A stretch of 64,000 nt of DNA, taken from positions 15,460,501 through 15,524,500 of the forward strand of contig CM076944.1 in assembly GCA_039566865.1 (NCBI GenBank), written 5' to 3'. This document shows positions 1 through 64,000 of this stretch, one piece after another; the first letter of the stretch is position 1, and the number at the start of each line of letters is the position of its first letter. The stretch comes from Aurelia coerulea. Lineage: Eukaryota; Cnidaria; Scyphozoa; Semaeostomeae; Ulmaridae. The notes under the pieces are model-generated. The model saw only the letters and a program-made list of their open reading frames with translations. It was not told where the DNA came from and searched no databases. The position numbers were made by a program, and so were the translations under genes.

Positions 1-2744
1 GACCTTGGTCTTCATCAGCTGATTTCAGAACCAACGCACTTGATGGGAGATTCTAAATCCTGCATTGATTTAATTCTAACTGATCAGCCTAACCTCGTCA
101 TAGAATCTGGTGTCCATCCGTCTCTACACGAGCATTGTCATCATCAAATTGTTTATGGAAAATTATCTGTCTCGAACATAGCACGACCTCCTTATACCCG
201 CAGGATTTGGTACTATGATAAGGCTGATTTTGTCGCCATTATGAAAAGTATAGAGATGTTTAATTGGCACGAGCATCTCTACAAAATTGAATGCCCCAAT
301 GAGCAGGTGAAATTGCTAAACGAAGTGCTGTTAAACATTTATTCAAATTTCATTCCAAATCAAACTAAAACTATTCAGCCTCGCCAATTGCCCTGGATAA
401 CACCAGCTGTCAAAAGATTTTTAAGGAAAAAGAATCATGCTTACAAAACCTTTGTGAGAAACGGTCAGCCAGAAGACAAGCTCGAAGGAATACTAAATAT
501 GGTAGCTGAAGGTGCAAAAATGATTGATGATGCAAATCAAAATTACCTCCGTAATACAGGGCAAACCCTAGCAAATCCAGGGACATCGAGCAAAACCTAC
601 TGGTCTTTAATCAATACTGTTCTAAATAAGGCAAAGATTCCTATAATACCACCCCTTTTAGAGAATGGGTTATTCATTACGGATTTTACTGAAAAGGCAC
701 AGGTATTTAATGACTATTTCATCCTCCAATGCACGACCATCGACACTGGCAGTGAGATTCCACAAGATATCCAAGGAATTTCAACCCTGATTGGAGATTT
801 TGACATCTCAGAGGAAAAGATACTGAAAATCATAAGATCACTTAATCCTAACAAAGCCCATGGCTGGGTTGGTATTTCTATAAGAAGGATAAAACTAAGC
901 GATGCTTCATTAGTTACTCCTCTTAAAATAATATTCACGAACTGTTTGAAACATGGTGTATTTCCTGAAATATGGAAGTGTGCAAATGTAGTCCAGGTTC
1001 ATAAGAAAAACGAAAAAAATTTAAAGAGTAACTACCGTCCTATTTCTCTTCTACCAATTTTTGGGAAGATGCTTGAAAAACTTGTGTACGATTCTTTATA
1101 CACACATCTTGTTTCGTGTGATTTACTTAACCCCAATCAGTCTGGCTTTCGTCCCGGTGACTCGACAGTCAACCAATTGATTTCCATAACGCATACAATT
1201 TTTGAGGCATTTGACTGTAATCCCCCACTCGATGTTCGTTCTGTGTACCTCGACATTTCGAAAGCATTTGACAGAGTATGGCACGATGGTCTTATTCATA
1301 AACTGAAACGATGTGGTGTCTCGGGACAACTTCTCTCTCTTATCCAAAGTTTCCTTAAGGATCGAAAACAGCGAACTGTTCTGAATGGGCATTGTTCTAA
1401 TTGGGGGGATATTTTAGCAGGAGTGCCCCAGGGTTCTATCTTAGGACCATTATTCTTTCTTGTGTATATAAATGATCTCACTGCAGATTTAAAATGTAAT
1501 GTTAAACTTTTTGCCGATGATACGTCCTTGTTTACGGTTGCCCGAGAAGCTAATGAAGCTGCACAACACATGAACCATGACCTACAACTGATAAGCCAGT
1601 GGGCCCATGATTGGAGGATGTCTTTCAATCCCGATCCGCAAAAGCAAGCTGTTGAAGTACTATTTTCAAGGAAAAGAAATGAAATAGATCATCCAGTGAT
1701 CCTCTTCAACAACATACCCGTAAAAAAAGTAGATGAACATAAACACCTAGGTATTATCTTGGACTCAAAACTTTCTTTCTCAGCTCATATTAAAGCTGCT
1801 ATCTCTAAAACGAGAAAGGGCATTGGTTTGCTAAAGTATCTCTCCAAATATTTGCCCAGGAATACCCTAAACGAATTGTATAAACTTTATGTACGACCCC
1901 ACCTGGACTACGGGGATGTTATTTATCATATTCCAGCTAAAGTATGTGAATTCAGTCAAAACATTATTTTACCAAATTTAATGGAAAAATTAGAATCTGT
2001 CCAATATTCTGCTGCACTTGCTGTAACAGGAACATGGAGAGGATCATCACGAGAAAAACTGTATGCAGAGCTTGGCTGGGAGTCACTAAGTTCCCGTAGA
2101 TGGAGTAGACGCCTTACTTTATTCTATAAGATCATAAATAACCTCACTCCATTGTATACAAAGGAGCCAATCCCACTTCTTCAACAGTCAAACTACTCTC
2201 TTCGCAACCAGGATGTTATTGGGCGAATAAGGGCAAGAACAGAGAAATTTCTATCAAGTTTCTATCCCAATTGCATCTCTGAATGGAATAAACTTGATCC
2301 AGCAATCAGACTTGCACCTTCTGTCGCTGTCTTTAAAACAAAGCTTCTGTCAATAATTCGTCCCCGTGCAAAGTCGGTTTCGCTATTCATGACCCAATGG
2401 GCTTAGGTTATCTTTTACAAATCAGGGTCGGTCTCAGCAAATTGAATTTTCACAAATTCAAGCACAATTTTAGGGATACAGTGAACCCAATGTGCCCAAC
2501 GAATGATGGCATTGAGGATACGGAGCACTTCTTGTTGCTTTGCCCTGCATTCGACATTCAACGACAAGATCTTCTCGCTGGAGTTTCAGAATTGTTGCGA
2601 CCATTTGTCCAAATCGACGCGCTTCCAAACAATGTTCTGGTTCAATACTTATTGTATGGTCATGAAGAACTTTCTGACCAAGTGAATAAAAATACACTCG
2701 AAAAGACTCTAAGTTTCATCCACAAAACAGGTCGGCTTGGATAA
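1..2744 (+). pseudogene. LINE ORF2 protein (endonuclease C-terminus, reverse transcriptase, C-terminal Cys/His region), frameshifted
   Basis: The frame is open from base 1. It begins in the C-terminal part of an endonuclease/phosphatase-fold domain (SCIDLILTDQP, then a CHHQIVYGK segment). The reverse transcriptase follows with NYRPISLLP, the catalytic block YLDISKAFD, GVPQGSILGP and the FADD box near residue 491 counted from base 40. The first frame stops at 2406. The family-typical continuation (FAIHDPMG, RVGLSKL, then a C...C...H...C cluster ending near 2744) lies in another frame. A single-base indel around 2376-2379 therefore broke it. This is a retrotransposon polyprotein for target-primed reverse transcription, now inactive. 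It belongs to the same family as the remnant at 11555-16785. Antisense open frames here are shadows. Confidence 0.9.
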
Positions 2745-3204
2745 CTTCAAACAATCGTTTTACGCCACGCAACCACTATGTACACTTTTCCCCGTATATT
2801 TTGTAAGTCTGTTTCACATTTGATGTTAGGCACATCAAGGGTGAATGAAAATTCATCCACACAAAATCGACAGTATGTCGGACCATTGATATTGCGAATC
2901 AGAAACCCAGAGCTGACAGCATATGCGCAATGTGTTGAGAGTTGGGGACTCTGGAGGGGGATCAGTAGCGGTAGCAACTGCTGTCGTTGTTGTTCTCTCG
3001 TCCGGGGTTCTTATTGCTCAGCATCATACCATGCTGGCCTGACATCCAATGTGAAACGGATTCTAGTATTCATCAGTAATTTATCGTATTTGTAGCTTTT
3101 TGTAGTTGTTTATTTAGTTGCTATTTTTTGCTTGTCTTTATGTTAATGTCCACGGGGTAGTCATTGTCTTTTGCTCCTTGTGGTCCCGTCCCTGTAGTGT
3201 TGTA

Positions 3205-4089
3205 CCGGGTGCGCCAAAATAAACTATGCATTTTTGGCAGGCCACGATAAATCGTACACTGGACCGATTTTGAAGATTTATGACTTAATCTATAGCAGAA
3301 AGCCTGAATTGGATTCTAGGATTTTTTACAAATTTTTCCGTTTTCACTTTTTAGAGCTACAAGCGAGTTTCTTAAAATTTTCGTTTTCGAAAACACTGAA
3401 AACCATCAAAAAACGTTGATCAAATTTTCTAAAGAATCAACATGAATCGACAAAGGGAAAACATTTTCAGCGTGATTTGGAGATTTGGAAATTGATTATT
3501 GTAAACTTCTGCACGAGCGTTGTTTCAACGATTGGCCTGTTGCGAAATTCTGTTGTAGTTACAATAAAGTACCGCCCCAAAAGCAGTTACAAAATCAAAA
3601 ATGTAACAAGAATCCATGCTTGCTGGCCCCATGACGCTTTCTCGCTTGTCTTTTTAACCCCCTTGACACAGGCACACAACCTGCACCAAAGCATAAATTC
3701 AATGACATTACAAAGGAAAAGATATTCCTTTATACCCATGAAATATTATTACATTTCTCCCAATATAGTACGAACTCTCATAAAGCAGCTAACAATTAGT
3801 CGATTTCTAAATCCCAAATCACCACGAAAAAGTTTTCTCTTTGTCCATTCATATCGATTCTTTAGAAAGCTTGATCGATGTTTTTTTATCGTTTTCAGTG
3901 TTTTCGAAAACGAAAATTTTAAGAAACTCGCTTGTAGCTCTAAAAACTGAAAACAGAAAAATTTGCAAAAAATCCTAGAATCTAATTCAGGCTTTCTGCT
4001 AACTATTAAGTCATAAATCTTCAATATCGGTCTTGTTTACGATTTATCGTGGCCTGTCAAACGTGCATAGTTTATTTTGGCGCACCCGG
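3205..4089. mobile_element. Hairpin MITE, CCGGGTG terminus, TA target duplication
   Basis: The element is bounded by inverted ends starting CCGGGTGCGCCAAAATAAAC, with TA on both sides (3203-3204 and 4090-4091). Inverted similarity extends about 290 bp into each arm, leaving a spacer of about 300 bp. No transposase is present. The TA duplication and terminus suggest mobilisation by a Tc1/mariner-type transposase; this is inference from family knowledge. Confidence 0.85.
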
Positions 4090-4185
4090 TATAGTCTGTA
4101 AAGTAATTAGAAAGTATGGTAGGATGTAGATGTAACACGTATTGTAACATTTTAAATGATTATATAAAAAAAAAACTACTACTTC

Positions 4186-6109
4186 TACTGCTTGATTTTC
4201 ATGAATCGTGTGGAGAAGGGTCGATTATTGACTGCCACTACTCGAACTTAGGCCGTTCGCCATCATACGATATCTGCATGTTACGTAATTTGCTCCGCTA
4301 AGCCGCTGACCGCAGTGACTGGGCAAAAATTGTTGAAAACAGACAGACAGACATACAAGCATCGAGAATCGATCACGCCTAGCGAAGCCACTGTGCAGGA
4401 AATAGGTGGCTGCTTCGCAGCAATTATAATAAAATAAGTACAATACAATTTACATAATACAGCGTTAATAAATACAAGTTAAAATCCCCCCTAATTATAG
4501 TGGCAGGGATAGCATTAAAAGGTCGAGTTGACCTTATCTCCACAATGATCCTCTTAGAGGTGGTTGCAAAAAATATATAATCAATAGATGTTAGTGTGCT
4601 TTTGGATAAAGCATAATTTAGTAAGGCCGAAATCATGAATGTGAGGGAGGACGCGTAGTTTTAGTACAGGGTGTCCCAAAAAAAATGTGCGCAGTTTGAA
4701 CGGCTTCTGTGGAGGAGCCATAAATCTAACTTTCCTGTTTTTCAGATTTGTGAATAGAAGAGATTTTAACTTAGAGTTTGGCACCGAGTCTATGTAAATC
4801 TGACAAGTGGTGGCTGATTTATTGAGAACGAAAGTCACAATCATTCGTTGCTTCAAAACCAGAGGATTTTATCTCCGTACTTAACCTTATAACTTACATT
4901 TTAATACTAGCTGTTAACGCAGTTAAGTAAGTGCTGCCCATAGCATTATCCATAATAACATTCCGCAGATTCTCAAAGAATAAATGTCGAGTGGATATTT
5001 TGGAGCATGTGCTCGAAACCAAGTTACATTGCAGCTTTTTGAGGTAAAACAATTAAAAACTACGAGAACTGTTTGTAAATTTCAAGACTGCATTACACGA
5101 CTACAATACTCATTAAAACTCAATGTGATAATAATCTCAATTCAAGTCTTCAATTGCAATTTTAAGACTCATTTAATCAATGTCAGTTCATGTCGTACTT
5201 TCTTATACTGCAACGCTTTCTTTTCCCCAAATGGTACCTCAAATAGTATATGATTTTCTCATTTGGCCATAGATCAACACTGGTATTTTGAAGTAAAAAT
5301 ATTTTTGATATTTTAGAAGTAATACAGTAGCTTTGATCACTTCTTTGTAATTAGCTCAGAATGTCCAATTATCTGCTTCCATCCGCATTAATCAGCCTCT
5401 TCAATAATATTCCAACAACTTGATAAATGATGGTAACACAGAAAGTGTTCCCCTTTTCAATTCTGTGTCAAATAACAGGTTTTTGTATTATGCCTCAAAT
5501 TAAAACAAGTCTTGAGGGTATATGCTGCACGACAATTCTTCAAAAGTTCATCTGGTAACAGTTTGTATCAAAGCTAAAAGGTCACAAGGTGTGAAGAGTG
5601 GTCACAGAAGCAATGCTGATCCAATGCTTTTTGGTCTTTGTAAGAATGTGCATCCAGCAATTATCTTATGCTGCGTTGGTCTTTGAATGTCAATGGTTAA
5701 AGAAGCAAATATTGATCCAATGCTGTGCAAACAGTTACCGGAATATGAAGTGTTGATACGTAGTTAAAGGCCTTATGCAGCCAAATTTTCGACATTGATT
5801 TTTTTCGAAATATCCAAGCTTTACTGATTTCATTGATACCAAATTTTACTCAACATTATTGCGGTTAGGGTGTGAAATTCCGTTTTGAAAATTGTTACTC
5901 AGCGCGACATTTGACCTTCGCGCGTGACGTCACAATTATGACCACCAAAACAACGCACAAGTTTTGTCACGTAAACCCCAATGCGGAGATCGCGAGAAGA
6001 TCAAAGAGCGTTTAAGGTTTCTTCAAAATAATTTAAGATACAGATGTATCAGAGCTTCACGAAGTCCCCGTACAAGTGAAGCCTAGCTGAAAGCCTGGAA
6101 AAACAAGAA
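4186..6109. other. Non-coding stretch with a solo MITE end
   Basis: No credible coding sequence was found. At 4665-4690 there is TA followed by CAGGGTGTCCCAAAA, the terminus of the MITE group seen elsewhere in the window, but no matching opposite end nearby. It is either an eroded element or half of one. The stretch 4230-4440 is GC-richer, ends in a short GCTGCTTCGCAGC hairpin and has CAGA repeats near 4340; it could be an unrecognised short element. The rest is AT-rich without clear structure. Confidence 0.5.
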
Positions 6110-6293
6110 TATACCTTTTAGCTATTCTGAAAGGAATCAGAATCGAACGATATTTTGCTACATTTTGTAGAATTTTCGAATGTGCACAATAGTGATAGAA
6201 GCTCTAACGCCACTCGATCGAACGTCGCATATGAAAATGTATAAAAATAACGCTCGATCCAGGCTCTTTTGTAGAATAGCTAAAAGGTCTATT
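6110..6293. mobile_element. Short MITE, terminus AGACCTTTTAGCTATTC
   Basis: The left end (atACCTTTTAGCTATTCT) and right end (AGAATAGCTAAAAGGTCTAT) are inverted copies about 180 bp apart. The interior includes a 'caatagtgatagaagct' block. A related copy in the opposite orientation is at 17330-17476. The two differ enough to be old. No transposase is present, and the target duplication is unclear. Confidence 0.65.
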
Positions 6294-7779
6294 GTCTGGA
6301 AGGTCAAGCCTTAAGCCTAAGTCTTCCCTGTAACATCTCAGTAACTGGAACCAAGCTTTAGGAATGCTTGTACTAAAGTTATTGTTGATTTTATCGTAGA
6401 TTGAGTCATTCTAATATTCTCACGGGAGTGTTTAATGGTGTGAGCTCCTTTTATTGCGGAGAGTGAAAGGAATATCTTTCTGTTTTACATGAGAAAAGAG
6501 TTTTCCCAATGCGCAAACAAATTTATTTTGTTGGCTAGATTTCAAATGTGGTGCGAGCCACCAGAAAGTTTGACTTGGTGTTTATCTTGAATGGCTGTTT
6601 CATAAAAGTTCTCAGTTATTACTACGATTGTCTCTGCTCTGCGATTCCTGGTCGTTGCTTGGAGAAAGGTCAAGAAATTAGAGAGCTTGGACATTGAATG
6701 CAAAATGATAACGAATTACAAGGGACATATACTCTAGTCAAACATAGGCCTAATTTATGACCCTGAAGTGGGCAGAGGCAATCGAGGAGGCAGTGAAAGA
6801 CATCGAGGCATAATTACAAAACAAAAGAGAGGGTCATTCGGTAAGTCTGATATGTAAACAAAAAGCTATGTAGTGTCTTGAAAACATTCCGTTGCTTGGC
6901 TTTAACAAAAGTTCTATTTGAAAGCAAGAACGCATGGCGGGGAAGCTTTCGATAGCAACCGGGTCCCTTCAAAGAAACAACTACAGTGGATCGTAGGGTA
7001 GTAACTTCATTGAGCGCTTCAGCGTTAACCGAGGACAGGATTCGGCCCTGAAATTTTTGATTCATCCAAGAGGAGTGAAGCAAACACTTAAAAAGGTATC
7101 GTCACTCCAAAACATCGTGATAGAAGAGTTTAATTTAGATGACCAGGCAATTTGATATATGAACCAATTGAACTTCATTAGGCCGCACTGTAGAGCATCA
7201 CAACATCGCCTTTAATAACGGTGACGTTACGGTTTTTTCACCCTGATTCCAAGCTCCTTGATTTCATGGATATCATGGTAAAAATACCAGCCTTTTCTTC
7301 AAGAACTCCCAAGATTTGTAAAGCTTCTTTCGTACGGGTCCCTCCCTTTCTCGTTGATGCAATCGCCATGCTCGTACTATGTGTTCAATGCACGCAGTTT
7401 CGCGCGTCATAATTGTGACGTCACATTGGCCAAGTCAATGTCGCGCTAAATTTAGTAGATAAAAAAAATAGATATTAGGAATTGAGTTGTGTTCGAGTTG
7501 TGAAAGCAAGATGACGTTCTCTTTCCTCGTGTCACCCTCGTTACAGGAATATTATACTATTGTGCTCCAGCAATGACAAAATCAAGAAAATTATAAAAAA
7601 GGGTTCAATTGCATGGTGCATTTTAGCCATATGAGCCGTAACTTTCCATTCCATTTCAAAGCAACCCTTTTCCTCGTGTAAATAATGACATGTTCCTCCT
7701 CTAGGAAAATTACGCTGACTTGAAATCAGCCCATACTTTCTTCCTTTCCGGATGATTTGGAATTATTTCTGAAGACATA
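6294..7779. other. Non-coding stretch; partner of a CRE-bearing inverted repeat
   Basis: No gene is supported. A segment at 5908-5950 (AGCGCGACATTTGACC followed by TGACGTCACAATTATGAC) recurs in inverted orientation at 7398-7446. The pair could be the arms of a degraded DNA transposon of about 1.5 kb. The remainder shows no repeats or motifs that I can name. Confidence 0.35.
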
Positions 7780-8555
7780 CCGGGCGTCCAAAAAACGCAA
7801 CAGATTCAAAAAATTCTGACGCAAGCTGTTTCAGATAAATAATAAAATGATTATTTTTATCTGAATCTGCAATGATCAGATTAGATTTTGATATAGTTTT
7901 CATAATTTTTGATGACTTGATTGAAGAGTTAAAAATCACCAAACTTCAAATTTGCTGTCAGGGCAAAACCAGAGCTGCCAGCATTAGTGCAAAGTATACT
8001 GTAAAATTAATTGACGTTTCGCATAATTATGAACAATTACACAACTTCATTAAGAAACTGAACAAAGATATCCCTTACTGATCCATGAGTTATCCATTCT
8101 CAACGGAGCTCTCATTGTTAATTTGCAATTAAAAGTATGAATCTAATAATGGCCTAGTCATTTTAGAAAAACTAAGCAACCATCATGCACACTTAATAAG
8201 CACGACTGTGTTTTGACAGAAATCTTTATGAAAGTGTCTGTTCAATGTTCAACTAAATTGTGTGTTTGCGTGTTTCTCAGCAATGCTTTGCAATTGCAGG
8301 GACTGTCATATTTTACAATTTGACATTATGATTCACCATTGTTAATGCAGCAGCTTTGGTTTTGACCTGAGGGCAATTTTGAATTTTGCTGATTTTTAAC
8401 TCTGCAACCAAATCACCAAAAATACTGGAAAATATATCAAAATTTTAATCTAATTATTGCAGATCTGAATGAAAATAATCGTTGGATAATGAGTATGAAA
8501 CAGTTTGCATTAGAATTTTTCAGATCTGTTGCTTTTTTTGGGGGGGGGCACCCGG
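7780..8555. mobile_element. MITE, CCGGGCG terminus, TA target duplication
   Basis: Inverted ends read CCGGGCGTCCAAAAAACGCA on the left and, after a run of G on the right, the matching GCAACAGATCTGAAAAATTCT. TA flanks both sides (7778-7779 and 8556-8557). The interior matches the larger element at 31215-33386 (shared segments around 'agattttgatata' and 'gaagagttaaaaat'), so the two are siblings of one family. There is no coding capacity. Confidence 0.85.
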
Positions 8556-9601
8556 TATATAATGTTTTCCCAAATTTGCACTCAAATAGATCACTTTATT
8601 AATACAATGTTCAAATCCTTGAAATGATAAGACTGACCTTGTGTTGTTTTTTTGAACTGAGAATTGATTATAGCATTTCATTTTGTAGTGCTGGTCGACA
8701 AAGATCACAATCCATCTTGGCTTCCACAAAAAGTTGCTAACATCAATGATAATGAAATCGACTCTTATTTTCAAAATCTGACGCCAGATCGTGAACTTAT
8801 GCTAACGTAACAAAATTGAAATTGACATGACATTGTATCTTTTATTGAAAGCGGTATTTAGAATAGTAATTTTATGAAAGACTTCCTTTCGTTGTTTTCT
8901 TCAATTGTTTCTCTATCTGTCCATGCACGTGACACCCATTTCTCTACTTTTATCTCCTATTTTGCAAGAACCGATTTCAATTGTTGAGGTCAATATGCTA
9001 ATTTTGAAACGGCGGGTAAAACAGAAAGCAAGGAAATGAATTGGACGCGCTTTTATTCTCTTCCTTTGTCTTTTTTCATGAATTTATTTTCAGTGGGCTG
9101 CAGGGATTTCTAGCTATTTAAAGCTAATTTAAGCCCACTATGCATGCCGCGTCCAGGCATGGGACACCTAGTTAAACGTCCCTTCTGAAGGACGGCGAGG
9201 TGAGTTGCGAGGTCAGGCCTCCGAGACGTCACCCATCCGGAGTTTGACCTCACTCAACAACCTTCACTTCAGTCACCTGATGGAAACTGTATAAGCCGCA
9301 TGGCCACTCACCCGGTCTTGGCTGAACCACGCAGCTACGTTGCTGCGTATATTCTACCATCAACATATCAAAGTAAGCATTGAACTGAAAGAGTCTCGTG
9401 TAAACAGAACGCCTATTTGAACCAATTTGGAATCGGTCTCTTTAGACACAAAATGTGCACTCAAGTGGAATCAAATTTTGTTGGAGCCATACTCGTGCAA
9501 ACATAGTCTGAAGGCGACATAAAGGACGATATTTCGTAATAAATATTTGTTGGTATATGTATATTTAATAAAGCTCTAAGCTAAGGATATTTTTTGCGCA
9601 A
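8556..9601. other. Downstream flank of the SLC35B1-like gene, with a GC-rich SINE-like block
   Basis: No open frame is credible. On the minus strand, ATTAAA (plus 9564-9569) lies about 35 bases after the SLC35B1-like stop and could be its poly(A) signal. A GC-rich block at about 9125-9355 contrasts with its surroundings. On the minus strand it holds GGTCAAACTCC, near a polymerase III B box, and GGATGGGTGAC, a stretch also found in 5S rRNA. It may be an old SINE, but I cannot define its ends. Confidence 0.4.
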
Positions 9602-9796
9602 CTACTTTTTACTTTTACCCAAGTAAGCATCCATTCCTAATCCAAGAAATACTAATGCAACTCCGATCCATTGCCTGGGAATGATCGCGTTTCCAAAGAA
9701 CAATACTGAAAATAAAATTGTGAAAAACTTCCTTGTTGTTGTTACGATAGAGCATGGCAGTGGTCCAAAGTTTGACACCGTCATGAAGATGAAGTT
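9602..9796 (-). CDS. SLC35B1: SLC35B1-like ER nucleotide transporter, last coding exon
   Basis: This 64-codon terminal exon follows a polypyrimidine tract and CAG (acceptor at 9797-9798) and ends in TAG at 9602-9604. It encodes the C-terminal transmembrane part of the family: NFIFMTV, then FGPL.CSI..TTRKFFTIL, then QW.G..LVFLGLG.DA. The TTRKFFT block is a strong hallmark of SLC35B1. The family lies in the ER membrane; the human protein is described as an ATP/ADP exchanger and was earlier grouped with UDP-galactose transporters. The tail ends KSKK, lysine-rich but not a strict KKxx retrieval signal. The preceding exon is at 34119-34225, and the reading phase (0) matches. Earlier exons were not found and probably lie beyond the right edge. 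Confidence 0.93.
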   Translation of the reverse strand, partial: NFIFMTVSNFGPLPCSIVTTTRKFFTILFSVLFFGNAIIPRQWIGVALVFLGLGMDAYLGKSKK

Positions 9797-9871
9797 CTGA
9801 AAGAAAATAAAGAGACAATCAAAGAGCAAGTCTTCATTGCTAACACGAACACTGGATTTGATAAATACATA

Positions 9872-10441
9872 CAGGGTGTCCCAAACAAATTGTACCCCTT
9901 TTTGCGTGAAGACTGCGCCAAAACGGCAAAAGATTCTCGAAAAATCGTATATGTTGTTGCTCTTCAGATGTTCAAATAAAGTTTGGTGCCACCCCCATAA
10001 AAATCCGTTGAAAAATGATTGAGCTATGAACTTAACAAGACAAATTTGCCTAATGACTGAAACCAGCGGTCGGCCATTTTGTCTTACTATCTTGCAGTAA
10101 TAAATAGATTCTGTGAGGTAAGAAATAGTTGGAAATTCTCTGATGATTATCAATATTTTCACGAGAGCTAAGACATGGGAGGCTGCTGTTTCATTTCATC
10201 CATGCTATTTATCGCTGCAAAATAGTAAGATAAATTGGCCGACCGCTGGTTTCAGTCGTCAGGTAAATTTGATCTCCTGAAAGTCATAGCTCCTTCATTT
10301 TTCAACGGATTTTTACGGGGATGGTAGCAACCTTCGATTGAATATCTGAAGTGCAACATCATTTAACATTTTGGCGAGAATCTTTTGCCGCTTTGTTGCC
10401 ATCTTCAGGCAAACGGGGCACATTTTTTTTGGGGCACCCTG
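9872..10441. mobile_element. Full-hairpin MITE, CAGGGTG terminus, TA target duplication
   Basis: It starts CAGGGTGTCCCAAACAAA and ends in the inverted copy ...GGGGCACCCTG, flanked by TA at 9870-9871 and 10442-10443. Inverted similarity runs almost the full length (arms about 240 bp), so the transcript would fold into one long hairpin. It sits about 75 bp from the splice acceptor of the SLC35B1 last exon, inside the intron. Confidence 0.87.
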
Positions 10442-10724
10442 TAGCTCTGAATTGACGGATTAAGTTCAAAACAAGCCAATTACTACCTTGGAAAAACTTT
10501 GATTGACATCTAGGTCTGGGAAAAGTCGATTAGTTCCAATGTTCTATAACCAATTCTTGATTTTTTGTATACTATTTTTCCATTTGAGGGCATTGTCTTC
10601 TCCCTTCATATCAAATAGAATGAACAGAGAATTCACACAGATTTCTGCTGTAAAATACTCCACAGCTTGCGCAAGCGAAGCAGATTAAAAAAAAAAACCA
10701 AAATAAACGATCACACTGGACCGC

Positions 10725-10990
10725 GGCGAGGAACTTTTAACGCGATGCATTGCATACTTGTTAAGTCTGTTAATAATCTGTCACACTTGTTTATCAGAAA
10801 TTCTGATCGCAATACTATTAGTCTAAGAAATGTCGATACTGACTTGTCAGTACCATTCATGACGGAAACTAGAAAGCGTTTGCATTTCGTGGAGTGAAAA
10901 TCTGAAACGAAATTAGCCTCGAGGCCAAGCAAGCTCCCATTTTGTCTTCTTCTAAGAACAAGATAAATAGTTAATTGCATAATTTTTTAA
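10725..10990 (+). pseudogene. LINE ORF2 C-terminal fragment
   Basis: The short frame contains LF.RNSDRN.ISLRN and, after a frameshift, a FRG.K.WN-type segment. This is the usual C-terminal block of the CR1-like LINE family also seen at 26661-27015. It is preceded by an A-rich stretch (10685-10700). It is a truncated, broken fragment only. Confidence 0.6.
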
Positions 10991-11554
10991 TTAGTTTACA
11001 AATAGATTAGTTTACAAAATAAAGTATTATTGTAATTAGTTTCCTTTTTTCATATATCTGAAAAATTTACAGATAATCTAACAACAGCTAAGTAAAGCTA
11101 ATAAAATTTTTTCATAATTCAAAAGAAACTTCTAATAGATACAACACAAATTGCATTAACAATACGATTACAACATAATACGAAATACGAAAACGATTAC
11201 AACATAATACGAGACGATTCATAAGACGATTTACACAACTATACCACAAGAGGTGTGATCAAGCACATCTCTCCTGCAGCCAACAAGCAACGATGAACAA
11301 ACAAACACCGACAATCTAACAAAACACAGAAGCCGTTTCTATTCCAATTGGAACCCTTAGTGCTTACTTATGAAATAAATCCCTTTGGTAAGGGATATTC
11401 GATGCCACCAGGGGCGCTTATAAAGTTTTGGCGCTGTATAGAACAAGGCGGGCTGATATATATCGTGTGATCCCTATTGGAATAACTCCGGCACACAAAG
11501 ATCACATGTTACACGAAGGACACAAACAAAGAAGACGGAGAAAAAGGGTGCAGC
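10991..11554. other. AT-rich stretch, no gene seen
   Basis: I find no coding or structural feature other than a locally repeated 'aaaacgattacaacataatacga' type motif around 11170-11225. It may include a LINE 3' UTR belonging to the minus-strand element that starts at 11555. Confidence 0.4.
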
Positions 11555-13033
11555 TTAATTAAATCTGTTTTTAGTATTAATGTAAGTGATTGTTGCCAAG
11601 AGAATGTTCTTATTCGAAGATTCACTAAAGCGATCATTGCCATAGAGTAGGAGTGTGAGCAGTTCTACATCGTTCAACATATTACAGTTCACTCCATGGG
11701 ATGCACAAATGGAGGTTACTCTGTCAAGGAGCACGGTTCTGTGGATAGCGTATTCTTGGCAGAGCAGCATAAAATGGGTGGTAGTTTCAATACTGTCATT
11801 TGTTAGACACATTGGATCGGTGGTATCAAGGAAGTTGTGTCTGAACCTGTGTTCTCGCAGAGGACTTAAACCTACTCTCAGTTGAGTTAATCTACGCACA
11901 CCCGAGGGGTCATGGATACCAAAGATTTGATTTTTCACTGGTCTTACTAAACTAATCAATCCGGTTTTAAAAAGTGAAAGTGACCTTAATTCACGAATCT
12001 CTAGGCTTAGATTATTCCATTCGTTTCATATATATTTCATATATTTCATATTTCATTCTTTTAAGGAGGGTTGCCCTTCAGCAGAAGCTGTTTTTCAAGG
12101 GGCCCTCCAATAAAAACTAAAAAATCACTAAAAAACCATAACTTTAAAACCCTATTTACAATTATGCAATATTTACAATGCGTTTACAATATTTACAATG
12201 CAATATTTACAATTCGTTGATACAATGCGGGAAAAAACTGTTTTTGAAAGCGTCAGTTCGTCGTTTGGTACTGCGATGCTGTTGGTGTTTCTAAGGGCAT
12301 AGCTTTGTTCTCTCATCTCTGGAAGTAACGAGGAAAGGTAAGCAGGGGCGAGGCCCTTGACGATTTTAAAGAAAAGAACCAATCTTCTGTACCATCTCCT
12401 ATTACTGACCGATTCCCATCCTGATTCTTTATAGAGTTTTTCCCGAGAAGTACCTCTCCATGCACCAGTGAAAGCAAGGGCGGCATTGTATTGCATCGAT
12501 TCGAGTCGATTCATAAGGAGACTTTGTGTGCATTCATGTGAGTATGGATTATCCACTGGTGGAACATGGTAAATCATGTCACAGTAGTCAAAATGTGATC
12601 TGACATGCAACTTATAGATTTGATCAAGTGAAGGGCGTGGCAGGTATAAGGCCAAGGTGTTTATGCTCATTAACTGAAGAGACTTGTATGTCATTAAAGT
12701 GGATTTGGGGGTGGTTCAGAGGTCCTCTCTCCCGAGCTTGCTTCGATGGGTCAGGATTAAAGGACATCTTCCACTGATGCGCCCATGATTTAATCAGGTT
12801 AAGGTCAAAATTAAGAACAGAAGAAGAAGAAAGAGGATCTAGAACAACTGAGAATAAGGACGTATCATCTGCAAATATGTGAACATTCGATTTCAATCCA
12901 TCTGGTAGATCATTGATATAAACGAGAAATAAAAGAGGACCTAAGATCGATCCTTGTGGCACACCAGCTGATACATCCTCCCAACTTGAGCATTTACCAT
13001 TTACAACAGTCCTTTGTTGACGCTCGGATAAGA
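11555..13033 (-). pseudogene. LINE A reverse transcriptase C-terminal half
   Basis: The pieces in order on the minus strand are: GVPQGSILGPLLF and FADDTSLF (about 12970-12840); a frame break near 12640-12690 where about 38 residues seen in the relative at 1-2744 are missing; LYKESGWESVSNRRW (about 12420); and after the 187-bp insert, FGIHDP, RVGLSPL and a C...H...C cluster ending at 11555. Frameshifts, the deletion and insertions make it non-functional. It is part of the RT-encoding ORF2 of a LINE. Confidence 0.85.
12025..12211 (-). mobile_element. 187-bp LINE 3'-end insertion inside LINE A
   Basis: The insert is flanked by ATTCGT on both sides (12019-12024 and 12212-12217). It contains repeated 'atatttcat' units at one end and AATATTTAC-type repeats at the other, around a GGAGGG...CCCTCC segment typical of LINE 3' ends. 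Removing it rejoins the LINE A frame across INE/WNNLS. I read it as a very short 5'-truncated retrotransposition. Confidence 0.7.
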
Positions 13034-13148
13034 AACTATTATTTATTTATTATATTATTTATTATCAATTTATTTTCACGTTGGCAACTTACATAACTAC
13101 AAAAGCTAATTCAAGTCAACAAATTAAATACAGAAATATATATATATA

Positions 13149-14134
13149 CCGGGCGTCCCAAAAAAAAGTTCCGGCGTTTGATTGAACGCAGACAAAAAAG
13201 TTCGTTATCTGGCAATTTCTATTCATTCTAGGTACATGCTGGACATTTCAACTTACAGTTTGGCATATCGTAGGAAGAAATCAGTGTTCTGAAGGTGGAG
13301 TTATTAGTTCTAACATCGCATCTTCATGTTGAAGGCAAAACCAGAGAGATTAGTACGCCTTTCTGCATCATCGTGGTGGAGGGGGAATCTCCGGATGAGC
13401 AACACAAAAATTGGGTTGACATTTTGTTTCATTGCCTTGACGACGTGCAAGAGTTCCGCTCATTGAGCATATTTGAAGTAAAGGTCTGAAAATCGAAATA
13501 CTACATTCATACCTTGCCACTCAATTCGGACTGGACGAACACACAAAAATACATTATTGCATAATATTGTAGGTCGAAAAAGCAATTGAAACTATTCTTT
13601 AGTTAAGAAAAGACAGTCTATTCTACTCCGTGTTGTGAAACCGTGAAACAGTAAAAATTCCCTTTTGAAATTCCCAGTTGGCACAAGGCAACAATAGCAG
13701 CAGCAAACAGTTTTCCAGAGACCAATTTGTTTCTATTCTTCACACCTTAGGCTAATTCACACAATCAAAAATGATTTAAATCTAAATTCCGTTCAATTAC
13801 AAAGCAACGGTTTCTCTTGTGAATAAAATTTCTGCCCGCTCGGGACGTCAAGGTAATGAACGAATTGTCAACTCAATTTTTGTGTTGCTCGTCGAGGGAG
13901 TCCCCACCATCACGAAGCAGGAAGGCGTAATAATCTCTCTGGTTTTGCCTTGAACATGAAAGTGAAATGTTAGAGCTCATAACTCAATTTTCAGATTACT
14001 AATTTCTTCCTACGATATGCCAAACTGTAAGTTGAAATATCTAGCACGTAGCTAGAATGAAAAGAAATTGCCAGATTAAAAAGATTTTTCTCTGTGCTCA
14101 ATCAAACGTCGGAACTTTGTTTTGGGACACCCGG
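13149..14134. mobile_element. MITE, CCGGGCGTCCC terminus, TA target duplication, in LINE B 3' UTR
   Basis: Ends read CCGGGCGTCCCAAAAAAAAG on the left and the inverted CTTTGTTTTGGGACACCCGG on the right, with TA at 13147-13148 and 14135-14136. Arms share the 'ttcgacg/cgtcgg...gattgaacgc' region and inner blocks around 13220-13480 and 13880-14060. No transposase is present. Confidence 0.87.
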
Positions 14135-14229
14135 TATAAAAGTAAAACTAGTCAATAAAATTACAAAGTTCAAATCAAATTACAATGTTCAAATCAAATT
14201 ACAAAGTTCATATTAAAAAAGGTGTAAAA

Positions 14230-16542
14230 TCATAGAAAGCAGAGTTGAGGAATGTACTGCCTGCAAAGTCTGCAGTCGCAGCCTTCATTGGTCCAATGTT
14301 TGATTTTATTCTTAAATTGATGCACAGGATTTGAATCCTTAATTTCCTGAGGAAGAGAGTGCCAAATACGCAGCCCTCTGTATCGGATTGTTTCAGTACC
14401 ATTGTTAACTGTATGTACCATAGGAAGTAAGAATGTATTGGTATTTCTCAAATTATATGTGAGACTTCTTTGCAGGCAAATTTCGTCCATAAAACTAAGG
14501 TTTAAATTATTAGTGTTTTGAACATTTCAGTCATTAGCAATTGTACATTTTTCTGATGTATTGTTACAGATCTATATTTTCTTTAATAAGGTTTCAAAGC
14601 TGGAAGTATAGTCTTTGTACGCAATTCATAAAGCTCTCTCATGCAGCCTATTGATTTTGTTATTCATCTTTCTGCTATGGAACATCCATACACCAAAGGG
14701 CAGTATTGGAACTGGCTAGTTACAAATGCTCTCATCAAAAGTTTTAATTTATCAGTTCCTAGATATGCGGACATGCGTGACAAAGTAAATAGTTTGTTAC
14801 CAGCCTTTTTACAAATATTGCTTACATGCTTTTCAAAACTGAGATTTGCATCAATCAAAACCCCTAAAAGTTTCTCCTCTTGTGAATTATTGACGGTACA
14901 GTTGCCAATATTTATGCCGACATCTTGATCTGTTTTTTCACCAAAAATCATAAAGTGGCATTTGCCTTTGTTAAGTTTCATGTAATTGTTTGCGAACCAT
15001 TCGATTATAATTTTAGAGTCATGTTCTAACCTGGAGATTACATTTTCGAGACGCACATCGCACGTATAAATGGTTGTATCATCGGCATAGTTACATATAT
15101 CTGTCTCTTGAATCGATAACAGAAGGTCATTGACGTAGATATTGAAAAAGAGAGGTCCAAGAACGGATCCTTGGGGAACACCAAGCTGAATATGTTTATA
15201 GTTACTGAAAGCTCCATTAATTTTTACTCTTTGTTGCCGATTTTCCAGATAACTGTGGACAAGCAATAAAGCTTCACGGCTAAAGCCATATGCATGTAAC
15301 TTAGCAATCAGTAAGTCATGTCGAATACAGTCAAAGGCCATTGAAAGGTCCATGAAGATAGCTCCAACTTTCCCACCATTGTCGATGCACGTTCGCCATT
15401 TTTCGATTGCCCGCATCAATGCATGTTGAGCATTATAGCCCTTGCGAAAACCACAAAGCAGAGATGATAAATACTGAGACATATGTGCAGAAATTTGAGC
15501 AACCATAAGCCTTTCAAATACCTTCGACACTGTAGGGAGAACACTAATGGGTCTATAATTACCCTTGAAGGTTTTGACCTCCTTTTTAAAGAGAGAAGAT
15601 ACATCGGCTAATTTCAATTCATCCGGAAAGGAAGAATGTTGTACTGAGTTATTGAATATGATTTGCAAAGGTGTAGAAACTAGTTCTGACTCAGATTTTA
15701 AAAATTTTGGAGGGATACTCTTGAAAGTGGTTGCTTTAGAGGGGTTTAGTTCATTAATTCCATTTTTGATATTTCCAATTGAAACCTTTTCAAATGAGAA
15801 AGAACCAATGCTCTCACCGAGGGAACGAATTTTTTGAATACTTGGGTGCCTCGGAAATTTAAACAATATTTGATCGATAGGATCACTAACATCTTTAGAA
15901 TCAAGAATAATATTTTCATTTTCGACAATTCCAAGAGAATCGGTGATTGTGACAAAAAAGTTATTAAACGTTTCAGCTACATCAGACTCGTTCGACACAA
16001 TTTTTCCTTCTTCAAGCAACGTTATTCGTGATTTTGATGAGCTCTTATCCGAAATAAAAGGTTTGACTGTTTTCCAAAATTTTTGTTGTCTGTAACTGCT
16101 GAGATGTCAAGTTGGTTATAAAAATCTCGTTTTGCTTTACGGGAAATTTTAACGCAAAGATTACGCCGTCTGCGGAAAGCATCCCAGTTATCAGCTGTTC
16201 TGTTCTTATTATATTTATTCTTTAGTCTTGTGCGTAGCATAAACGCCTTGTGAAGAGCTCGGTTCATTAATGGACTGTCATTAGCACGAATATATCTCTT
16301 TTTCATTGGTGCATGCTTATCTAAGACATGTCCAAAGGCATCCTGAAAAGATGTGTAAGTCAAGCTTCGCGCATCAAGGTCAGCAAGTTTCGTCTGAAGA
16401 TCCTGTCGAAATAATTCTTCTCGAAAGTTTCTATAGTCTCTGTAGTTAACGACGTTTGGTTTTTGCTTGTCAAAGGAAGCTTTCAAAACGGTAATGATCA
16501 TTTTGTGAAAATCTGATAATCCAGTTTCCACAGCCGAGTTAC
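14230..16542 (-). pseudogene. LINE B ORF2 (endonuclease end, linker, RT, C-terminus), frameshifted
   Basis: In order on the minus strand: SVIETGLSDFHKM-type endonuclease end and a basic linker (16542-16022); a frame break near 16020; a 451-codon RT block (16019-14664) with NYRPISVLP, IFMDLSMAFD, GVPQGSVLGP and YADD; a second break near 14490-14664; and a C-terminal piece ending CDCRLC (14490-14230). The parts are in the right order and nearly complete, but the breaks rule out function. RT of this family copies the element RNA at a nicked target. Confidence 0.88.
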
Positions 16543-16785
16543 AACTAGCGAGGAGTTGTAACAGTTTACCACTAATTCCACATCTTTGGATCTTGAAAAT
16601 GAGGCCATCATGCCACACTCTATCAAAAGCTTTGGAAATGCCCAGATAAACAGATCTTACATCTAAGGGAGGATTACAGTCAAAGGCAGTAAAGATTTCA
16701 TGGGTAATTGCTAGTAGCTGGTTTATTGTCGAGTCACCTGGTCTATAACCAGATTGTTTAGCTGAAAGTTTCCTTTTGTCACAAC
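16543..16785 (-). pseudogene. LINE A reverse transcriptase N-terminal piece
   Basis: The minus-strand frame encodes SGYRPGDSTINQ, DVRSVYLGISKAFDRVW and GISGKLLQLLAS, equivalent to residues around the first catalytic RT motif in the copy at 1-2744. The first catalytic block reads YLGISKAFD instead of YLDISKAFD, so an aspartate expected there is glycine. It continues at 13033 once LINE B is removed. Confidence 0.85.
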
Positions 16786-17329
16786 GGCCCCCTGAAAATT
16801 AGTCTTACTGACTTCTAAATAATTTCAAAAAGAAAATAAAATAAATACGAATCATTAACCGTCTTTGGCGTAATCGCGTATTGCCTGCTCAACGGTTTTT
16901 GATTAAAGTAAGATAGTCAACCCACCAAGCAACAAATGTAACGCGATGCGAAAAATGTCTAGATAAGCTACCTTGGGAAAATGTGTTTGTTTGCTGAGGA
17001 AATTTTGTTCTGTCGAAATGTAGTTGGAATCAATCCTACTTTTCTGACCCAGACTCTTGTCGACAGTTTTCGAGTGACGTTTGTCGCGTCGCATTTCATT
17101 TGTTGCCAGTGGAAAACGGGCTTCAGAAAGAAAGAAAGAAAGAAACTCAGTTACAACAATTAGCACAATAGAATAATGCTTTATCTCTGCTGATGAGCAT
17201 TTGAATAAAGAAAGCGCACATAATGCAAACATTTCCTGTGCTCTTTGCCTTGATGATGGCGCTTCGGTTAACAGAGAGACTCATTTCCCTACGCTTGTAG
17301 AAACGGGATATCTCCGTACTGATTCTACT
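16786..17329. other. Non-coding stretch
   Basis: A (GAAA)n tract of about 20 bases lies at 17128-17148. Nothing else can be named. Confidence 0.4.
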
Positions 17330-17476
17330 AATAGACCTTTTCGCTATTGTACACAAGGTTTGATTACTGTATGTGGCGTTGGAGCTTCTATCACTATTGT
17401 ATACATTCGAACATTTTACAAATGCATCATCGTTTGATTCGGATTCTTTTTTCGAATCTTAGCTAAAAGATCTATT
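17330..17476. mobile_element. Short MITE related to 6110-6293
   Basis: Ends are AATAGACCTTTTCGCTATT and the inverted CTTAGCTAAAAGATCTATT. The interior block AGCTTCTATCACTATTGTA is the reverse complement of that in the 6110-6293 copy, so the two lie in opposite orientation. Confidence 0.65.
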
Positions 17477-17714
17477 GGGCCTAAACCACCTGCTACTTTT
17501 TTCTCAAAACCACTGATCTTAAAAAACGCCACAAAAACAGTTTTCCAGAACTGTTGTACCATAAAATTTGCTATCAGAACTTCGATAAATGTTCATTCTA
17601 GTTATCAATGCAAAAAGCACCTTCCTCTAAGCCATACTCTAATCAGCACATGACTTTGCGACAAAAATTTGTCGCAGATTGTCATTTTTGCCGGTTTTAC
17701 AGCTCTAGGGAAAT

Positions 17715-18045
17715 CCCGGGGGAGGTACTTCACATATTTTGGGTACGGGGACGTGCCATCGGGAAGGGTATCGATTTTTGCGATTTTGGTATAAGGAACG
17801 GCATCGATTTTCACGATTTTGGTGTAAGGAACGGTATCGATTTTCACGATTTTGGTTAAAGTATATGATCGGATATACATTTTCGGAAAATTGGTATAAG
17901 GTCGGGTGTACTTTTTTGGAAAATTGGTATAAAGTCGGGTATGCTTTTTCGGAAAATTGGTATAAGGAACGGGTATGTTTTTGAAGCTTCGATGGCACGT
18001 CCCCGACCAAAACCTGGTCAAGTAACCCCCCCCCCCCCCCCGGGA
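17715..18045. mobile_element. Small inverted-end element built around a minisatellite
   Basis: The ends are CCCGGGGGAGG...TACTT and the inverted AAGTAACCCCC...CCCGGG, flanked by GGGAAAT at 17708-17714 and 18046-18052. The inner arms share GGGACGTGCCATCG. The core has about seven related units of 36-42 bp: one kind around 'tatcgattttcacgattttggt' and one around 'tttcggaaaattggtataag'. The repeats keep a frame open on both strands, but the periodic peptide reflects only the repeat. The run of 17 C at about 18025-18041 looks expanded. Confidence 0.7.
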
Positions 18046-18300
18046 GGGAAATAAGACCCTCAACAAGTGGAGCCACAACAACAACAACAATTCACAACTC
18101 AATAAGATGAGCGTAAGGGTCCTTATGAAGTGAGGTTACATTTTATCCAGAATGCGGGTTATGAAAAAAGGGGCTGAGATCATCGTGTTATTGACACAAC
18201 GCTTAGAACATTGTAATTTCAAAAATTTACTTGTGCGAAAATGGTATCTTTAGTGATCCTTATCGATCGAGACAGAGGGCAGTGGTTTTTAAGAGAAGGT

Positions 18301-18509
18301 ATGTGCTTATAACGAAAAAAGAAGGGTAAATCTAAAGATCTGCCTGGCGGATTTTGTTTATTTGATTCAGAAGCCCAGCAGAAGGCAGTGCAATTCTCGT
18401 GTATTTAGGGTTTAAATGAAACAATTAGCACAAAGCTCCTGCATTAAATAAACAAAAATCTGCCAGGCATAGCTTTACATTTGCCATTCTTCTTTCGTTA
18501 TAAGCACAT
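18301..18509. mobile_element. Foldback MITE, terminus ATGTGCTTATAACGAA
   Basis: Left and right ends are inverted copies over about 80 bp (ATGTGCTTATAACGAAAAAAG, AAATCTGCCTGGC.GATTTTGTTTATTTA type). The centre is short, so it folds as one hairpin. There is no coding sequence. The target duplication is not clear. Confidence 0.65.
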
Positions 18510-18859
18510 TGTTTGCTCCGAGGTCTCGTCCATAGCCAAGAGAAGAGTCTAGTTTTTGATTTATTAATCTCAACGATAATCAAACGAATAAATCATACGA
18601 ATCCGCGCTTGTATTTATATAAATCAACAGTTCAAAGTCCAGTAAACTTTAGTTCAGACGCTTTGTCCAGGAAACGAACGATTACTCCTATTCCGTTAAA
18701 ATAATGTCTCCTGAGAGTTTCTTATTCGTGGTTGTCTGAAAAGTGTCTCCAGAGAGAGTTTGACCCTTGAACTCATCATCGTTCATAACACTCCCCCACA
18801 GTCCAGCAAGCTGGACTTCATCTCGTCTTCTCATTATGTGGGATTTTCAGACTTAAAGG

Positions 18860-19541
18860 CACTGTGTCCATGTAAGAAGACGACTTTGAGGGGGGTATCT
18901 CGAAATCATGTGATCTTCCGTCGTTTTTTCATGTGAGCGTTGTTTCTTGCAGAGTCTTTTCTTGCAAAGCGTTGTTTGTTAGTCAAACGATTGTTTCAAG
19001 TTCTTTTGAATTTGTCAGCAGGGATTCAGCAATCTCGCCTTTTGAAATAGTGTTCTAGAATTTTCAAAAGTCCTTGTTTTCTTCTTTTGTGTGATTGTTA
19101 TCAGGCAGATTAAAGGGAAGATCTCATAGATTTATAAATAGCCTATTGTATTTGATAATCCAATCCAGCTCGTGGCGAATGAAAGCAATGCAAAAGAAAA
19201 CAATAGTGTGATTAGGAGTTTCTTTGTCCTATTTATAGACAAGCGCTATATATCTCAGGTCATTCACTTTAATGAACTTAAAGCACTAATGAACACAAGT
19301 TCTTTTGAATTCGTCAGAGGGACTTAGCAATCTCGCCTTTTGAAATGATGTTCTAGAATTTTCAATGGTCCTTGTTTTCTTCTTTTGTGTGATTGTTATC
19401 AGACAGAATAGGTTTCCTTTCCTTTCGACAACGAGGCTTTTATTTTCATGTGATCAATCTAAAACAGCCTGCCCTAAACCAATCAAATTCTCGAACAGTT
19501 GCACAAATGCACAAATGCAATTTATTGATATATGGACACAG
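18860..19541. mobile_element. Inverted-end element with terminus CACTGTGTCCAT and an internal 110-bp direct repeat
   Basis: GGCACTGTGTCCATG near 18858 is matched by ATATGGACACAGTGCC ending near 19545. Inside, two direct repeats of about 105 bp start at 19007 and 19301 and share 'ctcgccttttgaaat', 'gttctagaattttca' and 'cttgttttcttcttttgtgtg'. The terminus resembles that of the element at 31511-32907. Confidence 0.55.
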
Positions 19542-19556
19542 TGCCTAATCCATAAT

Positions 19557-19738
19557 GGCTTTTTTCAAGCTACCATTTATGGGGGGGGGGGCTTAGACAC
19601 ACCAGAATTCAATACAACTTGGCACAATTACAGAACAAGTAATTTCTAGCAATTTGGTAGTGGCTGTCACGCACTATGACGTCACAGTGACGTCATGAAG
19701 TTGAAAATCTGTGAAAATCAGGCTTCCAAGCTAAATTA
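19557..19738 (+). repeat. Dispersed repeat shared with 32071-32280
   Basis: About 180 bp match in the same orientation, including GGCTTTTTTCAAGCTACC, 'actcaatacaacttggcac'-type and TGACGTCACAGTGACGTCA blocks. This copy has a G10 run that replaces about 20 bases of the other. It is an old dispersed repeat of unknown class. Confidence 0.7.
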
Positions 19739-21759
19739 GAGTTAAATGCTAATTAACTGAATATTTAATGAGAGTTAATTACGAGGGAAGGCATGTTTCA
19801 TGATATTAGGTGTGGCACACCCCTTTTCTCCTTTGTACACTTCGACAACAACAACAACTGTAGGTTCTAGAGGAGACGTAGCAAATAAAACTATTCTCGT
19901 CGTTTTTCTTTCTCATGAGAGTTCATTTTCAATAGATTCGCCCAATGTCTTTGCCAAAAGCTTTTTTCACGAAGAGGAATTGGGTACGTACGTATAAAAT
20001 TTTAACAGAAGCTTGATAGGCACTCCGTTCAGGTATCCTGAGCGACGCAACCGTTTCGTTGGCAAGGCCATCATCATCGAAGCTGTGCACGATGTAAAGC
20101 GCTGTTTCTGACGCATTGGGTGAGATAATTCTGATTATGTGCTTCCTTGTATTTGTCTTTTCCATTTGATGTCAGGTCATTTTTATCAAGGAATCGATAT
20201 TTTGGGCTACGTTTTAATATTGTGGTAAGAGTTTTTGGGTCTAGGCCTAGGAGCTATATCTTCTCCGTCGGTATTCGCTAAGTCAAAGTATACTAAGGAC
20301 TGAAATAACCCATGATCTTGGGGATATCTCCCCGTGGGGGGGGGGGGGTAGTTCATTGTTAAGTTGTACTGGACGTGCCGCTCATATGGATGGGTTTTTT
20401 CATCCGAAATTCTCTACATATGGGTCTGTTTTTAACCACAGTTCTGGTAGATGGTTAGTTCTTTGAGAATTTTCTTATCAATCGGTTCCATAATGATACT
20501 CCACGCCAAAAAACTGAAATTTTCCTTTGTTTCAAATCGACAAATTCATACACATGGGTCAAAAATTTCCTGATATTCATGCAAATGAGCTCGAAATTTT
20601 TGAATATTCCGTCATACGAATGGGTCCTTTTCTCAAAGTCCAGATTCAGGTCGAATCATGTTGACAATGAAGTACCCCGTACCCCCGGGGATATTTCTTG
20701 ATAGTTTCTCAGTGAAAGCATGTTTTAAAGTTTCGACAAGTCCTATATTCTTCAGCTGGCTCTACCATCACTGCTTAGACAGGGAACGATGGCTTATTTT
20801 TCTGTTTCCCTTAAACTCCCCCTGGGTTAAAATTACCTGCGATTTTTACGTTAAGCACTATTTTACGATATGCCAGAATCTAATGGCCTTTTGTTCCACC
20901 AAGAAAGGAATTGTCGCTCAATTTATAGAGGCTTCATTCTTCCTCGTGTTTATTCTAACTTGCTGCTAATGCTGCTAACGGCAATTGTCATTTTCCAGGT
21001 TTGGGTCACAAATCTATGAAGTTTTTCAAAAATTTGCAGATACCAAAAACGTCTTTACCGATAATAATAAAGTTACATGTTATTTTTCATCTAAGGCGAC
21101 TTGATTTCATAGGTTAGGCCCGAGGACTCGTGCGATGGTAGCAGAGTCAAGAAAGGTTTTCTAATTTTCTCCGACAGAGAGTACATCTCGGTGGGAGCCG
21201 TCCTCACTCTGTGTACATGGGATATGAAAAGAATGTTGCCGTTAGAAATAAGTGAAAGTTTTTTTGCTTGGTTTCCTTTCTCCTAAGTTTTCTGGAAACG
21301 TTCCTTCGGTCATGCCCTTCGGGAATCCAATTTTGCTGTTGTTTGCACGTGTTGGATTGGATTTGTTTCGACTTAACAACGATAGCTGCATGTATCTTTA
21401 TTTATTTCTTGTGGGCTACGGGATAGGCCTATCATTTTGGGAACTAATGCTCCTCTTCATTTAAAACTTTCGTTTGTCAAACAATTTGTTAAGCCTTTCC
21501 AATGTTAGACATTACTCAAGTACCATAACAGTATTATGATACAGGATACAAGTGAAAATAAATTGTAAATATGTTAAGGATTTCCTTATCAAAATAAATA
21601 GTTTCTTAACTTATTTTTCCAAGTACTAGAGTTTCTTAATTTTCTGGCGATCTGAGAGTTGAGTTTCTGATGGGCAGTTTCTTATAAAAAAAATACGTGT
21701 ATTTTCCCACCTTTCATGGAGAAATATGGAGAAACACGTCTCATCTCATTAGTTGATCT
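19739..21759. other. Intronic non-coding DNA
   Basis: No gene or clear repeat structure was found. Homopolymer G runs occur near 20334-20348. Short open frames here are not supported by motifs. Confidence 0.4.
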
Positions 21760-22838
21760 CATTTGGTACAAATTCGATGGGTGGAATGCAAGCTGTCTCC
21801 TTAGTTAGGATGCTTTATATACCTTTTTCTTCTCCGAAGACATTCCATGTTCCCTTGAAATCGTTATACTTCTTCTAGCACCGGGTTCATTTTTATTGTC
21901 ATTTGCAGGTATGTCATTGGACTGGGAATCAAACATTTGCAATCTTTTCGCCTTTTACGTGTTAAAGATTTAAAGATCTTTTAGAGAAAAAAAAGAGCTC
22001 CGCACGACGCTTCTTTCAATGTTTCAACAAAATCTTGTTGCAGTCACAAGCTATAATGCCTGTTTCGTCACCAGCTCCTTTACTGGTCTGTGAAATGTCT
22101 AGGGCTGAGGCAGGCACAACCTAAAATCCGCATTGATCACTTGTTATGAGATCTTATTGACAGAGTGACACGTTCTCTGCATGGTTCTCTGCTCCTGGTA
22201 TTTAACTCCAACAGAAAAAGCAACAAAGAGTTGAATTTGCTCTTTTCTTTATGCAAAATAGAAACGAGAGATCTTTTTTTTATTCAATACAAATTTTTTT
22301 TACAAACAAACTACTTAACGCAGACTGGGCACCTTTTGCCAAGAAATGAGTGCAAGAAGCAAATCGTGCTCATTTGTGGCAACTGGTGCATTCGCACAAA
22401 TTTTGGACCGCTGAATTCGAAAATCACTGTTGCCAAGCTAAATTTCGCGTTTTTCGTGCCTAATTTGCATAATTTAAACATGGCGGAATTTTGGAACATA
22501 GATTTCTGTGGTCTTTGTTTACTATTTGTTATAAACGAGTTTGACCTGTCTTATTTGGGGTATTTTATCATTCTGGATCCTTTGAAATCGAAAATATTTC
22601 ATAATTGATCTTCTAATCTCCATAAAATCAAGATGGCAGACTTTTCACTAATGACGTCATGACCCTTTTAAATCTGAGATACATATCATAAATTTTCAAT
22701 TTCAGCAGAAATCTACAATGCTTACAATTTATATTTTGTTCAACTAAAGTAGCTCATTTTCAGTCTGCCAGGACACTTCATTTAAATATCTGTCAAATGG
22801 ATGATGTCATGATACATACGAAATCTTCTATTTTTGTA

Positions 22839-23222
22839 TCAAATTGTATTCAAACTGTCAACATATCGTTTTGTTAGCAGGACGATTTCAAGTCTATCTA
22901 TGCCATATCTTTTTAGTTTCGCAAGTAAAATTTGATGATCAGCGGTATCAAAAGCTTTTTTTAGGTCGATAAATACTATCGCAGTGTATTTCCCGTTATC
23001 CATATTTACATACCAATCGTCAGTGCTATTTAAGAAACAAGTAACCACAGAGTGCGAAGACCTGAAGCCAGACGGTTGTGAGAAAAGGAGCTTGTTTTTA
23101 TCCAAGTATTCGTAAACCTGGTTATAAACCAGCTTTTCGAATACTTTAGACGAGAAAGGGAGAACCGATATTGGTCTATAGTTAGAGCGATCATCTTTTT
23201 GGCCACTTTTGAAAATAGGGGC
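22839..23222 (-). pseudogene. LINE reverse transcriptase fragment inside the long-TIR element
   Basis: The minus-strand frame is open from about 23222: PIFKSGQKDDRSNYRPIS, then KVFEKLVYNQ, FSQPSGFRSSHS and FIDLKKAFDTADH. These are the N-terminal RT motifs of a CR1-like LINE, with the first catalytic aspartate present. It stops at 22839 before the YADD region. It is a truncated fragment between the inverted arms. Confidence 0.85.
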
Positions 23223-23224
23223 AA

Positions 23225-24241
23225 CTATTGCACTCTTCCTACCTTGGGTGTCAGAGCCAAAAATTTCGCTTTATGAAAAAATAGAGAAAGAAAATAAGGC
23301 AAAAAAGAGAGGCTCTGGTTCCATCAATCGACAATCTCCTTCTGGTGTGAAATTTCAGCAAATCAGCAACCGTGATGCAAGACATGGAATCTTTCGCCGA
23401 TTGTTAAGAATGACAAAAATGACGTCATCCAAACGATCGGTGATCGAATGAAGATTCACATCCACAAGAATTGTTCTGTAATGGCGCATATGTGAGTTGC
23501 CGTTTACAAAGCTGTGCGAATTTTTCCTTGAAAGTCAAGAAGCTGTCATTTCAACAGTTTGATATAATTAAATCAGATTTCATTCGCTTTGCTGTGTTAC
23601 TGATGGGACATGGAAAGTCATTGCCGATCCAAATCGCCCCATTTGTTGTGAAGCAATTAGGCCCATATTGAAAGAATTTGACTGTGTAAGAAACAGAGAC
23701 ATTATTCCTAGTCATTTCACCTCTATTGGTATGGATTTACTGATATGGTATGGATTTCAGATTGACAGAACTGTTTCTAAATGATTCTGATTTGGCTGCT
23801 TTCCTTATCTCATTGGAATTCATCAGGAGAGACAGGAGACAGGTATGCTTTTGAACGACTTCTTTACGCCACATGCATGGTTGTGAGCAGTGGGGAGCCT
23901 ACCTTATCAAGAAGGAGCTGGAGTGGCTTTGCTTTCAGATATTATGATATGGGACACTTTGCGATAAACATTTGATTGCCAAATTAAGTCAACACATGTT
24001 TGCCAGCATTGGAATTATTTACTAAGCCAGCTGAAGGCTTGCATCAAATGAGAAATCAATCTGTTATCATTCTTAGGCCCGTTGGGCTTCAATTCATGTA
24101 CAATTTTTCAAGATACCAAACATCCCAACTACCCAAAACTATTTGGGGGCCAACATAAACACTGTAAAAACCATTCCACATAAAAAACTAAAAACTCGGA
24201 TTTCTCCTTTTTTGGTGCAACCAGAAACATTTTTGAATTAA
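23225..24241. other. Centre of the long-TIR element, no recognised gene
   Basis: A plus-strand frame around 23570-23960 reads for up to 60 codons between stops (TDGTWKVIADPN, then FTSIGMDLLIWYG) and may be an eroded gene. I do not recognise the family. Confidence 0.3.
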
Positions 24242-26055
24242 ATGTTTAAATTATGCAAATTAGGCACGAAAAACGCGAAATTTAGCTTGGCAACAGTGAT
24301 TTTCGAATTCAGCGGTCCAAAATTTGTGCGAATGCACCAGTTGCCACAAATGAGCACGATTTGCTTCTTGCACTCATTTCTTGGCAAAAGGTGCCCAGTC
24401 TGCGTTAAGTAGTTTGTTTGTAAAAAAAATTTGTATTGAATAAAAAAAGATCTCTCGTTTCTATTTTGCATAAAGAAAAGAGCAAATTCAACTCTTTGTT
24501 GCTTTTTGTGTTGGAGTTAAATACCAGGAGCAGAGAACCATGCAGAGAACGTGTCACTTTATCAATAAGATCTCATAACAAGTGATCAATGCGGATTTTA
24601 AATTGTGCCTGCCTCAGCCCTAGACATTTCACAGACCAGTAAAGGAGCTGGTGACGAAACAGGCATTATAGCTTGTGACTGCAACAAGATTTTGTTGAAA
24701 CATTGAAAGAAGCGTCGTGCGGAGCTCTTTTTTTTCTCTAAAAGATCTTTAAATCTTTAACACGTAAAAGGCGAAAAGATTGCAAATGTTTGATTCCCAG
24801 TCCAATGAAATACCTGCAAATGACAATAAAAATGAACCCGGTGCTAAAAGAAGTATAACGATTTCAAGGGAACATGGAATGTCTTCGGAGAAGAAAAAGG
24901 TATATAAAGCATCCTAACTAAGGAGACAGCTTGCATTCCACCCGTCGAATTTGTACCAAATGGATCATTCAAAATTGTCTGTTGTGATGAATTTGCCTGC
25001 CAGGCATCTTTATTTCACATGAATGCTGGTTTAAGTTTCCTGCTGTGAACTCTCAGGTCTTTCCTAAAAACTGTAAAGTTTCCTATTTACAAATCATGTT
25101 TTGTTTTCATAACACTGTCTGTCCCTTCTTCCTTATTCTTCATAAAAGTACAACACAAGGATTCTTCTTGTCTAGACTTGGTCTAGACATAGTCTAGATT
25201 TCATAGACAACTGAAAGACTGTGAATCTCTTTTCTGTAGATTTAGCTTGAAGAAACGAAGAAATATACAGTTCTAACTGGACAATAAGTACATTCAATGC
25301 AGGATCACTTGCCTCAATGCTGAGGTCCCCAAAGATCAAAAGGTTGTCCCCGGCTCTGGAATAGAAATCAACCAGTTAACCCATTTGCTCAACAAAATAT
25401 TTCTTTCATTTTGAGATAGAGGCCTGCATGAAGGTACCAATAACCATTTCATTTTTCTGAGATTTAGTTCGATAAACTTTGCTTGGATATCGTGAGGCAC
25501 TTCAATCCCTGATAGCTCCTTAGAAATTATTTGCTCATTCACATAAACAAGAAGCCCATCAGAATGGGCTGATACGTCTAATCTAGAAGGCTTTTTGTAA
25601 CCTGGGATGATGAATTATGATGTAGGGAACGAGCTATCTAGTTTGGTCTCTGTTATAATTAAGGCATCCAAAGAGCCCTCTAAAAGGGCTGCAAAATCAT
25701 GGAACTTGTTCCTGATCAAGTTTATGTTGATATAACTTATGATAATCTTTTTCGGATTTGCAATGCGCAGTGTTTTCATTTTTGGAAAGCATTACCATAG
25801 CTTTGATCAAGTTCATAGCAAGCACAGATTTACCTTTCTTGTTCAGATGTAATTTGTGAATACCAAGACAGGAATCATCAATGTTTGAATTATCCAGGGT
25901 CTTGACTTTTTCTTCAACACACAGTGCCTTCAGTTTTCGATTTAACTGGTCCACTTTCTTTTTCCCTTCCTGTATGTCATTTCTCGGTGTTAACAGGGAA
26001 ACAGCAATTCTTGCGTGTGGAGTTCCATTCCTTATTGACTTGATAGTGCTCTTAA

Positions 26056-26516
26056 GGCCTGGGTTACACGATACCGGATTGCTTTTCGCACCGGATTGGT
26101 TTCAACCCATCTGCGTCAAAATCGCACCGTTTTCATTGCAGTTACACGACACCGGATTGCCATGAACCCATTTTTGATTGCAGTTACACGACACCGAGTC
26201 ACCCTGCACTGCGAAGTCTAAATCTATTGTCTTTGACAACTGCGAAGCCCAAATGGAGTGGGGTCACATCGGATTGGTGCAGTTACACGAGCAAACGGAG
26301 TAGGGTCACACCGGATTGGTGCAGTTACACGAGATGGAATGCGGAGCGGAGTGCATCGGATTCATTTTCATCTCACCTCCAGAGCAGAGTGGTTTCACTC
26401 CGCGAAAACGGAGTGGACTGACACCGGATTGCCTCGGTGTCGTGTAACTGCACCCCCCTATCCGATGCGAAAAGTAATCCGGTCTGTGATGAATCCGGTA
26501 TCGTGTAACTGGGGCC
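26056..26516. mobile_element. PIF/Harbinger-like MITE, GGCCTGGGTTACACG terminus, TAA duplication
   Basis: Ends are GGCCTGGGTTACACGATACC and, inverted on the right, GGTATCGTGTAACTGGGGCC. TAA lies on both sides (26053-26055 and 26517-26519). The interior repeats the terminal motif at least five times (GTTACACGA followed by CACCGGATTG or CATCGGATTGG). The 3-bp TAA duplication and terminus suggest the PIF/Harbinger superfamily. Removal rejoins LINE D ORF1 (SVKQL/KSTIKS). Confidence 0.8.
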
Positions 26517-26551
26517 TAAGTTGTTTAACCGAATCGATGTTGCTTGTGAGG

Positions 26552-27285
26552 TAGACTTGCCCCAAGTCTATCTCTTCAGTCTTTAGACCATTCCCTTCGA
26601 TCCGCCATTCCAACATTAGATAGCAGTTATGATAGCAGTTATGATACATCTGCGACCCTTTTGATTAAGAACCTTAAATGGCTTACTGTCAGTGATATGA
26701 TTAAAAGTGAAACAGCTACGGTTACGTATAAAGCAATAACTGGCCTTGCACCTAGCTATCTTTCTGATTTGTTCACAAAAAATTCTGACCGAAATATTGA
26801 TATTAGCTTGCGAAATGCAGCCACTTCTCTATATCCCAAGGATGACAACCTGCAAAGGACAAAAAGCGATATCTTTTCGTGGCGCTAGAACTTGGAATCA
26901 GCTTCCGTTGGATATAAAACAAGCAAATTCGCTTAATTCGTTTAGATGCCAACTAAAAACCATCTGCAGCCTTCTGCTTGAACATTTGATTGTGATTTTT
27001 CGTTCCATTCACTAGTTTTGATTTTACTCTTTTTAATTTTTTATCAAAAGTATTCTAGTTAGATTTTTTAGATTTTATCACTTGTAATTAGGTTATTTTA
27101 GAAAAGTATTGTTAATTTTGTAAGCTTTTTAACACGGCCCCCTGTAAGCAGTCGTTGATTGATGGGGCCACCGTGTATAAATAATTAAAAATGAAATGGA
27201 TGAAATGAAAGAATGGCGGATCCAGGAACTACCGAAAGGGAACAACGGTAAGACAGACTGAAGAGATAGACTTGGGGCAAGTCCA
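26552..27285. mobile_element. Inverted-end element with 9-bp target duplication, carrying a LINE 3' end
   Basis: TIRs of 60-75 bp begin TAGACTTGCCCCAAGTCTAT on the left and the inverted TGGACTTGCCCCAAGTCTAT on the right. The flanks CTTGTGAGG (26543-26551) and CTCGTGAGG (27286-27294) are a 9-bp duplication with one mismatch. The TIR tip is itself a palindrome (GACTTGCCCCAAGTC). A 9-bp duplication is typical of Mutator-like elements, so MULE-like is my best guess. The interior is a captured or inserted LINE 3' end. Confidence 0.75.
26640..27205 (+). pseudogene. LINE ORF2 C-terminal fragment with 3' UTR
   Basis: The plus frame reads KNLKWLTVSDMIK, TVTYKAITGLAPSYL, KNSDRNI and after one frameshift RGARTWNQLPLDIKQA, all from the C-terminal region of CR1-like LINEs. 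The 3' UTR ends in AATGAAATGGATGAAATGAAAG. Just upstream, GATAGCAGTTAT is duplicated (26615-26645). It lies wholly inside the 9-bp-duplication element. Confidence 0.85.
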
Positions 27286-28000
27286 CTCGTGAGGTCGTTC
27301 GTACCGATGTGTATAATCAGAGCATCAGGTTGTCTCCTTGTGATTGGTTTTATGTGATCTGTAAGATCTTCCGAGTTCGCTCCTAAATGTGGTCGAACGC
27401 GAACTGTGTCTTTTGTTCAAAACTTCCTCTTCGATACCATTTAAGATCGAATTTCCTACAACAGTTATGTTTAGCCTTCGCGGGCCTTCTATGTTTTCAT
27501 TTTTATTTTTATTTTCATTTTCATTTTCGTTTTCGTTTTCGTTTTCGTTTTGGTTAACAACATTGCTGGCACCATTTCGATTGGGTCTGTATGGTCGTTT
27601 GGGACTCTTTAATCGGTAGATTCTTCTGCGTCGGGTAACTTTTTATTTCTCTTCTTTTTGTTCTTTTTCTTTTTGATCTTCTTTTCGATGATGCCATTGT
27701 TCGGATTTCTTTTGTTTGCATTTTTTGGCTTAGCTTTGTTTTCCTCCTCATAACTTAGGCCCGATTCCTGTCCGAATTTTCTCCCCGAATGACAAAAAAC
27801 TGGAGATTGCTTTCGATTAAAGCTGAGATGATTTGCTGTTTAGCATCCAGCTGTCTCTCTAGCGACGAGATTCTCTCATAGAGACAGCGGATAAGGGGCG
27901 AATCATCCGTCGGATATGGGATTGGTTGGGCAGCTGCCACATTATTTAGCGGCGATTTGAGGAGCACCAGATACAGGGCCGTCGTTGATAACAGCACTTA

Positions 28001-29368
28001 GTGTGTTGAAGAGGTTACCCTGTATAAACATTGTTATTATTATTATTATGTTCCAAACAGTTCTCTTAAATCAAAAAAATCATCTGATGCATCTTCTTGT
28101 TCGGTCTGTTTATCAATAGCTTCGATTTCACTCCGTTTTTAATCATCTTCCCGCCATACGTAGCCTCTTTGATTACATTTGCTTCATTGCCGTCCACCAA
28201 CACATAATATAATAATCTTCATAAATTGGAAGATCGAAGAACTATTTATTCTTTAGATGACTTGACTTAAAAAGGCTTGCCCCGCTAGCTTCAGCCTCGG
28301 AAGAGGTATGAATCTCTGTTTGTTTCTCGACGGTTTTTGACATGAATGACTGCTAGTAGTTCTGCAATTTATGGGGAATAAGCTACACTCATAAACGTCA
28401 GAAATCAAAAATTCATCTGACAAAATCCGAGGCCTTACTCATCTATGTAATGATCATGAAGTACAAACTTCGCGGATACAATTCAATAAATAAACATCTC
28501 CTCCTCGTAAAAAGTGCTAAATATTGTGTTAATGTGGTAGGGAAGTATTTTTTCATGCTGAAGCCTTTCAGGTCTTTTATGAAGCATGTAACGGGGGTCA
28601 AATTCCATATTTTGTCTGCAACTTCTTCCAGTTCAACTCCAGTTCAGCATCGCGGAGGAGATTTCCTCGTATTCGCCATCTTCCAGAAAAGTAGTGCGTT
28701 GTCCCAGAACTCTGTGAAAAGGTCTATTGCAGGGGCATACAAATCCCAATAAATAATATTGAATACTTCGATTAGGCTCGGAACGATATTTCCACTAATA
28801 TCAGAGGGCTTCCTACACTTTGTTGATTCAAAAACCATCAAAAGGTTATTTTACGAGCTGAATCAACTTAGAATAAAACTCCCTAAAAGAACAGCTGTTA
28901 TGTAGATAGATTAATGTGAAAAATTTTAGCATTAATGGTATATAATGTATGAAAACAAAAACTGTTGGATATAACTTTATTATTACTATTATTATTATTA
29001 TTATTATAAGCTGTTCTGCAAATCCTTGGAGGGCTATTGGGCGGGTGTCTTTTCTCAAAGGTCTTGGCTCCAATAACAGAAGAGTTTCCAGTCCCAGGTG
29101 TGCTAATTAATGGTGCCACGCATATATCTCAAAATGGTTGTTTACTGGGAGTCATCTAAAACTTAAAAACTTTCTTTTAACAGTGGTGGCGGTAAATGCT
29201 ATTTCATTGTTTGTAATATAATTTGGCATGATTTTTGTTTTGGTTGTGTAAATATATTGTCATGTAAATAAGATTTTTAAAATGTATAAATACTCGGCTG
29301 TCCTCTGGTTTAGTTTAACTGAAGAAGATTTTTATCGAAACGTATTCAAATAAACAGTGGTGTTTTTA

Positions 29369-29370
<2 letters not shown>
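28001..29370. other. Intronic DNA with (ATT)n tracts
   Basis: ATT microsatellites occur at about 28035-28050 and 28977-29006. On the minus strand just above the second one, LRKDTRPIALQGFAE resembles the start of a LINE RT (RPIAL block) and may be a tiny fragment. No other gene is supported. Confidence 0.4.
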
Positions 29371-29399
<29 letters not shown>

Positions 29400-30178
29400 T
29401 CTTTCATTTAAAGTTGGCTAGAAAATATAGCTACAATTGCTAATTAAGGCCAACAATTTACAAAAAATACATATAATGTTACAAGTGAAGGTATAATTTA
29501 CAATAAAAAACCTAAATTGGGATAAAATATTTTACATAATCTGCAGTTGCAGGCTTGGCATTGATGGGCTTTGATAAGCCTTTTGAAAATCTGAAGGGAA
29601 TCTGAATTTTTCATTTCTGGTGGTAGTGTCTCCCATACTTTTTTCCCCATAAATCTGACTGTATCGATTCCAAGGCAAGTTGTTTTCGCCTTTGGTAGTT
29701 GTAGTTTATCAGAACACCTTAGGTTGTAAGGCATTTCTTTTTCCTCAAAAATTTGCTTCATAAAGCTGGGATTTAGATCATATTTTGTTTTGTAGATCTC
29801 TACCATGAGCAACTGCAGGCTCCTCTGATGAACGGTTACCGAATTATCCATTTCTAACAATTTTTCAAAGCTAGAAACATTGTCATTGTATGCGATTCTT
29901 AGGGCCCTTTCATGTCTCCTGTTTATCTTATCATTCAAATTTCTATCGTGAAACATCCAAATCAGCGAGCAATAGCTAAACTGGGACATAATGAATGTTT
30001 TCATCAACAGTTTTAGTTTCTCGGGCTCCATGAAGATTGAAATGCGAGTAAGAGCATGAAGCTTCTGACTAGCTTTTTTACATAGCGTTTGAAACGCTTC
30101 AATGGTATGTTTGAAACGTTTCGTTGATATATCATGTATTAATGCAACTATGATATTCATTTTCTTATTTAGCATTGA
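29371..30178 (-). pseudogene. LINE fragment of the LINE B family, ORF2 C-terminus and tail
   Basis: A 225-codon minus-strand frame (30175-29498) carries the RT-downstream region: FMSQFSYCSLIWMFH, RRHERALRIAY, YNLRCS and the end motif CNCRLCKIF, which matches CDCRLC in LINE B. The 3' UTR then runs into a (TTA)n tail at 29371-29397. It is 5'-truncated near 30178. The frame is intact, but the protein lacks the catalytic RT motifs. Confidence 0.88.
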
Positions 30179-31212
30179 GTTTGTAAGCTGAAGGGATTTT
30201 TGTGTAACGAATTTAAAATGAAATGAAAATCAAATTGCTGTCTTTCCAATGACTTTTAGAAAATAGTTGATCGCACATACCATCCACACACGGTAGATAT
30301 GATGGTAGGGGAGACCGGCGACAATTGTAACACAGGGCAATTGTAACACTGACTCTCACGACTTGCAGCAAAGTGCAAAAAATCTGATTTTTCCAGCTTG
30401 GAGCTTGGTTGGAGGATCCTAGCTGAAATCAACTTGGAGCTTGATTTGGAACTAAGCTTGGAGGAGCCTAGCAGGCCTATGCTTTGGCAAATATATCCTA
30501 CCGTTATGAGGGTAGATTTCCGTCAACTTCTATCACTTACCCAAAACTAACCATCGTTCTATTCACGGAAAGTGTTGGCCTGAAGTGTAATGCGAGAAAA
30601 GCTATTGATTTCTTTTCTGTAGTAACGCTATTTTTTTCGATGGGATTGATTAAAAAATAGGTTTTCTCTTGTAATCTATCCGACAACGTATTTGTATTAG
30701 ATGTTTATTTAATTATTTTTTCTTTCTGTTTTAAAGGGGCACCTTTATAACGAATTTAAGATAGATAAATAAATAAAATAAATAATAAATAATTTTGAAT
30801 CACGTCCTGCAAAAATGCTTTCGAAGTACGTTTATAGCGGTCTATACATCATCTGAATTTTGTAATTTCATCAATAATATCGACAGAATGTCTTTTTTCA
30901 TTTCAATATCAAGTCAACTGTTTACCGGGTGAAGCATCTGTGGAGCAGGACAGCTGTTGCTTGTCATCTTGAACTTGCTCAACCAACTGAACTGATTAAG
31001 TTTAGCTTCTCAGCGTCCTAAAACTATCTTTGAATGCTAAGTAGAACAATAGCAACATAGAAACCCAAATGAACCAGCTTCAGTTGATTATTTACCGTTT
31101 TTACCTGACGTCACACTGAGGGAATCAAACTGAGGGAAACCTATGAAATTTGATCATTATCTTACGTCATTTTGAAAATTTCTACGGGGGCTTCCCAAGA
31201 AAATCTCCTATA
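30179..31212. other. Intronic non-coding DNA
   Basis: At 30310-30350 there is CCGGCGACAATTGTAACAC with a second CAATTGTAACAC, the look of a transposon end, but no partner was found. Near 30760-30790 an A/T-rich 'aaataaataaaataaataataa' tail is present. No gene seen. Confidence 0.4.
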
Positions 31213-31510
31213 TACCGGGTGTCCCAAAAACGCAACAGATTTGAAGAACTATGACGCAAGCTGTTTCCAATTAATGATCAAATGATTATTTTCATCTAAA
31301 TTTGCAATGATTAGATTAAATTTTGATATATTTTTCAGAAGTTTTGGTCGCAGAGTTAAAAATCCACAAACTTCAAATTAGCTATCAGGGTAAAAGCAGA
31401 GTTACCAGCAATAGTGCACAGTATACTGCAAAATTAAAAGCAAGGCAATGTCTGCAGCTTCGCAGGATTAAGGATAAGCACATAACTAGATTAAGAAACT
31501 GTAACTAAGG

Positions 31511-32907
31511 CACTGTGTGCCCAGACCTGGAAACAATTAAAAAATCGATTTTTTCAAAAACGATTCCTTTAATTTTTCTCTTATTAACTATGCTCTGAAC
31601 TCCCTGAAACTGAAAACCGTTTTTTTCTATGTCTTAAGGTTTTTTTTCTGTGAATTTACAAAGTTGTGAAAATCTTCAGCTTTGAATCCAATATGGGATC
31701 CAGCTGCTTCTGAAAAACTGCTCATTTCTATTAAATCAATTGAAACTGTCATATTTGTCCAAACCATTTATACTATGGCTTATCTGAAAGAAAATAGCTT
31801 CTTTTACTTGAAAGGAACTTAAGACGAGGTAAAGGAATTAAATGTGATTTTTTACAATATTAAGATTATTTCATAAAAACACAACTTTCGATTTTCATGT
31901 TTTAATTGATGCATCTAAAATACTGTTTTTAAAAAGTTCACAGTGTTTCACACCGAAGCCAATAGACTTTCCTCTAAGTATAACCATTCAAGAATAGAAA
32001 AATCAATGAGTTTCATCTGCGAAAACGTGCGAAAACGTGGATTATATGATTTACTACCCTAAATCATATGGGCTTTTTCGAGCTACCAATTATGGGGGAT
32101 GCTTTCCACCCCCTCTGAAAACTGTCTTAGACTCACCAGAACTCAATACAACTTGGCACAGTTACAGAACGAGTAATTTGTAGCTGGCAGCGTAATTTGA
32201 GTGTGGTTGCCACGCCTTGTGACGTCACAGTGACATCACAAAGTTGAAAATCTCTGAAAATCAGGCTTCCAAGTTAAATTGGTGTTGAAAGAAGATTTTG
32301 CATGAACTATAAGCAGTTTTTGGCTCAATTTTTCAACATACTTGGTGCTAGAATATTATTTTATAGAAAATGAAGATTTTGGACTGATATTTTAGCAGAA
32401 ATTAACCAATTCTGATGACGTCATTTGTGCTGCTAATTTGTGCTATGTAATAAGAGACCAAAAAGAACCTGCAAAATGGTGATAACCTATTACAAATGCA
32501 TCATTACAGTATTTGCTTGAAAAATTTTGAAGAAATTAAAAACCTAGCTAATTAGTTCAAAATGGCAGCCAAAATGATGTCATTATAGAAAATGCTGATG
32601 TCATCAAATTCCAGAAATTCCGGTATCAAATTGAAGCCCTCTGTTTGCTGATTCATTTGCCATATAATACTTCATAATTCAATCAAATAATTCCATTGAA
32701 ATCATTGAAAATAATGATTTTGCTGCTACCTCCTTCCGAGATTAGGTCTCAGTCCCCCAAGATCGCATCAAAACTAAAATTTTAGAACACAGCTGAATCG
32801 GGCATGCAATTGCGCATCTAATGATTCCTTCCCTGGATATATATATATGACAATTTTTGAAAAATTTATGAATTGTTTCCCGAAAATGAGATCCTGGGCA
32901 CATAGTG
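31511..32907. mobile_element. Nested inverted-end element, CACTGTGTGCCCAG terminus, 5-bp duplication
   Basis: Ends CACTGTGTGCCCAG and the inverted CTGGGCACATAGTG are flanked by TAAGG (31506-31510 and 32908-32912). The insertion point falls inside the conserved sequence of the enclosing MITE. The interior includes the repeat shared with 19557-19738. No transposase frame was found. Confidence 0.75.
32071..32280 (+). repeat. Dispersed repeat shared with 19557-19738
   Basis: It is the same-orientation counterpart of the 19557 repeat, with matching GGCTTTTTCGAGCTACC, TGACGTCACAGTGAC and TGAAAATCAGGCTTCCAAG blocks. It lies inside the nested element at 31511-32907. Confidence 0.7.
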
Positions 32908-33388
32908 TAAGGGATCCCTTGCTAATTCATGAGGTATCCAGTCTCGAGGAAGCTCTCAGTGTTCATTCTCCATTGAAAGTATAACTCTAATAATGGCCTA
33001 GTCATTTTAGAAAAAGTAAAGAACCCATCATCGGCACTTAAGAAGCACAACTGTGTTTGGACAAAAGTGTATGTTTAATGTTTAATTAACTTGTGTCTTT
33101 GGTTTTTGTTAGCAATGCTGATGGATTGCACAGATTTTCATACTTTATAATTTTACATTATAATTCATCAATGTTATTAATGCAGCAGCTCTTGTTTTGA
33201 CCTAGGGTCAATTTTGCTATTTGCTGATTTTTAATTCTTCAACCAAGTCACCAAAAATACTGAAAAATATATCAAAATTTAATTTGATAACTGCAGATTT
33301 GAATGAAAAGAATTGTTTGATAATGAATATGAAACTGTTTGCATTAGGAGTTTTCAAATCCATTTCGTTTTGTTTGGGACACCCGGTA

Positions 33389-34112
33389 TTTGGAGAGAGA
33401 AACAGCAAGGTAATTTGCAATCTGAGTGAATTTGTCTGCTACTAAACTGCAAAGGTTCCAAATCTTTAAAAAGGATATTGTAAAATTCAATGACTTATTT
33501 CTTTGAACTGAATGACTTAAGAGAAAATTTAACTATTTCACTATAATTCTACCGTGCGACTTTTCTGAAATCTTCAATTTAAAAAAGAGTGTTTTCTTCT
33601 TTTTCAAGAATCTAAGAAAAAATATGAAAAAAACTCAAAACGATCGTAACTTCTAAAATGTTTCACGTAACATGAAATGCTTTCCAACAAAAAACTACAT
33701 TTTATGGATGTCTACAATATAGTGTCAAGCAAAAGTATTTGACTCTTTTTGGTTTATGATTTGGAAATTTAATCACTTCACATCCCCAAGAGAGTTGAAA
33801 TATAAAATACACTGTAATTTAAAAAAATATTCAAAATTGTTGAAAAGTCCAACAGTAGAATTATAGGTACGTAGCAAAAGATCCTTTCAAGCCAATCAAT
33901 CAGACGAAATAGGTCATAACATTTTATATCCACCTTTTTACGCCGATTTAAAGATTTTTTATTAAACAAGACATTTGCCAGCGACATTATTTCTTATACA
34001 CAGAGTATTTGCCATGTTTTGATATACAGGGAGCTGCAACTATTATAACTCCAGATTTCGATTGAACAGTTTAGAGACTTTTCAAAATGTTTGCAAGGAA
34101 GCAAATGAATAT
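33389..34112. other. AT-rich intron next to the SLC35B1 donor, no gene
   Basis: Only short frames without motifs or splice support. Confidence 0.4.
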
Positions 34113-34118
34113 ACATAC

Positions 34119-34225
34119 CTGCCCAAGTGCACTCATTAATGAAAATCCAACAATATTCTTGATGATAAAGGGATATTTGAGACAAAAATCGATAAATTTC
34201 CATAGTTCTCCAGTGAAAATAATGG
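34119..34225 (-). CDS. SLC35B1: SLC35B1-like ER nucleotide transporter, penultimate exon
   Basis: This 107-bp exon has an acceptor CCTTCTAG just upstream (34226-34227 on plus) and a donor CAG|GTATGT (34113-34118). It starts with two bases of a split codon and then encodes IIFTGELW.F, CLKYPFIIKNI and FSLMSALGQ. The FTGELW and SALGQ blocks are SLC35B1 hallmarks, part of late transmembrane helices. It ends in phase 0, matching the last exon at 9796. The exons encoding the N-terminal helices were not found between 34226 and 64000. Confidence 0.9.
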
Positions 34226-34814
34226 CTAGAAGGAAAGGGAATATTTTTCACACGACAATAATAATTTCCATGATAACAATTAAATGATTAGCAAAATCTA
34301 CTCTTCGGACATCTTAATGTGAGATGGCTAAATATGACAAAGCTAGTATATAATTCAATGACTAAAATTTTTGTCAATTCAGTGACCAAAGTTTTCAAGA
34401 CTTTGAATAATTAAATCACCATGCCACAGAGATAGGGTTGGAAAAAGTACCCAAATTTAGATTTAAAATTAAATTTTAATATTATTTTCTGTGGTTCAGA
34501 AGGAGTTTTTCACCAAGATGCAAGAAATTTGAAACGAATTGAGCCATCCGTTGCGGAGAAAATATTTGTCAAAATTTCAAGAAATTCTATTGCATCGTGT
34601 TTAATCAATTTCAGTAAGAAATTGACCATTGTTGACAAAACATATCCAACTTAAAAACGCTGCTGTATCACACTTAGTACTCCGATTTGCAAAATCCTTT
34701 TTTAAAGTCAGTGGAGTCCATCTATACTCTCCTTGAAAAAGCATCTGTTAATTTTTGCAAACATCCGGGTAAATTTTTGAAAAAATTCAGACTATAACTA
34801 TTTTTGCAAATGTC
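34226..34814. other. AT-rich DNA, probably SLC35B1 intron
   Basis: A pyrimidine tract precedes the exon acceptor. No exon or repeat is recognised. Confidence 0.4.
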
Positions 34815-35330
34815 ATTCCATTCATTTCATTTCAACTTTTTTATCCATGGTAATCCACTCAATATTTACATACTGCTTTACAGGGAGCCATGTTACAGTA
34901 ATATTACAAGTAGATAATAACTAAATATATAACATAATCCTATTTAAAATAATCTTTGACAAAAAAAAGAAAGAAAAACGAAAAGAGTCATAGTTTGGCT
35001 TTATATTTGCTTCGAAAAGTGCGGAGCGATGAGGACGCCTTAACACCACTATCTAGGTCACTCCAGACCTTAGCCCTTCTGTAAGCAAACGATTTCTGAC
35101 CAGTTGATGTTCTTAGTAATGGTTATCTAAGGCCCGTTTTAGAGTTCCTCAGCTGACGGTTAGTAGCTTCAGATACACTTTGAAATATGTTTCTCAAGTT
35201 ATCAGGGACAAGGGCGTTAAGAGATTTATAGACCATCTTGCTAGTCTCAAAATCGATCAGTTCTCTGATAGTAAGCCAACCGAAATTCCTTATAAAAGGC
35301 AAAACTGAAGTTTCATAGGGCCTAAAGGGT
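34815..35330 (-). pseudogene. LINE ORF2 C-terminal fragment with 3' UTR
   Basis: The minus-strand frame (about 35300-34990) reads NFGWLTIRELIDFET, KMVYKSLN, LVPDNL and RRAKVWSDL, with an in-frame stop. This is the C-terminal block of CR1-like LINEs. The 3' UTR ends at 34815-34840 in TTCATTTCATTTCA, a LINE tail read on the other strand. Confidence 0.75.
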
Positions 35331-36015
35331 CATGTAGGTTTAAAAGTCGTTGATTTTCAACTTTAACGCTGAAAATAAAAGAATAGATGTCAACAGATGT
35401 CTTAGATATTGGTTTAGCCATTAAATTTGAAGTATTTTGTACATATTGACCAAAGATCTCGTGCAGAAGCGTACCAAAAATTTTCACAGAATTTTCACAT
35501 TTTTAACTCTTTTTCAGTACTTTCTCTCAATTTTGAATTCATGGAAAATTAGAAAAACTTAAAATCATCATAAATCCTAAATCAGTAGAGAAAAGTGATA
35601 CATTCTTCAAGAAAACGCAAGTCTGATATATCAAGAGATGCTGTAAATTGCTTGTAGGGAACATGAACGTATTTAGCTGATTATCTGACAAAAATAAATT
35701 ATTGTAGAATGCTTAAAAAAACTTTAACAAATTTCCTTGGGAAGCTCCAGATCTAATTCTTTATTGTATCAAAATTTTACCAGCATATCTTTGGAGTAAT
35801 TTTGATCTAAAAAGTGTTTCAATATTTTCTATTGCACCGTCAACAAAAATAAAATATTCTATTTCATGGTATCACAAACGAATGCGCATTAAACAAGGGT
35901 TGAAATAAAACAAGTGGATTGAAATAAGAGTTCCATCAATTTATAAAATAAAATAGATCCTTCTCAAACCACTCGTTTCCACTTAGAATCTTTGAAACTT
36001 TGTCAAAAAATTTTA
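35331..36015. other. Non-coding AT-rich DNA
   Basis: The largest frame, at 35290-35487 on the minus strand, has no family motif and overlaps LINE sequence. Nothing is supported. Confidence 0.4.
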
Positions 36016-36099
36016 TTTCCGCATTCCACTTTCCGTATTCCGCTTTTCGTATGCCGCTTTCCGGATTCCGCTTTCTCGATTCCGCTTCCAGATTCTGCA
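36016..36099 (+). repeat. 14-bp minisatellite, six units
   Basis: Units follow TTTCCG(N)ATTCCGC: tttccgcattccac, tttccgtattccgc, ttttcgtatgccgc, tttccggattccgc and so on. Each unit is about 14 bp with one to three changes. Confidence 0.85.
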
Positions 36100-37104
36100 C
36101 TTTAAAGATAGCCCTAAGCGAATGTATTTATTAAAATGTCATTATAGATGCTCTTAACTGTATTGGTTGCCAATATTCACTGGGTAAATGGCTCCCGAGA
36201 CACAAGAAAGAGCGGGCTTTGGGCCTATTTGCATACACGAATTTCTTTTATAAGAAACTAAGGTTCTTATAAAAACTGGTACGCAGTTTCTTAAATTTTT
36301 GGGCCATTTTACTACCAAAAGTTGCTTACGTGTTAGTTATATTTTTAATAATGGAAGTGCAGAGTTAATTTAGTTTTGCCAAAAAAAGGCTCACAAATTA
36401 CTTAGTAAGATTTCAAAATAAGTAAATAACATAATTCGCACTCAAAATAATGTCCAAATAGTTTCTATAACTGTACGGTGTCAAAAAATTTTGAGTTCGC
36501 TGGGAAAATTAAAACTGCAAATTAAAAAAGTTTCTTAGCTTTTTAATTCAGGTACGGTTTGCTTCTTAACTTTCGAAAAACTGAGCCTCCTGTTTCTATT
36601 GTTAGCTGTTTATTGTAAAAAATACTGATGTCTTTAATAGAACAACCCTTTTTATAAAGAAGGTTGTGATGTCATGTTTCAGATGTTTCATATTGTAACT
36701 AAAATCAGTATAAACTGTAAATCTGATTAGATGATCTATATTGCTCTGGAACAGTGCCATGTTGATATTCGACTTGGAGTAAGTCTATGTTCATATCAAC
36801 TGATAACAATGATTCCGAGTTATCATTTATCAAAGTGAGACACCAAACTGTCAATAGTGAAAACTACGACGAAATGGTAAGTCTAGTGTTCTCATGAAAG
36901 CACAACGATTACTTGTGCATAATTAAATATTTTGATTTAAATCAGTCAACAAAATTTTTACCAGATATTGGCACTGAATGCTTCTAATTGAAGCAACATG
37001 AGCAACAATATAAAAAGCGAAACGATTTTGAAGACAATTCCAGCATAGAAGATTTGGATACATTTTCCCCGAAACTGTAAATATCTAAAATATTTTGATT
37101 TCGA
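36100..37104. other. Non-coding DNA with one exon-like segment
   Basis: At about 36789-36876 (plus) an ATG opens a frame FISTDNNDSELSFIKVRHQ that ends at ATG|GTAAGT, a good donor. It has no homology I recognise and no clear partner exon, so I keep it only as exon-like. Confidence 0.3.
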
Positions 37105-37345
37105 TGTAACCTACCACAAGCGTACCCTTGTCGAAGAATGCCCGCTTTGTAAGCGAGAGACCGTGGATTCAAATCCCGGCAGAGTCAGACCAAAGGTTTG
37201 AAAGATGGTGCACGGCTTCTCTCTGCTTAGCACTCATAATGAAGAGTTTTCAGACCAGGGACTGGACTCGCGCCCACCCCTCCCTTCGGACTGGAGCGAA
37301 AGACAGAGGAGCCATCGGGTCGTCTCCTACGGCTGTCAACCAATT
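37105..37345 (+). mobile_element. tRNA-derived SINE, tRNA-Thr(TGT)-like head
   Basis: The segment CCCGCTTTGTAAGCGAG forms an anticodon arm with one mismatch and a TTTGTAA loop (anticodon TGT). It is followed by a B box GGATTCAAATCC. The acceptor stem does not close and the A box is degraded, so this is not a working tRNA gene. A GC-rich body follows up to TCGTCTCCTACGGCTG. Boundaries are approximate. Confidence 0.65.
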
Positions 37346-37599
37346 TACCACCATTTACTTTCACCTAAGAATCCTTCAAAACATGGTTTAAGTTCACCAC
37401 ATCTGCGAATCTTTTCTCCTTAAGATAATGAAAGTATGAGGGAAAACGTGGAAGTCAATCTTAATTGTCTGAAATTAAAGCAGAAAGATTTAGTCAACAA
37501 AACAAAATTTTAGACAATAACATACTTGAGCAGTGCTTAATCGCAACAACTGCGCAAAAAATAGTCACAAAATCTGATCAGGAGCTTCAAGACTATCTC

Positions 37600-37711
<112 letters not shown>

Positions 37712-37725
37712 AGCATTGTCTCAAA

Positions 37726-38043
37726 TTCATATTCCCTTGATCATTTGTTCACAATAACACACGATTTTCTGTTCCCAAGTTCATTCTTGAAGGAGAAGCC
37801 GTCTGATGTCAATTTCGTGTTCCATTGATCATTAGTTCACAATAACACATGTTCCTGAATTCCGGTAGTCCCAAATATCATTATCTCAACTTCGTGTTCC
37901 CTTGATCATTAGTTCACAACAACACATGTTCCTGAATTCCGGTAGTCCCAAATATCATTATCTCAAATTCGTATTCCCTTGATCATTTGTTCACAATAAC
38001 ACACAATTTTTTGTCCCAAGATCATTCTTGGAGGAGAAGCCAA
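37726..38043 (+). repeat. Tandem repeat, four units of about 77-88 bp
   Basis: Units begin at 37726, 37814, 37891 and 37968 with TTCRTATTCCCTTGATCATT then GTTCACAA.AACACA. The middle two are nearly identical. The outer two share a variant ending in 'tcattcttgaaggagaagcc'. The array lies between the GAT tract and the helicase gene. Confidence 0.85.
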
Positions 38044-38129
38044 TTTCGTTAGTGATGGTAGGAACCATGTTCCATTGTTCCTCTTTCCTTTGGGCATCAT
38101 CATAGCTTTAAAGGGAAGCCAAACATGTT

Positions 38130-38521
38130 TGTCTTCTCAGTTGATCGGTTTCTCAATAAAGTCAACATGCTACGAAATCCAGGCGAGCTTTCCTTGCTAA
38201 ATCGATTACCGGCAAAGCGGCTGTCATCGAAGAGGATATGCAATTCACTCAGAGTGAACATTTTGCCTCTGGTGAGTACTACAAAAAGCTTATTTTTGCT
38301 TTTGCTATTCTTTTAGTCTTTAGTCTGACGATTTGCTGTGGCCAATTTAGCTGTAGCTCCTGGACTGGATTTCTTTTTCAAAGCCTTACATTTCCTTTCA
38401 TCTTTTTATGAAAATAGGTGATGAACAACACTGCTGCTATGAGTTGCCGTGCGATATGGCGGGCAGATGATAGAAACCTTGCGAAAGACCTCATCGTATC
38501 CAAACGCATGTCCATGGATGA
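38130..38521 (+). other. Probable 5' exon remains of the SF3 helicase gene
   Basis: A frame RRAFLAKSITGKAAVIEED ending EHFASG reaches a donor TCTG|GTGAGT at 38272. A candidate acceptor ATAG lies at about 38413-38416. The frame after it (DEQHCCYELPCDMAGR) ends in a stop. A second frame (DRNLAKDLIVSKRMSMDDALAQ) then reads on to the A7 run near 38532-38538 and soon stops at 38560, and the helicase frame continues from 38522 in a third. The text looks coding-like, but two frame changes are needed, so this is either decayed or more finely spliced than I can see. Confidence 0.4.
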
Positions 38522-41095
38522 TGCACTGGCACAAAAAAAGGGATCCATTTCTTTATATCTGCACTAACTGGCACGAACACCAATGCTAGAGAATCAAGAC
38601 AGGGCGAACAAAATCCGGAAGCGACCGAAAAAGAAGAGCTAACACAAGCTGGGCAGTCGATTGAAGCTACAGAGAACAGCGAAAAAGAAATTCTGTCTGA
38701 CAAGTCAGAAGCTGAAGATGAAGAAGAGAAACCGCTGATAGTTACCTCATTTTTTAACCCTGGAGTGGCATACTTTGTGGCTTACAGTCCCTTAGAAGAC
38801 TGCAGCGTTGAGTCGATAGTACGATTGCTTCACAACGAAGACACCGAAGCAAATGTTAAAAGCATCAACACACGTGTGTCATTTGCAGAGGAAGAAAAGG
38901 CCACAGCAAGATTGGCAAAAGAACTTTCCGTGGTTGTGAAAGATCACAAGAACTTTGCTGTGCGACAACTGGCATCTGATTCAGCACGCTTCTGCTATAC
39001 TAAGAAAATAGCCTCCATTGCAACTCATTGGACAAGAGATAAAGTGGAACGGGCATTTGAGAATGGTGAGACACCAACCCAAATGGCAAAGAAGTATCAA
39101 ACACATGTGCGGATAGTTGTTGTCAACCCAAATGTATTAGAAGACGTGAGGCGAGCAGCTCTCCAGTTGGACAAAGATGGTCTTCAATTTCGGCTGGTAG
39201 AACTTGTAAAAGAGAATGCAACAGCGCCTATGGTCGCCCAGCCAAGTTCTGACCTATTTATGACGATTGAAAGGCTAAACCATGCCATGCAGAAATTCCA
39301 GCATATCCTGTACAAAGGCAGCGTATATGGCATGCCGAAAGCAGCCAGATTTACCTATGTTGAGATGATGACAGTGGAGAAATACCTAAACAAGATGCTT
39401 GCAAGTAAAGTCATGAGGGAAGGTATTGGAAAGCACATGGGAAATCTGATAAAGATGATGTCAACAGATGCATGCGAGATCTTCAAGCAGATGACAATTG
39501 ATTTCAATTTGATTGAGGTTAAGGATGGTATGTTCTTTGACATTCGTAAGCGTAAATTCATCGAATGTCCATTGGGGCCGGAGCAGAAAGGCACCATTTC
39601 TCCACGCATGTTCATAGATTTCGATAGCAAATTGGAAAGTGATGCAAAGTATTTCAAGGAGGGAATCATGAATTCATTTGAGGAGGATCAGGAACGTGCA
39701 ATGTTTCTCAACAAATTTTACCAGTGCCTAATGGCACACAAGATGCCCCATAAAATCAGGAAGCTGGTGGTCTTTGGACCAAAAGATTCTGGCAAAACCA
39801 GCTGGCTGAATGTTTTGTTGGGAGTCATCCCTTCAAAAAGGGTAGCAGCAATCACCAGCGAGAAGCAAATTGCTGCGTCTATGATTGACGAGAACACGGA
39901 GCTAGTCTTCATGGATGAATGGTCAGAAAATACCCTAAATTCTGACATGGCAAAAACTGTGCTGCAAGGCGGAATGATGGTGAAGTCAATAAAACACCAA
40001 TCTCCGTCAATTGTCGACAACTCCAGTCCCTTCTACATAACAACAAATTGCGTACCACATTTCGGAATCGAGGAGGAGAACGTTCGAAGACGTATCACTT
40101 GTTTCGAAACAGAGTCCTTGCCATCTACTGTAGTCGGGGCAGACAAATGGATGCGCAAAAACTCCATGGCGTGCATTCGCTGGATGGCCAGTGAGATTAC
40201 GAAGTATCGGGACTTCATAGAACCGGAAGAGCTGTGGTACGAGGAACAAATTCAAAAAGAGAGTGAAGATCCCGACTTTGCAAACGGTGGAGGTAAAGAC
40301 CTCCTCGATATAAAGACACTAGAAGACCTACAAGAAGCAGATGTGTCATCAGGTGTAAGAATCATGGCTGCTGAAGAGCCGAATTACATCGCTCCGGTAT
40401 GCTTCATTCATCCGGACCTGCAAGCAGACGCAGTGGAAATTTCAAATCAGGCATCAACTGAGCTGGAAGAGGAGGATCGTCTCCTTGGTCTGCTTGACAA
40501 TTTGCAAGAAACGTCTGTCACAGACAACAGCAATACAGCAATCCACCAAGTACAGTCAAATTTGTTGCAGCAAACAAATGATTTACCGACGACATCCAAT
40601 GAGGAAGTTGCAACAAGGTATGTAAGTAGCTGCCAGTATCAACCATTAAACGAAGGAGAAGAATCTGATGATGAGATACCATGTGCACAGCCAGAACAAA
40701 CTGCAGAGTTAAACAGCTACAGTTTTTACCGGCAAGTAAAATGCCAGCTCGACAATTCCTTCTTTGAAAAACGTCCCCTCACCTATACACACAAATGTAT
40801 AGCAAAAGCAAGACTGGAACGAGAAGAGATGCCATCACACATTGCAGAAAGTTGGCACCTCGCTATGGGTGAGTTCGGCAACATCAACAGTGAAGAGCTC
40901 TTTGATAAATATCCCCACATAATCGATGTGATACAGAATCTTCGGGAAAAAATAGGTATACGTTTAGTAAGGAGTAGCCCTGCCAGCCAAGGTGAGCCGG
41001 TGTTTGTTGCTGCAAGAAGATTAAGGGAAACAAAACGCTCGCTAGAAGACATAGCAGAAACCTCCCAGCCAAAGAAGACAAAGCACAAAAATTGA
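38522..41095 (+). CDS. Superfamily 3 helicase-like replication protein, 5' end undefined
   Basis: The frame is open from a stop at 38519 to TGA at 41093-41095. The first in-frame ATG lies well inside it, so the true start is probably in an upstream exon. Residues below are counted from 38765. The N-terminal third is mixed alpha/beta without a recognised nuclease motif. Residues 255-335 resemble the region before the ATPase in D5-like helicases. Then come Walker A GPKDSGKT (338-345), Walker B ELVFMDEW (379-386), motif C FYITTN (423-428) and an arginine-finger block NVRRRI (439-444), the full SF3 set. The acidic middle-to-C-terminal region ends in basic PKKTKHK, a likely nuclear signal. SF3 enzymes unwind origins in small viruses, phages and plasmids. 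The tail-to-tail neighbour encodes a tyrosine recombinase. It is not a LINE or host gene that I recognise. Confidence 0.85.
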   Translation, partial: CTGTKKGIHFFISALTGTNTNARESRQGEQNPEATEKEELTQAGQSIEATENSEKEILSDKSEAEDEEEKPLIVTSFFNPGVAYFVAYSPLEDCSVESIVRLLHNEDTEANVKSINTRVSFAEEEKATARLAKELSVVVKDHKNFAVRQLASDSARFCYTKKIASIATHWTRDKVERAFENGETPTQMAKKYQTHVRIVVVNPNVLEDVRRAALQLDKDGLQFRLVELVKENATAPMVAQPSSDLFMTIERLNHAMQKFQHILYKGSVYGMPKAARFTYVEMMTVEKYLNKMLASKVMREGIGKHMGNLIKMMSTDACEIFKQMTIDFNLIEVKDGMFFDIRKRKFIECPLGPEQKGTISPRMFIDFDSKLESDAKYFKEGIMNSFEEDQERAMFLNKFYQCLMAHKMPHKIRKLVVFGPKDSGKTSWLNVLLGVIPSKRVAAITSEKQIAASMIDENTELVFMDEWSENTLNSDMAKTVLQGGMMVKSIKHQSPSIVDNSSPFYITTNCVPHFGIEEENVRRRITCFETESLPSTVVGADKWMRKNSMACIRWMASEITKYRDFIEPEELWYEEQIQKESEDPDFANGGGKDLLDIKTLEDLQEADVSSGVRIMAAEEPNYIAPVCFIHPDLQADAVEISNQASTELEEEDRLLGLLDNLQETSVTDNSNTAIHQVQSNLLQQTNDLPTTSNEEVATRYVSSCQYQPLNEGEESDDEIPCAQPEQTAELNSYSFYRQVKCQLDNSFFEKRPLTYTHKCIAKARLEREEMPSHIAESWHLAMGEFGNINSEELFDKYPHIIDVIQNLREKIGIRLVRSSPASQGEPVFVAARRLRETKRSLEDIAETSQPKKTKHKN

Positions 41096-41272
41096 CTCTT
41101 TTGAGTAAACACCGATGAGTGACAACAAAATTAAACATTTGTTGCGTTAAATATACATATGATTGTATTCCGTCCATAATTGTTATGATTGTATTCGTAT
41201 TTCTGAAAGAATTCAGAAAAACAGCTGTCTACAGTTCATGATGTGTGAATTCTCCTCCATGTCACATAATTT

Positions 41273-41760
41273 AACGGCAAAGGCAAATGACCAAGTATTT
41301 TGGCGCGCAATTTGAAATAGTTTTGAACACCTCCATGCTGTCCATGAAATCGTTGGCTTTGGTTGGGCTCATTCCAGTTGAAGCCAATGGTGAGCCAATG
41401 GTAGAACAATAGAGAACAAAAGAAGCCCACTGAGCCCACGGTTTTATGGATGAAAGTTATTCTAAATGCGGGGTAACATTCCTGCACTTCCTATTAATCA
41501 ACTGCGGAGGCAGATCATTACGTCATATGGCACTGGTGTCAAAGGCATGCTAAAATGACCAAGTGTTTTGGCGCGCAATTTGAAATAATTTTGAATACTT
41601 CTATGCTGTCCATGAAATCGTTGGCTTGGGTTGGGCTCATTCCAGTTGAAGCCAATGGTGAGCCAATGGTAGAACAATAGAGAACAAAAGAAGCCCACTG
41701 AGCCCACTGAGCCCACGGTTTTATGGATGAAAGTAATTTTAGAACTTCAAAAGAATTCTC
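41273..41760 (-). repeat. Two tandem ~268-bp repeats between helicase and recombinase genes
   Basis: Units start with CCAAGT(A/G)TTTTGGCGCGCAA at 41291 and 41559. Each contains CCAATGGTGAGCCAATGGTAG and AGAAGCCCACTGAGCCCACG. Read on the minus strand they are about 80 percent similar by eye to the 249-bp units at 44340 and 50953, which run in the opposite direction. Confidence 0.85.
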
Positions 41761-41882
41761 CCTGCAAAATCACATCGGAACAGGGCATTGCATATAAACA
41801 AGAGTCAGATTTGAAATTGCTTTCAATTCATCAATGTTCAACTTTTAAAATTTCCAATTGTCAACAGCAATTATCTAAATAA

Positions 41883-43192
41883 TTAGAAAAGATTTCGTCC
41901 AGTATCTCTTTTATATAAGTCCTGAAACTGGGTTGTCCTTGCTCTTCGCAATAGGGCGTTTCTTGTACGTCCTTCCGCAAAATTCAAGCTTGTATCTGAA
42001 AGAATCTTTACCCATTTTCCAAGACCATGCTTCTTGATTCCTTTTAGTAACTGATTATCCTCGAATGCACTAAACAAGACCATGCAGTCGGTAGCTGATT
42101 TAGCACCTGACTTTGGTATTTTAGGATTTCTCGACCTCGTGCTGCTGCAGATGCCTTGTGCATCCACACCATTCTGCTCAGTCTCTTTGTCCAAAAGTGC
42201 GGTATGTGCAGTGTGGATGTCTTCCGTGTCCAAATTTCCCTCTGTCTCGTAGCTTGTGGCCAAAGTTTCCAAAGATTTATCCATGCTCCTTCCTTGCTCA
42301 CCACGCAGTTTCTTTAGGCAGTCGTTACCTCTCTCAGCCACGTCGCGAGAGCGCTTTTTCCGGTAATGGATCTTTGCAACGTTTGATGTGTGTTTCTGGT
42401 CCTGGGATACGATGTCTCGTTCTTCTGCATCCAAAACATCAGTGCTCTCTGTTTCTATGATTTGTCTGTAGCGTGTTGGGTGCACATACTTTCCAATAGC
42501 GTCATGAACGAGAATTCCCATAGCTTGGTCTAATTTGAGGAACTGCCCACCGCTTCTGTTTACAAGAAGAAAGTCGCAATGGGGCTTTAGGTGTGGCCAG
42601 ACGTACTCAATGTAGTCACTCAGTATTTTCATGCTTATGTCATCTATGACAAGGGAGTCAAACGTATGCTTCCCGGCTGTTTTGAACGTCTTCTGATCTA
42701 CGAAACCTCCATTTGCGGCAGCTGATGTAACCATGGATACTGTGAGGAACTGATACGTCATGGGCCGGGTTCCTTTCACCCTCAAGAAAAGATACGTTGC
42801 AATGAATCTCGTTGCAAATGTCAATTGTGACGGGGTAATATTGATCGATCCCTCCTTGCAGTCTTTCAATAGGTTCTTGTACCGTTCAATATGAAATGGT
42901 ATCACTTGTTGCAGTTCCGTCATCGTCGCCCAGTGCCCTTTTCTCCGCAAGGTATCTATATCAAGCTCTTCACTCCAGCGAACTCTCATTTTCTTTGCAA
43001 CACATTTACGAGCTCTTTTTAGCAGCGCCACTGCCACAATGAAATTATTGAGGCTATTGCTGTCGATGCCTTTGAATTTCCGATATTCTACCATTTCCAG
43101 TAAAGCGTTTATGTAGCTGACATGTCCGGCGTGTCCGATACTTTCATCTTTCGTTATGTGATCTAAGAAGTTAGCAAGAAATTCCATTGAGC
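41883..43192 (-). CDS. Tyrosine recombinase, catalytic part with C-terminal Myb/SANT-like domain
   Basis: 434 codons from the ATG at 43187; coding probably starts at 43192 after an AG acceptor. Residues 1-110 look like a helical core-binding domain. Catalytic residues follow the family order: R141 in GTRPMTY, a candidate lysine at 166-173, H236 and R239 in HPTRYR, H266 in QKHTS and Y275 in KIHYRK. The H266 to Y275 spacing of nine is the classic one. A basic linker follows. Residues 372-417 (FSAFEDNQLLKGIKKHGLGKW to RTRNALLRRA) resemble a Myb/SANT DNA-binding fold like that of telobox proteins. Such enzymes cut and rejoin DNA through the tyrosine, as in Cryptons and DIRS elements. The helicase gene faces it across 790 bp of repeats. 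Confidence 0.87.
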
Positions 43193-43590
43193 CTAGATAA
43201 ATGAATTTATTAACAGTACAATAGGAAACTATTTTGTAGCAGCATTGTTAAGCTCTTAAGGGAATACTGTTGCACGCTCTCCGTGAGGCGTGCTTAGTAG
43301 GCAAATATAAAAAGCTCTTCAAGGCGTGGAGAATCACAGGTCGATAGCAAGTACTTTTATGTAAGATATAGGATCCCTCCCGCCCATCCCCTCCCTGTTT
43401 GCAGAGATTCAGGTTAGTTTCAGGCTACATGTATCAAATGAATGTACGAGTGATAGGAATAATGTGCTTTCCGTGTTTGCTCTATTTTGGCACACCTATA
43501 TACAATCTTGCTAGACTGACCTCACTACTATCTGTGTATTGTAGTTTAGTTAATAAATAAAGTTATTTTCGGTTGAATGCAATGAATTAG
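43193..43590 (-). other. Interruption of the recombinase gene: intron or insertion
   Basis: The two recombinase halves abut well if DYYF (ending at 43591) is joined to GSMEF. The right side has an AG acceptor, but there is no GT at the expected donor. TCTA occurs at both borders (after TATTATTT on the left half, before GG on the right half). Joining at TCTA would keep the frame through DYYFLGSMEF, so a roughly 400-bp insertion with a 4-bp duplication is as likely as an intron. Confidence 0.5.
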
Positions 43591-44097
43591 AAAATAATAG
43601 TCAATTTTTTCACTTGTAAGTCTATCGGTAGGATTCTCCGACAGACAATAACGTAGGAATTTTAGGGCACGTGATGATATCTGATTTGCATGCGCCTCGG
43701 TGCGTCCTCCACCACTGCAACTACACATCCAGCGTATGAAATGCTCAGAAAATGCAATATCCTCGCAGACAGCTCCATTACTGCTCAACTGACTTGAGTT
43801 GCCATTTACCAGACTGTCTTCCTGGTCTTTGCCTTTTTCACAAACCACATCACTTGGGTATTTATCGAAGTAATAGAACCAAGGGTGGATTGTCTGAATA
43901 TGTTTTCTGCATCCTCTCTCGCTACGGAATCTTTCATGATCACACTCGCTGACTGGGCAAGGACACACCCCATCCTTATCCTTTTTCAAGTGCAATCGCC
44001 TCTTTATCTTTGCAGCGCCTTGTAAGGCTTTCCAGTTCTTAGTCGTCTTGTCGGCCATCTGCCATCGCTGATATTTAGGCACAACTAGGTCATTCAT
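43591..44097 (-). CDS. Tyrosine recombinase, N-terminal part with C2H2-like finger
   Basis: It starts at ATG 44097 (MNDLVVPKYQRW). Residues 1-45 are basic (TTKNWKALQG, KRRLHLKKDKDG). Next is a finger of the form CPVSEC...H....H (C-x4-C-x11-H-x4-H) followed by PWFYYFDKYP. After an acidic linker, SEHFIRWMCSCSGGGRTEAHANQIS to LKFLRYCL reads like the start of the core-binding domain, which continues in the downstream part at 43192. The frame runs on to a stop at 43546, but the natural junction is near 43591. I infer that both parts form one protein of about 600 residues. Confidence 0.75.
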
Positions 44098-44339
44098 GGA
44101 TCAAACCCATTCCTTTTATACATTATTCAGCCCCAAGGGGTACAGAATATTAGAACAGCGTGAATGTTGGAACTTGAGAACGAATCTGATTCCTTCCCAC
44201 GAGAGTAGCTTGTTGAAAAACAAAGACTCCCTTGAGCATACTACAAATACTACTTCAAAAGTATCTCATCTCCCGTGGGTATTGAATAGGAATGCTTCCA
44301 ATCAGACATGACCATTCACACGATCGAATACATTCTCTT

Positions 44340-44648
44340 ATAAAATACTTTGGCATTTTAGCATGCCTAAGTGACGTATGATTTGCCTCCGCAGTTAATA
44401 CGAAATGTAGGAATGCTACCCCGTATCTAAAATTACTTTTATCCCTACAACCGTGGGCTCAGTGGGCTTCTTTTGTTCTCTATTGTTCTACCATTGGCTC
44501 ACTGTTGGCTTCCATTGTAATGAGCCCATGCAAAGCCAACCAGTTCATGGACTGTATACATATGTTCAAAATGATTTGAAACTACGCGCCAAAATACTTT
44601 GTCATTTTAGCATGCCTAAGTGACGTATGATTTGCCTCCGCAGTTCAT
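44340..44648 (+). repeat. 249-bp tandem repeat, left part of the outer array
   Basis: Units begin ATGCCTAAGTGACGTATGAT at 44363 and 44612. Each has TTTGCCTCCGCAGTT, ACCGTGGGCTCAGTGGGCTT and CTACGCGCCAAAATACTT. The second unit is cut at 44648 by the DIRS/Ngaro-type element; the array resumes at 50953. It is inverted relative to 41273-41760. Confidence 0.9.
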
Positions 44649-44842
44649 GTATTCTCACCGGATATGTCTCTCCGAGTTTCAATAAAAGTAAGAATATGCC
44701 CATGCCTTCTCGCCCCTTGGGACCATAACCTATTTAAACAAATTCAACGAGGCTATTCAGTCATTCTTTATGAGCTACAAGCAACGAAACATCAAAATCT
44801 GTAGGCTGCTCATAATATTCACCGTCGCTGACAGATCAAATG
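44649..44842 (+). repeat. A1 of the split direct repeats
   Basis: It begins GTATTCTCACCGGATATGTC and is nearly identical to A2 for about 143 bp, up to CAAGCAACGAAAC, then diverges but remains alignable for about 50 bp more. It abuts the cut 249-bp unit. Confidence 0.85.
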
Positions 44843-45083
44843 GCTGAGGCCCAAGTCCCATGAAATTTGCCTCAAGCAGATTTCTTGGATATTCTCCAAG
44901 CGGCAGTCCCAGAGATACAACAGCCAGACCAGAACGCCGCTCAGAATGCTGTGCAACAGGCCGATTTTGGCCCAGTGGTACGTTGTTATTACTTTTGCTA
45001 CCTGTTTGTTTTTCCTATGCCTTGAGTTGATCTGGCCATGCATATTTTCAGTCTTTGTTGCAAATTTGTTTTTCAACCTTTTT
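44843..45083 (+). other. Possible gag-like remnant of the DIRS/Ngaro-type element
   Basis: A short plus frame around 44870-44990 (FLDILQAAVPEIQQPDQNAA) precedes the satellite. It looks coding-like but is too short to assign; the antisense 118-codon frame is probably fortuitous. Confidence 0.3.
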
Positions 45084-46620
45084 AGGGGCCGATTCGTTTT
45101 AATTCTTATTCGGTGACCCAGAAAATTTAACAAGTATTGTGCACGTGCTAGGGGTCTCGCAGAGTGAAAACACATGGCTTTTGACTGATTTTTAGGGGTC
45201 TTTTAGTGGCAACTCTAGGCTAATATGCCTCTTTAGATCTTAGGAATAAATGCTTCAATTTTGCAGAATTTAGGGTTTTTGTTAGGGGCCGAATTTCTAT
45301 TCGGCGACCCAAAAACATTGAACTGTTTCTGTGCACTTGCTAGGGGTCACGCAGAGTGATAACCCATGGCTTTTGACTGATTTTTAGGGGCCTTTTCGTG
45401 GCAACCCTAGGCTAATATGCCTCTTTAGATCTTAGGAATAAATGTTTCAATTTTGCAGAATTTAGGGATTCTGTTAGGGGCCGAATTTCTATTCGGCGAC
45501 CCAAAAACATTGAACTGCTTCTGCGCACTTGCTAGGGGTCACGCAGAGTGATAACCCATGGCTTTTGACTGATTTTTAGGGGTCTTTTTCGTGGCAACCC
45601 TAGGCTAATATGCCTCTTTAGATCTTAGGAATAAATGTTTCAATTTTGCAGAATTTAGGGATTTTGTTAGGGGCCGATTCGATTTAATTTTTTACTCGGC
45701 GACCCAAATAATTGAACTGTTTTTGTGCAAGTGCTAGGGGTCACGCAGAGTGATAACCCATGGCTTTTGACTGATTTTTAGGGGCCTTTTCGTGGCAACC
45801 CTAGGCTAATATGCCTCTTTAGATCTTAGAAATAAATGTTTCAGTTTTGCAGAATTTAGGGATTTTGTTAGGGGCCGATTCGTTTTAATTTTTTACTCGG
45901 CGACCCAAATAATTGAACTGTTTCTGTGCAAGTGCTAGGGGTCACGCAGAGTGATAACCCATGGCTTTTGACTGATTTTTGGGGGCCTTTTCGTGGCAAC
46001 CCTAGGCTAATATGCCTCTTTAGATCTTAGAAATAAATGTTAAATTTTTCCAGCATTTAGGGATTTGTTAGGGGCCGATTCGTTTAATTTTTATTCGGCA
46101 ACCCAAATAATTGAACTGTTTTTGTGCAAGTGCTAGGGGTCACGCAGAGTGATAACCCATGGCTTTTGACTGATTTTTAGGGGCCTTTTTCGTGGCAACC
46201 CAAGGCTAATATGCCTCTTTAGATCTTAGGAATCAATTTTTCAATTTTGCAGAATTTAGGGTTTTTGTTAGGGGCCGATTCGTTTTAATTTTTATTCGGC
46301 GACCCAAATAATTGAACTGTTTTTGTGCAAGTGCTAGGGGTCACGCGGAATGATAACCCATGGCTTTTGACTGATTTATAAGTGCTTTTTTGTGGCAACC
46401 CTAGGCTAATATGCCTTTTTAGATCTTAGGAATAAGTTTTTCAATTTTGCAAAAATTGGGGATTTGTTAGGGGCCGATTCGTTTTAATTCTTATTCGGCG
46501 ACCCAAAAAATTGAACAGTTTTTGTGCACATGCTAGGAGTCACGCAGAGTGATAACCCATGATTTTTGACTGATTTTTGGGGGTCTTTTTTCGTGGCAAT
46601 CCCTAGGCTAATGCATTTTA
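45084..46620 (+). repeat. Satellite array, about eight units of 192-202 bp
   Basis: The marker TTGACTGATTTTT recurs at 45181, 45373, 45565, 45767, 45968, 46166, 46367 and 46566. Units share GTTAGGGGCCGATTCG, TATTCGGCGACCCAAA, GCTAGGGGTCACGCAGAGTG and CCTAGGCTAATATGCC. The first three steps are 192 and the later ones 198-202. Divergence rises toward the right end. It lies in the 5' internal part of the DIRS/Ngaro-type element. Confidence 0.93.
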
Positions 46621-47579
46621 CATCAAAAAGGAAAAATTTCTTCTACCTTGCAAAAGATAGTTGAATATATTCCGATCGGCTACCCTTCTAAGAATTCTAG
46701 AAAAAAGAAACAATGCCACCTTGGCTTTCCTCAAGCAATACGGTCTGACATGCTCGATATTTAGACACTTTTTACATTCTTCCTAGCCCATTATTGCCTC
46801 TAAAACTAAGTCTTTTGACCATACATACATTGTTGCCTTTGCTATACATCAATCAAATATACTATCATACTTCCATATTGCGCATGTGTTAATGTTTGTG
46901 GTATCCACAGAGATACAGCAATTATTATAGTCAGAGAATACTGCAACTGGGTCCACTTTATCTCCTCCGCGAGGTTTCTTTAGTTTTCCTTTTCTTTTTC
47001 TGCAGTTCCATGGTCCCCGATTCTGTGGTCCGTAATTCTCTCTTTTTTAAAAAAACTATCTGTGTAGGCAAAATAGCTAAGTTATTGCTCAATAATATCA
47101 TGCTGCTTCGCAGCAATTACTACGGTTACCTCTCTTTCTCTCTACCCTGTAGCATCGAGTAACATTTATCTTTCTCTACTTAATTTTTTCCCTTCGCTGC
47201 ATCCTCTCCAGACCAGCCAATGTCTCGGGGGTTTAGCTAAGAACCTTTATGCGCGGCTTCAAGTTGTGCTCCGAGTGGCTGGGTTGGAGGACTCCTTTAT
47301 CAGATACCATGATCCTGCTCCTCTCTTTCGCTTGGCCTTTTCTTTTTTCAGTGTCTTCCTGCTGATTGCCTTTTCAATTTGGAAATTAAAAAATTACAGC
47401 AAGGAATTGGAGTAAGATCTCATCACAATATAATTTGGTGCAATCTGAGGGGGGAGTCCACCAATCCAGCCACTCAAAAAGCACTCGACTGTGTATCTAG
47501 AGTTAGAGACGGCAACTTCTATGCCTCTGCCAATGATGTTGTTTTCCGAGATCCAAAATCCTTTGTGGCCGGCAAAATT
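46621..47579 (+). other. Internal region of the DIRS/Ngaro-type element, decayed
   Basis: Possible coding remains in the plus strand include NLYARLQVVLRVAGLEDSF near 47240, followed by stops. GCTGCTTCGCAGCAATTA near 47103 recurs at 4410. No complete gene. Confidence 0.4.
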
Positions 47580-47898
47580 CACTACCATTATGATGCCTAG
47601 AATCTTGTCTCACAAGGGTACCACAAAAAGAGGGAAATTCTGCGCTACATCGCTGAGGGGGTCTCTGTCCACGATTTTTTCACACCTTTTAAAGGAGACT
47701 TCAAGGGGCAGCATTACAATTCAAAATTTCCCCCACGCATTAAAATTTACTAACAACAAGTCATGTGGGTCATTTGACCAATTCATTACGGAGACAATTC
47801 TCGAAAGAATTCGGAATGGCTCAATTTCTATCTGGGGGAAATGTGGACAGTGTACTCCTCCGCATATAGTCATGCCACTAACTGTAGAACCTACAAAA

Positions 47899-49504
47899 CA
47901 GGGCTTGAAAATGTCCGGCAGCACCGGCAGCGTGTGGCCGAGTGGTTAAGGCGACTGACTCGTAAACCAAAGGTCAGAACGGCCGAGGTTCGAATCCCGC
48001 TCTGGACAGTTTGGTCGCTGTCCGTAACTCTAGCCCGGGTCGACCAGAGCCATGCGAGGGAAATCTGGTAGCTGCGGCGGGTTGATGGTAAAACATCCGT
48101 GGCCCCTGCTGGAAATAAGTCTCTCTCAGACTTTCGCAGGGTAGCCACGTTAAATATGATACCTACCTACCTAGCGGCGCTGCCAGGAAATTGTTAACGA
48201 AAATGACTCGCAGGAAATTTATCACTATTTCGCAGGAAATTTCTGGCATGTTCTGGCATATTCCTAATTATCAAGTCATTTTCCTGTTCTATATTCCTTT
48301 GATATGTAACTAATTTTCGCGACAGTCCTTGTTTGAATGACGTCGTTCCACTTGTTCTCACTATTTGTACAATACAAATACCGGGTGACCTCAAAAAACT
48401 TCCCAAGCTAGATCATAGGTAGCTTTCTGAAAACAAAAGTTATTGAAAATGGTTTGTACCACCGTTTATTCAAAAGGCCTAGCTATCTTTTGAGTTGCTG
48501 CATAGGCACTCCAAGCCATGATTACTGCTCGAAAAACGAGATCGAAAGGGATTTCGAATCCATTCTTTCTCATTATTACAACCAGACTTCTTTCCAGTCA
48601 ACATTTTGTGAAAACTTAACGTAAGAGGTGGACTGGAAGTCATCTGGGGAAATTTGTTGTTTGAAAAACGATTGATATCTGTTCCTCTTTCAAAAATTGT
48701 GCTACCATGCAAAATTTGGAATTCGGCTTTGTTCCCTCTTCCAAAATATGAACGGTAGAAGGAGGACAGATTCCATGAAATGACTGACTGAACTATCATA
48801 TTTTAGGACTGGCTTTTCAGAGGGTAGTCTTAAACTAACCAGGCAATATAAAAAAAAATGTTCGCCTTTCAGCTCCAGCTACATGCTGATACCTTCTTTG
48901 TGTTCATAACATTTGCTTTAAAAAACCTAGGGGTGATCCAGTTTGTGAAGCTTATGTCTGGGTCAGCCGATCAGCCGGTGCCTTTTTTGATACTCGAATT
49001 TAAGTTTTGAACCCTTAATATGATGAAAATAGAAAGTATCATTTTATTGATTAAAAACCTTTTCTGTCCATCAAAATATAAAGTTAAGCTTTTATCCAAC
49101 TTATTACTGAGTCATTTTTGAGATCGTCAAATGGAACAGCAACCATAAAATCCAAAGCTTACAGATAGATGGTTCACTAAACATCAGCTGGGTTTGTAAT
49201 TATGTAAAATTAAGTTTACCCGTCAAAGAACTGAAAGTGTGGTCCAAAAACTTTCCATGACCACCTAATTCAATGTAAATAATAACATTGTTTCCATTAA
49301 CATCTAAATTCGATGGGCTTTTCTTCGAGTACAAGTTAGTTCTTTAGTTAGAATGCAAGTTCATTCTGGACAGAATTCGGGGATCCTGTTTGAACCATTG
49401 AAATATCTTATAATCCTACTTGCAGGAAATTTCGGCTAGATTTCGCAGAAAATTCTGATTTTTTAATTTTGTTGCCAGGAAGAAAAACCTTTTTTCCAGC
49501 CCTG
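47899..49504. mobile_element. hAT-like non-autonomous element with perfect 8-bp duplication
   Basis: Ends are CAGGGCTTGAAAA and the inverted CAGGGCTGGAAAA. CTACAAAA lies on both sides (47891-47898 and 49505-49512). Excising it with one copy of the duplication restores the RT frame across VEPTK/PRLCH. There is no transposase. The 8-bp duplication and CAGGG terminus are hAT hallmarks. A solo ACCGGGTGACCTC end near 48381 hints at another insertion inside it. Confidence 0.88.
47930..48173 (+). mobile_element. tRNA-derived SINE, Ser/Leu-type head
   Basis: An A box TGGCCGAGTGG (47935-47945) and a B box GGTTCGAATCC (47987-47997) have the spacing of a long-variable-arm tRNA. The anticodon arm does not pair well and the acceptor stem does not close, so it is not a tRNA gene. 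A GC-rich body follows and it ends in GATACCTACCTACCTA. It lies just inside the left end of the hAT-like element. Confidence 0.75.
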
Positions 49505-50049
49505 CTACAAAACCCAGGTTATGCCACGATGAAAGATATTTAAAACTATGGATGAGCTGCCGAAAAGTAATTTGACCCCATCACTGATTTGTCCCACTAT
49601 GTTGGTAAAGATCATTACCAGGCTAAACTTGATGACAAATCTGGGTATGATCACATAAAATTAACCCAAGAAAGTAAAACCTTCTTTGGCCTCCGCTGGA
49701 AGAATTGGTACTTCGTTTATAACACCATCCCATTTGGTTGGAGCCCCAGTGCTTATATTTACCAAACTGTGGGTTTGGCTGCTTCTCATTTCATCCGATC
49801 AAATGGCGTCCCTGTTACCCAGTATATAGATGATCGTCATATTGGGCAACTTCTTCCTGCTAAAACCGTCATTACCAACTGGTCTGATCTCGAACTTGCA
49901 GACGCAGCGGTTTTTATCTCTTCTCTCTCCTTCGTTTCTGGTGGCTACTTTATTGGCTTACAAAAGTCCGTCCTCTGCCAGGCCCAGAGCATTTTGTTCC
50001 TCGGTTTGATATCAAATTCCCAGGATCAGTCATTTTCAATTCCCCAAGA

Positions 50050-50084
<35 letters not shown>

Positions 50085-50594
50085 AAGAATGCTGAAAGAA
50101 TGTTTCTGTTAAAACGTTACAGCGATTTGGAGGAAAAGCTATATCTTTCTCCTTGGCTCTCCCTGCCGCACGTCTGTACACACGTGAAGTTAACGCGGGT
50201 ATAAGCTCAGGAATCAAGAATACAAGACATATTCTGGTAACTGGGAGACTGAGAAATTAGTTGGAACGCTGGCGTTATGAATGATGCAAGTTCAATCTTA
50301 GCCTCCTCGATGACAAAGCCCACATCCTCGGCTATTTCAACTGCAGAGACTCTGGGAAGGGAATACAGAGAGAGAAACTTCTTGGACGGTTTTAAAAATT
50401 ATTTGACAACTAAAGTGTCAGCATTATGTTTTTGTTGTGAAAAAAGGATGATTTAGACCCACCAGCCTGATCTTGTTTTGTTTGTCTCGTTCCTAATTTT
50501 CTTTTGAGTATTGGAAGCAGTGACTGGTCCATACTGTTCTCGTGTGTTTTGTGATGTTTTCATGAGTCTGTTCAGTTCTTAGGGGTGACCTAAG

Positions 50595-50949
50595 TCGCTT
50601 TCAGTAGCAACTCCGAAGCACTCTCCATATCTTAGTAGTTTGAAAGGAAGAGAGTCAGATCCGGTGAAAATACGTTGGTATTCTCACCGGATATGTCTCT
50701 CCGAGTTTCAATAAAAGTAAGAATATGCCCATGCCTTCTCGCCCCTTGGGACCATAACCTATTTAAACAAATTCAACGAGGCTATTCAGTCATTCTTTAT
50801 GAGCTACAAGCAACGAAACTCAGAATCTACCCACCGCTCCTCCCTCAGCGACGGATCTGCTTTCTTCCTTTCAAACGCAACTCCTCGCACTCTCCATATC
50901 TTAGTAGTTTGAAAGGAAGAGAGTCAGATCCGGTGAAAATACGTTGGTA
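50595..50949 (+). repeat. B1-A2-B2 block of the split direct repeats
   Basis: CTCTCCATATCTTAGTAGTT to ACGTTGGTA occurs at 50619-50680 (B1) and 50889-50949 (B2), essentially identical over 60 bp, with weaker matching upstream (GCAACTCC..GCACTCTCC). A2 (50678-50870) lies between them. Confidence 0.88.
50661..50690. promoter_or_regulatory. Putative recombination site at the B1/A2 junction
   Basis: Two 13-bp inverted arms, CCGGTGAAAATAC and GTATTCTCACCGG, with one mismatch, enclose a 4-bp centre GTTG. One arm is also at the left end of the element (44649-44661) and the other at the right end (50931-50943). This is the half-site arrangement expected if a circle closes at this junction. Function is inferred. 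Confidence 0.6.
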
Positions 50950-50952
50950 ATG

Positions 50953-51630
50953 ATGCCTAAGTGACGTATGATTTGCCTCCGCAGTTCATACGAAATGTAG
51001 GAATGCTACCCCGTATCTAAAATTACTTTTATCCCTACAACCGTGGGCTCAGTGGGCTTCTTTTGTTCTCTATTGTTCTACCATTGGCTCACTGTTGGCT
51101 TCCATTGTAATGAGCCCATGCAAAGCCAACCAGTTCATGGTCTGTATACATGTGTTCAAAATGATTTGAAACTACGCGTCAAAATACTTTGTCATTTTAG
51201 CATGCCTAAGTGACGTATGATTTGCCTCCGCAGTTCATACGAAATGTAGGAATGCTACCCCGTATCTAAAATTACTTTTATCCCTACAACCGTGGGCTCA
51301 GTGGGCTTCTTTTGTTCTCTACTGTTCTACAATTGGCTCACTGTTGGCTTCCATTGTAATGAGCCCATGCTAAGTCAACCAGTTCATGGACTGTATACAT
51401 GTGTTCAAAATGATTTGAAACTACGCGCCAAAATACTTTGTCATTTTAGCATGCCTAAGTGACGTATGATTTGCCTCCGCAGTTCATACGAAATGTAGGA
51501 ATGCTACCCCGTATCTAAAATTACCTTCATCCTTACAACCGTGGGCTCAGTGGGCTTCTTTTGTTCTCTATTGTTCTACCATTGGCTCACTGTTGGCTTC
51601 CATTGTAATGAGCCCACGCAAAGCCAACGA
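50953..51630 (+). repeat. 249-bp tandem repeat, right part of the outer array
   Basis: Units start at 50953, 51202 and 51451, exactly 249 bp apart. The last stops at about 51630 after CCACGCAAAGCCAACGATT. Units are nearly identical. They continue the array at 44340-44648. Confidence 0.92.
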
Positions 51631-52114
51631 TTGATATGGGTGTTTCCTGTGAAATTATGATTAGCCAGCACAATGATTAAGAACAATAGGAAATAAAGGA
51701 ATTTTTGAACAGCAGCATGTTTGGACTTAAATCCATTGATGAAGTATGTGTACATATGTCATCTGCATTGTTCCCATGTTCCCTTGTGAATATGTATGAT
51801 GGAGAATGATTGTATTTGGTGACCAGTTCCCCTTTTATAGAACTTTGGAATATTTTTTTGGCCCATGGTTCACTTTTCCGGAACAATGGTTCTATGTTAT
51901 GAATTCTCTTGTGAGTTCTATAAGCATTCAGGGCGGACCAATTTTAATGCAATAAATTGCAAAACTGGTTTCGACCAGAGGGGTCATGAATATCAACAGG
52001 TTTTTTATGCTGAACCAAGATTTCAAATCTTAAATAAAGGGTAATACAAACAAAAACAACTAAAATCACATTTCAACAAATCATCGATAATGTTGATGAT
52101 CATCATCATCTCAT
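51631..52114. other. Non-coding DNA right of the 249-bp array
   Basis: Small near-palindromic phrases such as GGAACAATGGTTC (51880) recall GGAACCATGTTCC at 38064 on the other side of the helicase-recombinase locus, but the match is short. No gene seen. Confidence 0.35.
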
Positions 52115-52440
52115 CAGATCAGATCAGATCAGATCAGATCAGATCAGATCAGATCAGATCAGATCAGATCAGATCAGATCAGATCAGATCAGATCAGATC
52201 AGATCAGATCAGATCAGATCATCATCAGATCAGATCAGATCAGATCAGATCAGATCAGATCAGATCAGATCAGATCAGATCAGATCAGATCAGATCAGAT
52301 CAGATCAGATCAGATCACATCAGATCAGATCAGATCAGATCATCATCATCAGATCGGATCAGATCATCATCATCAGATCAGATCATCATCAGATCAGATC
52401 ATCATCATCAGATCAGATCATCATCAGATCATCATCAGAT
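52115..52440 (+). repeat. (GATCA)n pentanucleotide array
   Basis: About 50 units of AGATC, pure for the first 200 bases, then increasingly mixed with ATC triplets (52330-52440). Each unit holds a GATC tetramer. Open frames here are repeat artefacts. Confidence 0.97.
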
Positions 52441-52611
<171 letters not shown>

Positions 52612-52808
52612 CCACCAGTTCCTGAACAGTTCCACAACAGTTCCTGAAGGAAAAAGGTGCAACAACAAGAATTGAGTCAATCCAGAAATCAACTCTACTA
52701 GGCACGGCGAGAATCATCAGACAGGTTCTTGATATCTAAGGAAAACTAGATGTTACCCGATATCTTGGACATTAATCCCAAATGTTAATTCATTTGTGTG
52801 TAACATTA

Positions 52809-52856
52809 ATAATCATAATAATAATAATAATAATAATAATAATTATAATAATAATA
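52809..52856 (+). repeat. (AAT)n microsatellite left of the 2.57-kb array
   Basis: An ATA/AAT tract of about 45 bases with two interruptions, about 50 bp before the first array unit. Confidence 0.9.
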
Positions 52857-52904
52857 GAGTCAATAAAAACAAGAACTTTTCAGTGAAATAGTTCGATCTT
52901 ATGT

Positions 52905-53127
52905 ACAATCACTTACAAAATTGTTGAGCCACCCTGAAAAAATGAGTTTTTTAGCCCCCCCCTTTCCCCCATGTCAATGTTGTTTGGAAAAAAGTACTTG
53001 GTCATGCTGACAGACGTGGTTTGGCAACTTTTTAGTGGTTTCTCAACATTGACTAGGGGAAAGGGGGGAAAGCAGAGGCAAAAAACAGACAATCTGAGGG
53101 TGGCTCAACAATTTTGTAAGTGATTGT
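52905..53127. mobile_element. 223-bp hairpin element at the start of the array unit
   Basis: ACAATCACTTACAAAATTGT and AATTGTTGAGCCACCCTGA are mirrored by TCTGAGGGTGGCTCAACAAT and TTTTGTAAGTGATTGT. In copies 2-4 the inverted ends reach further (TTTCAG/CTGAAA). Inner arms share CCCCCTTTCCCCC/GGGGGAAAGGGG. The same hairpin recurs at 55475, 58050 and 60625. Confidence 0.85.
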
Positions 53128-55474
53128 CTGAAATGCTTGCAACTTCGACTTCAGTTTACGCGAAGAGTACCGAGGCCAACTGCATGAAATTTTGTACTTG
53201 GCATGTTATTGACACATAGTTTCGAATGTGTTGTTTTTAAAATTTTTTACCAACTGTAAATAATTTACGAGATTTTTTAAAAAAGGCCCTTTTTCGCCAT
53301 TTTGCAAGAAAATGGCATAATTGCATAGTTTTCTCAAAATTTTCATTGTTTTGACGTACTTTCCCTTTAGCTTCAATCTTGTAAGATATTGATATGATTC
53401 TTATTTTCATTTGCCTTCAATCATACTCTGGCAACTGCGATGCAACTAGGGTGGGAGAGGGTATTTTCGTTTGGCCTATTTGTATGGAATTCTCCCTTTG
53501 ACTGGCTATATTGTTCTTAAACGCTGTTCATAAACGTCACTTTTACAACAGAATTTTATAGTGATGATATTCTATATGTTTGAGTGATACAATTGAATAA
53601 AATGTTCTATTTACAATTATAATCGATATACGACTGTAACATTGCCATCTGGTTCGTGTGTGTTCATGGTGAATTACGTCATCAGTGCTCGCCACAAGGC
53701 TCACTACAATGCTCACCAACATTGCTCGTTTGTATTCCTTGTTTCTAACGAAGAAAAACGAAAAAACTTTGCGCAAAACGCATATTATCTTGTGAGTATG
53801 AGCAGACACTCTCATTACAGACCAATGAAAATAAAAAATCTCCGCGGTGAGTTGAAATTGAACCAATTTACCAACATTGCTCGTTTTTAGTACATTTAAA
53901 ATATTTTTGAAATCCTTTTTAGTAGCTATAAAAGTGGGAATTGTTGAAGTTTTAGTCATTTTGCATCTAATCAGTGTAGAATTTTTGAGTAAAAAGCTAG
54001 CCTATGTGTACACATGGGCTTTTGCTACATCTTGGGTGGCTTCGTTTATTTGTTCGTCAACTTTCTTGGACGCACAAGAAACTTTAAAAAGTGAGAATTG
54101 TTGGCGAGCAATGTTCAAGATCACTCACTCAGTCTATCATTTAGTGATTTGACCTCTTGAACAATTGCAGTTCAGTGGTCCGATGATAAATTGTTTGTTA
54201 TCCTTTATAAGCGGTTCCAAAAGAACTAATGCTGGTTTCAAAGGGGAAACATATACCCTTTTCATTCATTTGGCATTTAAAGAATAGAGGAATATTGGCC
54301 AATAAAGCATTGAGCCGTTATTGTCACTCCCTCAAGCAGCATGACAAATACTGGTAGCAACATTACTTTGCGAACCGAAAAAAAAGGTTAAACAATTTTC
54401 TCAGTTGCCATATGTTTTAAGGTGAAATTTCTCAATCATGACAGCAATGAAAGAATTTAGACAAAGGCCTGTGTTTCTCCGTAAACACAGGGCAGCGAGT
54501 TGTCATCGTATGAAAGTAATACCGATGGTAATGAAAACCCCCATTCTTATGCCGTTCAAGTGAAGTTTCCCACATTGAAATGCGGATAATCCTTACTGCA
54601 AAACACTCAACCACAACATCTGGAAAGCTTTGACGACTTGGAAACTTGTCTAAGTCACCTTGACTGTTCGTGAGGAGAAAGATGGTGCGCTGTGGTGAAC
54701 TTGCTGCCATTTTGAAGTCGAACTGTCGAATTTTCAAATTTCCCGCGCTCACTCAAGTGTATAAATTCCCTTCTAAATACAACAATATGGGATATATTTT
54801 GTCGATTATGGAGGTAATTGTAGAACAATATGTTTTCTAACTCGAAGATACAACTAACAGAGACTATAGATGTTGTAAAGTCGTTTGGAAATGAAATTCC
54901 TTCTTTAAATGCGAGGCGTAGCAATGGTAAATTTAGGACGGCTGCAGGCCTACAAGTCTTCAGGCAGAGGGAAGTAATGGTAGACACGTTATCTGTTTAA
55001 AAGAGTCTGAATGTACGTGTATATTGCCATGTTCAACAAAATAAATTTTCCAACTTCGAATTATCGTTTCCCCATGCAACAGTCTTTATGAAAAAAACAG
55101 GCAGATTCCGATGAATTACCCAATTTTTTGAAAAGCACGCAGAAAATGGGAAGTTGTGCTGCTTCGCCATTTTCATTTAAAAAATATAAGTCAAAACGTT
55201 GATTCAAATTCTACTAATGCAATAACAGTAAATATCTTGTCATGTGCCAACGCCTCAGCTGCTTATTAAGAGATGTAACCAACTAGGCCAATGGTGTAAA
55301 AATAGCCAAAATGAGCATATTTTCTAAGGGACGCTGCGAGGCTGCACTAGCGTTCAAAAATTCAAAAAAAATTAGAGGACTGCCTTTATGCAATTATTGC
55401 TAGTCCTGTTAATTTGAAAGTATTTGAATGAAAGACCTTAAAGTTATGACGCCTTAAATGTACAACATTTTCAG
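52905..55474 (+). repeat. 2.57-kb tandem unit, copy 1
   Basis: It opens with ACAATCACTTACAAAATTGT, the end of a 223-bp hairpin. The sequence before it (CTTATGT) differs from that before the later copies (TTTTCAG), so the array starts at the hairpin end. This is the most diverged copy: it has small indels (for example near 55180, which break a frame open in copies 3 and 4) and several substitutions. Open frames on both strands (138 and 82 codons around 53543-53959, 91 codons at 53877) lack known motifs. Confidence 0.93.
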
Positions 55475-58049
55475 ACAATCACTTACAAAATTGTTGAGCC
55501 ACCCTGAAAAAAATGAGTTTTTTGGACCCCCTTTCCCCCATTTCAATGTTGTTTGGAAAAAAGTACTTGGTCATGCTGACAGACATGGTTTGGCAACTTT
55601 TTAGTGGATTTTCAACATTGACTAGGGGAAAGGGGGGGAAAGCAGAGGCAAAAAACAGAAAATCTGAGGGTGGCTCAACAATTTTGTAAGTGATTGTCTG
55701 AAATGCTTGCAACTTCGACTTCAGTTTACGCGAAGAGTACCGAGGCCAACTGCATGAAATTTTGTACTTGGCATGTTATTGACACATAGTTTCAAAATGT
55801 GTTGCTTTTAAAATTTTTTACCAACTCTATATAATATACGAGATTTTTGAAAAAGGCACTTTTTCGCCATTTTGCAAGAAAATGGCATAATTGCATAGTT
55901 TTCTCAAAATTTTCATTTTTTTGACGTACTTTCCCTTTAGCTTCAATCTTGTAAGATATTGATATGATTCTTATTTTCATTTGCCTTCAATCATACTCTG
56001 GCAACTGCGATGCAACTAGGGTGGGAGAGGGTATTTTCGTTTGGCCTATTTGTATGGAATTCTCCCTTTGACTGGCTATATTGTTCTTAAACGCTGTTCA
56101 TAAACGTCACTTTTACAACAGAATTTTATAGTGATGATATTCTATATGTTTGAGTGATACAATTGAATAAAATGTTCTATTTACAATTATAATCGATATA
56201 CGACTGTAACATTGCCATCTGGTTCGTGTGTGTTCATGGTGAATTACGTCATCAGTGCTCGCCACAAGGCTCACTACAATGCTCACCAACATTGCTCGTT
56301 TGTATTCCTTGTTTCTAACGAAGAAAAACGAAAAAACTTTGCGCAAAACGCATATTATCTTGTGAGTATGAGCAGACACTCTCATTACAGACCAATGAAA
56401 ATAAAAAATCTCCGCGGTGAGTTGAAATTGAACCAATTTACCAACATTGCTCGTTTTTAGTACCTTTAAAATATTTTTGAAATCCTTTTTAGTAGCTATA
56501 AAAATGGGAATTGTTGAAGTTTTAGTCATTTTGCATCTAATCAGTGTAGAATTTTTGAGTAAAAAGCTAGCCTATGTGTACACACGGGCTTTTGCTACAT
56601 CTTGGGTGGCTTCGTTTATTTGTTCGTCAACTTTCTTGGACGCACAAGAAACTTTAAAAAGTGAGAATTGTTGGCGAGCAATGTTCAAGATCACTCACTC
56701 AGTCTATCATTTAGTGATTTGACCTCTTGAACAATTGCAGTTCAGTGGTCCGATGATAAATTGTTTGTTATCCTTTATAAGCGGTTCCAAAAGAACTAAT
56801 GCTGGTTTCAAAGGGGAAACATATACCCTTTTCATTCATTTGGCATTTAAAGAATAGAGGAATATTGGCCAATAAAGCATGGAGCCGTTATTGTCACTCC
56901 CTCAAGCAGCATGACAAATACTGGTAGGAACATTACTTTGCGAACCGAACAAACAAGGTTAAACAATTTTCTCAGTTGTCATATGTTTTAAGGTGAAATT
57001 TCTCGATCATGACGGCAATGAAAGAATTTAGACAAAGGCCTGTGTTTCTCCGTAAACACAGGGCAGCGAGTTGTCATCGTATGAAAGTAATACCGATGGT
57101 AATGAAAACCCCCATTCTTATGCCGTTCAAGTGAAGTTTCCCACATTGAAATGCGGATAATCCTTACTGCAAAACACTCAACCACAACATCTGGAAAACT
57201 TTGACGACTTGGAAACTTGTCTAAGTCACCTTGACTGTACGTGAGGAGAAAGATGGTGCGCTGTGGTGAACTTGCTGCCATTTTGAAGTCGAACTGTCGC
57301 ATTTTCAAATTTCCCGCGCTCACTCAAGTGCATAGATTCCCTTCTAAATACAACAATATGGGATATATTTTGTCGATTATGGAGGTAATTGTAGAACAAT
57401 ATGTTTTCTAACTCGAAGATACAACTAACAGAGACTATAGATGTTGTAAAGTCGTTTGGAAATTAAATTCCTTCTTTAAATGCGAAGCAATGGTAAATTT
57501 AGGACGGCTGCAGGCCTACAAGACTTCAGGCAGAGGGAAGTAATGGTAGACACGTTATCTGTTTAAAAGAGTCTGTATTTAAACGTGTATATTGCCATGT
57601 TCAACAAAATAAATTTTCCAACTTCGAATTATCGTTTCCCCATGCAACAGTCTTTATGAAAAAACAGCCAGATTCCGATGAATTACCCAATTTTTTGAAA
57701 AGCACGCAGAAAATGGGAAGTTGTGCTGCTTCGCCATTTTCCTTTAAAAAACATAAGTTAGTAATTCAAAACGTTGATTTGAATTCTACTAATGCAATAA
57801 CAGTAAATATCTTGTCATGTGCCAACGCCTCAGCTGCTTATTAAGAGATGTAACCAACTAGGCCAATGGTGTAAAAATAGCCAAAATGAGCATATTTTCT
57901 AAGGGACGCTGCGAGGCCGCACTAGCGTTCAAAAATTCAAAAAAAATTAGAGGACTGCCTTTATGCAATTATTGCTAGCCCTGTTAATTTGAAAGTATTT
58001 GAAGTAAAGACCTTAAAGTTATGACGCCTTAAAGGTACAACATTTTCAG
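55475..58049 (+). repeat. 2.57-kb tandem unit, copy 2
   Basis: 2,575 bp and in register with the others. It differs from copies 3 and 4 at scattered positions (for example GGACCCCCT against GGCCCCCCT near the hairpin). Its antisense 138-codon frame has one change relative to copy 3 (PIF against PTF). Confidence 0.95.
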
Positions 58050-60624
58050 ACAATCACTTACAAAATTGTTGAGCCACCCTGAAAAAAATGAGTTTTTTGG
58101 CCCCCCTTTCCCCCATGTCAATGTTGTTTGGAAAAAAGTACTTGGTCATGCTGACAGACGTGGTTTGGCAACTTTCTAGTGGTTTTTCAACATTGACTAG
58201 GGGAAAGGGGGGGAAAGCAGAGGCAAAAAACAGAAAATCTGAGGGTGGCTCAACAATTTTGTAAGTGATTGTCTGAAATGCTTGCAACTTCGACTTCAGT
58301 TTACGCGAAGAGTACCGAGGCCAACTGCATGAAATTTTGTACTTGGCATGTTATTGACACATAGTTTCAAAATGTGTTGCTTTTAAAATTTTTTACCAAC
58401 TCTATATAATATACGAGATTTTTGAAAAAGGCACTTTTTCGCCATTTTGCAAGAAAATGGCATAATTGCATAGTTTTCTCAAAATTTTCATTTTTTTGAC
58501 GTACTTTCCCTTTAGCTTCAATCTTGTAAGATATTGATATGATTCTTATTTTCATTTGCCTTCAATCATACTCTGGCAACTGCGATGCAACTAGGGTGGG
58601 AGAGGGTATTTTCGTTTGGCCTATTTGTATGGAATTCTCCCTTTGACTGGCTATATTGTTCTTAAACGCTGTTCATAAACGTCACTTTTACAACAGAATT
58701 TTATAGTGATGATATTCTATATGTTTGAGTGATACAATTGAATAAAATGTTCTATTTACAATTATAATCGATATACGACTGTAACATTGCCATCTGGTTC
58801 GTGTGTGTTCATGGTGAATTACGTCATCAGTGCTCGCCACAAGGCTCACTACAATGCTCACCAACATTGCTCGTTTGTATTCCTTGTTTCTAACGAAGAA
58901 AAACGAAAAAACTTTGCGCAAAACGCATATTATCTTGTGAGTATGAGCAGACACTCTCATTACAGACCAATGAAAATAAAAAATCTCCGCGGTGAGTTGA
59001 AATTGAACCAATTTACCAACATTGCTCGTTTTTAGTACCTTTAAAATATTTTTGAAATCCTTTTTAGTAGCTATAAAAGTGGGAATTGTTGAAGTTTTAG
59101 TCATTTTGCATCTAATCAGTGTAGAATTTTTGAGTAAAAAGCTAGCCTATGTGTACACACGGGCTTTTGCTACATCTTGGGTGGCTTCGTTTATTTGTTC
59201 GTCAACTTTCTTGGACGCACAAGAAACTTTAAAAAGTGAGAATTGTTGGCGAGCAATGTTCAAGATCACTCACTCAGTCTATCATTTAGTGATTTGACCT
59301 CTTGAACAATTGCAGTTCAGTGGTCCGATGATAAATTGTTTGTTATCCTTTATAAGCGGTTCCAAAAGAACTAATGCTGGTTTCAAAGGGGAAACATATA
59401 CCCTTTTCATTCATTTGGCATTTAAAGAATAGAGGAATATTGGCCAATAAAGCATGGAGCCGTTATTGTCACTCCCTCAAGCAGCATGACAAATACTGGT
59501 AGCAACATTACTTTGCGAACCGAACAAACAAGGTTAAACAATTTTCTCAGTTGTCATATGTTTTAAGGTGAAATTTCTCGATCATGACGGCAATGAAAGA
59601 ATTTAGACAAAGGCCTGTGTTTCTCCGTAAACACAGGGCAGCGAGTTGTCATCGTATGAAAGTAATACCGATGGTAATGAAAACCCCCATTCTTATGCCG
59701 TTCAAGTGAAGTTTCCCACATTGAAATGCGGATAATCCTTACTGCAAAACACTCAACCACAACATCTGGAAAACTTTGACGACTTGGAAACTTGTCTAAG
59801 TCACCTTGACTGTACGTGAGGAGAAAGATGGTGCGCTGTGGTGAACTTGCTGCCATTTTGAAGTCGAACTGTCGCATTTTCAAATTTCCCGCGCTCACTC
59901 AAGTGCATAGATTCCCTTCTAAATACAACAATATGGGATATATTTTGTCGATTATGGAGGTAATTGTAGAACAATATGTTTTCTAACTCGAAGATACAAC
60001 TAACAGAGACTATAGATGTTGTAAAGTCGTTTGGAAATTAAATTCCTTCTTTAAATGCGAAGCAATGGTAAATTTAGGACGGCTGCAGGCCTACAAGACT
60101 TCAGGCAGAGGGAAGTAATGGTAGACACGTTATCTGTTTAAAAGAGTCTGTATTTAAACGTGTATATTGCCATGTTCAACAAAATAAATTTTCCAACTTC
60201 GAATTATCGTTTCCCCATGCAACAGTCTTTATGAAAAAACAGCCAGATTCCGATGAATTACCCAATTTTTTGAAAAGCACGCAGAAAATGGGAAGTTGTG
60301 CTGCTTCGCCATTTTCATTTAAAAAACATAAGTTAGTAATTCAAAACGTTGATTCGAATTCTACTAATGCAATAACAGTAAATATCTTGTCATGTGCCAA
60401 CGCCTCAGCTGCTTATTAAGAGATGTAACCAACTAGGCCAATGGTGTAAAAATAGCCAAAATGAGCATATTTTCTAAGGGACGCTGCGAGGCCGCACTAG
60501 CGTTCAAAAATTCAAAAAAAATTAGAGGACTGCCTTTATGCAATTATTGCTAGCCCTGTTAATTTGAAAGTATTTGAAGTAAAGACCTTAAAGTTATGAC
60601 GCCTTAAAGGTACAACATTTTCAG
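58050..60624 (+). repeat. 2.57-kb tandem unit, copy 3
   Basis: 2,575 bp and almost identical to copy 4; their 138-, 111-, 91- and 82-codon frames are the same. This points to recent duplication or homogenisation rather than selection on the frames. Confidence 0.95.
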
Positions 60625-62791
60625 ACAATCACTTACAAAATTGTTGAGCCACCCTGAAAAAAATGAGTTTTTTGGCCCCCCTTTCCCCCATGTCAATGTT
60701 GTTTGGAAAAAAGTACTTGGTCATGCTGACAGACGTGGTTTGGCAACTTTCTAGTGGTTTTTCAACATTGACTAGGGGAAAGGGGGGGAAAGCAGAGGCA
60801 AAAAACAGAAAATCTGAGGGTGGCTCAACAATTTTGTAAGTGATTGTCTGAAATGCTTGCAACTTCGACTTCAGTTTACGCGAAGAGTACCGAGGCCAAC
60901 TGCATGAAATTTTGTACTTGGCATGTTATTGACACATAGTTTCAAAATGTGTTGCTTTTAAAATTTTTTACCAACTCTATATAATATACGAGATTTTTGA
61001 AAAAGGCACTTTTTCGCCATTTTGCAAGAAAATGGCATAATTGCATAGTTTTCTCAAAATTTTCATTTTTTTGACGTACTTTCCCTTTAGCTTCAATCTT
61101 GTAAGATATTGATATGATTCTTATTTTCATTTGCCTTCAATCATACTCTGGCAACTGCGATGCAACTAGGGTGGGAGAGGGTATTTTCGTTTGGCCTATT
61201 TGTATGGAATTCTCCCTTTGACTGGCTATATTGTTCTTAAACGCTGTTCATAAACGTCACTTTTACAACAGAATTTTATAGTGATGATATTCTATATGTT
61301 TGAGTGATACAATTGAATAAAATGTTCTATTTACAATTATAATCGATATACGACTGTAACATTGCCATCTGGTTCGTGTGTGTTCATGGTGAATTACGTC
61401 ATCAGTGCTCGCCACAAGGCTCACTACAATGCTCACCAACATTGCTCGTTTGTATTCCTTGTTTCTAACGAAGAAAAACGAAAAAACTTTGCGCAAAACG
61501 CATATTATCTTGTGAGTATGAGCAGACACTCTCATTACAGACCAATGAAAATAAAAAATCTCCGCGGTGAGTTGAAATTGAACCAATTTACCAACATTGC
61601 TCGTTTTTAGTACCTTTAAAATATTTTTGAAATCCTTTTTAGTAGCTATAAAAGTGGGAATTGTTGAAGTTTTAGTCATTTTGCATCTAATCAGTGTAGA
61701 ATTTTTGAGTAAAAAGCTAGCCTATGTGTACACACGGGCTTTTGCTACATCTTGGGTGGCTTCGTTTATTTGTTCGTCAACTTTCTTGGACGCACAAGAA
61801 ACTTTAAAAAGTGAGAATTGTTGGCGAGCAATGTTCAAGATCACTCACTCAGTCTATCATTTAGTGATTTGACCTCTTGAACAATTGCAGTTCAGTGGTC
61901 CGATGATAAATTGTTTGTTATCCTTTATAAGCGGTTCCAAAAGAACTAATGCTGGTTTCAAAGGGGAAACATATACCCTTTTCATTCATTTGGCATTTAA
62001 AGAATAGAGGAATATTGGCCAATAAAGCATGGAGCCGTTATTGTCACTCCCTCAAGCAGCATGACAAATACTGGTAGCAACATTACTTTGCGAACCGAAC
62101 AAACAAGGTTAAACAATTTTCTCAGTTGTCATATGTTTTAAGGTGAAATTTCTCGATCATGACGGCAATGAAAGAATTTAGACAAAGGCCTGTGTTTCTC
62201 CGTAAACACAGGGCAGCGAGTTGTCATCGTATGAAAGTAATACCGATGGTAATGAAAACCCCCATTCTTATGCCGTTCAAGTGAAGTTTCCCACATTGAA
62301 ATGCGGATAATCCTTACTGCAAAACACTCAACCACAACATCTGGAAAACTTTGACGACTTGGAAACTTGTCTAAGTCACCTTGACTGTACGTGAGGAGAA
62401 AGATGGTGCGCTGTGGTGAACTTGCTGCCATTTTGAAGTCGAACTGTCGCATTTTCAAATTTCCCGCGCTCACTCAAGTGCATAGATTCCCTTCTAAATA
62501 CAACAATATGGGATATATTTTGTCGATTATGGAGGTAATTGTAGAACAATATGTTTTCTAACTCGAAGATACAACTAACAGAGACTATAGATGTTGTAAA
62601 GTCGTTTGGAAATTAAATTCCTTCTTTAAATGCGAAGCAATGGTAAATTTAGGACGGCTGCAGGCCTACAAGACTTCAGGCAGAGGGAAGTAATGGTAGA
62701 CACGTTATCTGTTTAAAAGAGTCTGTATTTAAACGTGTATATTGCCATGTTCAACAAAATAAATTTTCCAACTTCGAATTATCGTTTCCCC
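60625..62791 (+). repeat. 2.57-kb tandem unit, copy 4, cut by a LINE
   Basis: It runs as in copy 3 to ATCGTTTCCCC, where copies 2 and 3 continue ATGCAACAGTC. Here a (AAT)n tract begins, the tail of the minus-strand LINE that follows. The array probably resumes beyond the LINE, outside the window. Confidence 0.93.
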
Positions 62792-62852
<61 letters not shown>

Positions 62853-64000
62853 CGAATCTTTATACAGGATTAACACTTCAACGTTACTGCTGTTATCAAT
62901 GTGTGTCCTGATTAACGTAAAAAGATATTATAAAAAATAAATGAAAAATGAAAAAAAATTTACAGCAATTGTATTAATACCATATGTTACATATTTAAAA
63001 TAAGGAGCCTAAATCATATATTACATATCTAAAATAAGAAGCCTAGGTAAAATGTTGCTTAAGATGCTGTTCATAGGCATTGAATGATTCAGTTTTCCGT
63101 ATGTTGATAGGCAGTTCATTGTAAATTTTTGCTGCCATGAAGCGAAACGATTTGCGTGCATATTCAGTTTTAATTTTTGGAAGCTTGACAAGACATTGAT
63201 TGTTTCTTGTTCTCATATTGTGGTCATTGATTTCGAAGTAGCCTTGAAAAGTGTCACAAATGTCCTTGTCAATACACTTGCGTACAAGCTTACATGCACG
63301 GATCTTATTTGCACTGACAACTGACTGAATTCTTCCGCTAGTGTTCAAATTTCCTTGTATTGTTCTTACCGAGCGATTATGAAACGAAGCTAGTCTTCTT
63401 AATTGGGTGTCAGTTAGCTTCAGCAGTAGTATTCCAGAGTAGGTAAAAGTAGGCAGAATCAGTGAGCGATAAATCGTCTCCGCAGCGGTGAGATCAAGAT
63501 AATCTCTAAGCTTTCCCAGCAGCCTCAGCCTGCTTGATGCGCGTTTAAAACATTTGTCAAAATGGCTATTGAGATTCAAAGAGCTGTCGATTTCAATGCC
63601 AAGATATTTGTAATGGCTTGTATTCAATACATTTGCGCCTCGGTACATGACAGTGAGTGTCTCATTTTGCTTTGCAATCCTCTGTGATGTTCCGAAAAGA
63701 AGCGACTCAGTTTTTCCTTTTTTAAGATTTATTATCAGCGCATTTTCGTCCAGCCACTTGGCAATAGCATCCATATCTTTGGTGAGCTTAGAATTAATAA
63801 CTGCTACATCTTTATCAGCTACATATATCACTGTATCATCAGCATACTTCACAATTTTTGCACTTTTGATCACATTGGTTATGTCATTGAAAAATATTAT
63901 GAAAAGTAGGGGACCCAGAATTGATCCTTGGGGCACTCCTGTTTGAATATCTTGCTTGTTAGACAAACAGCCGCCATAGCTAACAGCCATTGATCGATGA
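62792..64000 (-). mobile_element. CR1-like LINE, 3' part, inserted in the 2.57-kb array
   Basis: On the minus strand the element enters from the right edge, encodes RT to 63043, has a 3' UTR of about 190 bp, and ends in a pure (TTA)n tail at 62850-62792 directly abutting copy 4. The 5' end and target duplication are outside the window. Confidence 0.88.
63043..63990 (-). pseudogene. LINE reverse transcriptase, C-terminal part, partial at the window edge
   Basis: A 315-codon open frame begins just after the first catalytic RT motif: TGVPQGSILGPLLFI, KYADDTVIY (catalytic YADD), NLKKGKTESLLFG, HYKYLGIEID and a C-terminal R.MAAKIYNELP block. No stops or shifts occur in the visible part, so it may be a young copy. 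The Met at 63990 is not the real start; the frame should continue to the right. It differs in sequence from LINE A and LINE B, so it is another family. Confidence 0.88.

Follow-up and report, generated by a model that had tools for sequence, protein, structure and literature searches.

A candidate two-gene integrating replicon with convergent SF3 helicase and tyrosine recombinase genes in the genome of Aurelia coerulea

Polinton-like viruses already combine an SF3 helicase with a tyrosine recombinase (YR), an enzyme which is also used by DIRS, Ngaro and PAT retrotransposons and by the eukaryotic DNA elements known as Cryptons. Excision followed by re-integration is in itself conservative, and for this reason the gain of copies by YR DNA transposons such as Cryptons is not obvious. 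In the excerpted text of PMC3212892, CryptonA is reported in cnidarians, animal Cryptons are described as having neither a C-terminal domain nor terminal repeats, no terminal inverted repeats are reported for Cryptons, and a circular intermediate is proposed. Excerpts of two further papers report a tyrosine recombinase in polinton-like viruses and virophages (PMC12220804) and RepE1 cressviruses in sea anemones (PMC11071296).

The locus described here lies in a window of 64,000 nucleotides, the whole stretch of Aurelia coerulea DNA that was analysed, and was originally predicted to be an undescribed replicating and integrating element. It resembles Cryptons as a YR-encoding eukaryotic DNA element with R-H-R-Y residues and no noticed terminal inverted repeats, and has a short core at both ends, as fungal and oomycete Cryptons do in the excerpt of PMC3212892. 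It differs from them in having a second, convergent gene of replication type, a YR with a zinc-finger-like motif at the N-terminus and a TRF-like Myb domain at the C-terminus, where animal Cryptons are reported to have no C-terminal domain, and insertion sites that are mostly microsatellites. It shares an SF3 helicase and a YR with polinton-like viruses and virophages (for the YR, PMC12220804, in excerpt), but at about 7-10 kb it has no capsid, packaging or polymerase gene that could be seen, and in one of its lineages SF3 gives way to a CRESS-type Rep. Bacterial integrative plasmids and SaPI-type islands, a comparison which does not extend to whole-element homology, differ from an element with an animal host and two genes only. 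No description of an SF3-YR or Rep-YR animal element was seen among the papers listed in the literature searches, which reached few preprints and neither Repbase reports nor subscription journals; the pairing as such is known from polinton-like viruses.

The window copy and its two genes

The element extends from about 37711 to about 52094 of the window (Table 1), and the interval 38522..44097 originally assigned to it was too narrow. The copy is damaged: its YR gene is split by an insertion and a retroelement sits inside one of the repeat arrays. The SF3 and YR frames are convergent with 787 bp between them, in agreement with the 790 bp first noted, and the shared repeats noticed around the genes are real, consisting of ~250-bp units in R1 and in both parts of R2. 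R1 units are more numerous in other copies than the two of the window.

Table 1. Positions of the features of the element and its junctions in the window
Feature	Position	Strand	Remark
(GAT)n microsatellite, target side of left junction	37600-37710	+	host sequence, then (GAT)n, then left end
Left end, begins GAGCATTG, 77-bp tandem repeats	37711-38041	+	boundary ambiguous within GAT
SF3 helicase (replication-initiator-like) gene	38522-41095	+	stop-free frame, 857 codons
Repeat array R1 between the convergent genes	41285-41743	-	~250-bp units, 2 here
YR catalytic part: core-binding and catalytic domains, C-terminal TRF-like Myb domain	41883-43200	-	
Insertion splitting the YR gene	43201-43593	.	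missing from three near-identical copies compared
N-terminal YR part with conserved Cys/His zinc-finger-like motif	43594-44097	-	
Repeat array R2, first part	44342-44648	+	249-bp units, inverted relative to R1
Nested retroelement, outside the SF3-YR element proper	44649-50949	+	split direct repeats, RT fragment
Split direct repeats of nested retroelement	A1 44649-44800; B1 50598-50680; A2 50678-50828; B2 50868-50949		
201-bp array of nested retroelement	45082-46612		
Reverse transcriptase (RT) fragment of nested retroelement	49571-50095		
Repeat array R2, second part	50950-51632	+	~250-bp units at 50936-51632
Unique right-end segment, ends CATCGATAATGTT	51633-52094	+	
Right junction microsatellite	52095-52611	.	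GATGAT, then ATCAG and ATC repeats

The full SF3 motif set of the original prediction was recovered, with GPKDSGKT, ELVFMDEW, FYITTN and NVRRRI all lying in the SF3 frame where conservation within the family is highest, and a random frame of the same composition would stay open with a log10 P of -21.7. The start in the window is 35 codons short (857 codons versus 892 in three other copies; a fourth has 883), and other full-length copies of the window's family are 98-99% identical in this protein. In the comparison with helicase families, models confirmed a D5/E1/parvovirus-Rep-like helicase, the PPV_E1_C model being matched by 53/64 SF3 homologues at E 0.01. The window protein gave no match to Viral_Rep, and nothing was found with it in a PDB sequence search. 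HUH-type residues in the N-terminus were considered and dropped, as the His of GVHFFIS varies across the family; the alignment of one AAV Rep68 chain over residues 1-598, with an rmsd of 10.4, is a hint only.

The YR frame (41883-43187, minus strand) contains KGTRPMTY, HPTRYRQ and DQKHTSNVAKIHY. In 22 aligned YR sequences R311, R409, H436 and Y445 (P0068 numbering) are invariant and H406 nearly so, which bears out the complete R...H-x2-R...H...Y recombinase read from the window at the outset. A Myb domain was present in 22/22 homologues scanned, and the models confirm the protein as a Xer/Cre-like recombinase that carries a TRF1-like Myb domain; against integrase Pfam models it gave no match. 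Other copies have a single YR frame of 604-605 codons. A two-exon gene is ruled out, the gap being an insertion missing from near-identical copies.

Binding of the TRF-like Myb domain to the TTAGGG-rich 201-bp array beside the YR gene was also rejected. The array holds 19/25 of the window's TTAGGG motifs but belongs to the nested retroelement, and hence lies outside the SF3-YR element. This nested retroelement resembles DIRS, Ngaro and PAT retrotransposons in its split direct repeats and its RT fragment; the SF3-YR element itself is like those retrotransposons in its use of a YR and unlike them in that its complete copy has no reverse transcriptase, the RT of the window being that of the nested element.

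Recurrence of the pair, its ends and a sister lineage

Linkage was tested in one genome, the window's own assembly of 574 Mb. A homologous YR lies within 10 kb of the SF3 helicase at 27/32 SF3 loci, with the remaining five lacking a YR, and all 27 pairs, which are spread over many large contigs, are convergent, against a chance expectation of 0.08 in this genome. SF3 and YR are one mobile element, a reading already proposed for the pair and supported by these convergent neighbours. The side-by-side recurrence to be looked for was thus found in this genome, as were shared ends at several loci; neither gene proved to be a single-copy host gene, both being multi-copy at loci with different flanks. 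A convergent SF3 or Rep accompanies the YR at 50/68 YR loci, where it is not the sole mobility gene, and 18/68 have neither. Head-to-tail arrays of element copies are present. Some pairs are mutual duplicates (tandem arrays, the C1 duplication), so independent insertions number fewer than 50. No relatives were found in the viral and prokaryote collections scanned (IMG/VR and GTDB contigs), and in other species no SF3 and YR proteins were seen, by eye, to come from contigs of equal length among 120 of 804 YR matches listed.

A complete copy on contig C5 measures 9,121 bp and has SF3 and YR as its only genes, with inverted repeat arrays around the YR. Beyond these two genes it has no frame longer than 134 codons, although intron-split genes could escape such a search, and its other frames of at least 90 codons overlap the two genes or fall in repeat units. 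Neither a capsid nor a packaging ATPase gene was seen in it, and there is no reverse transcriptase among its long genes. Left ends are preceded by GAT repeats in 7/7 distinct cases, one of them imperfect, and right ends lie in GAT repeats in 5/5 cases; two further copies of family A (families A, B, C and D being labels coined in this analysis), namely the second copy on C14 and that on C1, stop before the right end in the sequence examined. A short identical core, matching the target sequence, occurs at both junctions. The insertion sites are GAT repeats in the window's family (core GATGATG), ATAT/(AT)n in the Rep family and GAA-type sequence in another family. Inverted arms surround the core in 7/9 cases in the window's family and in none in two other families at the threshold used. 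No terminal inverted repeats were noticed in the SF3-YR element.

In a sister YR lineage the partner gene is a CRESS-type Rep and not SF3. Convergence with a YR was found at 23/31 Rep loci, while seven Rep loci stand alone and one pair is not convergent; these elements insert at ATAT, and YRs as low as 39-47% identical still keep a convergent partner. The Rep passes the Viral_Rep cut-off and has a Walker A motif, and scores 17.6 bits against helicase model PF00910, below the cut-off of 21.5 bits. By eye, EIK stands at the position of the HLQ of CRESS Reps, and the His of motif II and the Tyr-Cys of motif III were not seen at their usual place. Open frames are retained in most full-length Rep copies. 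The Rep unit showed no second long gene besides the YR and no capsid gene, within a search that intron-split genes could escape, and a PDB sequence search with the Rep found nothing. A search for the origin nonanucleotide NANTATTAC along the given strand of Rep unit L063 (5,340 bases) was negative, and its reverse-complement pattern occurs at 1375 and 2843. The Viral_Rep match of this family and the PPV_E1_C matches of the SF3 homologues recall cressviruses; unlike them, the element is integrated, its initiator is convergent with a YR, it has no capsid gene, and neither the usual nickase residues nor, on the strand searched, the nonanucleotide was seen.

Proposed cycle and competing readings

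In our judgement the element is probably a capsid-less, two-gene integrating replicon of the animal genome, which forms a circle, replicates and integrates anew through homology of its core; both the excision circles and the replication from an origin of its own are inferred. The recombinase would recombine the short core present at either end and so release the element in circular form. The SF3 protein, or the CRESS-type Rep in the sister lineage, would then open and unwind an origin of this circle, for which the inverted tandem-repeat arrays are the likeliest place, thereby raising circle copy number. Since neither initiator has the usual nickase residues, theta-type replication would be likelier than rolling-circle. 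The observed sites suggest that circles are inserted by the recombinase at targets matching the core of the element itself, and insertion beside existing copies may have produced the head-to-tail arrays. We lean slightly towards regarding this as a new class of eukaryotic element, with one YR platform, convergent exchangeable initiators, a replicating circle and site choice by core identity. An element with its own replication protein would offer a direct, testable answer to the copy gain of YR transposons, and if SF3 and Rep are exchanged within a single recombinase lineage, this would be a natural route for shuffling viral and plasmid replication genes in animal genomes. The core-matching rule makes insertion sites predictable from the sequence, and any assembly can serve to test it.

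Given that polinton-like viruses combine a YR and an SF3 helicase, the element could be a remnant of such a virus, or of another YR-integrating DNA virus, after capsid-gene loss. The possible integration of RepE1 cressviruses of sea anemones, mentioned in the excerpt of PMC11071296, points the same way, but this origin is unlikely: no further long gene was found in the 9.1-kb complete copy or in the Rep-family unit (intron-split genes could escape), and a stable two-gene design, as opposed to decay, is favoured by the large number of nearly identical copies that hold two genes and by the occurrence of two different initiators among them. Marginally more doubtful is a Crypton-like YR transposon carrying the SF3 or Rep gene as a passenger with no role in mobility. 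The YR alone suffices for Cryptons according to the excerpt of PMC3212892, and the partner-less YR loci (18/68) and a Rep devoid of the usual nickase residues would fit; a mere passenger, however, is hard to reconcile with a convergent partner in 27/27 SF3 and 23/24 Rep neighbour pairs, with YRs down to 39-47% identity, with Rep frames open in most full-length copies, and with another replication-type protein occupying the place where SF3 is absent.

The nested insertions in the window region might recall two unrelated repeats made adjacent by chance or by nesting, an extremely improbable account which is refuted in this genome by 27 pairs of a single orientation versus 0.08 expected and by common termini outside both genes. 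Equally improbable is a domesticated host locus, with which the long open frames would agree, and which is refuted for this genome by multiple copies with different flanks.

TGACGT was tried as a motif common to the repeat arrays and was unconvincing, occurring 1 to 14 times per array on both strands. The insertion sites of the element are mostly microsatellites.

A two-gene mobile element in Aurelia coerulea

A two-gene mobile element, composed of an SF3 helicase gene and a tyrosine recombinase (YR) gene, is demonstrated in the genome of Aurelia coerulea. The original prediction took the two facing genes for a candidate replicating and integrating element and proposed to check whether they recur side by side at unrelated loci. 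They do so in the 574-Mb assembly containing the window, where SF3 gave at least 47 matches at no fewer than 32 loci and YR at least 89 matches at no fewer than 68 loci; these are lower bounds, covering best-scoring candidates only, and same-strand matches at most 2.5 kb apart were merged into one locus. A YR was found within 10 kb of 27 of the 32 SF3 loci, always convergent and never in another orientation, against a chance expectation of 0.08 such neighbours, while five SF3 stood alone. As the paired SF3 proteins span from 99% down to about 30% identity to that of the window, the linkage is old. Among the 68 YR loci, the partner is SF3 at 27, a CRESS-type Rep at 23, and neither at 18.

Both predicted frames proved to be real, with the named SF3 motifs and the recombinase catalytic set each falling in the best conserved part of the respective family. 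Homologues of SF3 numbered 67 among 7,999 candidates scored, and the 63 aligned, many of them representatives of many-member clusters, are 25-94% identical to the reference P0001. YR homologues totalled 804, with details for 120 of them. The named relatives are cnidarian, namely Clytia in the SF3 homologue search and Oculina among the YR matches listed.

Unlike the window copy, which is interrupted and shortened (see table), intact copies are present at other loci. A complete copy of the window's family (family A) on contig C5 measures 9,121 bp, and one on C18 reaches 10,406 bp with extra sequence within the array. The long genes of the C5 copy are an 892-codon SF3 and a 605-codon YR only, although intron-split genes could escape; the remaining frames of at least 90 codons overlap these two or fall in repeat units. 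Repeat arrays in opposite orientation flank YR in family A, and inverted arrays occur in families B and C (the latter bearing Rep) as well; they are candidate replication origins.

Features of the window and their positions
Feature	Position	Remarks
SF3 frame	38522-41095	start shortened
YR frame	41883-43187	convergent to SF3
Insertion	43201-43593	splits YR
Nested retroelement	44649-50949	inside repeat array R2; split direct repeats A1-...-B1-A2-B2; also an RT fragment and a 201-bp tandem array that accounts for 19 of the 25 TTAGGG in the window
Tandem units	52905-62792	about four head-to-tail copies, unit ~2,575 bp, 98-99% identical, adjoining the element's right side; no long gene noticed
Inverted repeat	21754-22481 / 24242-24967	728 bp, 98.6% identical, ~1.8 kb apart; probably a recent inverted-repeat element
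Non-LTR reverse transcriptase-like frame	14664-16106	480 codons; resemblance by eye

Ends, insertion targets and tandem arrays

Comparison of near-identical copies defined the termini, and the common ends that the original prediction had proposed to look for were found family by family. In family A the left end reads (GAT)n followed by GAGCATTG, and the right end CATCGATAATGTT followed by (GAT)n. In the sequence compared, GAT repeats precede 7 of 7 distinct left ends and follow 5 of 5 distinct right ends, being imperfect on C21 (left) and in the window and at C2 25.5 Mb (right); two further copies, the one on C1 and the second on C14, do not extend to the right end in that sequence. Within the 64-kb window, runs of at least 8 GAT or ATC units occur only beside the two element ends. 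Of four left flanks compared, those on C1 and C5 are alike (81% over 79 bp), perhaps because both are tails of repeats that end in GAT. No relationship was seen among the three right flanks compared. The joined ends give GATAATGTT-GATGATG-AGCATTGTC, with arms complementary at 7 of 9 positions around a 7-bp spacer; the threshold applied revealed no inverted arms in family B or family C.

In family C, 8 insertions could be read across both of their junctions, and the flanks of 7 are distinct. Host TAT precedes the ATAT core at all 7 distinct sites (background 0.020), and the CCGG of the Rep end leads into ATAT at 5 of these 7 sites and into ATAC and ATTA at the other two; at one site (L045/L076), a host palindrome is split by the element at its (AT)n centre. 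Family B shows GAA at both junctions on C8 and on C21, the latter site lying within a minisatellite, and on C3 only its left end was seen. In known systems, YR strand exchange needs a target matching the core. The GAT, ATAT and GAA junctions thus place every family at targets that agree with the core it carries.

Tandem arrays occur in families A, C and SF3D. On C14, family A copies are joined through GAT repeats, with 9.6 kb between their SF3 starts; family C has an array of three units on C5, spaced by 6,581 and 6,938, and another array on C4, and SF3D has one on C1. The joints on C5 and C4 read CCGG-ATAT-CTCTC, as would be expected if a putative circle had inserted beside an existing copy.

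Rep as a second initiator and the proposed mechanism

Locus L063, a unit of the YR array on C5, bears a 416-codon frame convergent to YR which passes the Pfam Viral_Rep model (28.9 bits, cut-off 26), matches the PF00910 helicase model below cut-off and contains a Walker A motif. Usual CRESS Reps carry histidines in motif II and a tyrosine in motif III; by eye, neither was found at the usual places in this Rep, which makes its nicking activity doubtful. The 31 Rep loci of the assembly comprise 23 convergent with YR, one in another orientation (an inverted piece whose locus also holds a convergent one) and seven alone, all partial matches. Later duplication has copied some YR pairs: at C1 17.03-17.28 Mb three Rep-YR pairs are present twice in equal order, ~185-188 kb apart, probably a segmental duplication carrying elements, and L045 and L048, with a common flank, are counted among such copies. 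Two diverged Rep-like pieces lie on opposite strands at C11:13087469-13091676 with no YR near, and four Rep fragments without YR were seen on C9 (1.73, 4.05, 6.18 and 11.56 Mb).

Judging from this anatomy, the element would excise as a circle, replicate itself and integrate by core homology. We regard this as the best-supported mechanism and a likely one, with confidence slightly lowered by a Rep without the usual nickase residues. No account of an SF3-YR or Rep-YR element came up among the papers listed in our literature searches, nor do the parts covered of PMC6431247 contain one. In the portion seen of the Crypton paper (PMC3212892), the word helicase is absent, and animal Cryptons are described as being without the C-terminal domain and with no terminal repeats found. 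Anemones are reported in PMC11071296 to have RepE1 cressviruses that may integrate, and the same paper describes one meldvirus that combines a YR with a primase-SF2 helicase; cryptophyte PLVs carry a YR, according to the part read of PMC12220804.

Relationships among the recombinases

Ten genome YRs were compared, 8 of them in a tree. Rep-linked YRs and the SF3D YR are sisters (74% identity, support 100/100), and the initiator was therefore probably exchanged on a single YR lineage; the family A and family B YRs share 45-47% identity with each other and 39-41% with these. At C1:27.40-27.42 Mb (L061, L062), a Rep-type and an SF3-type element lie head to tail with a common YR-side end sequence, so that a single recombination site may serve both types.
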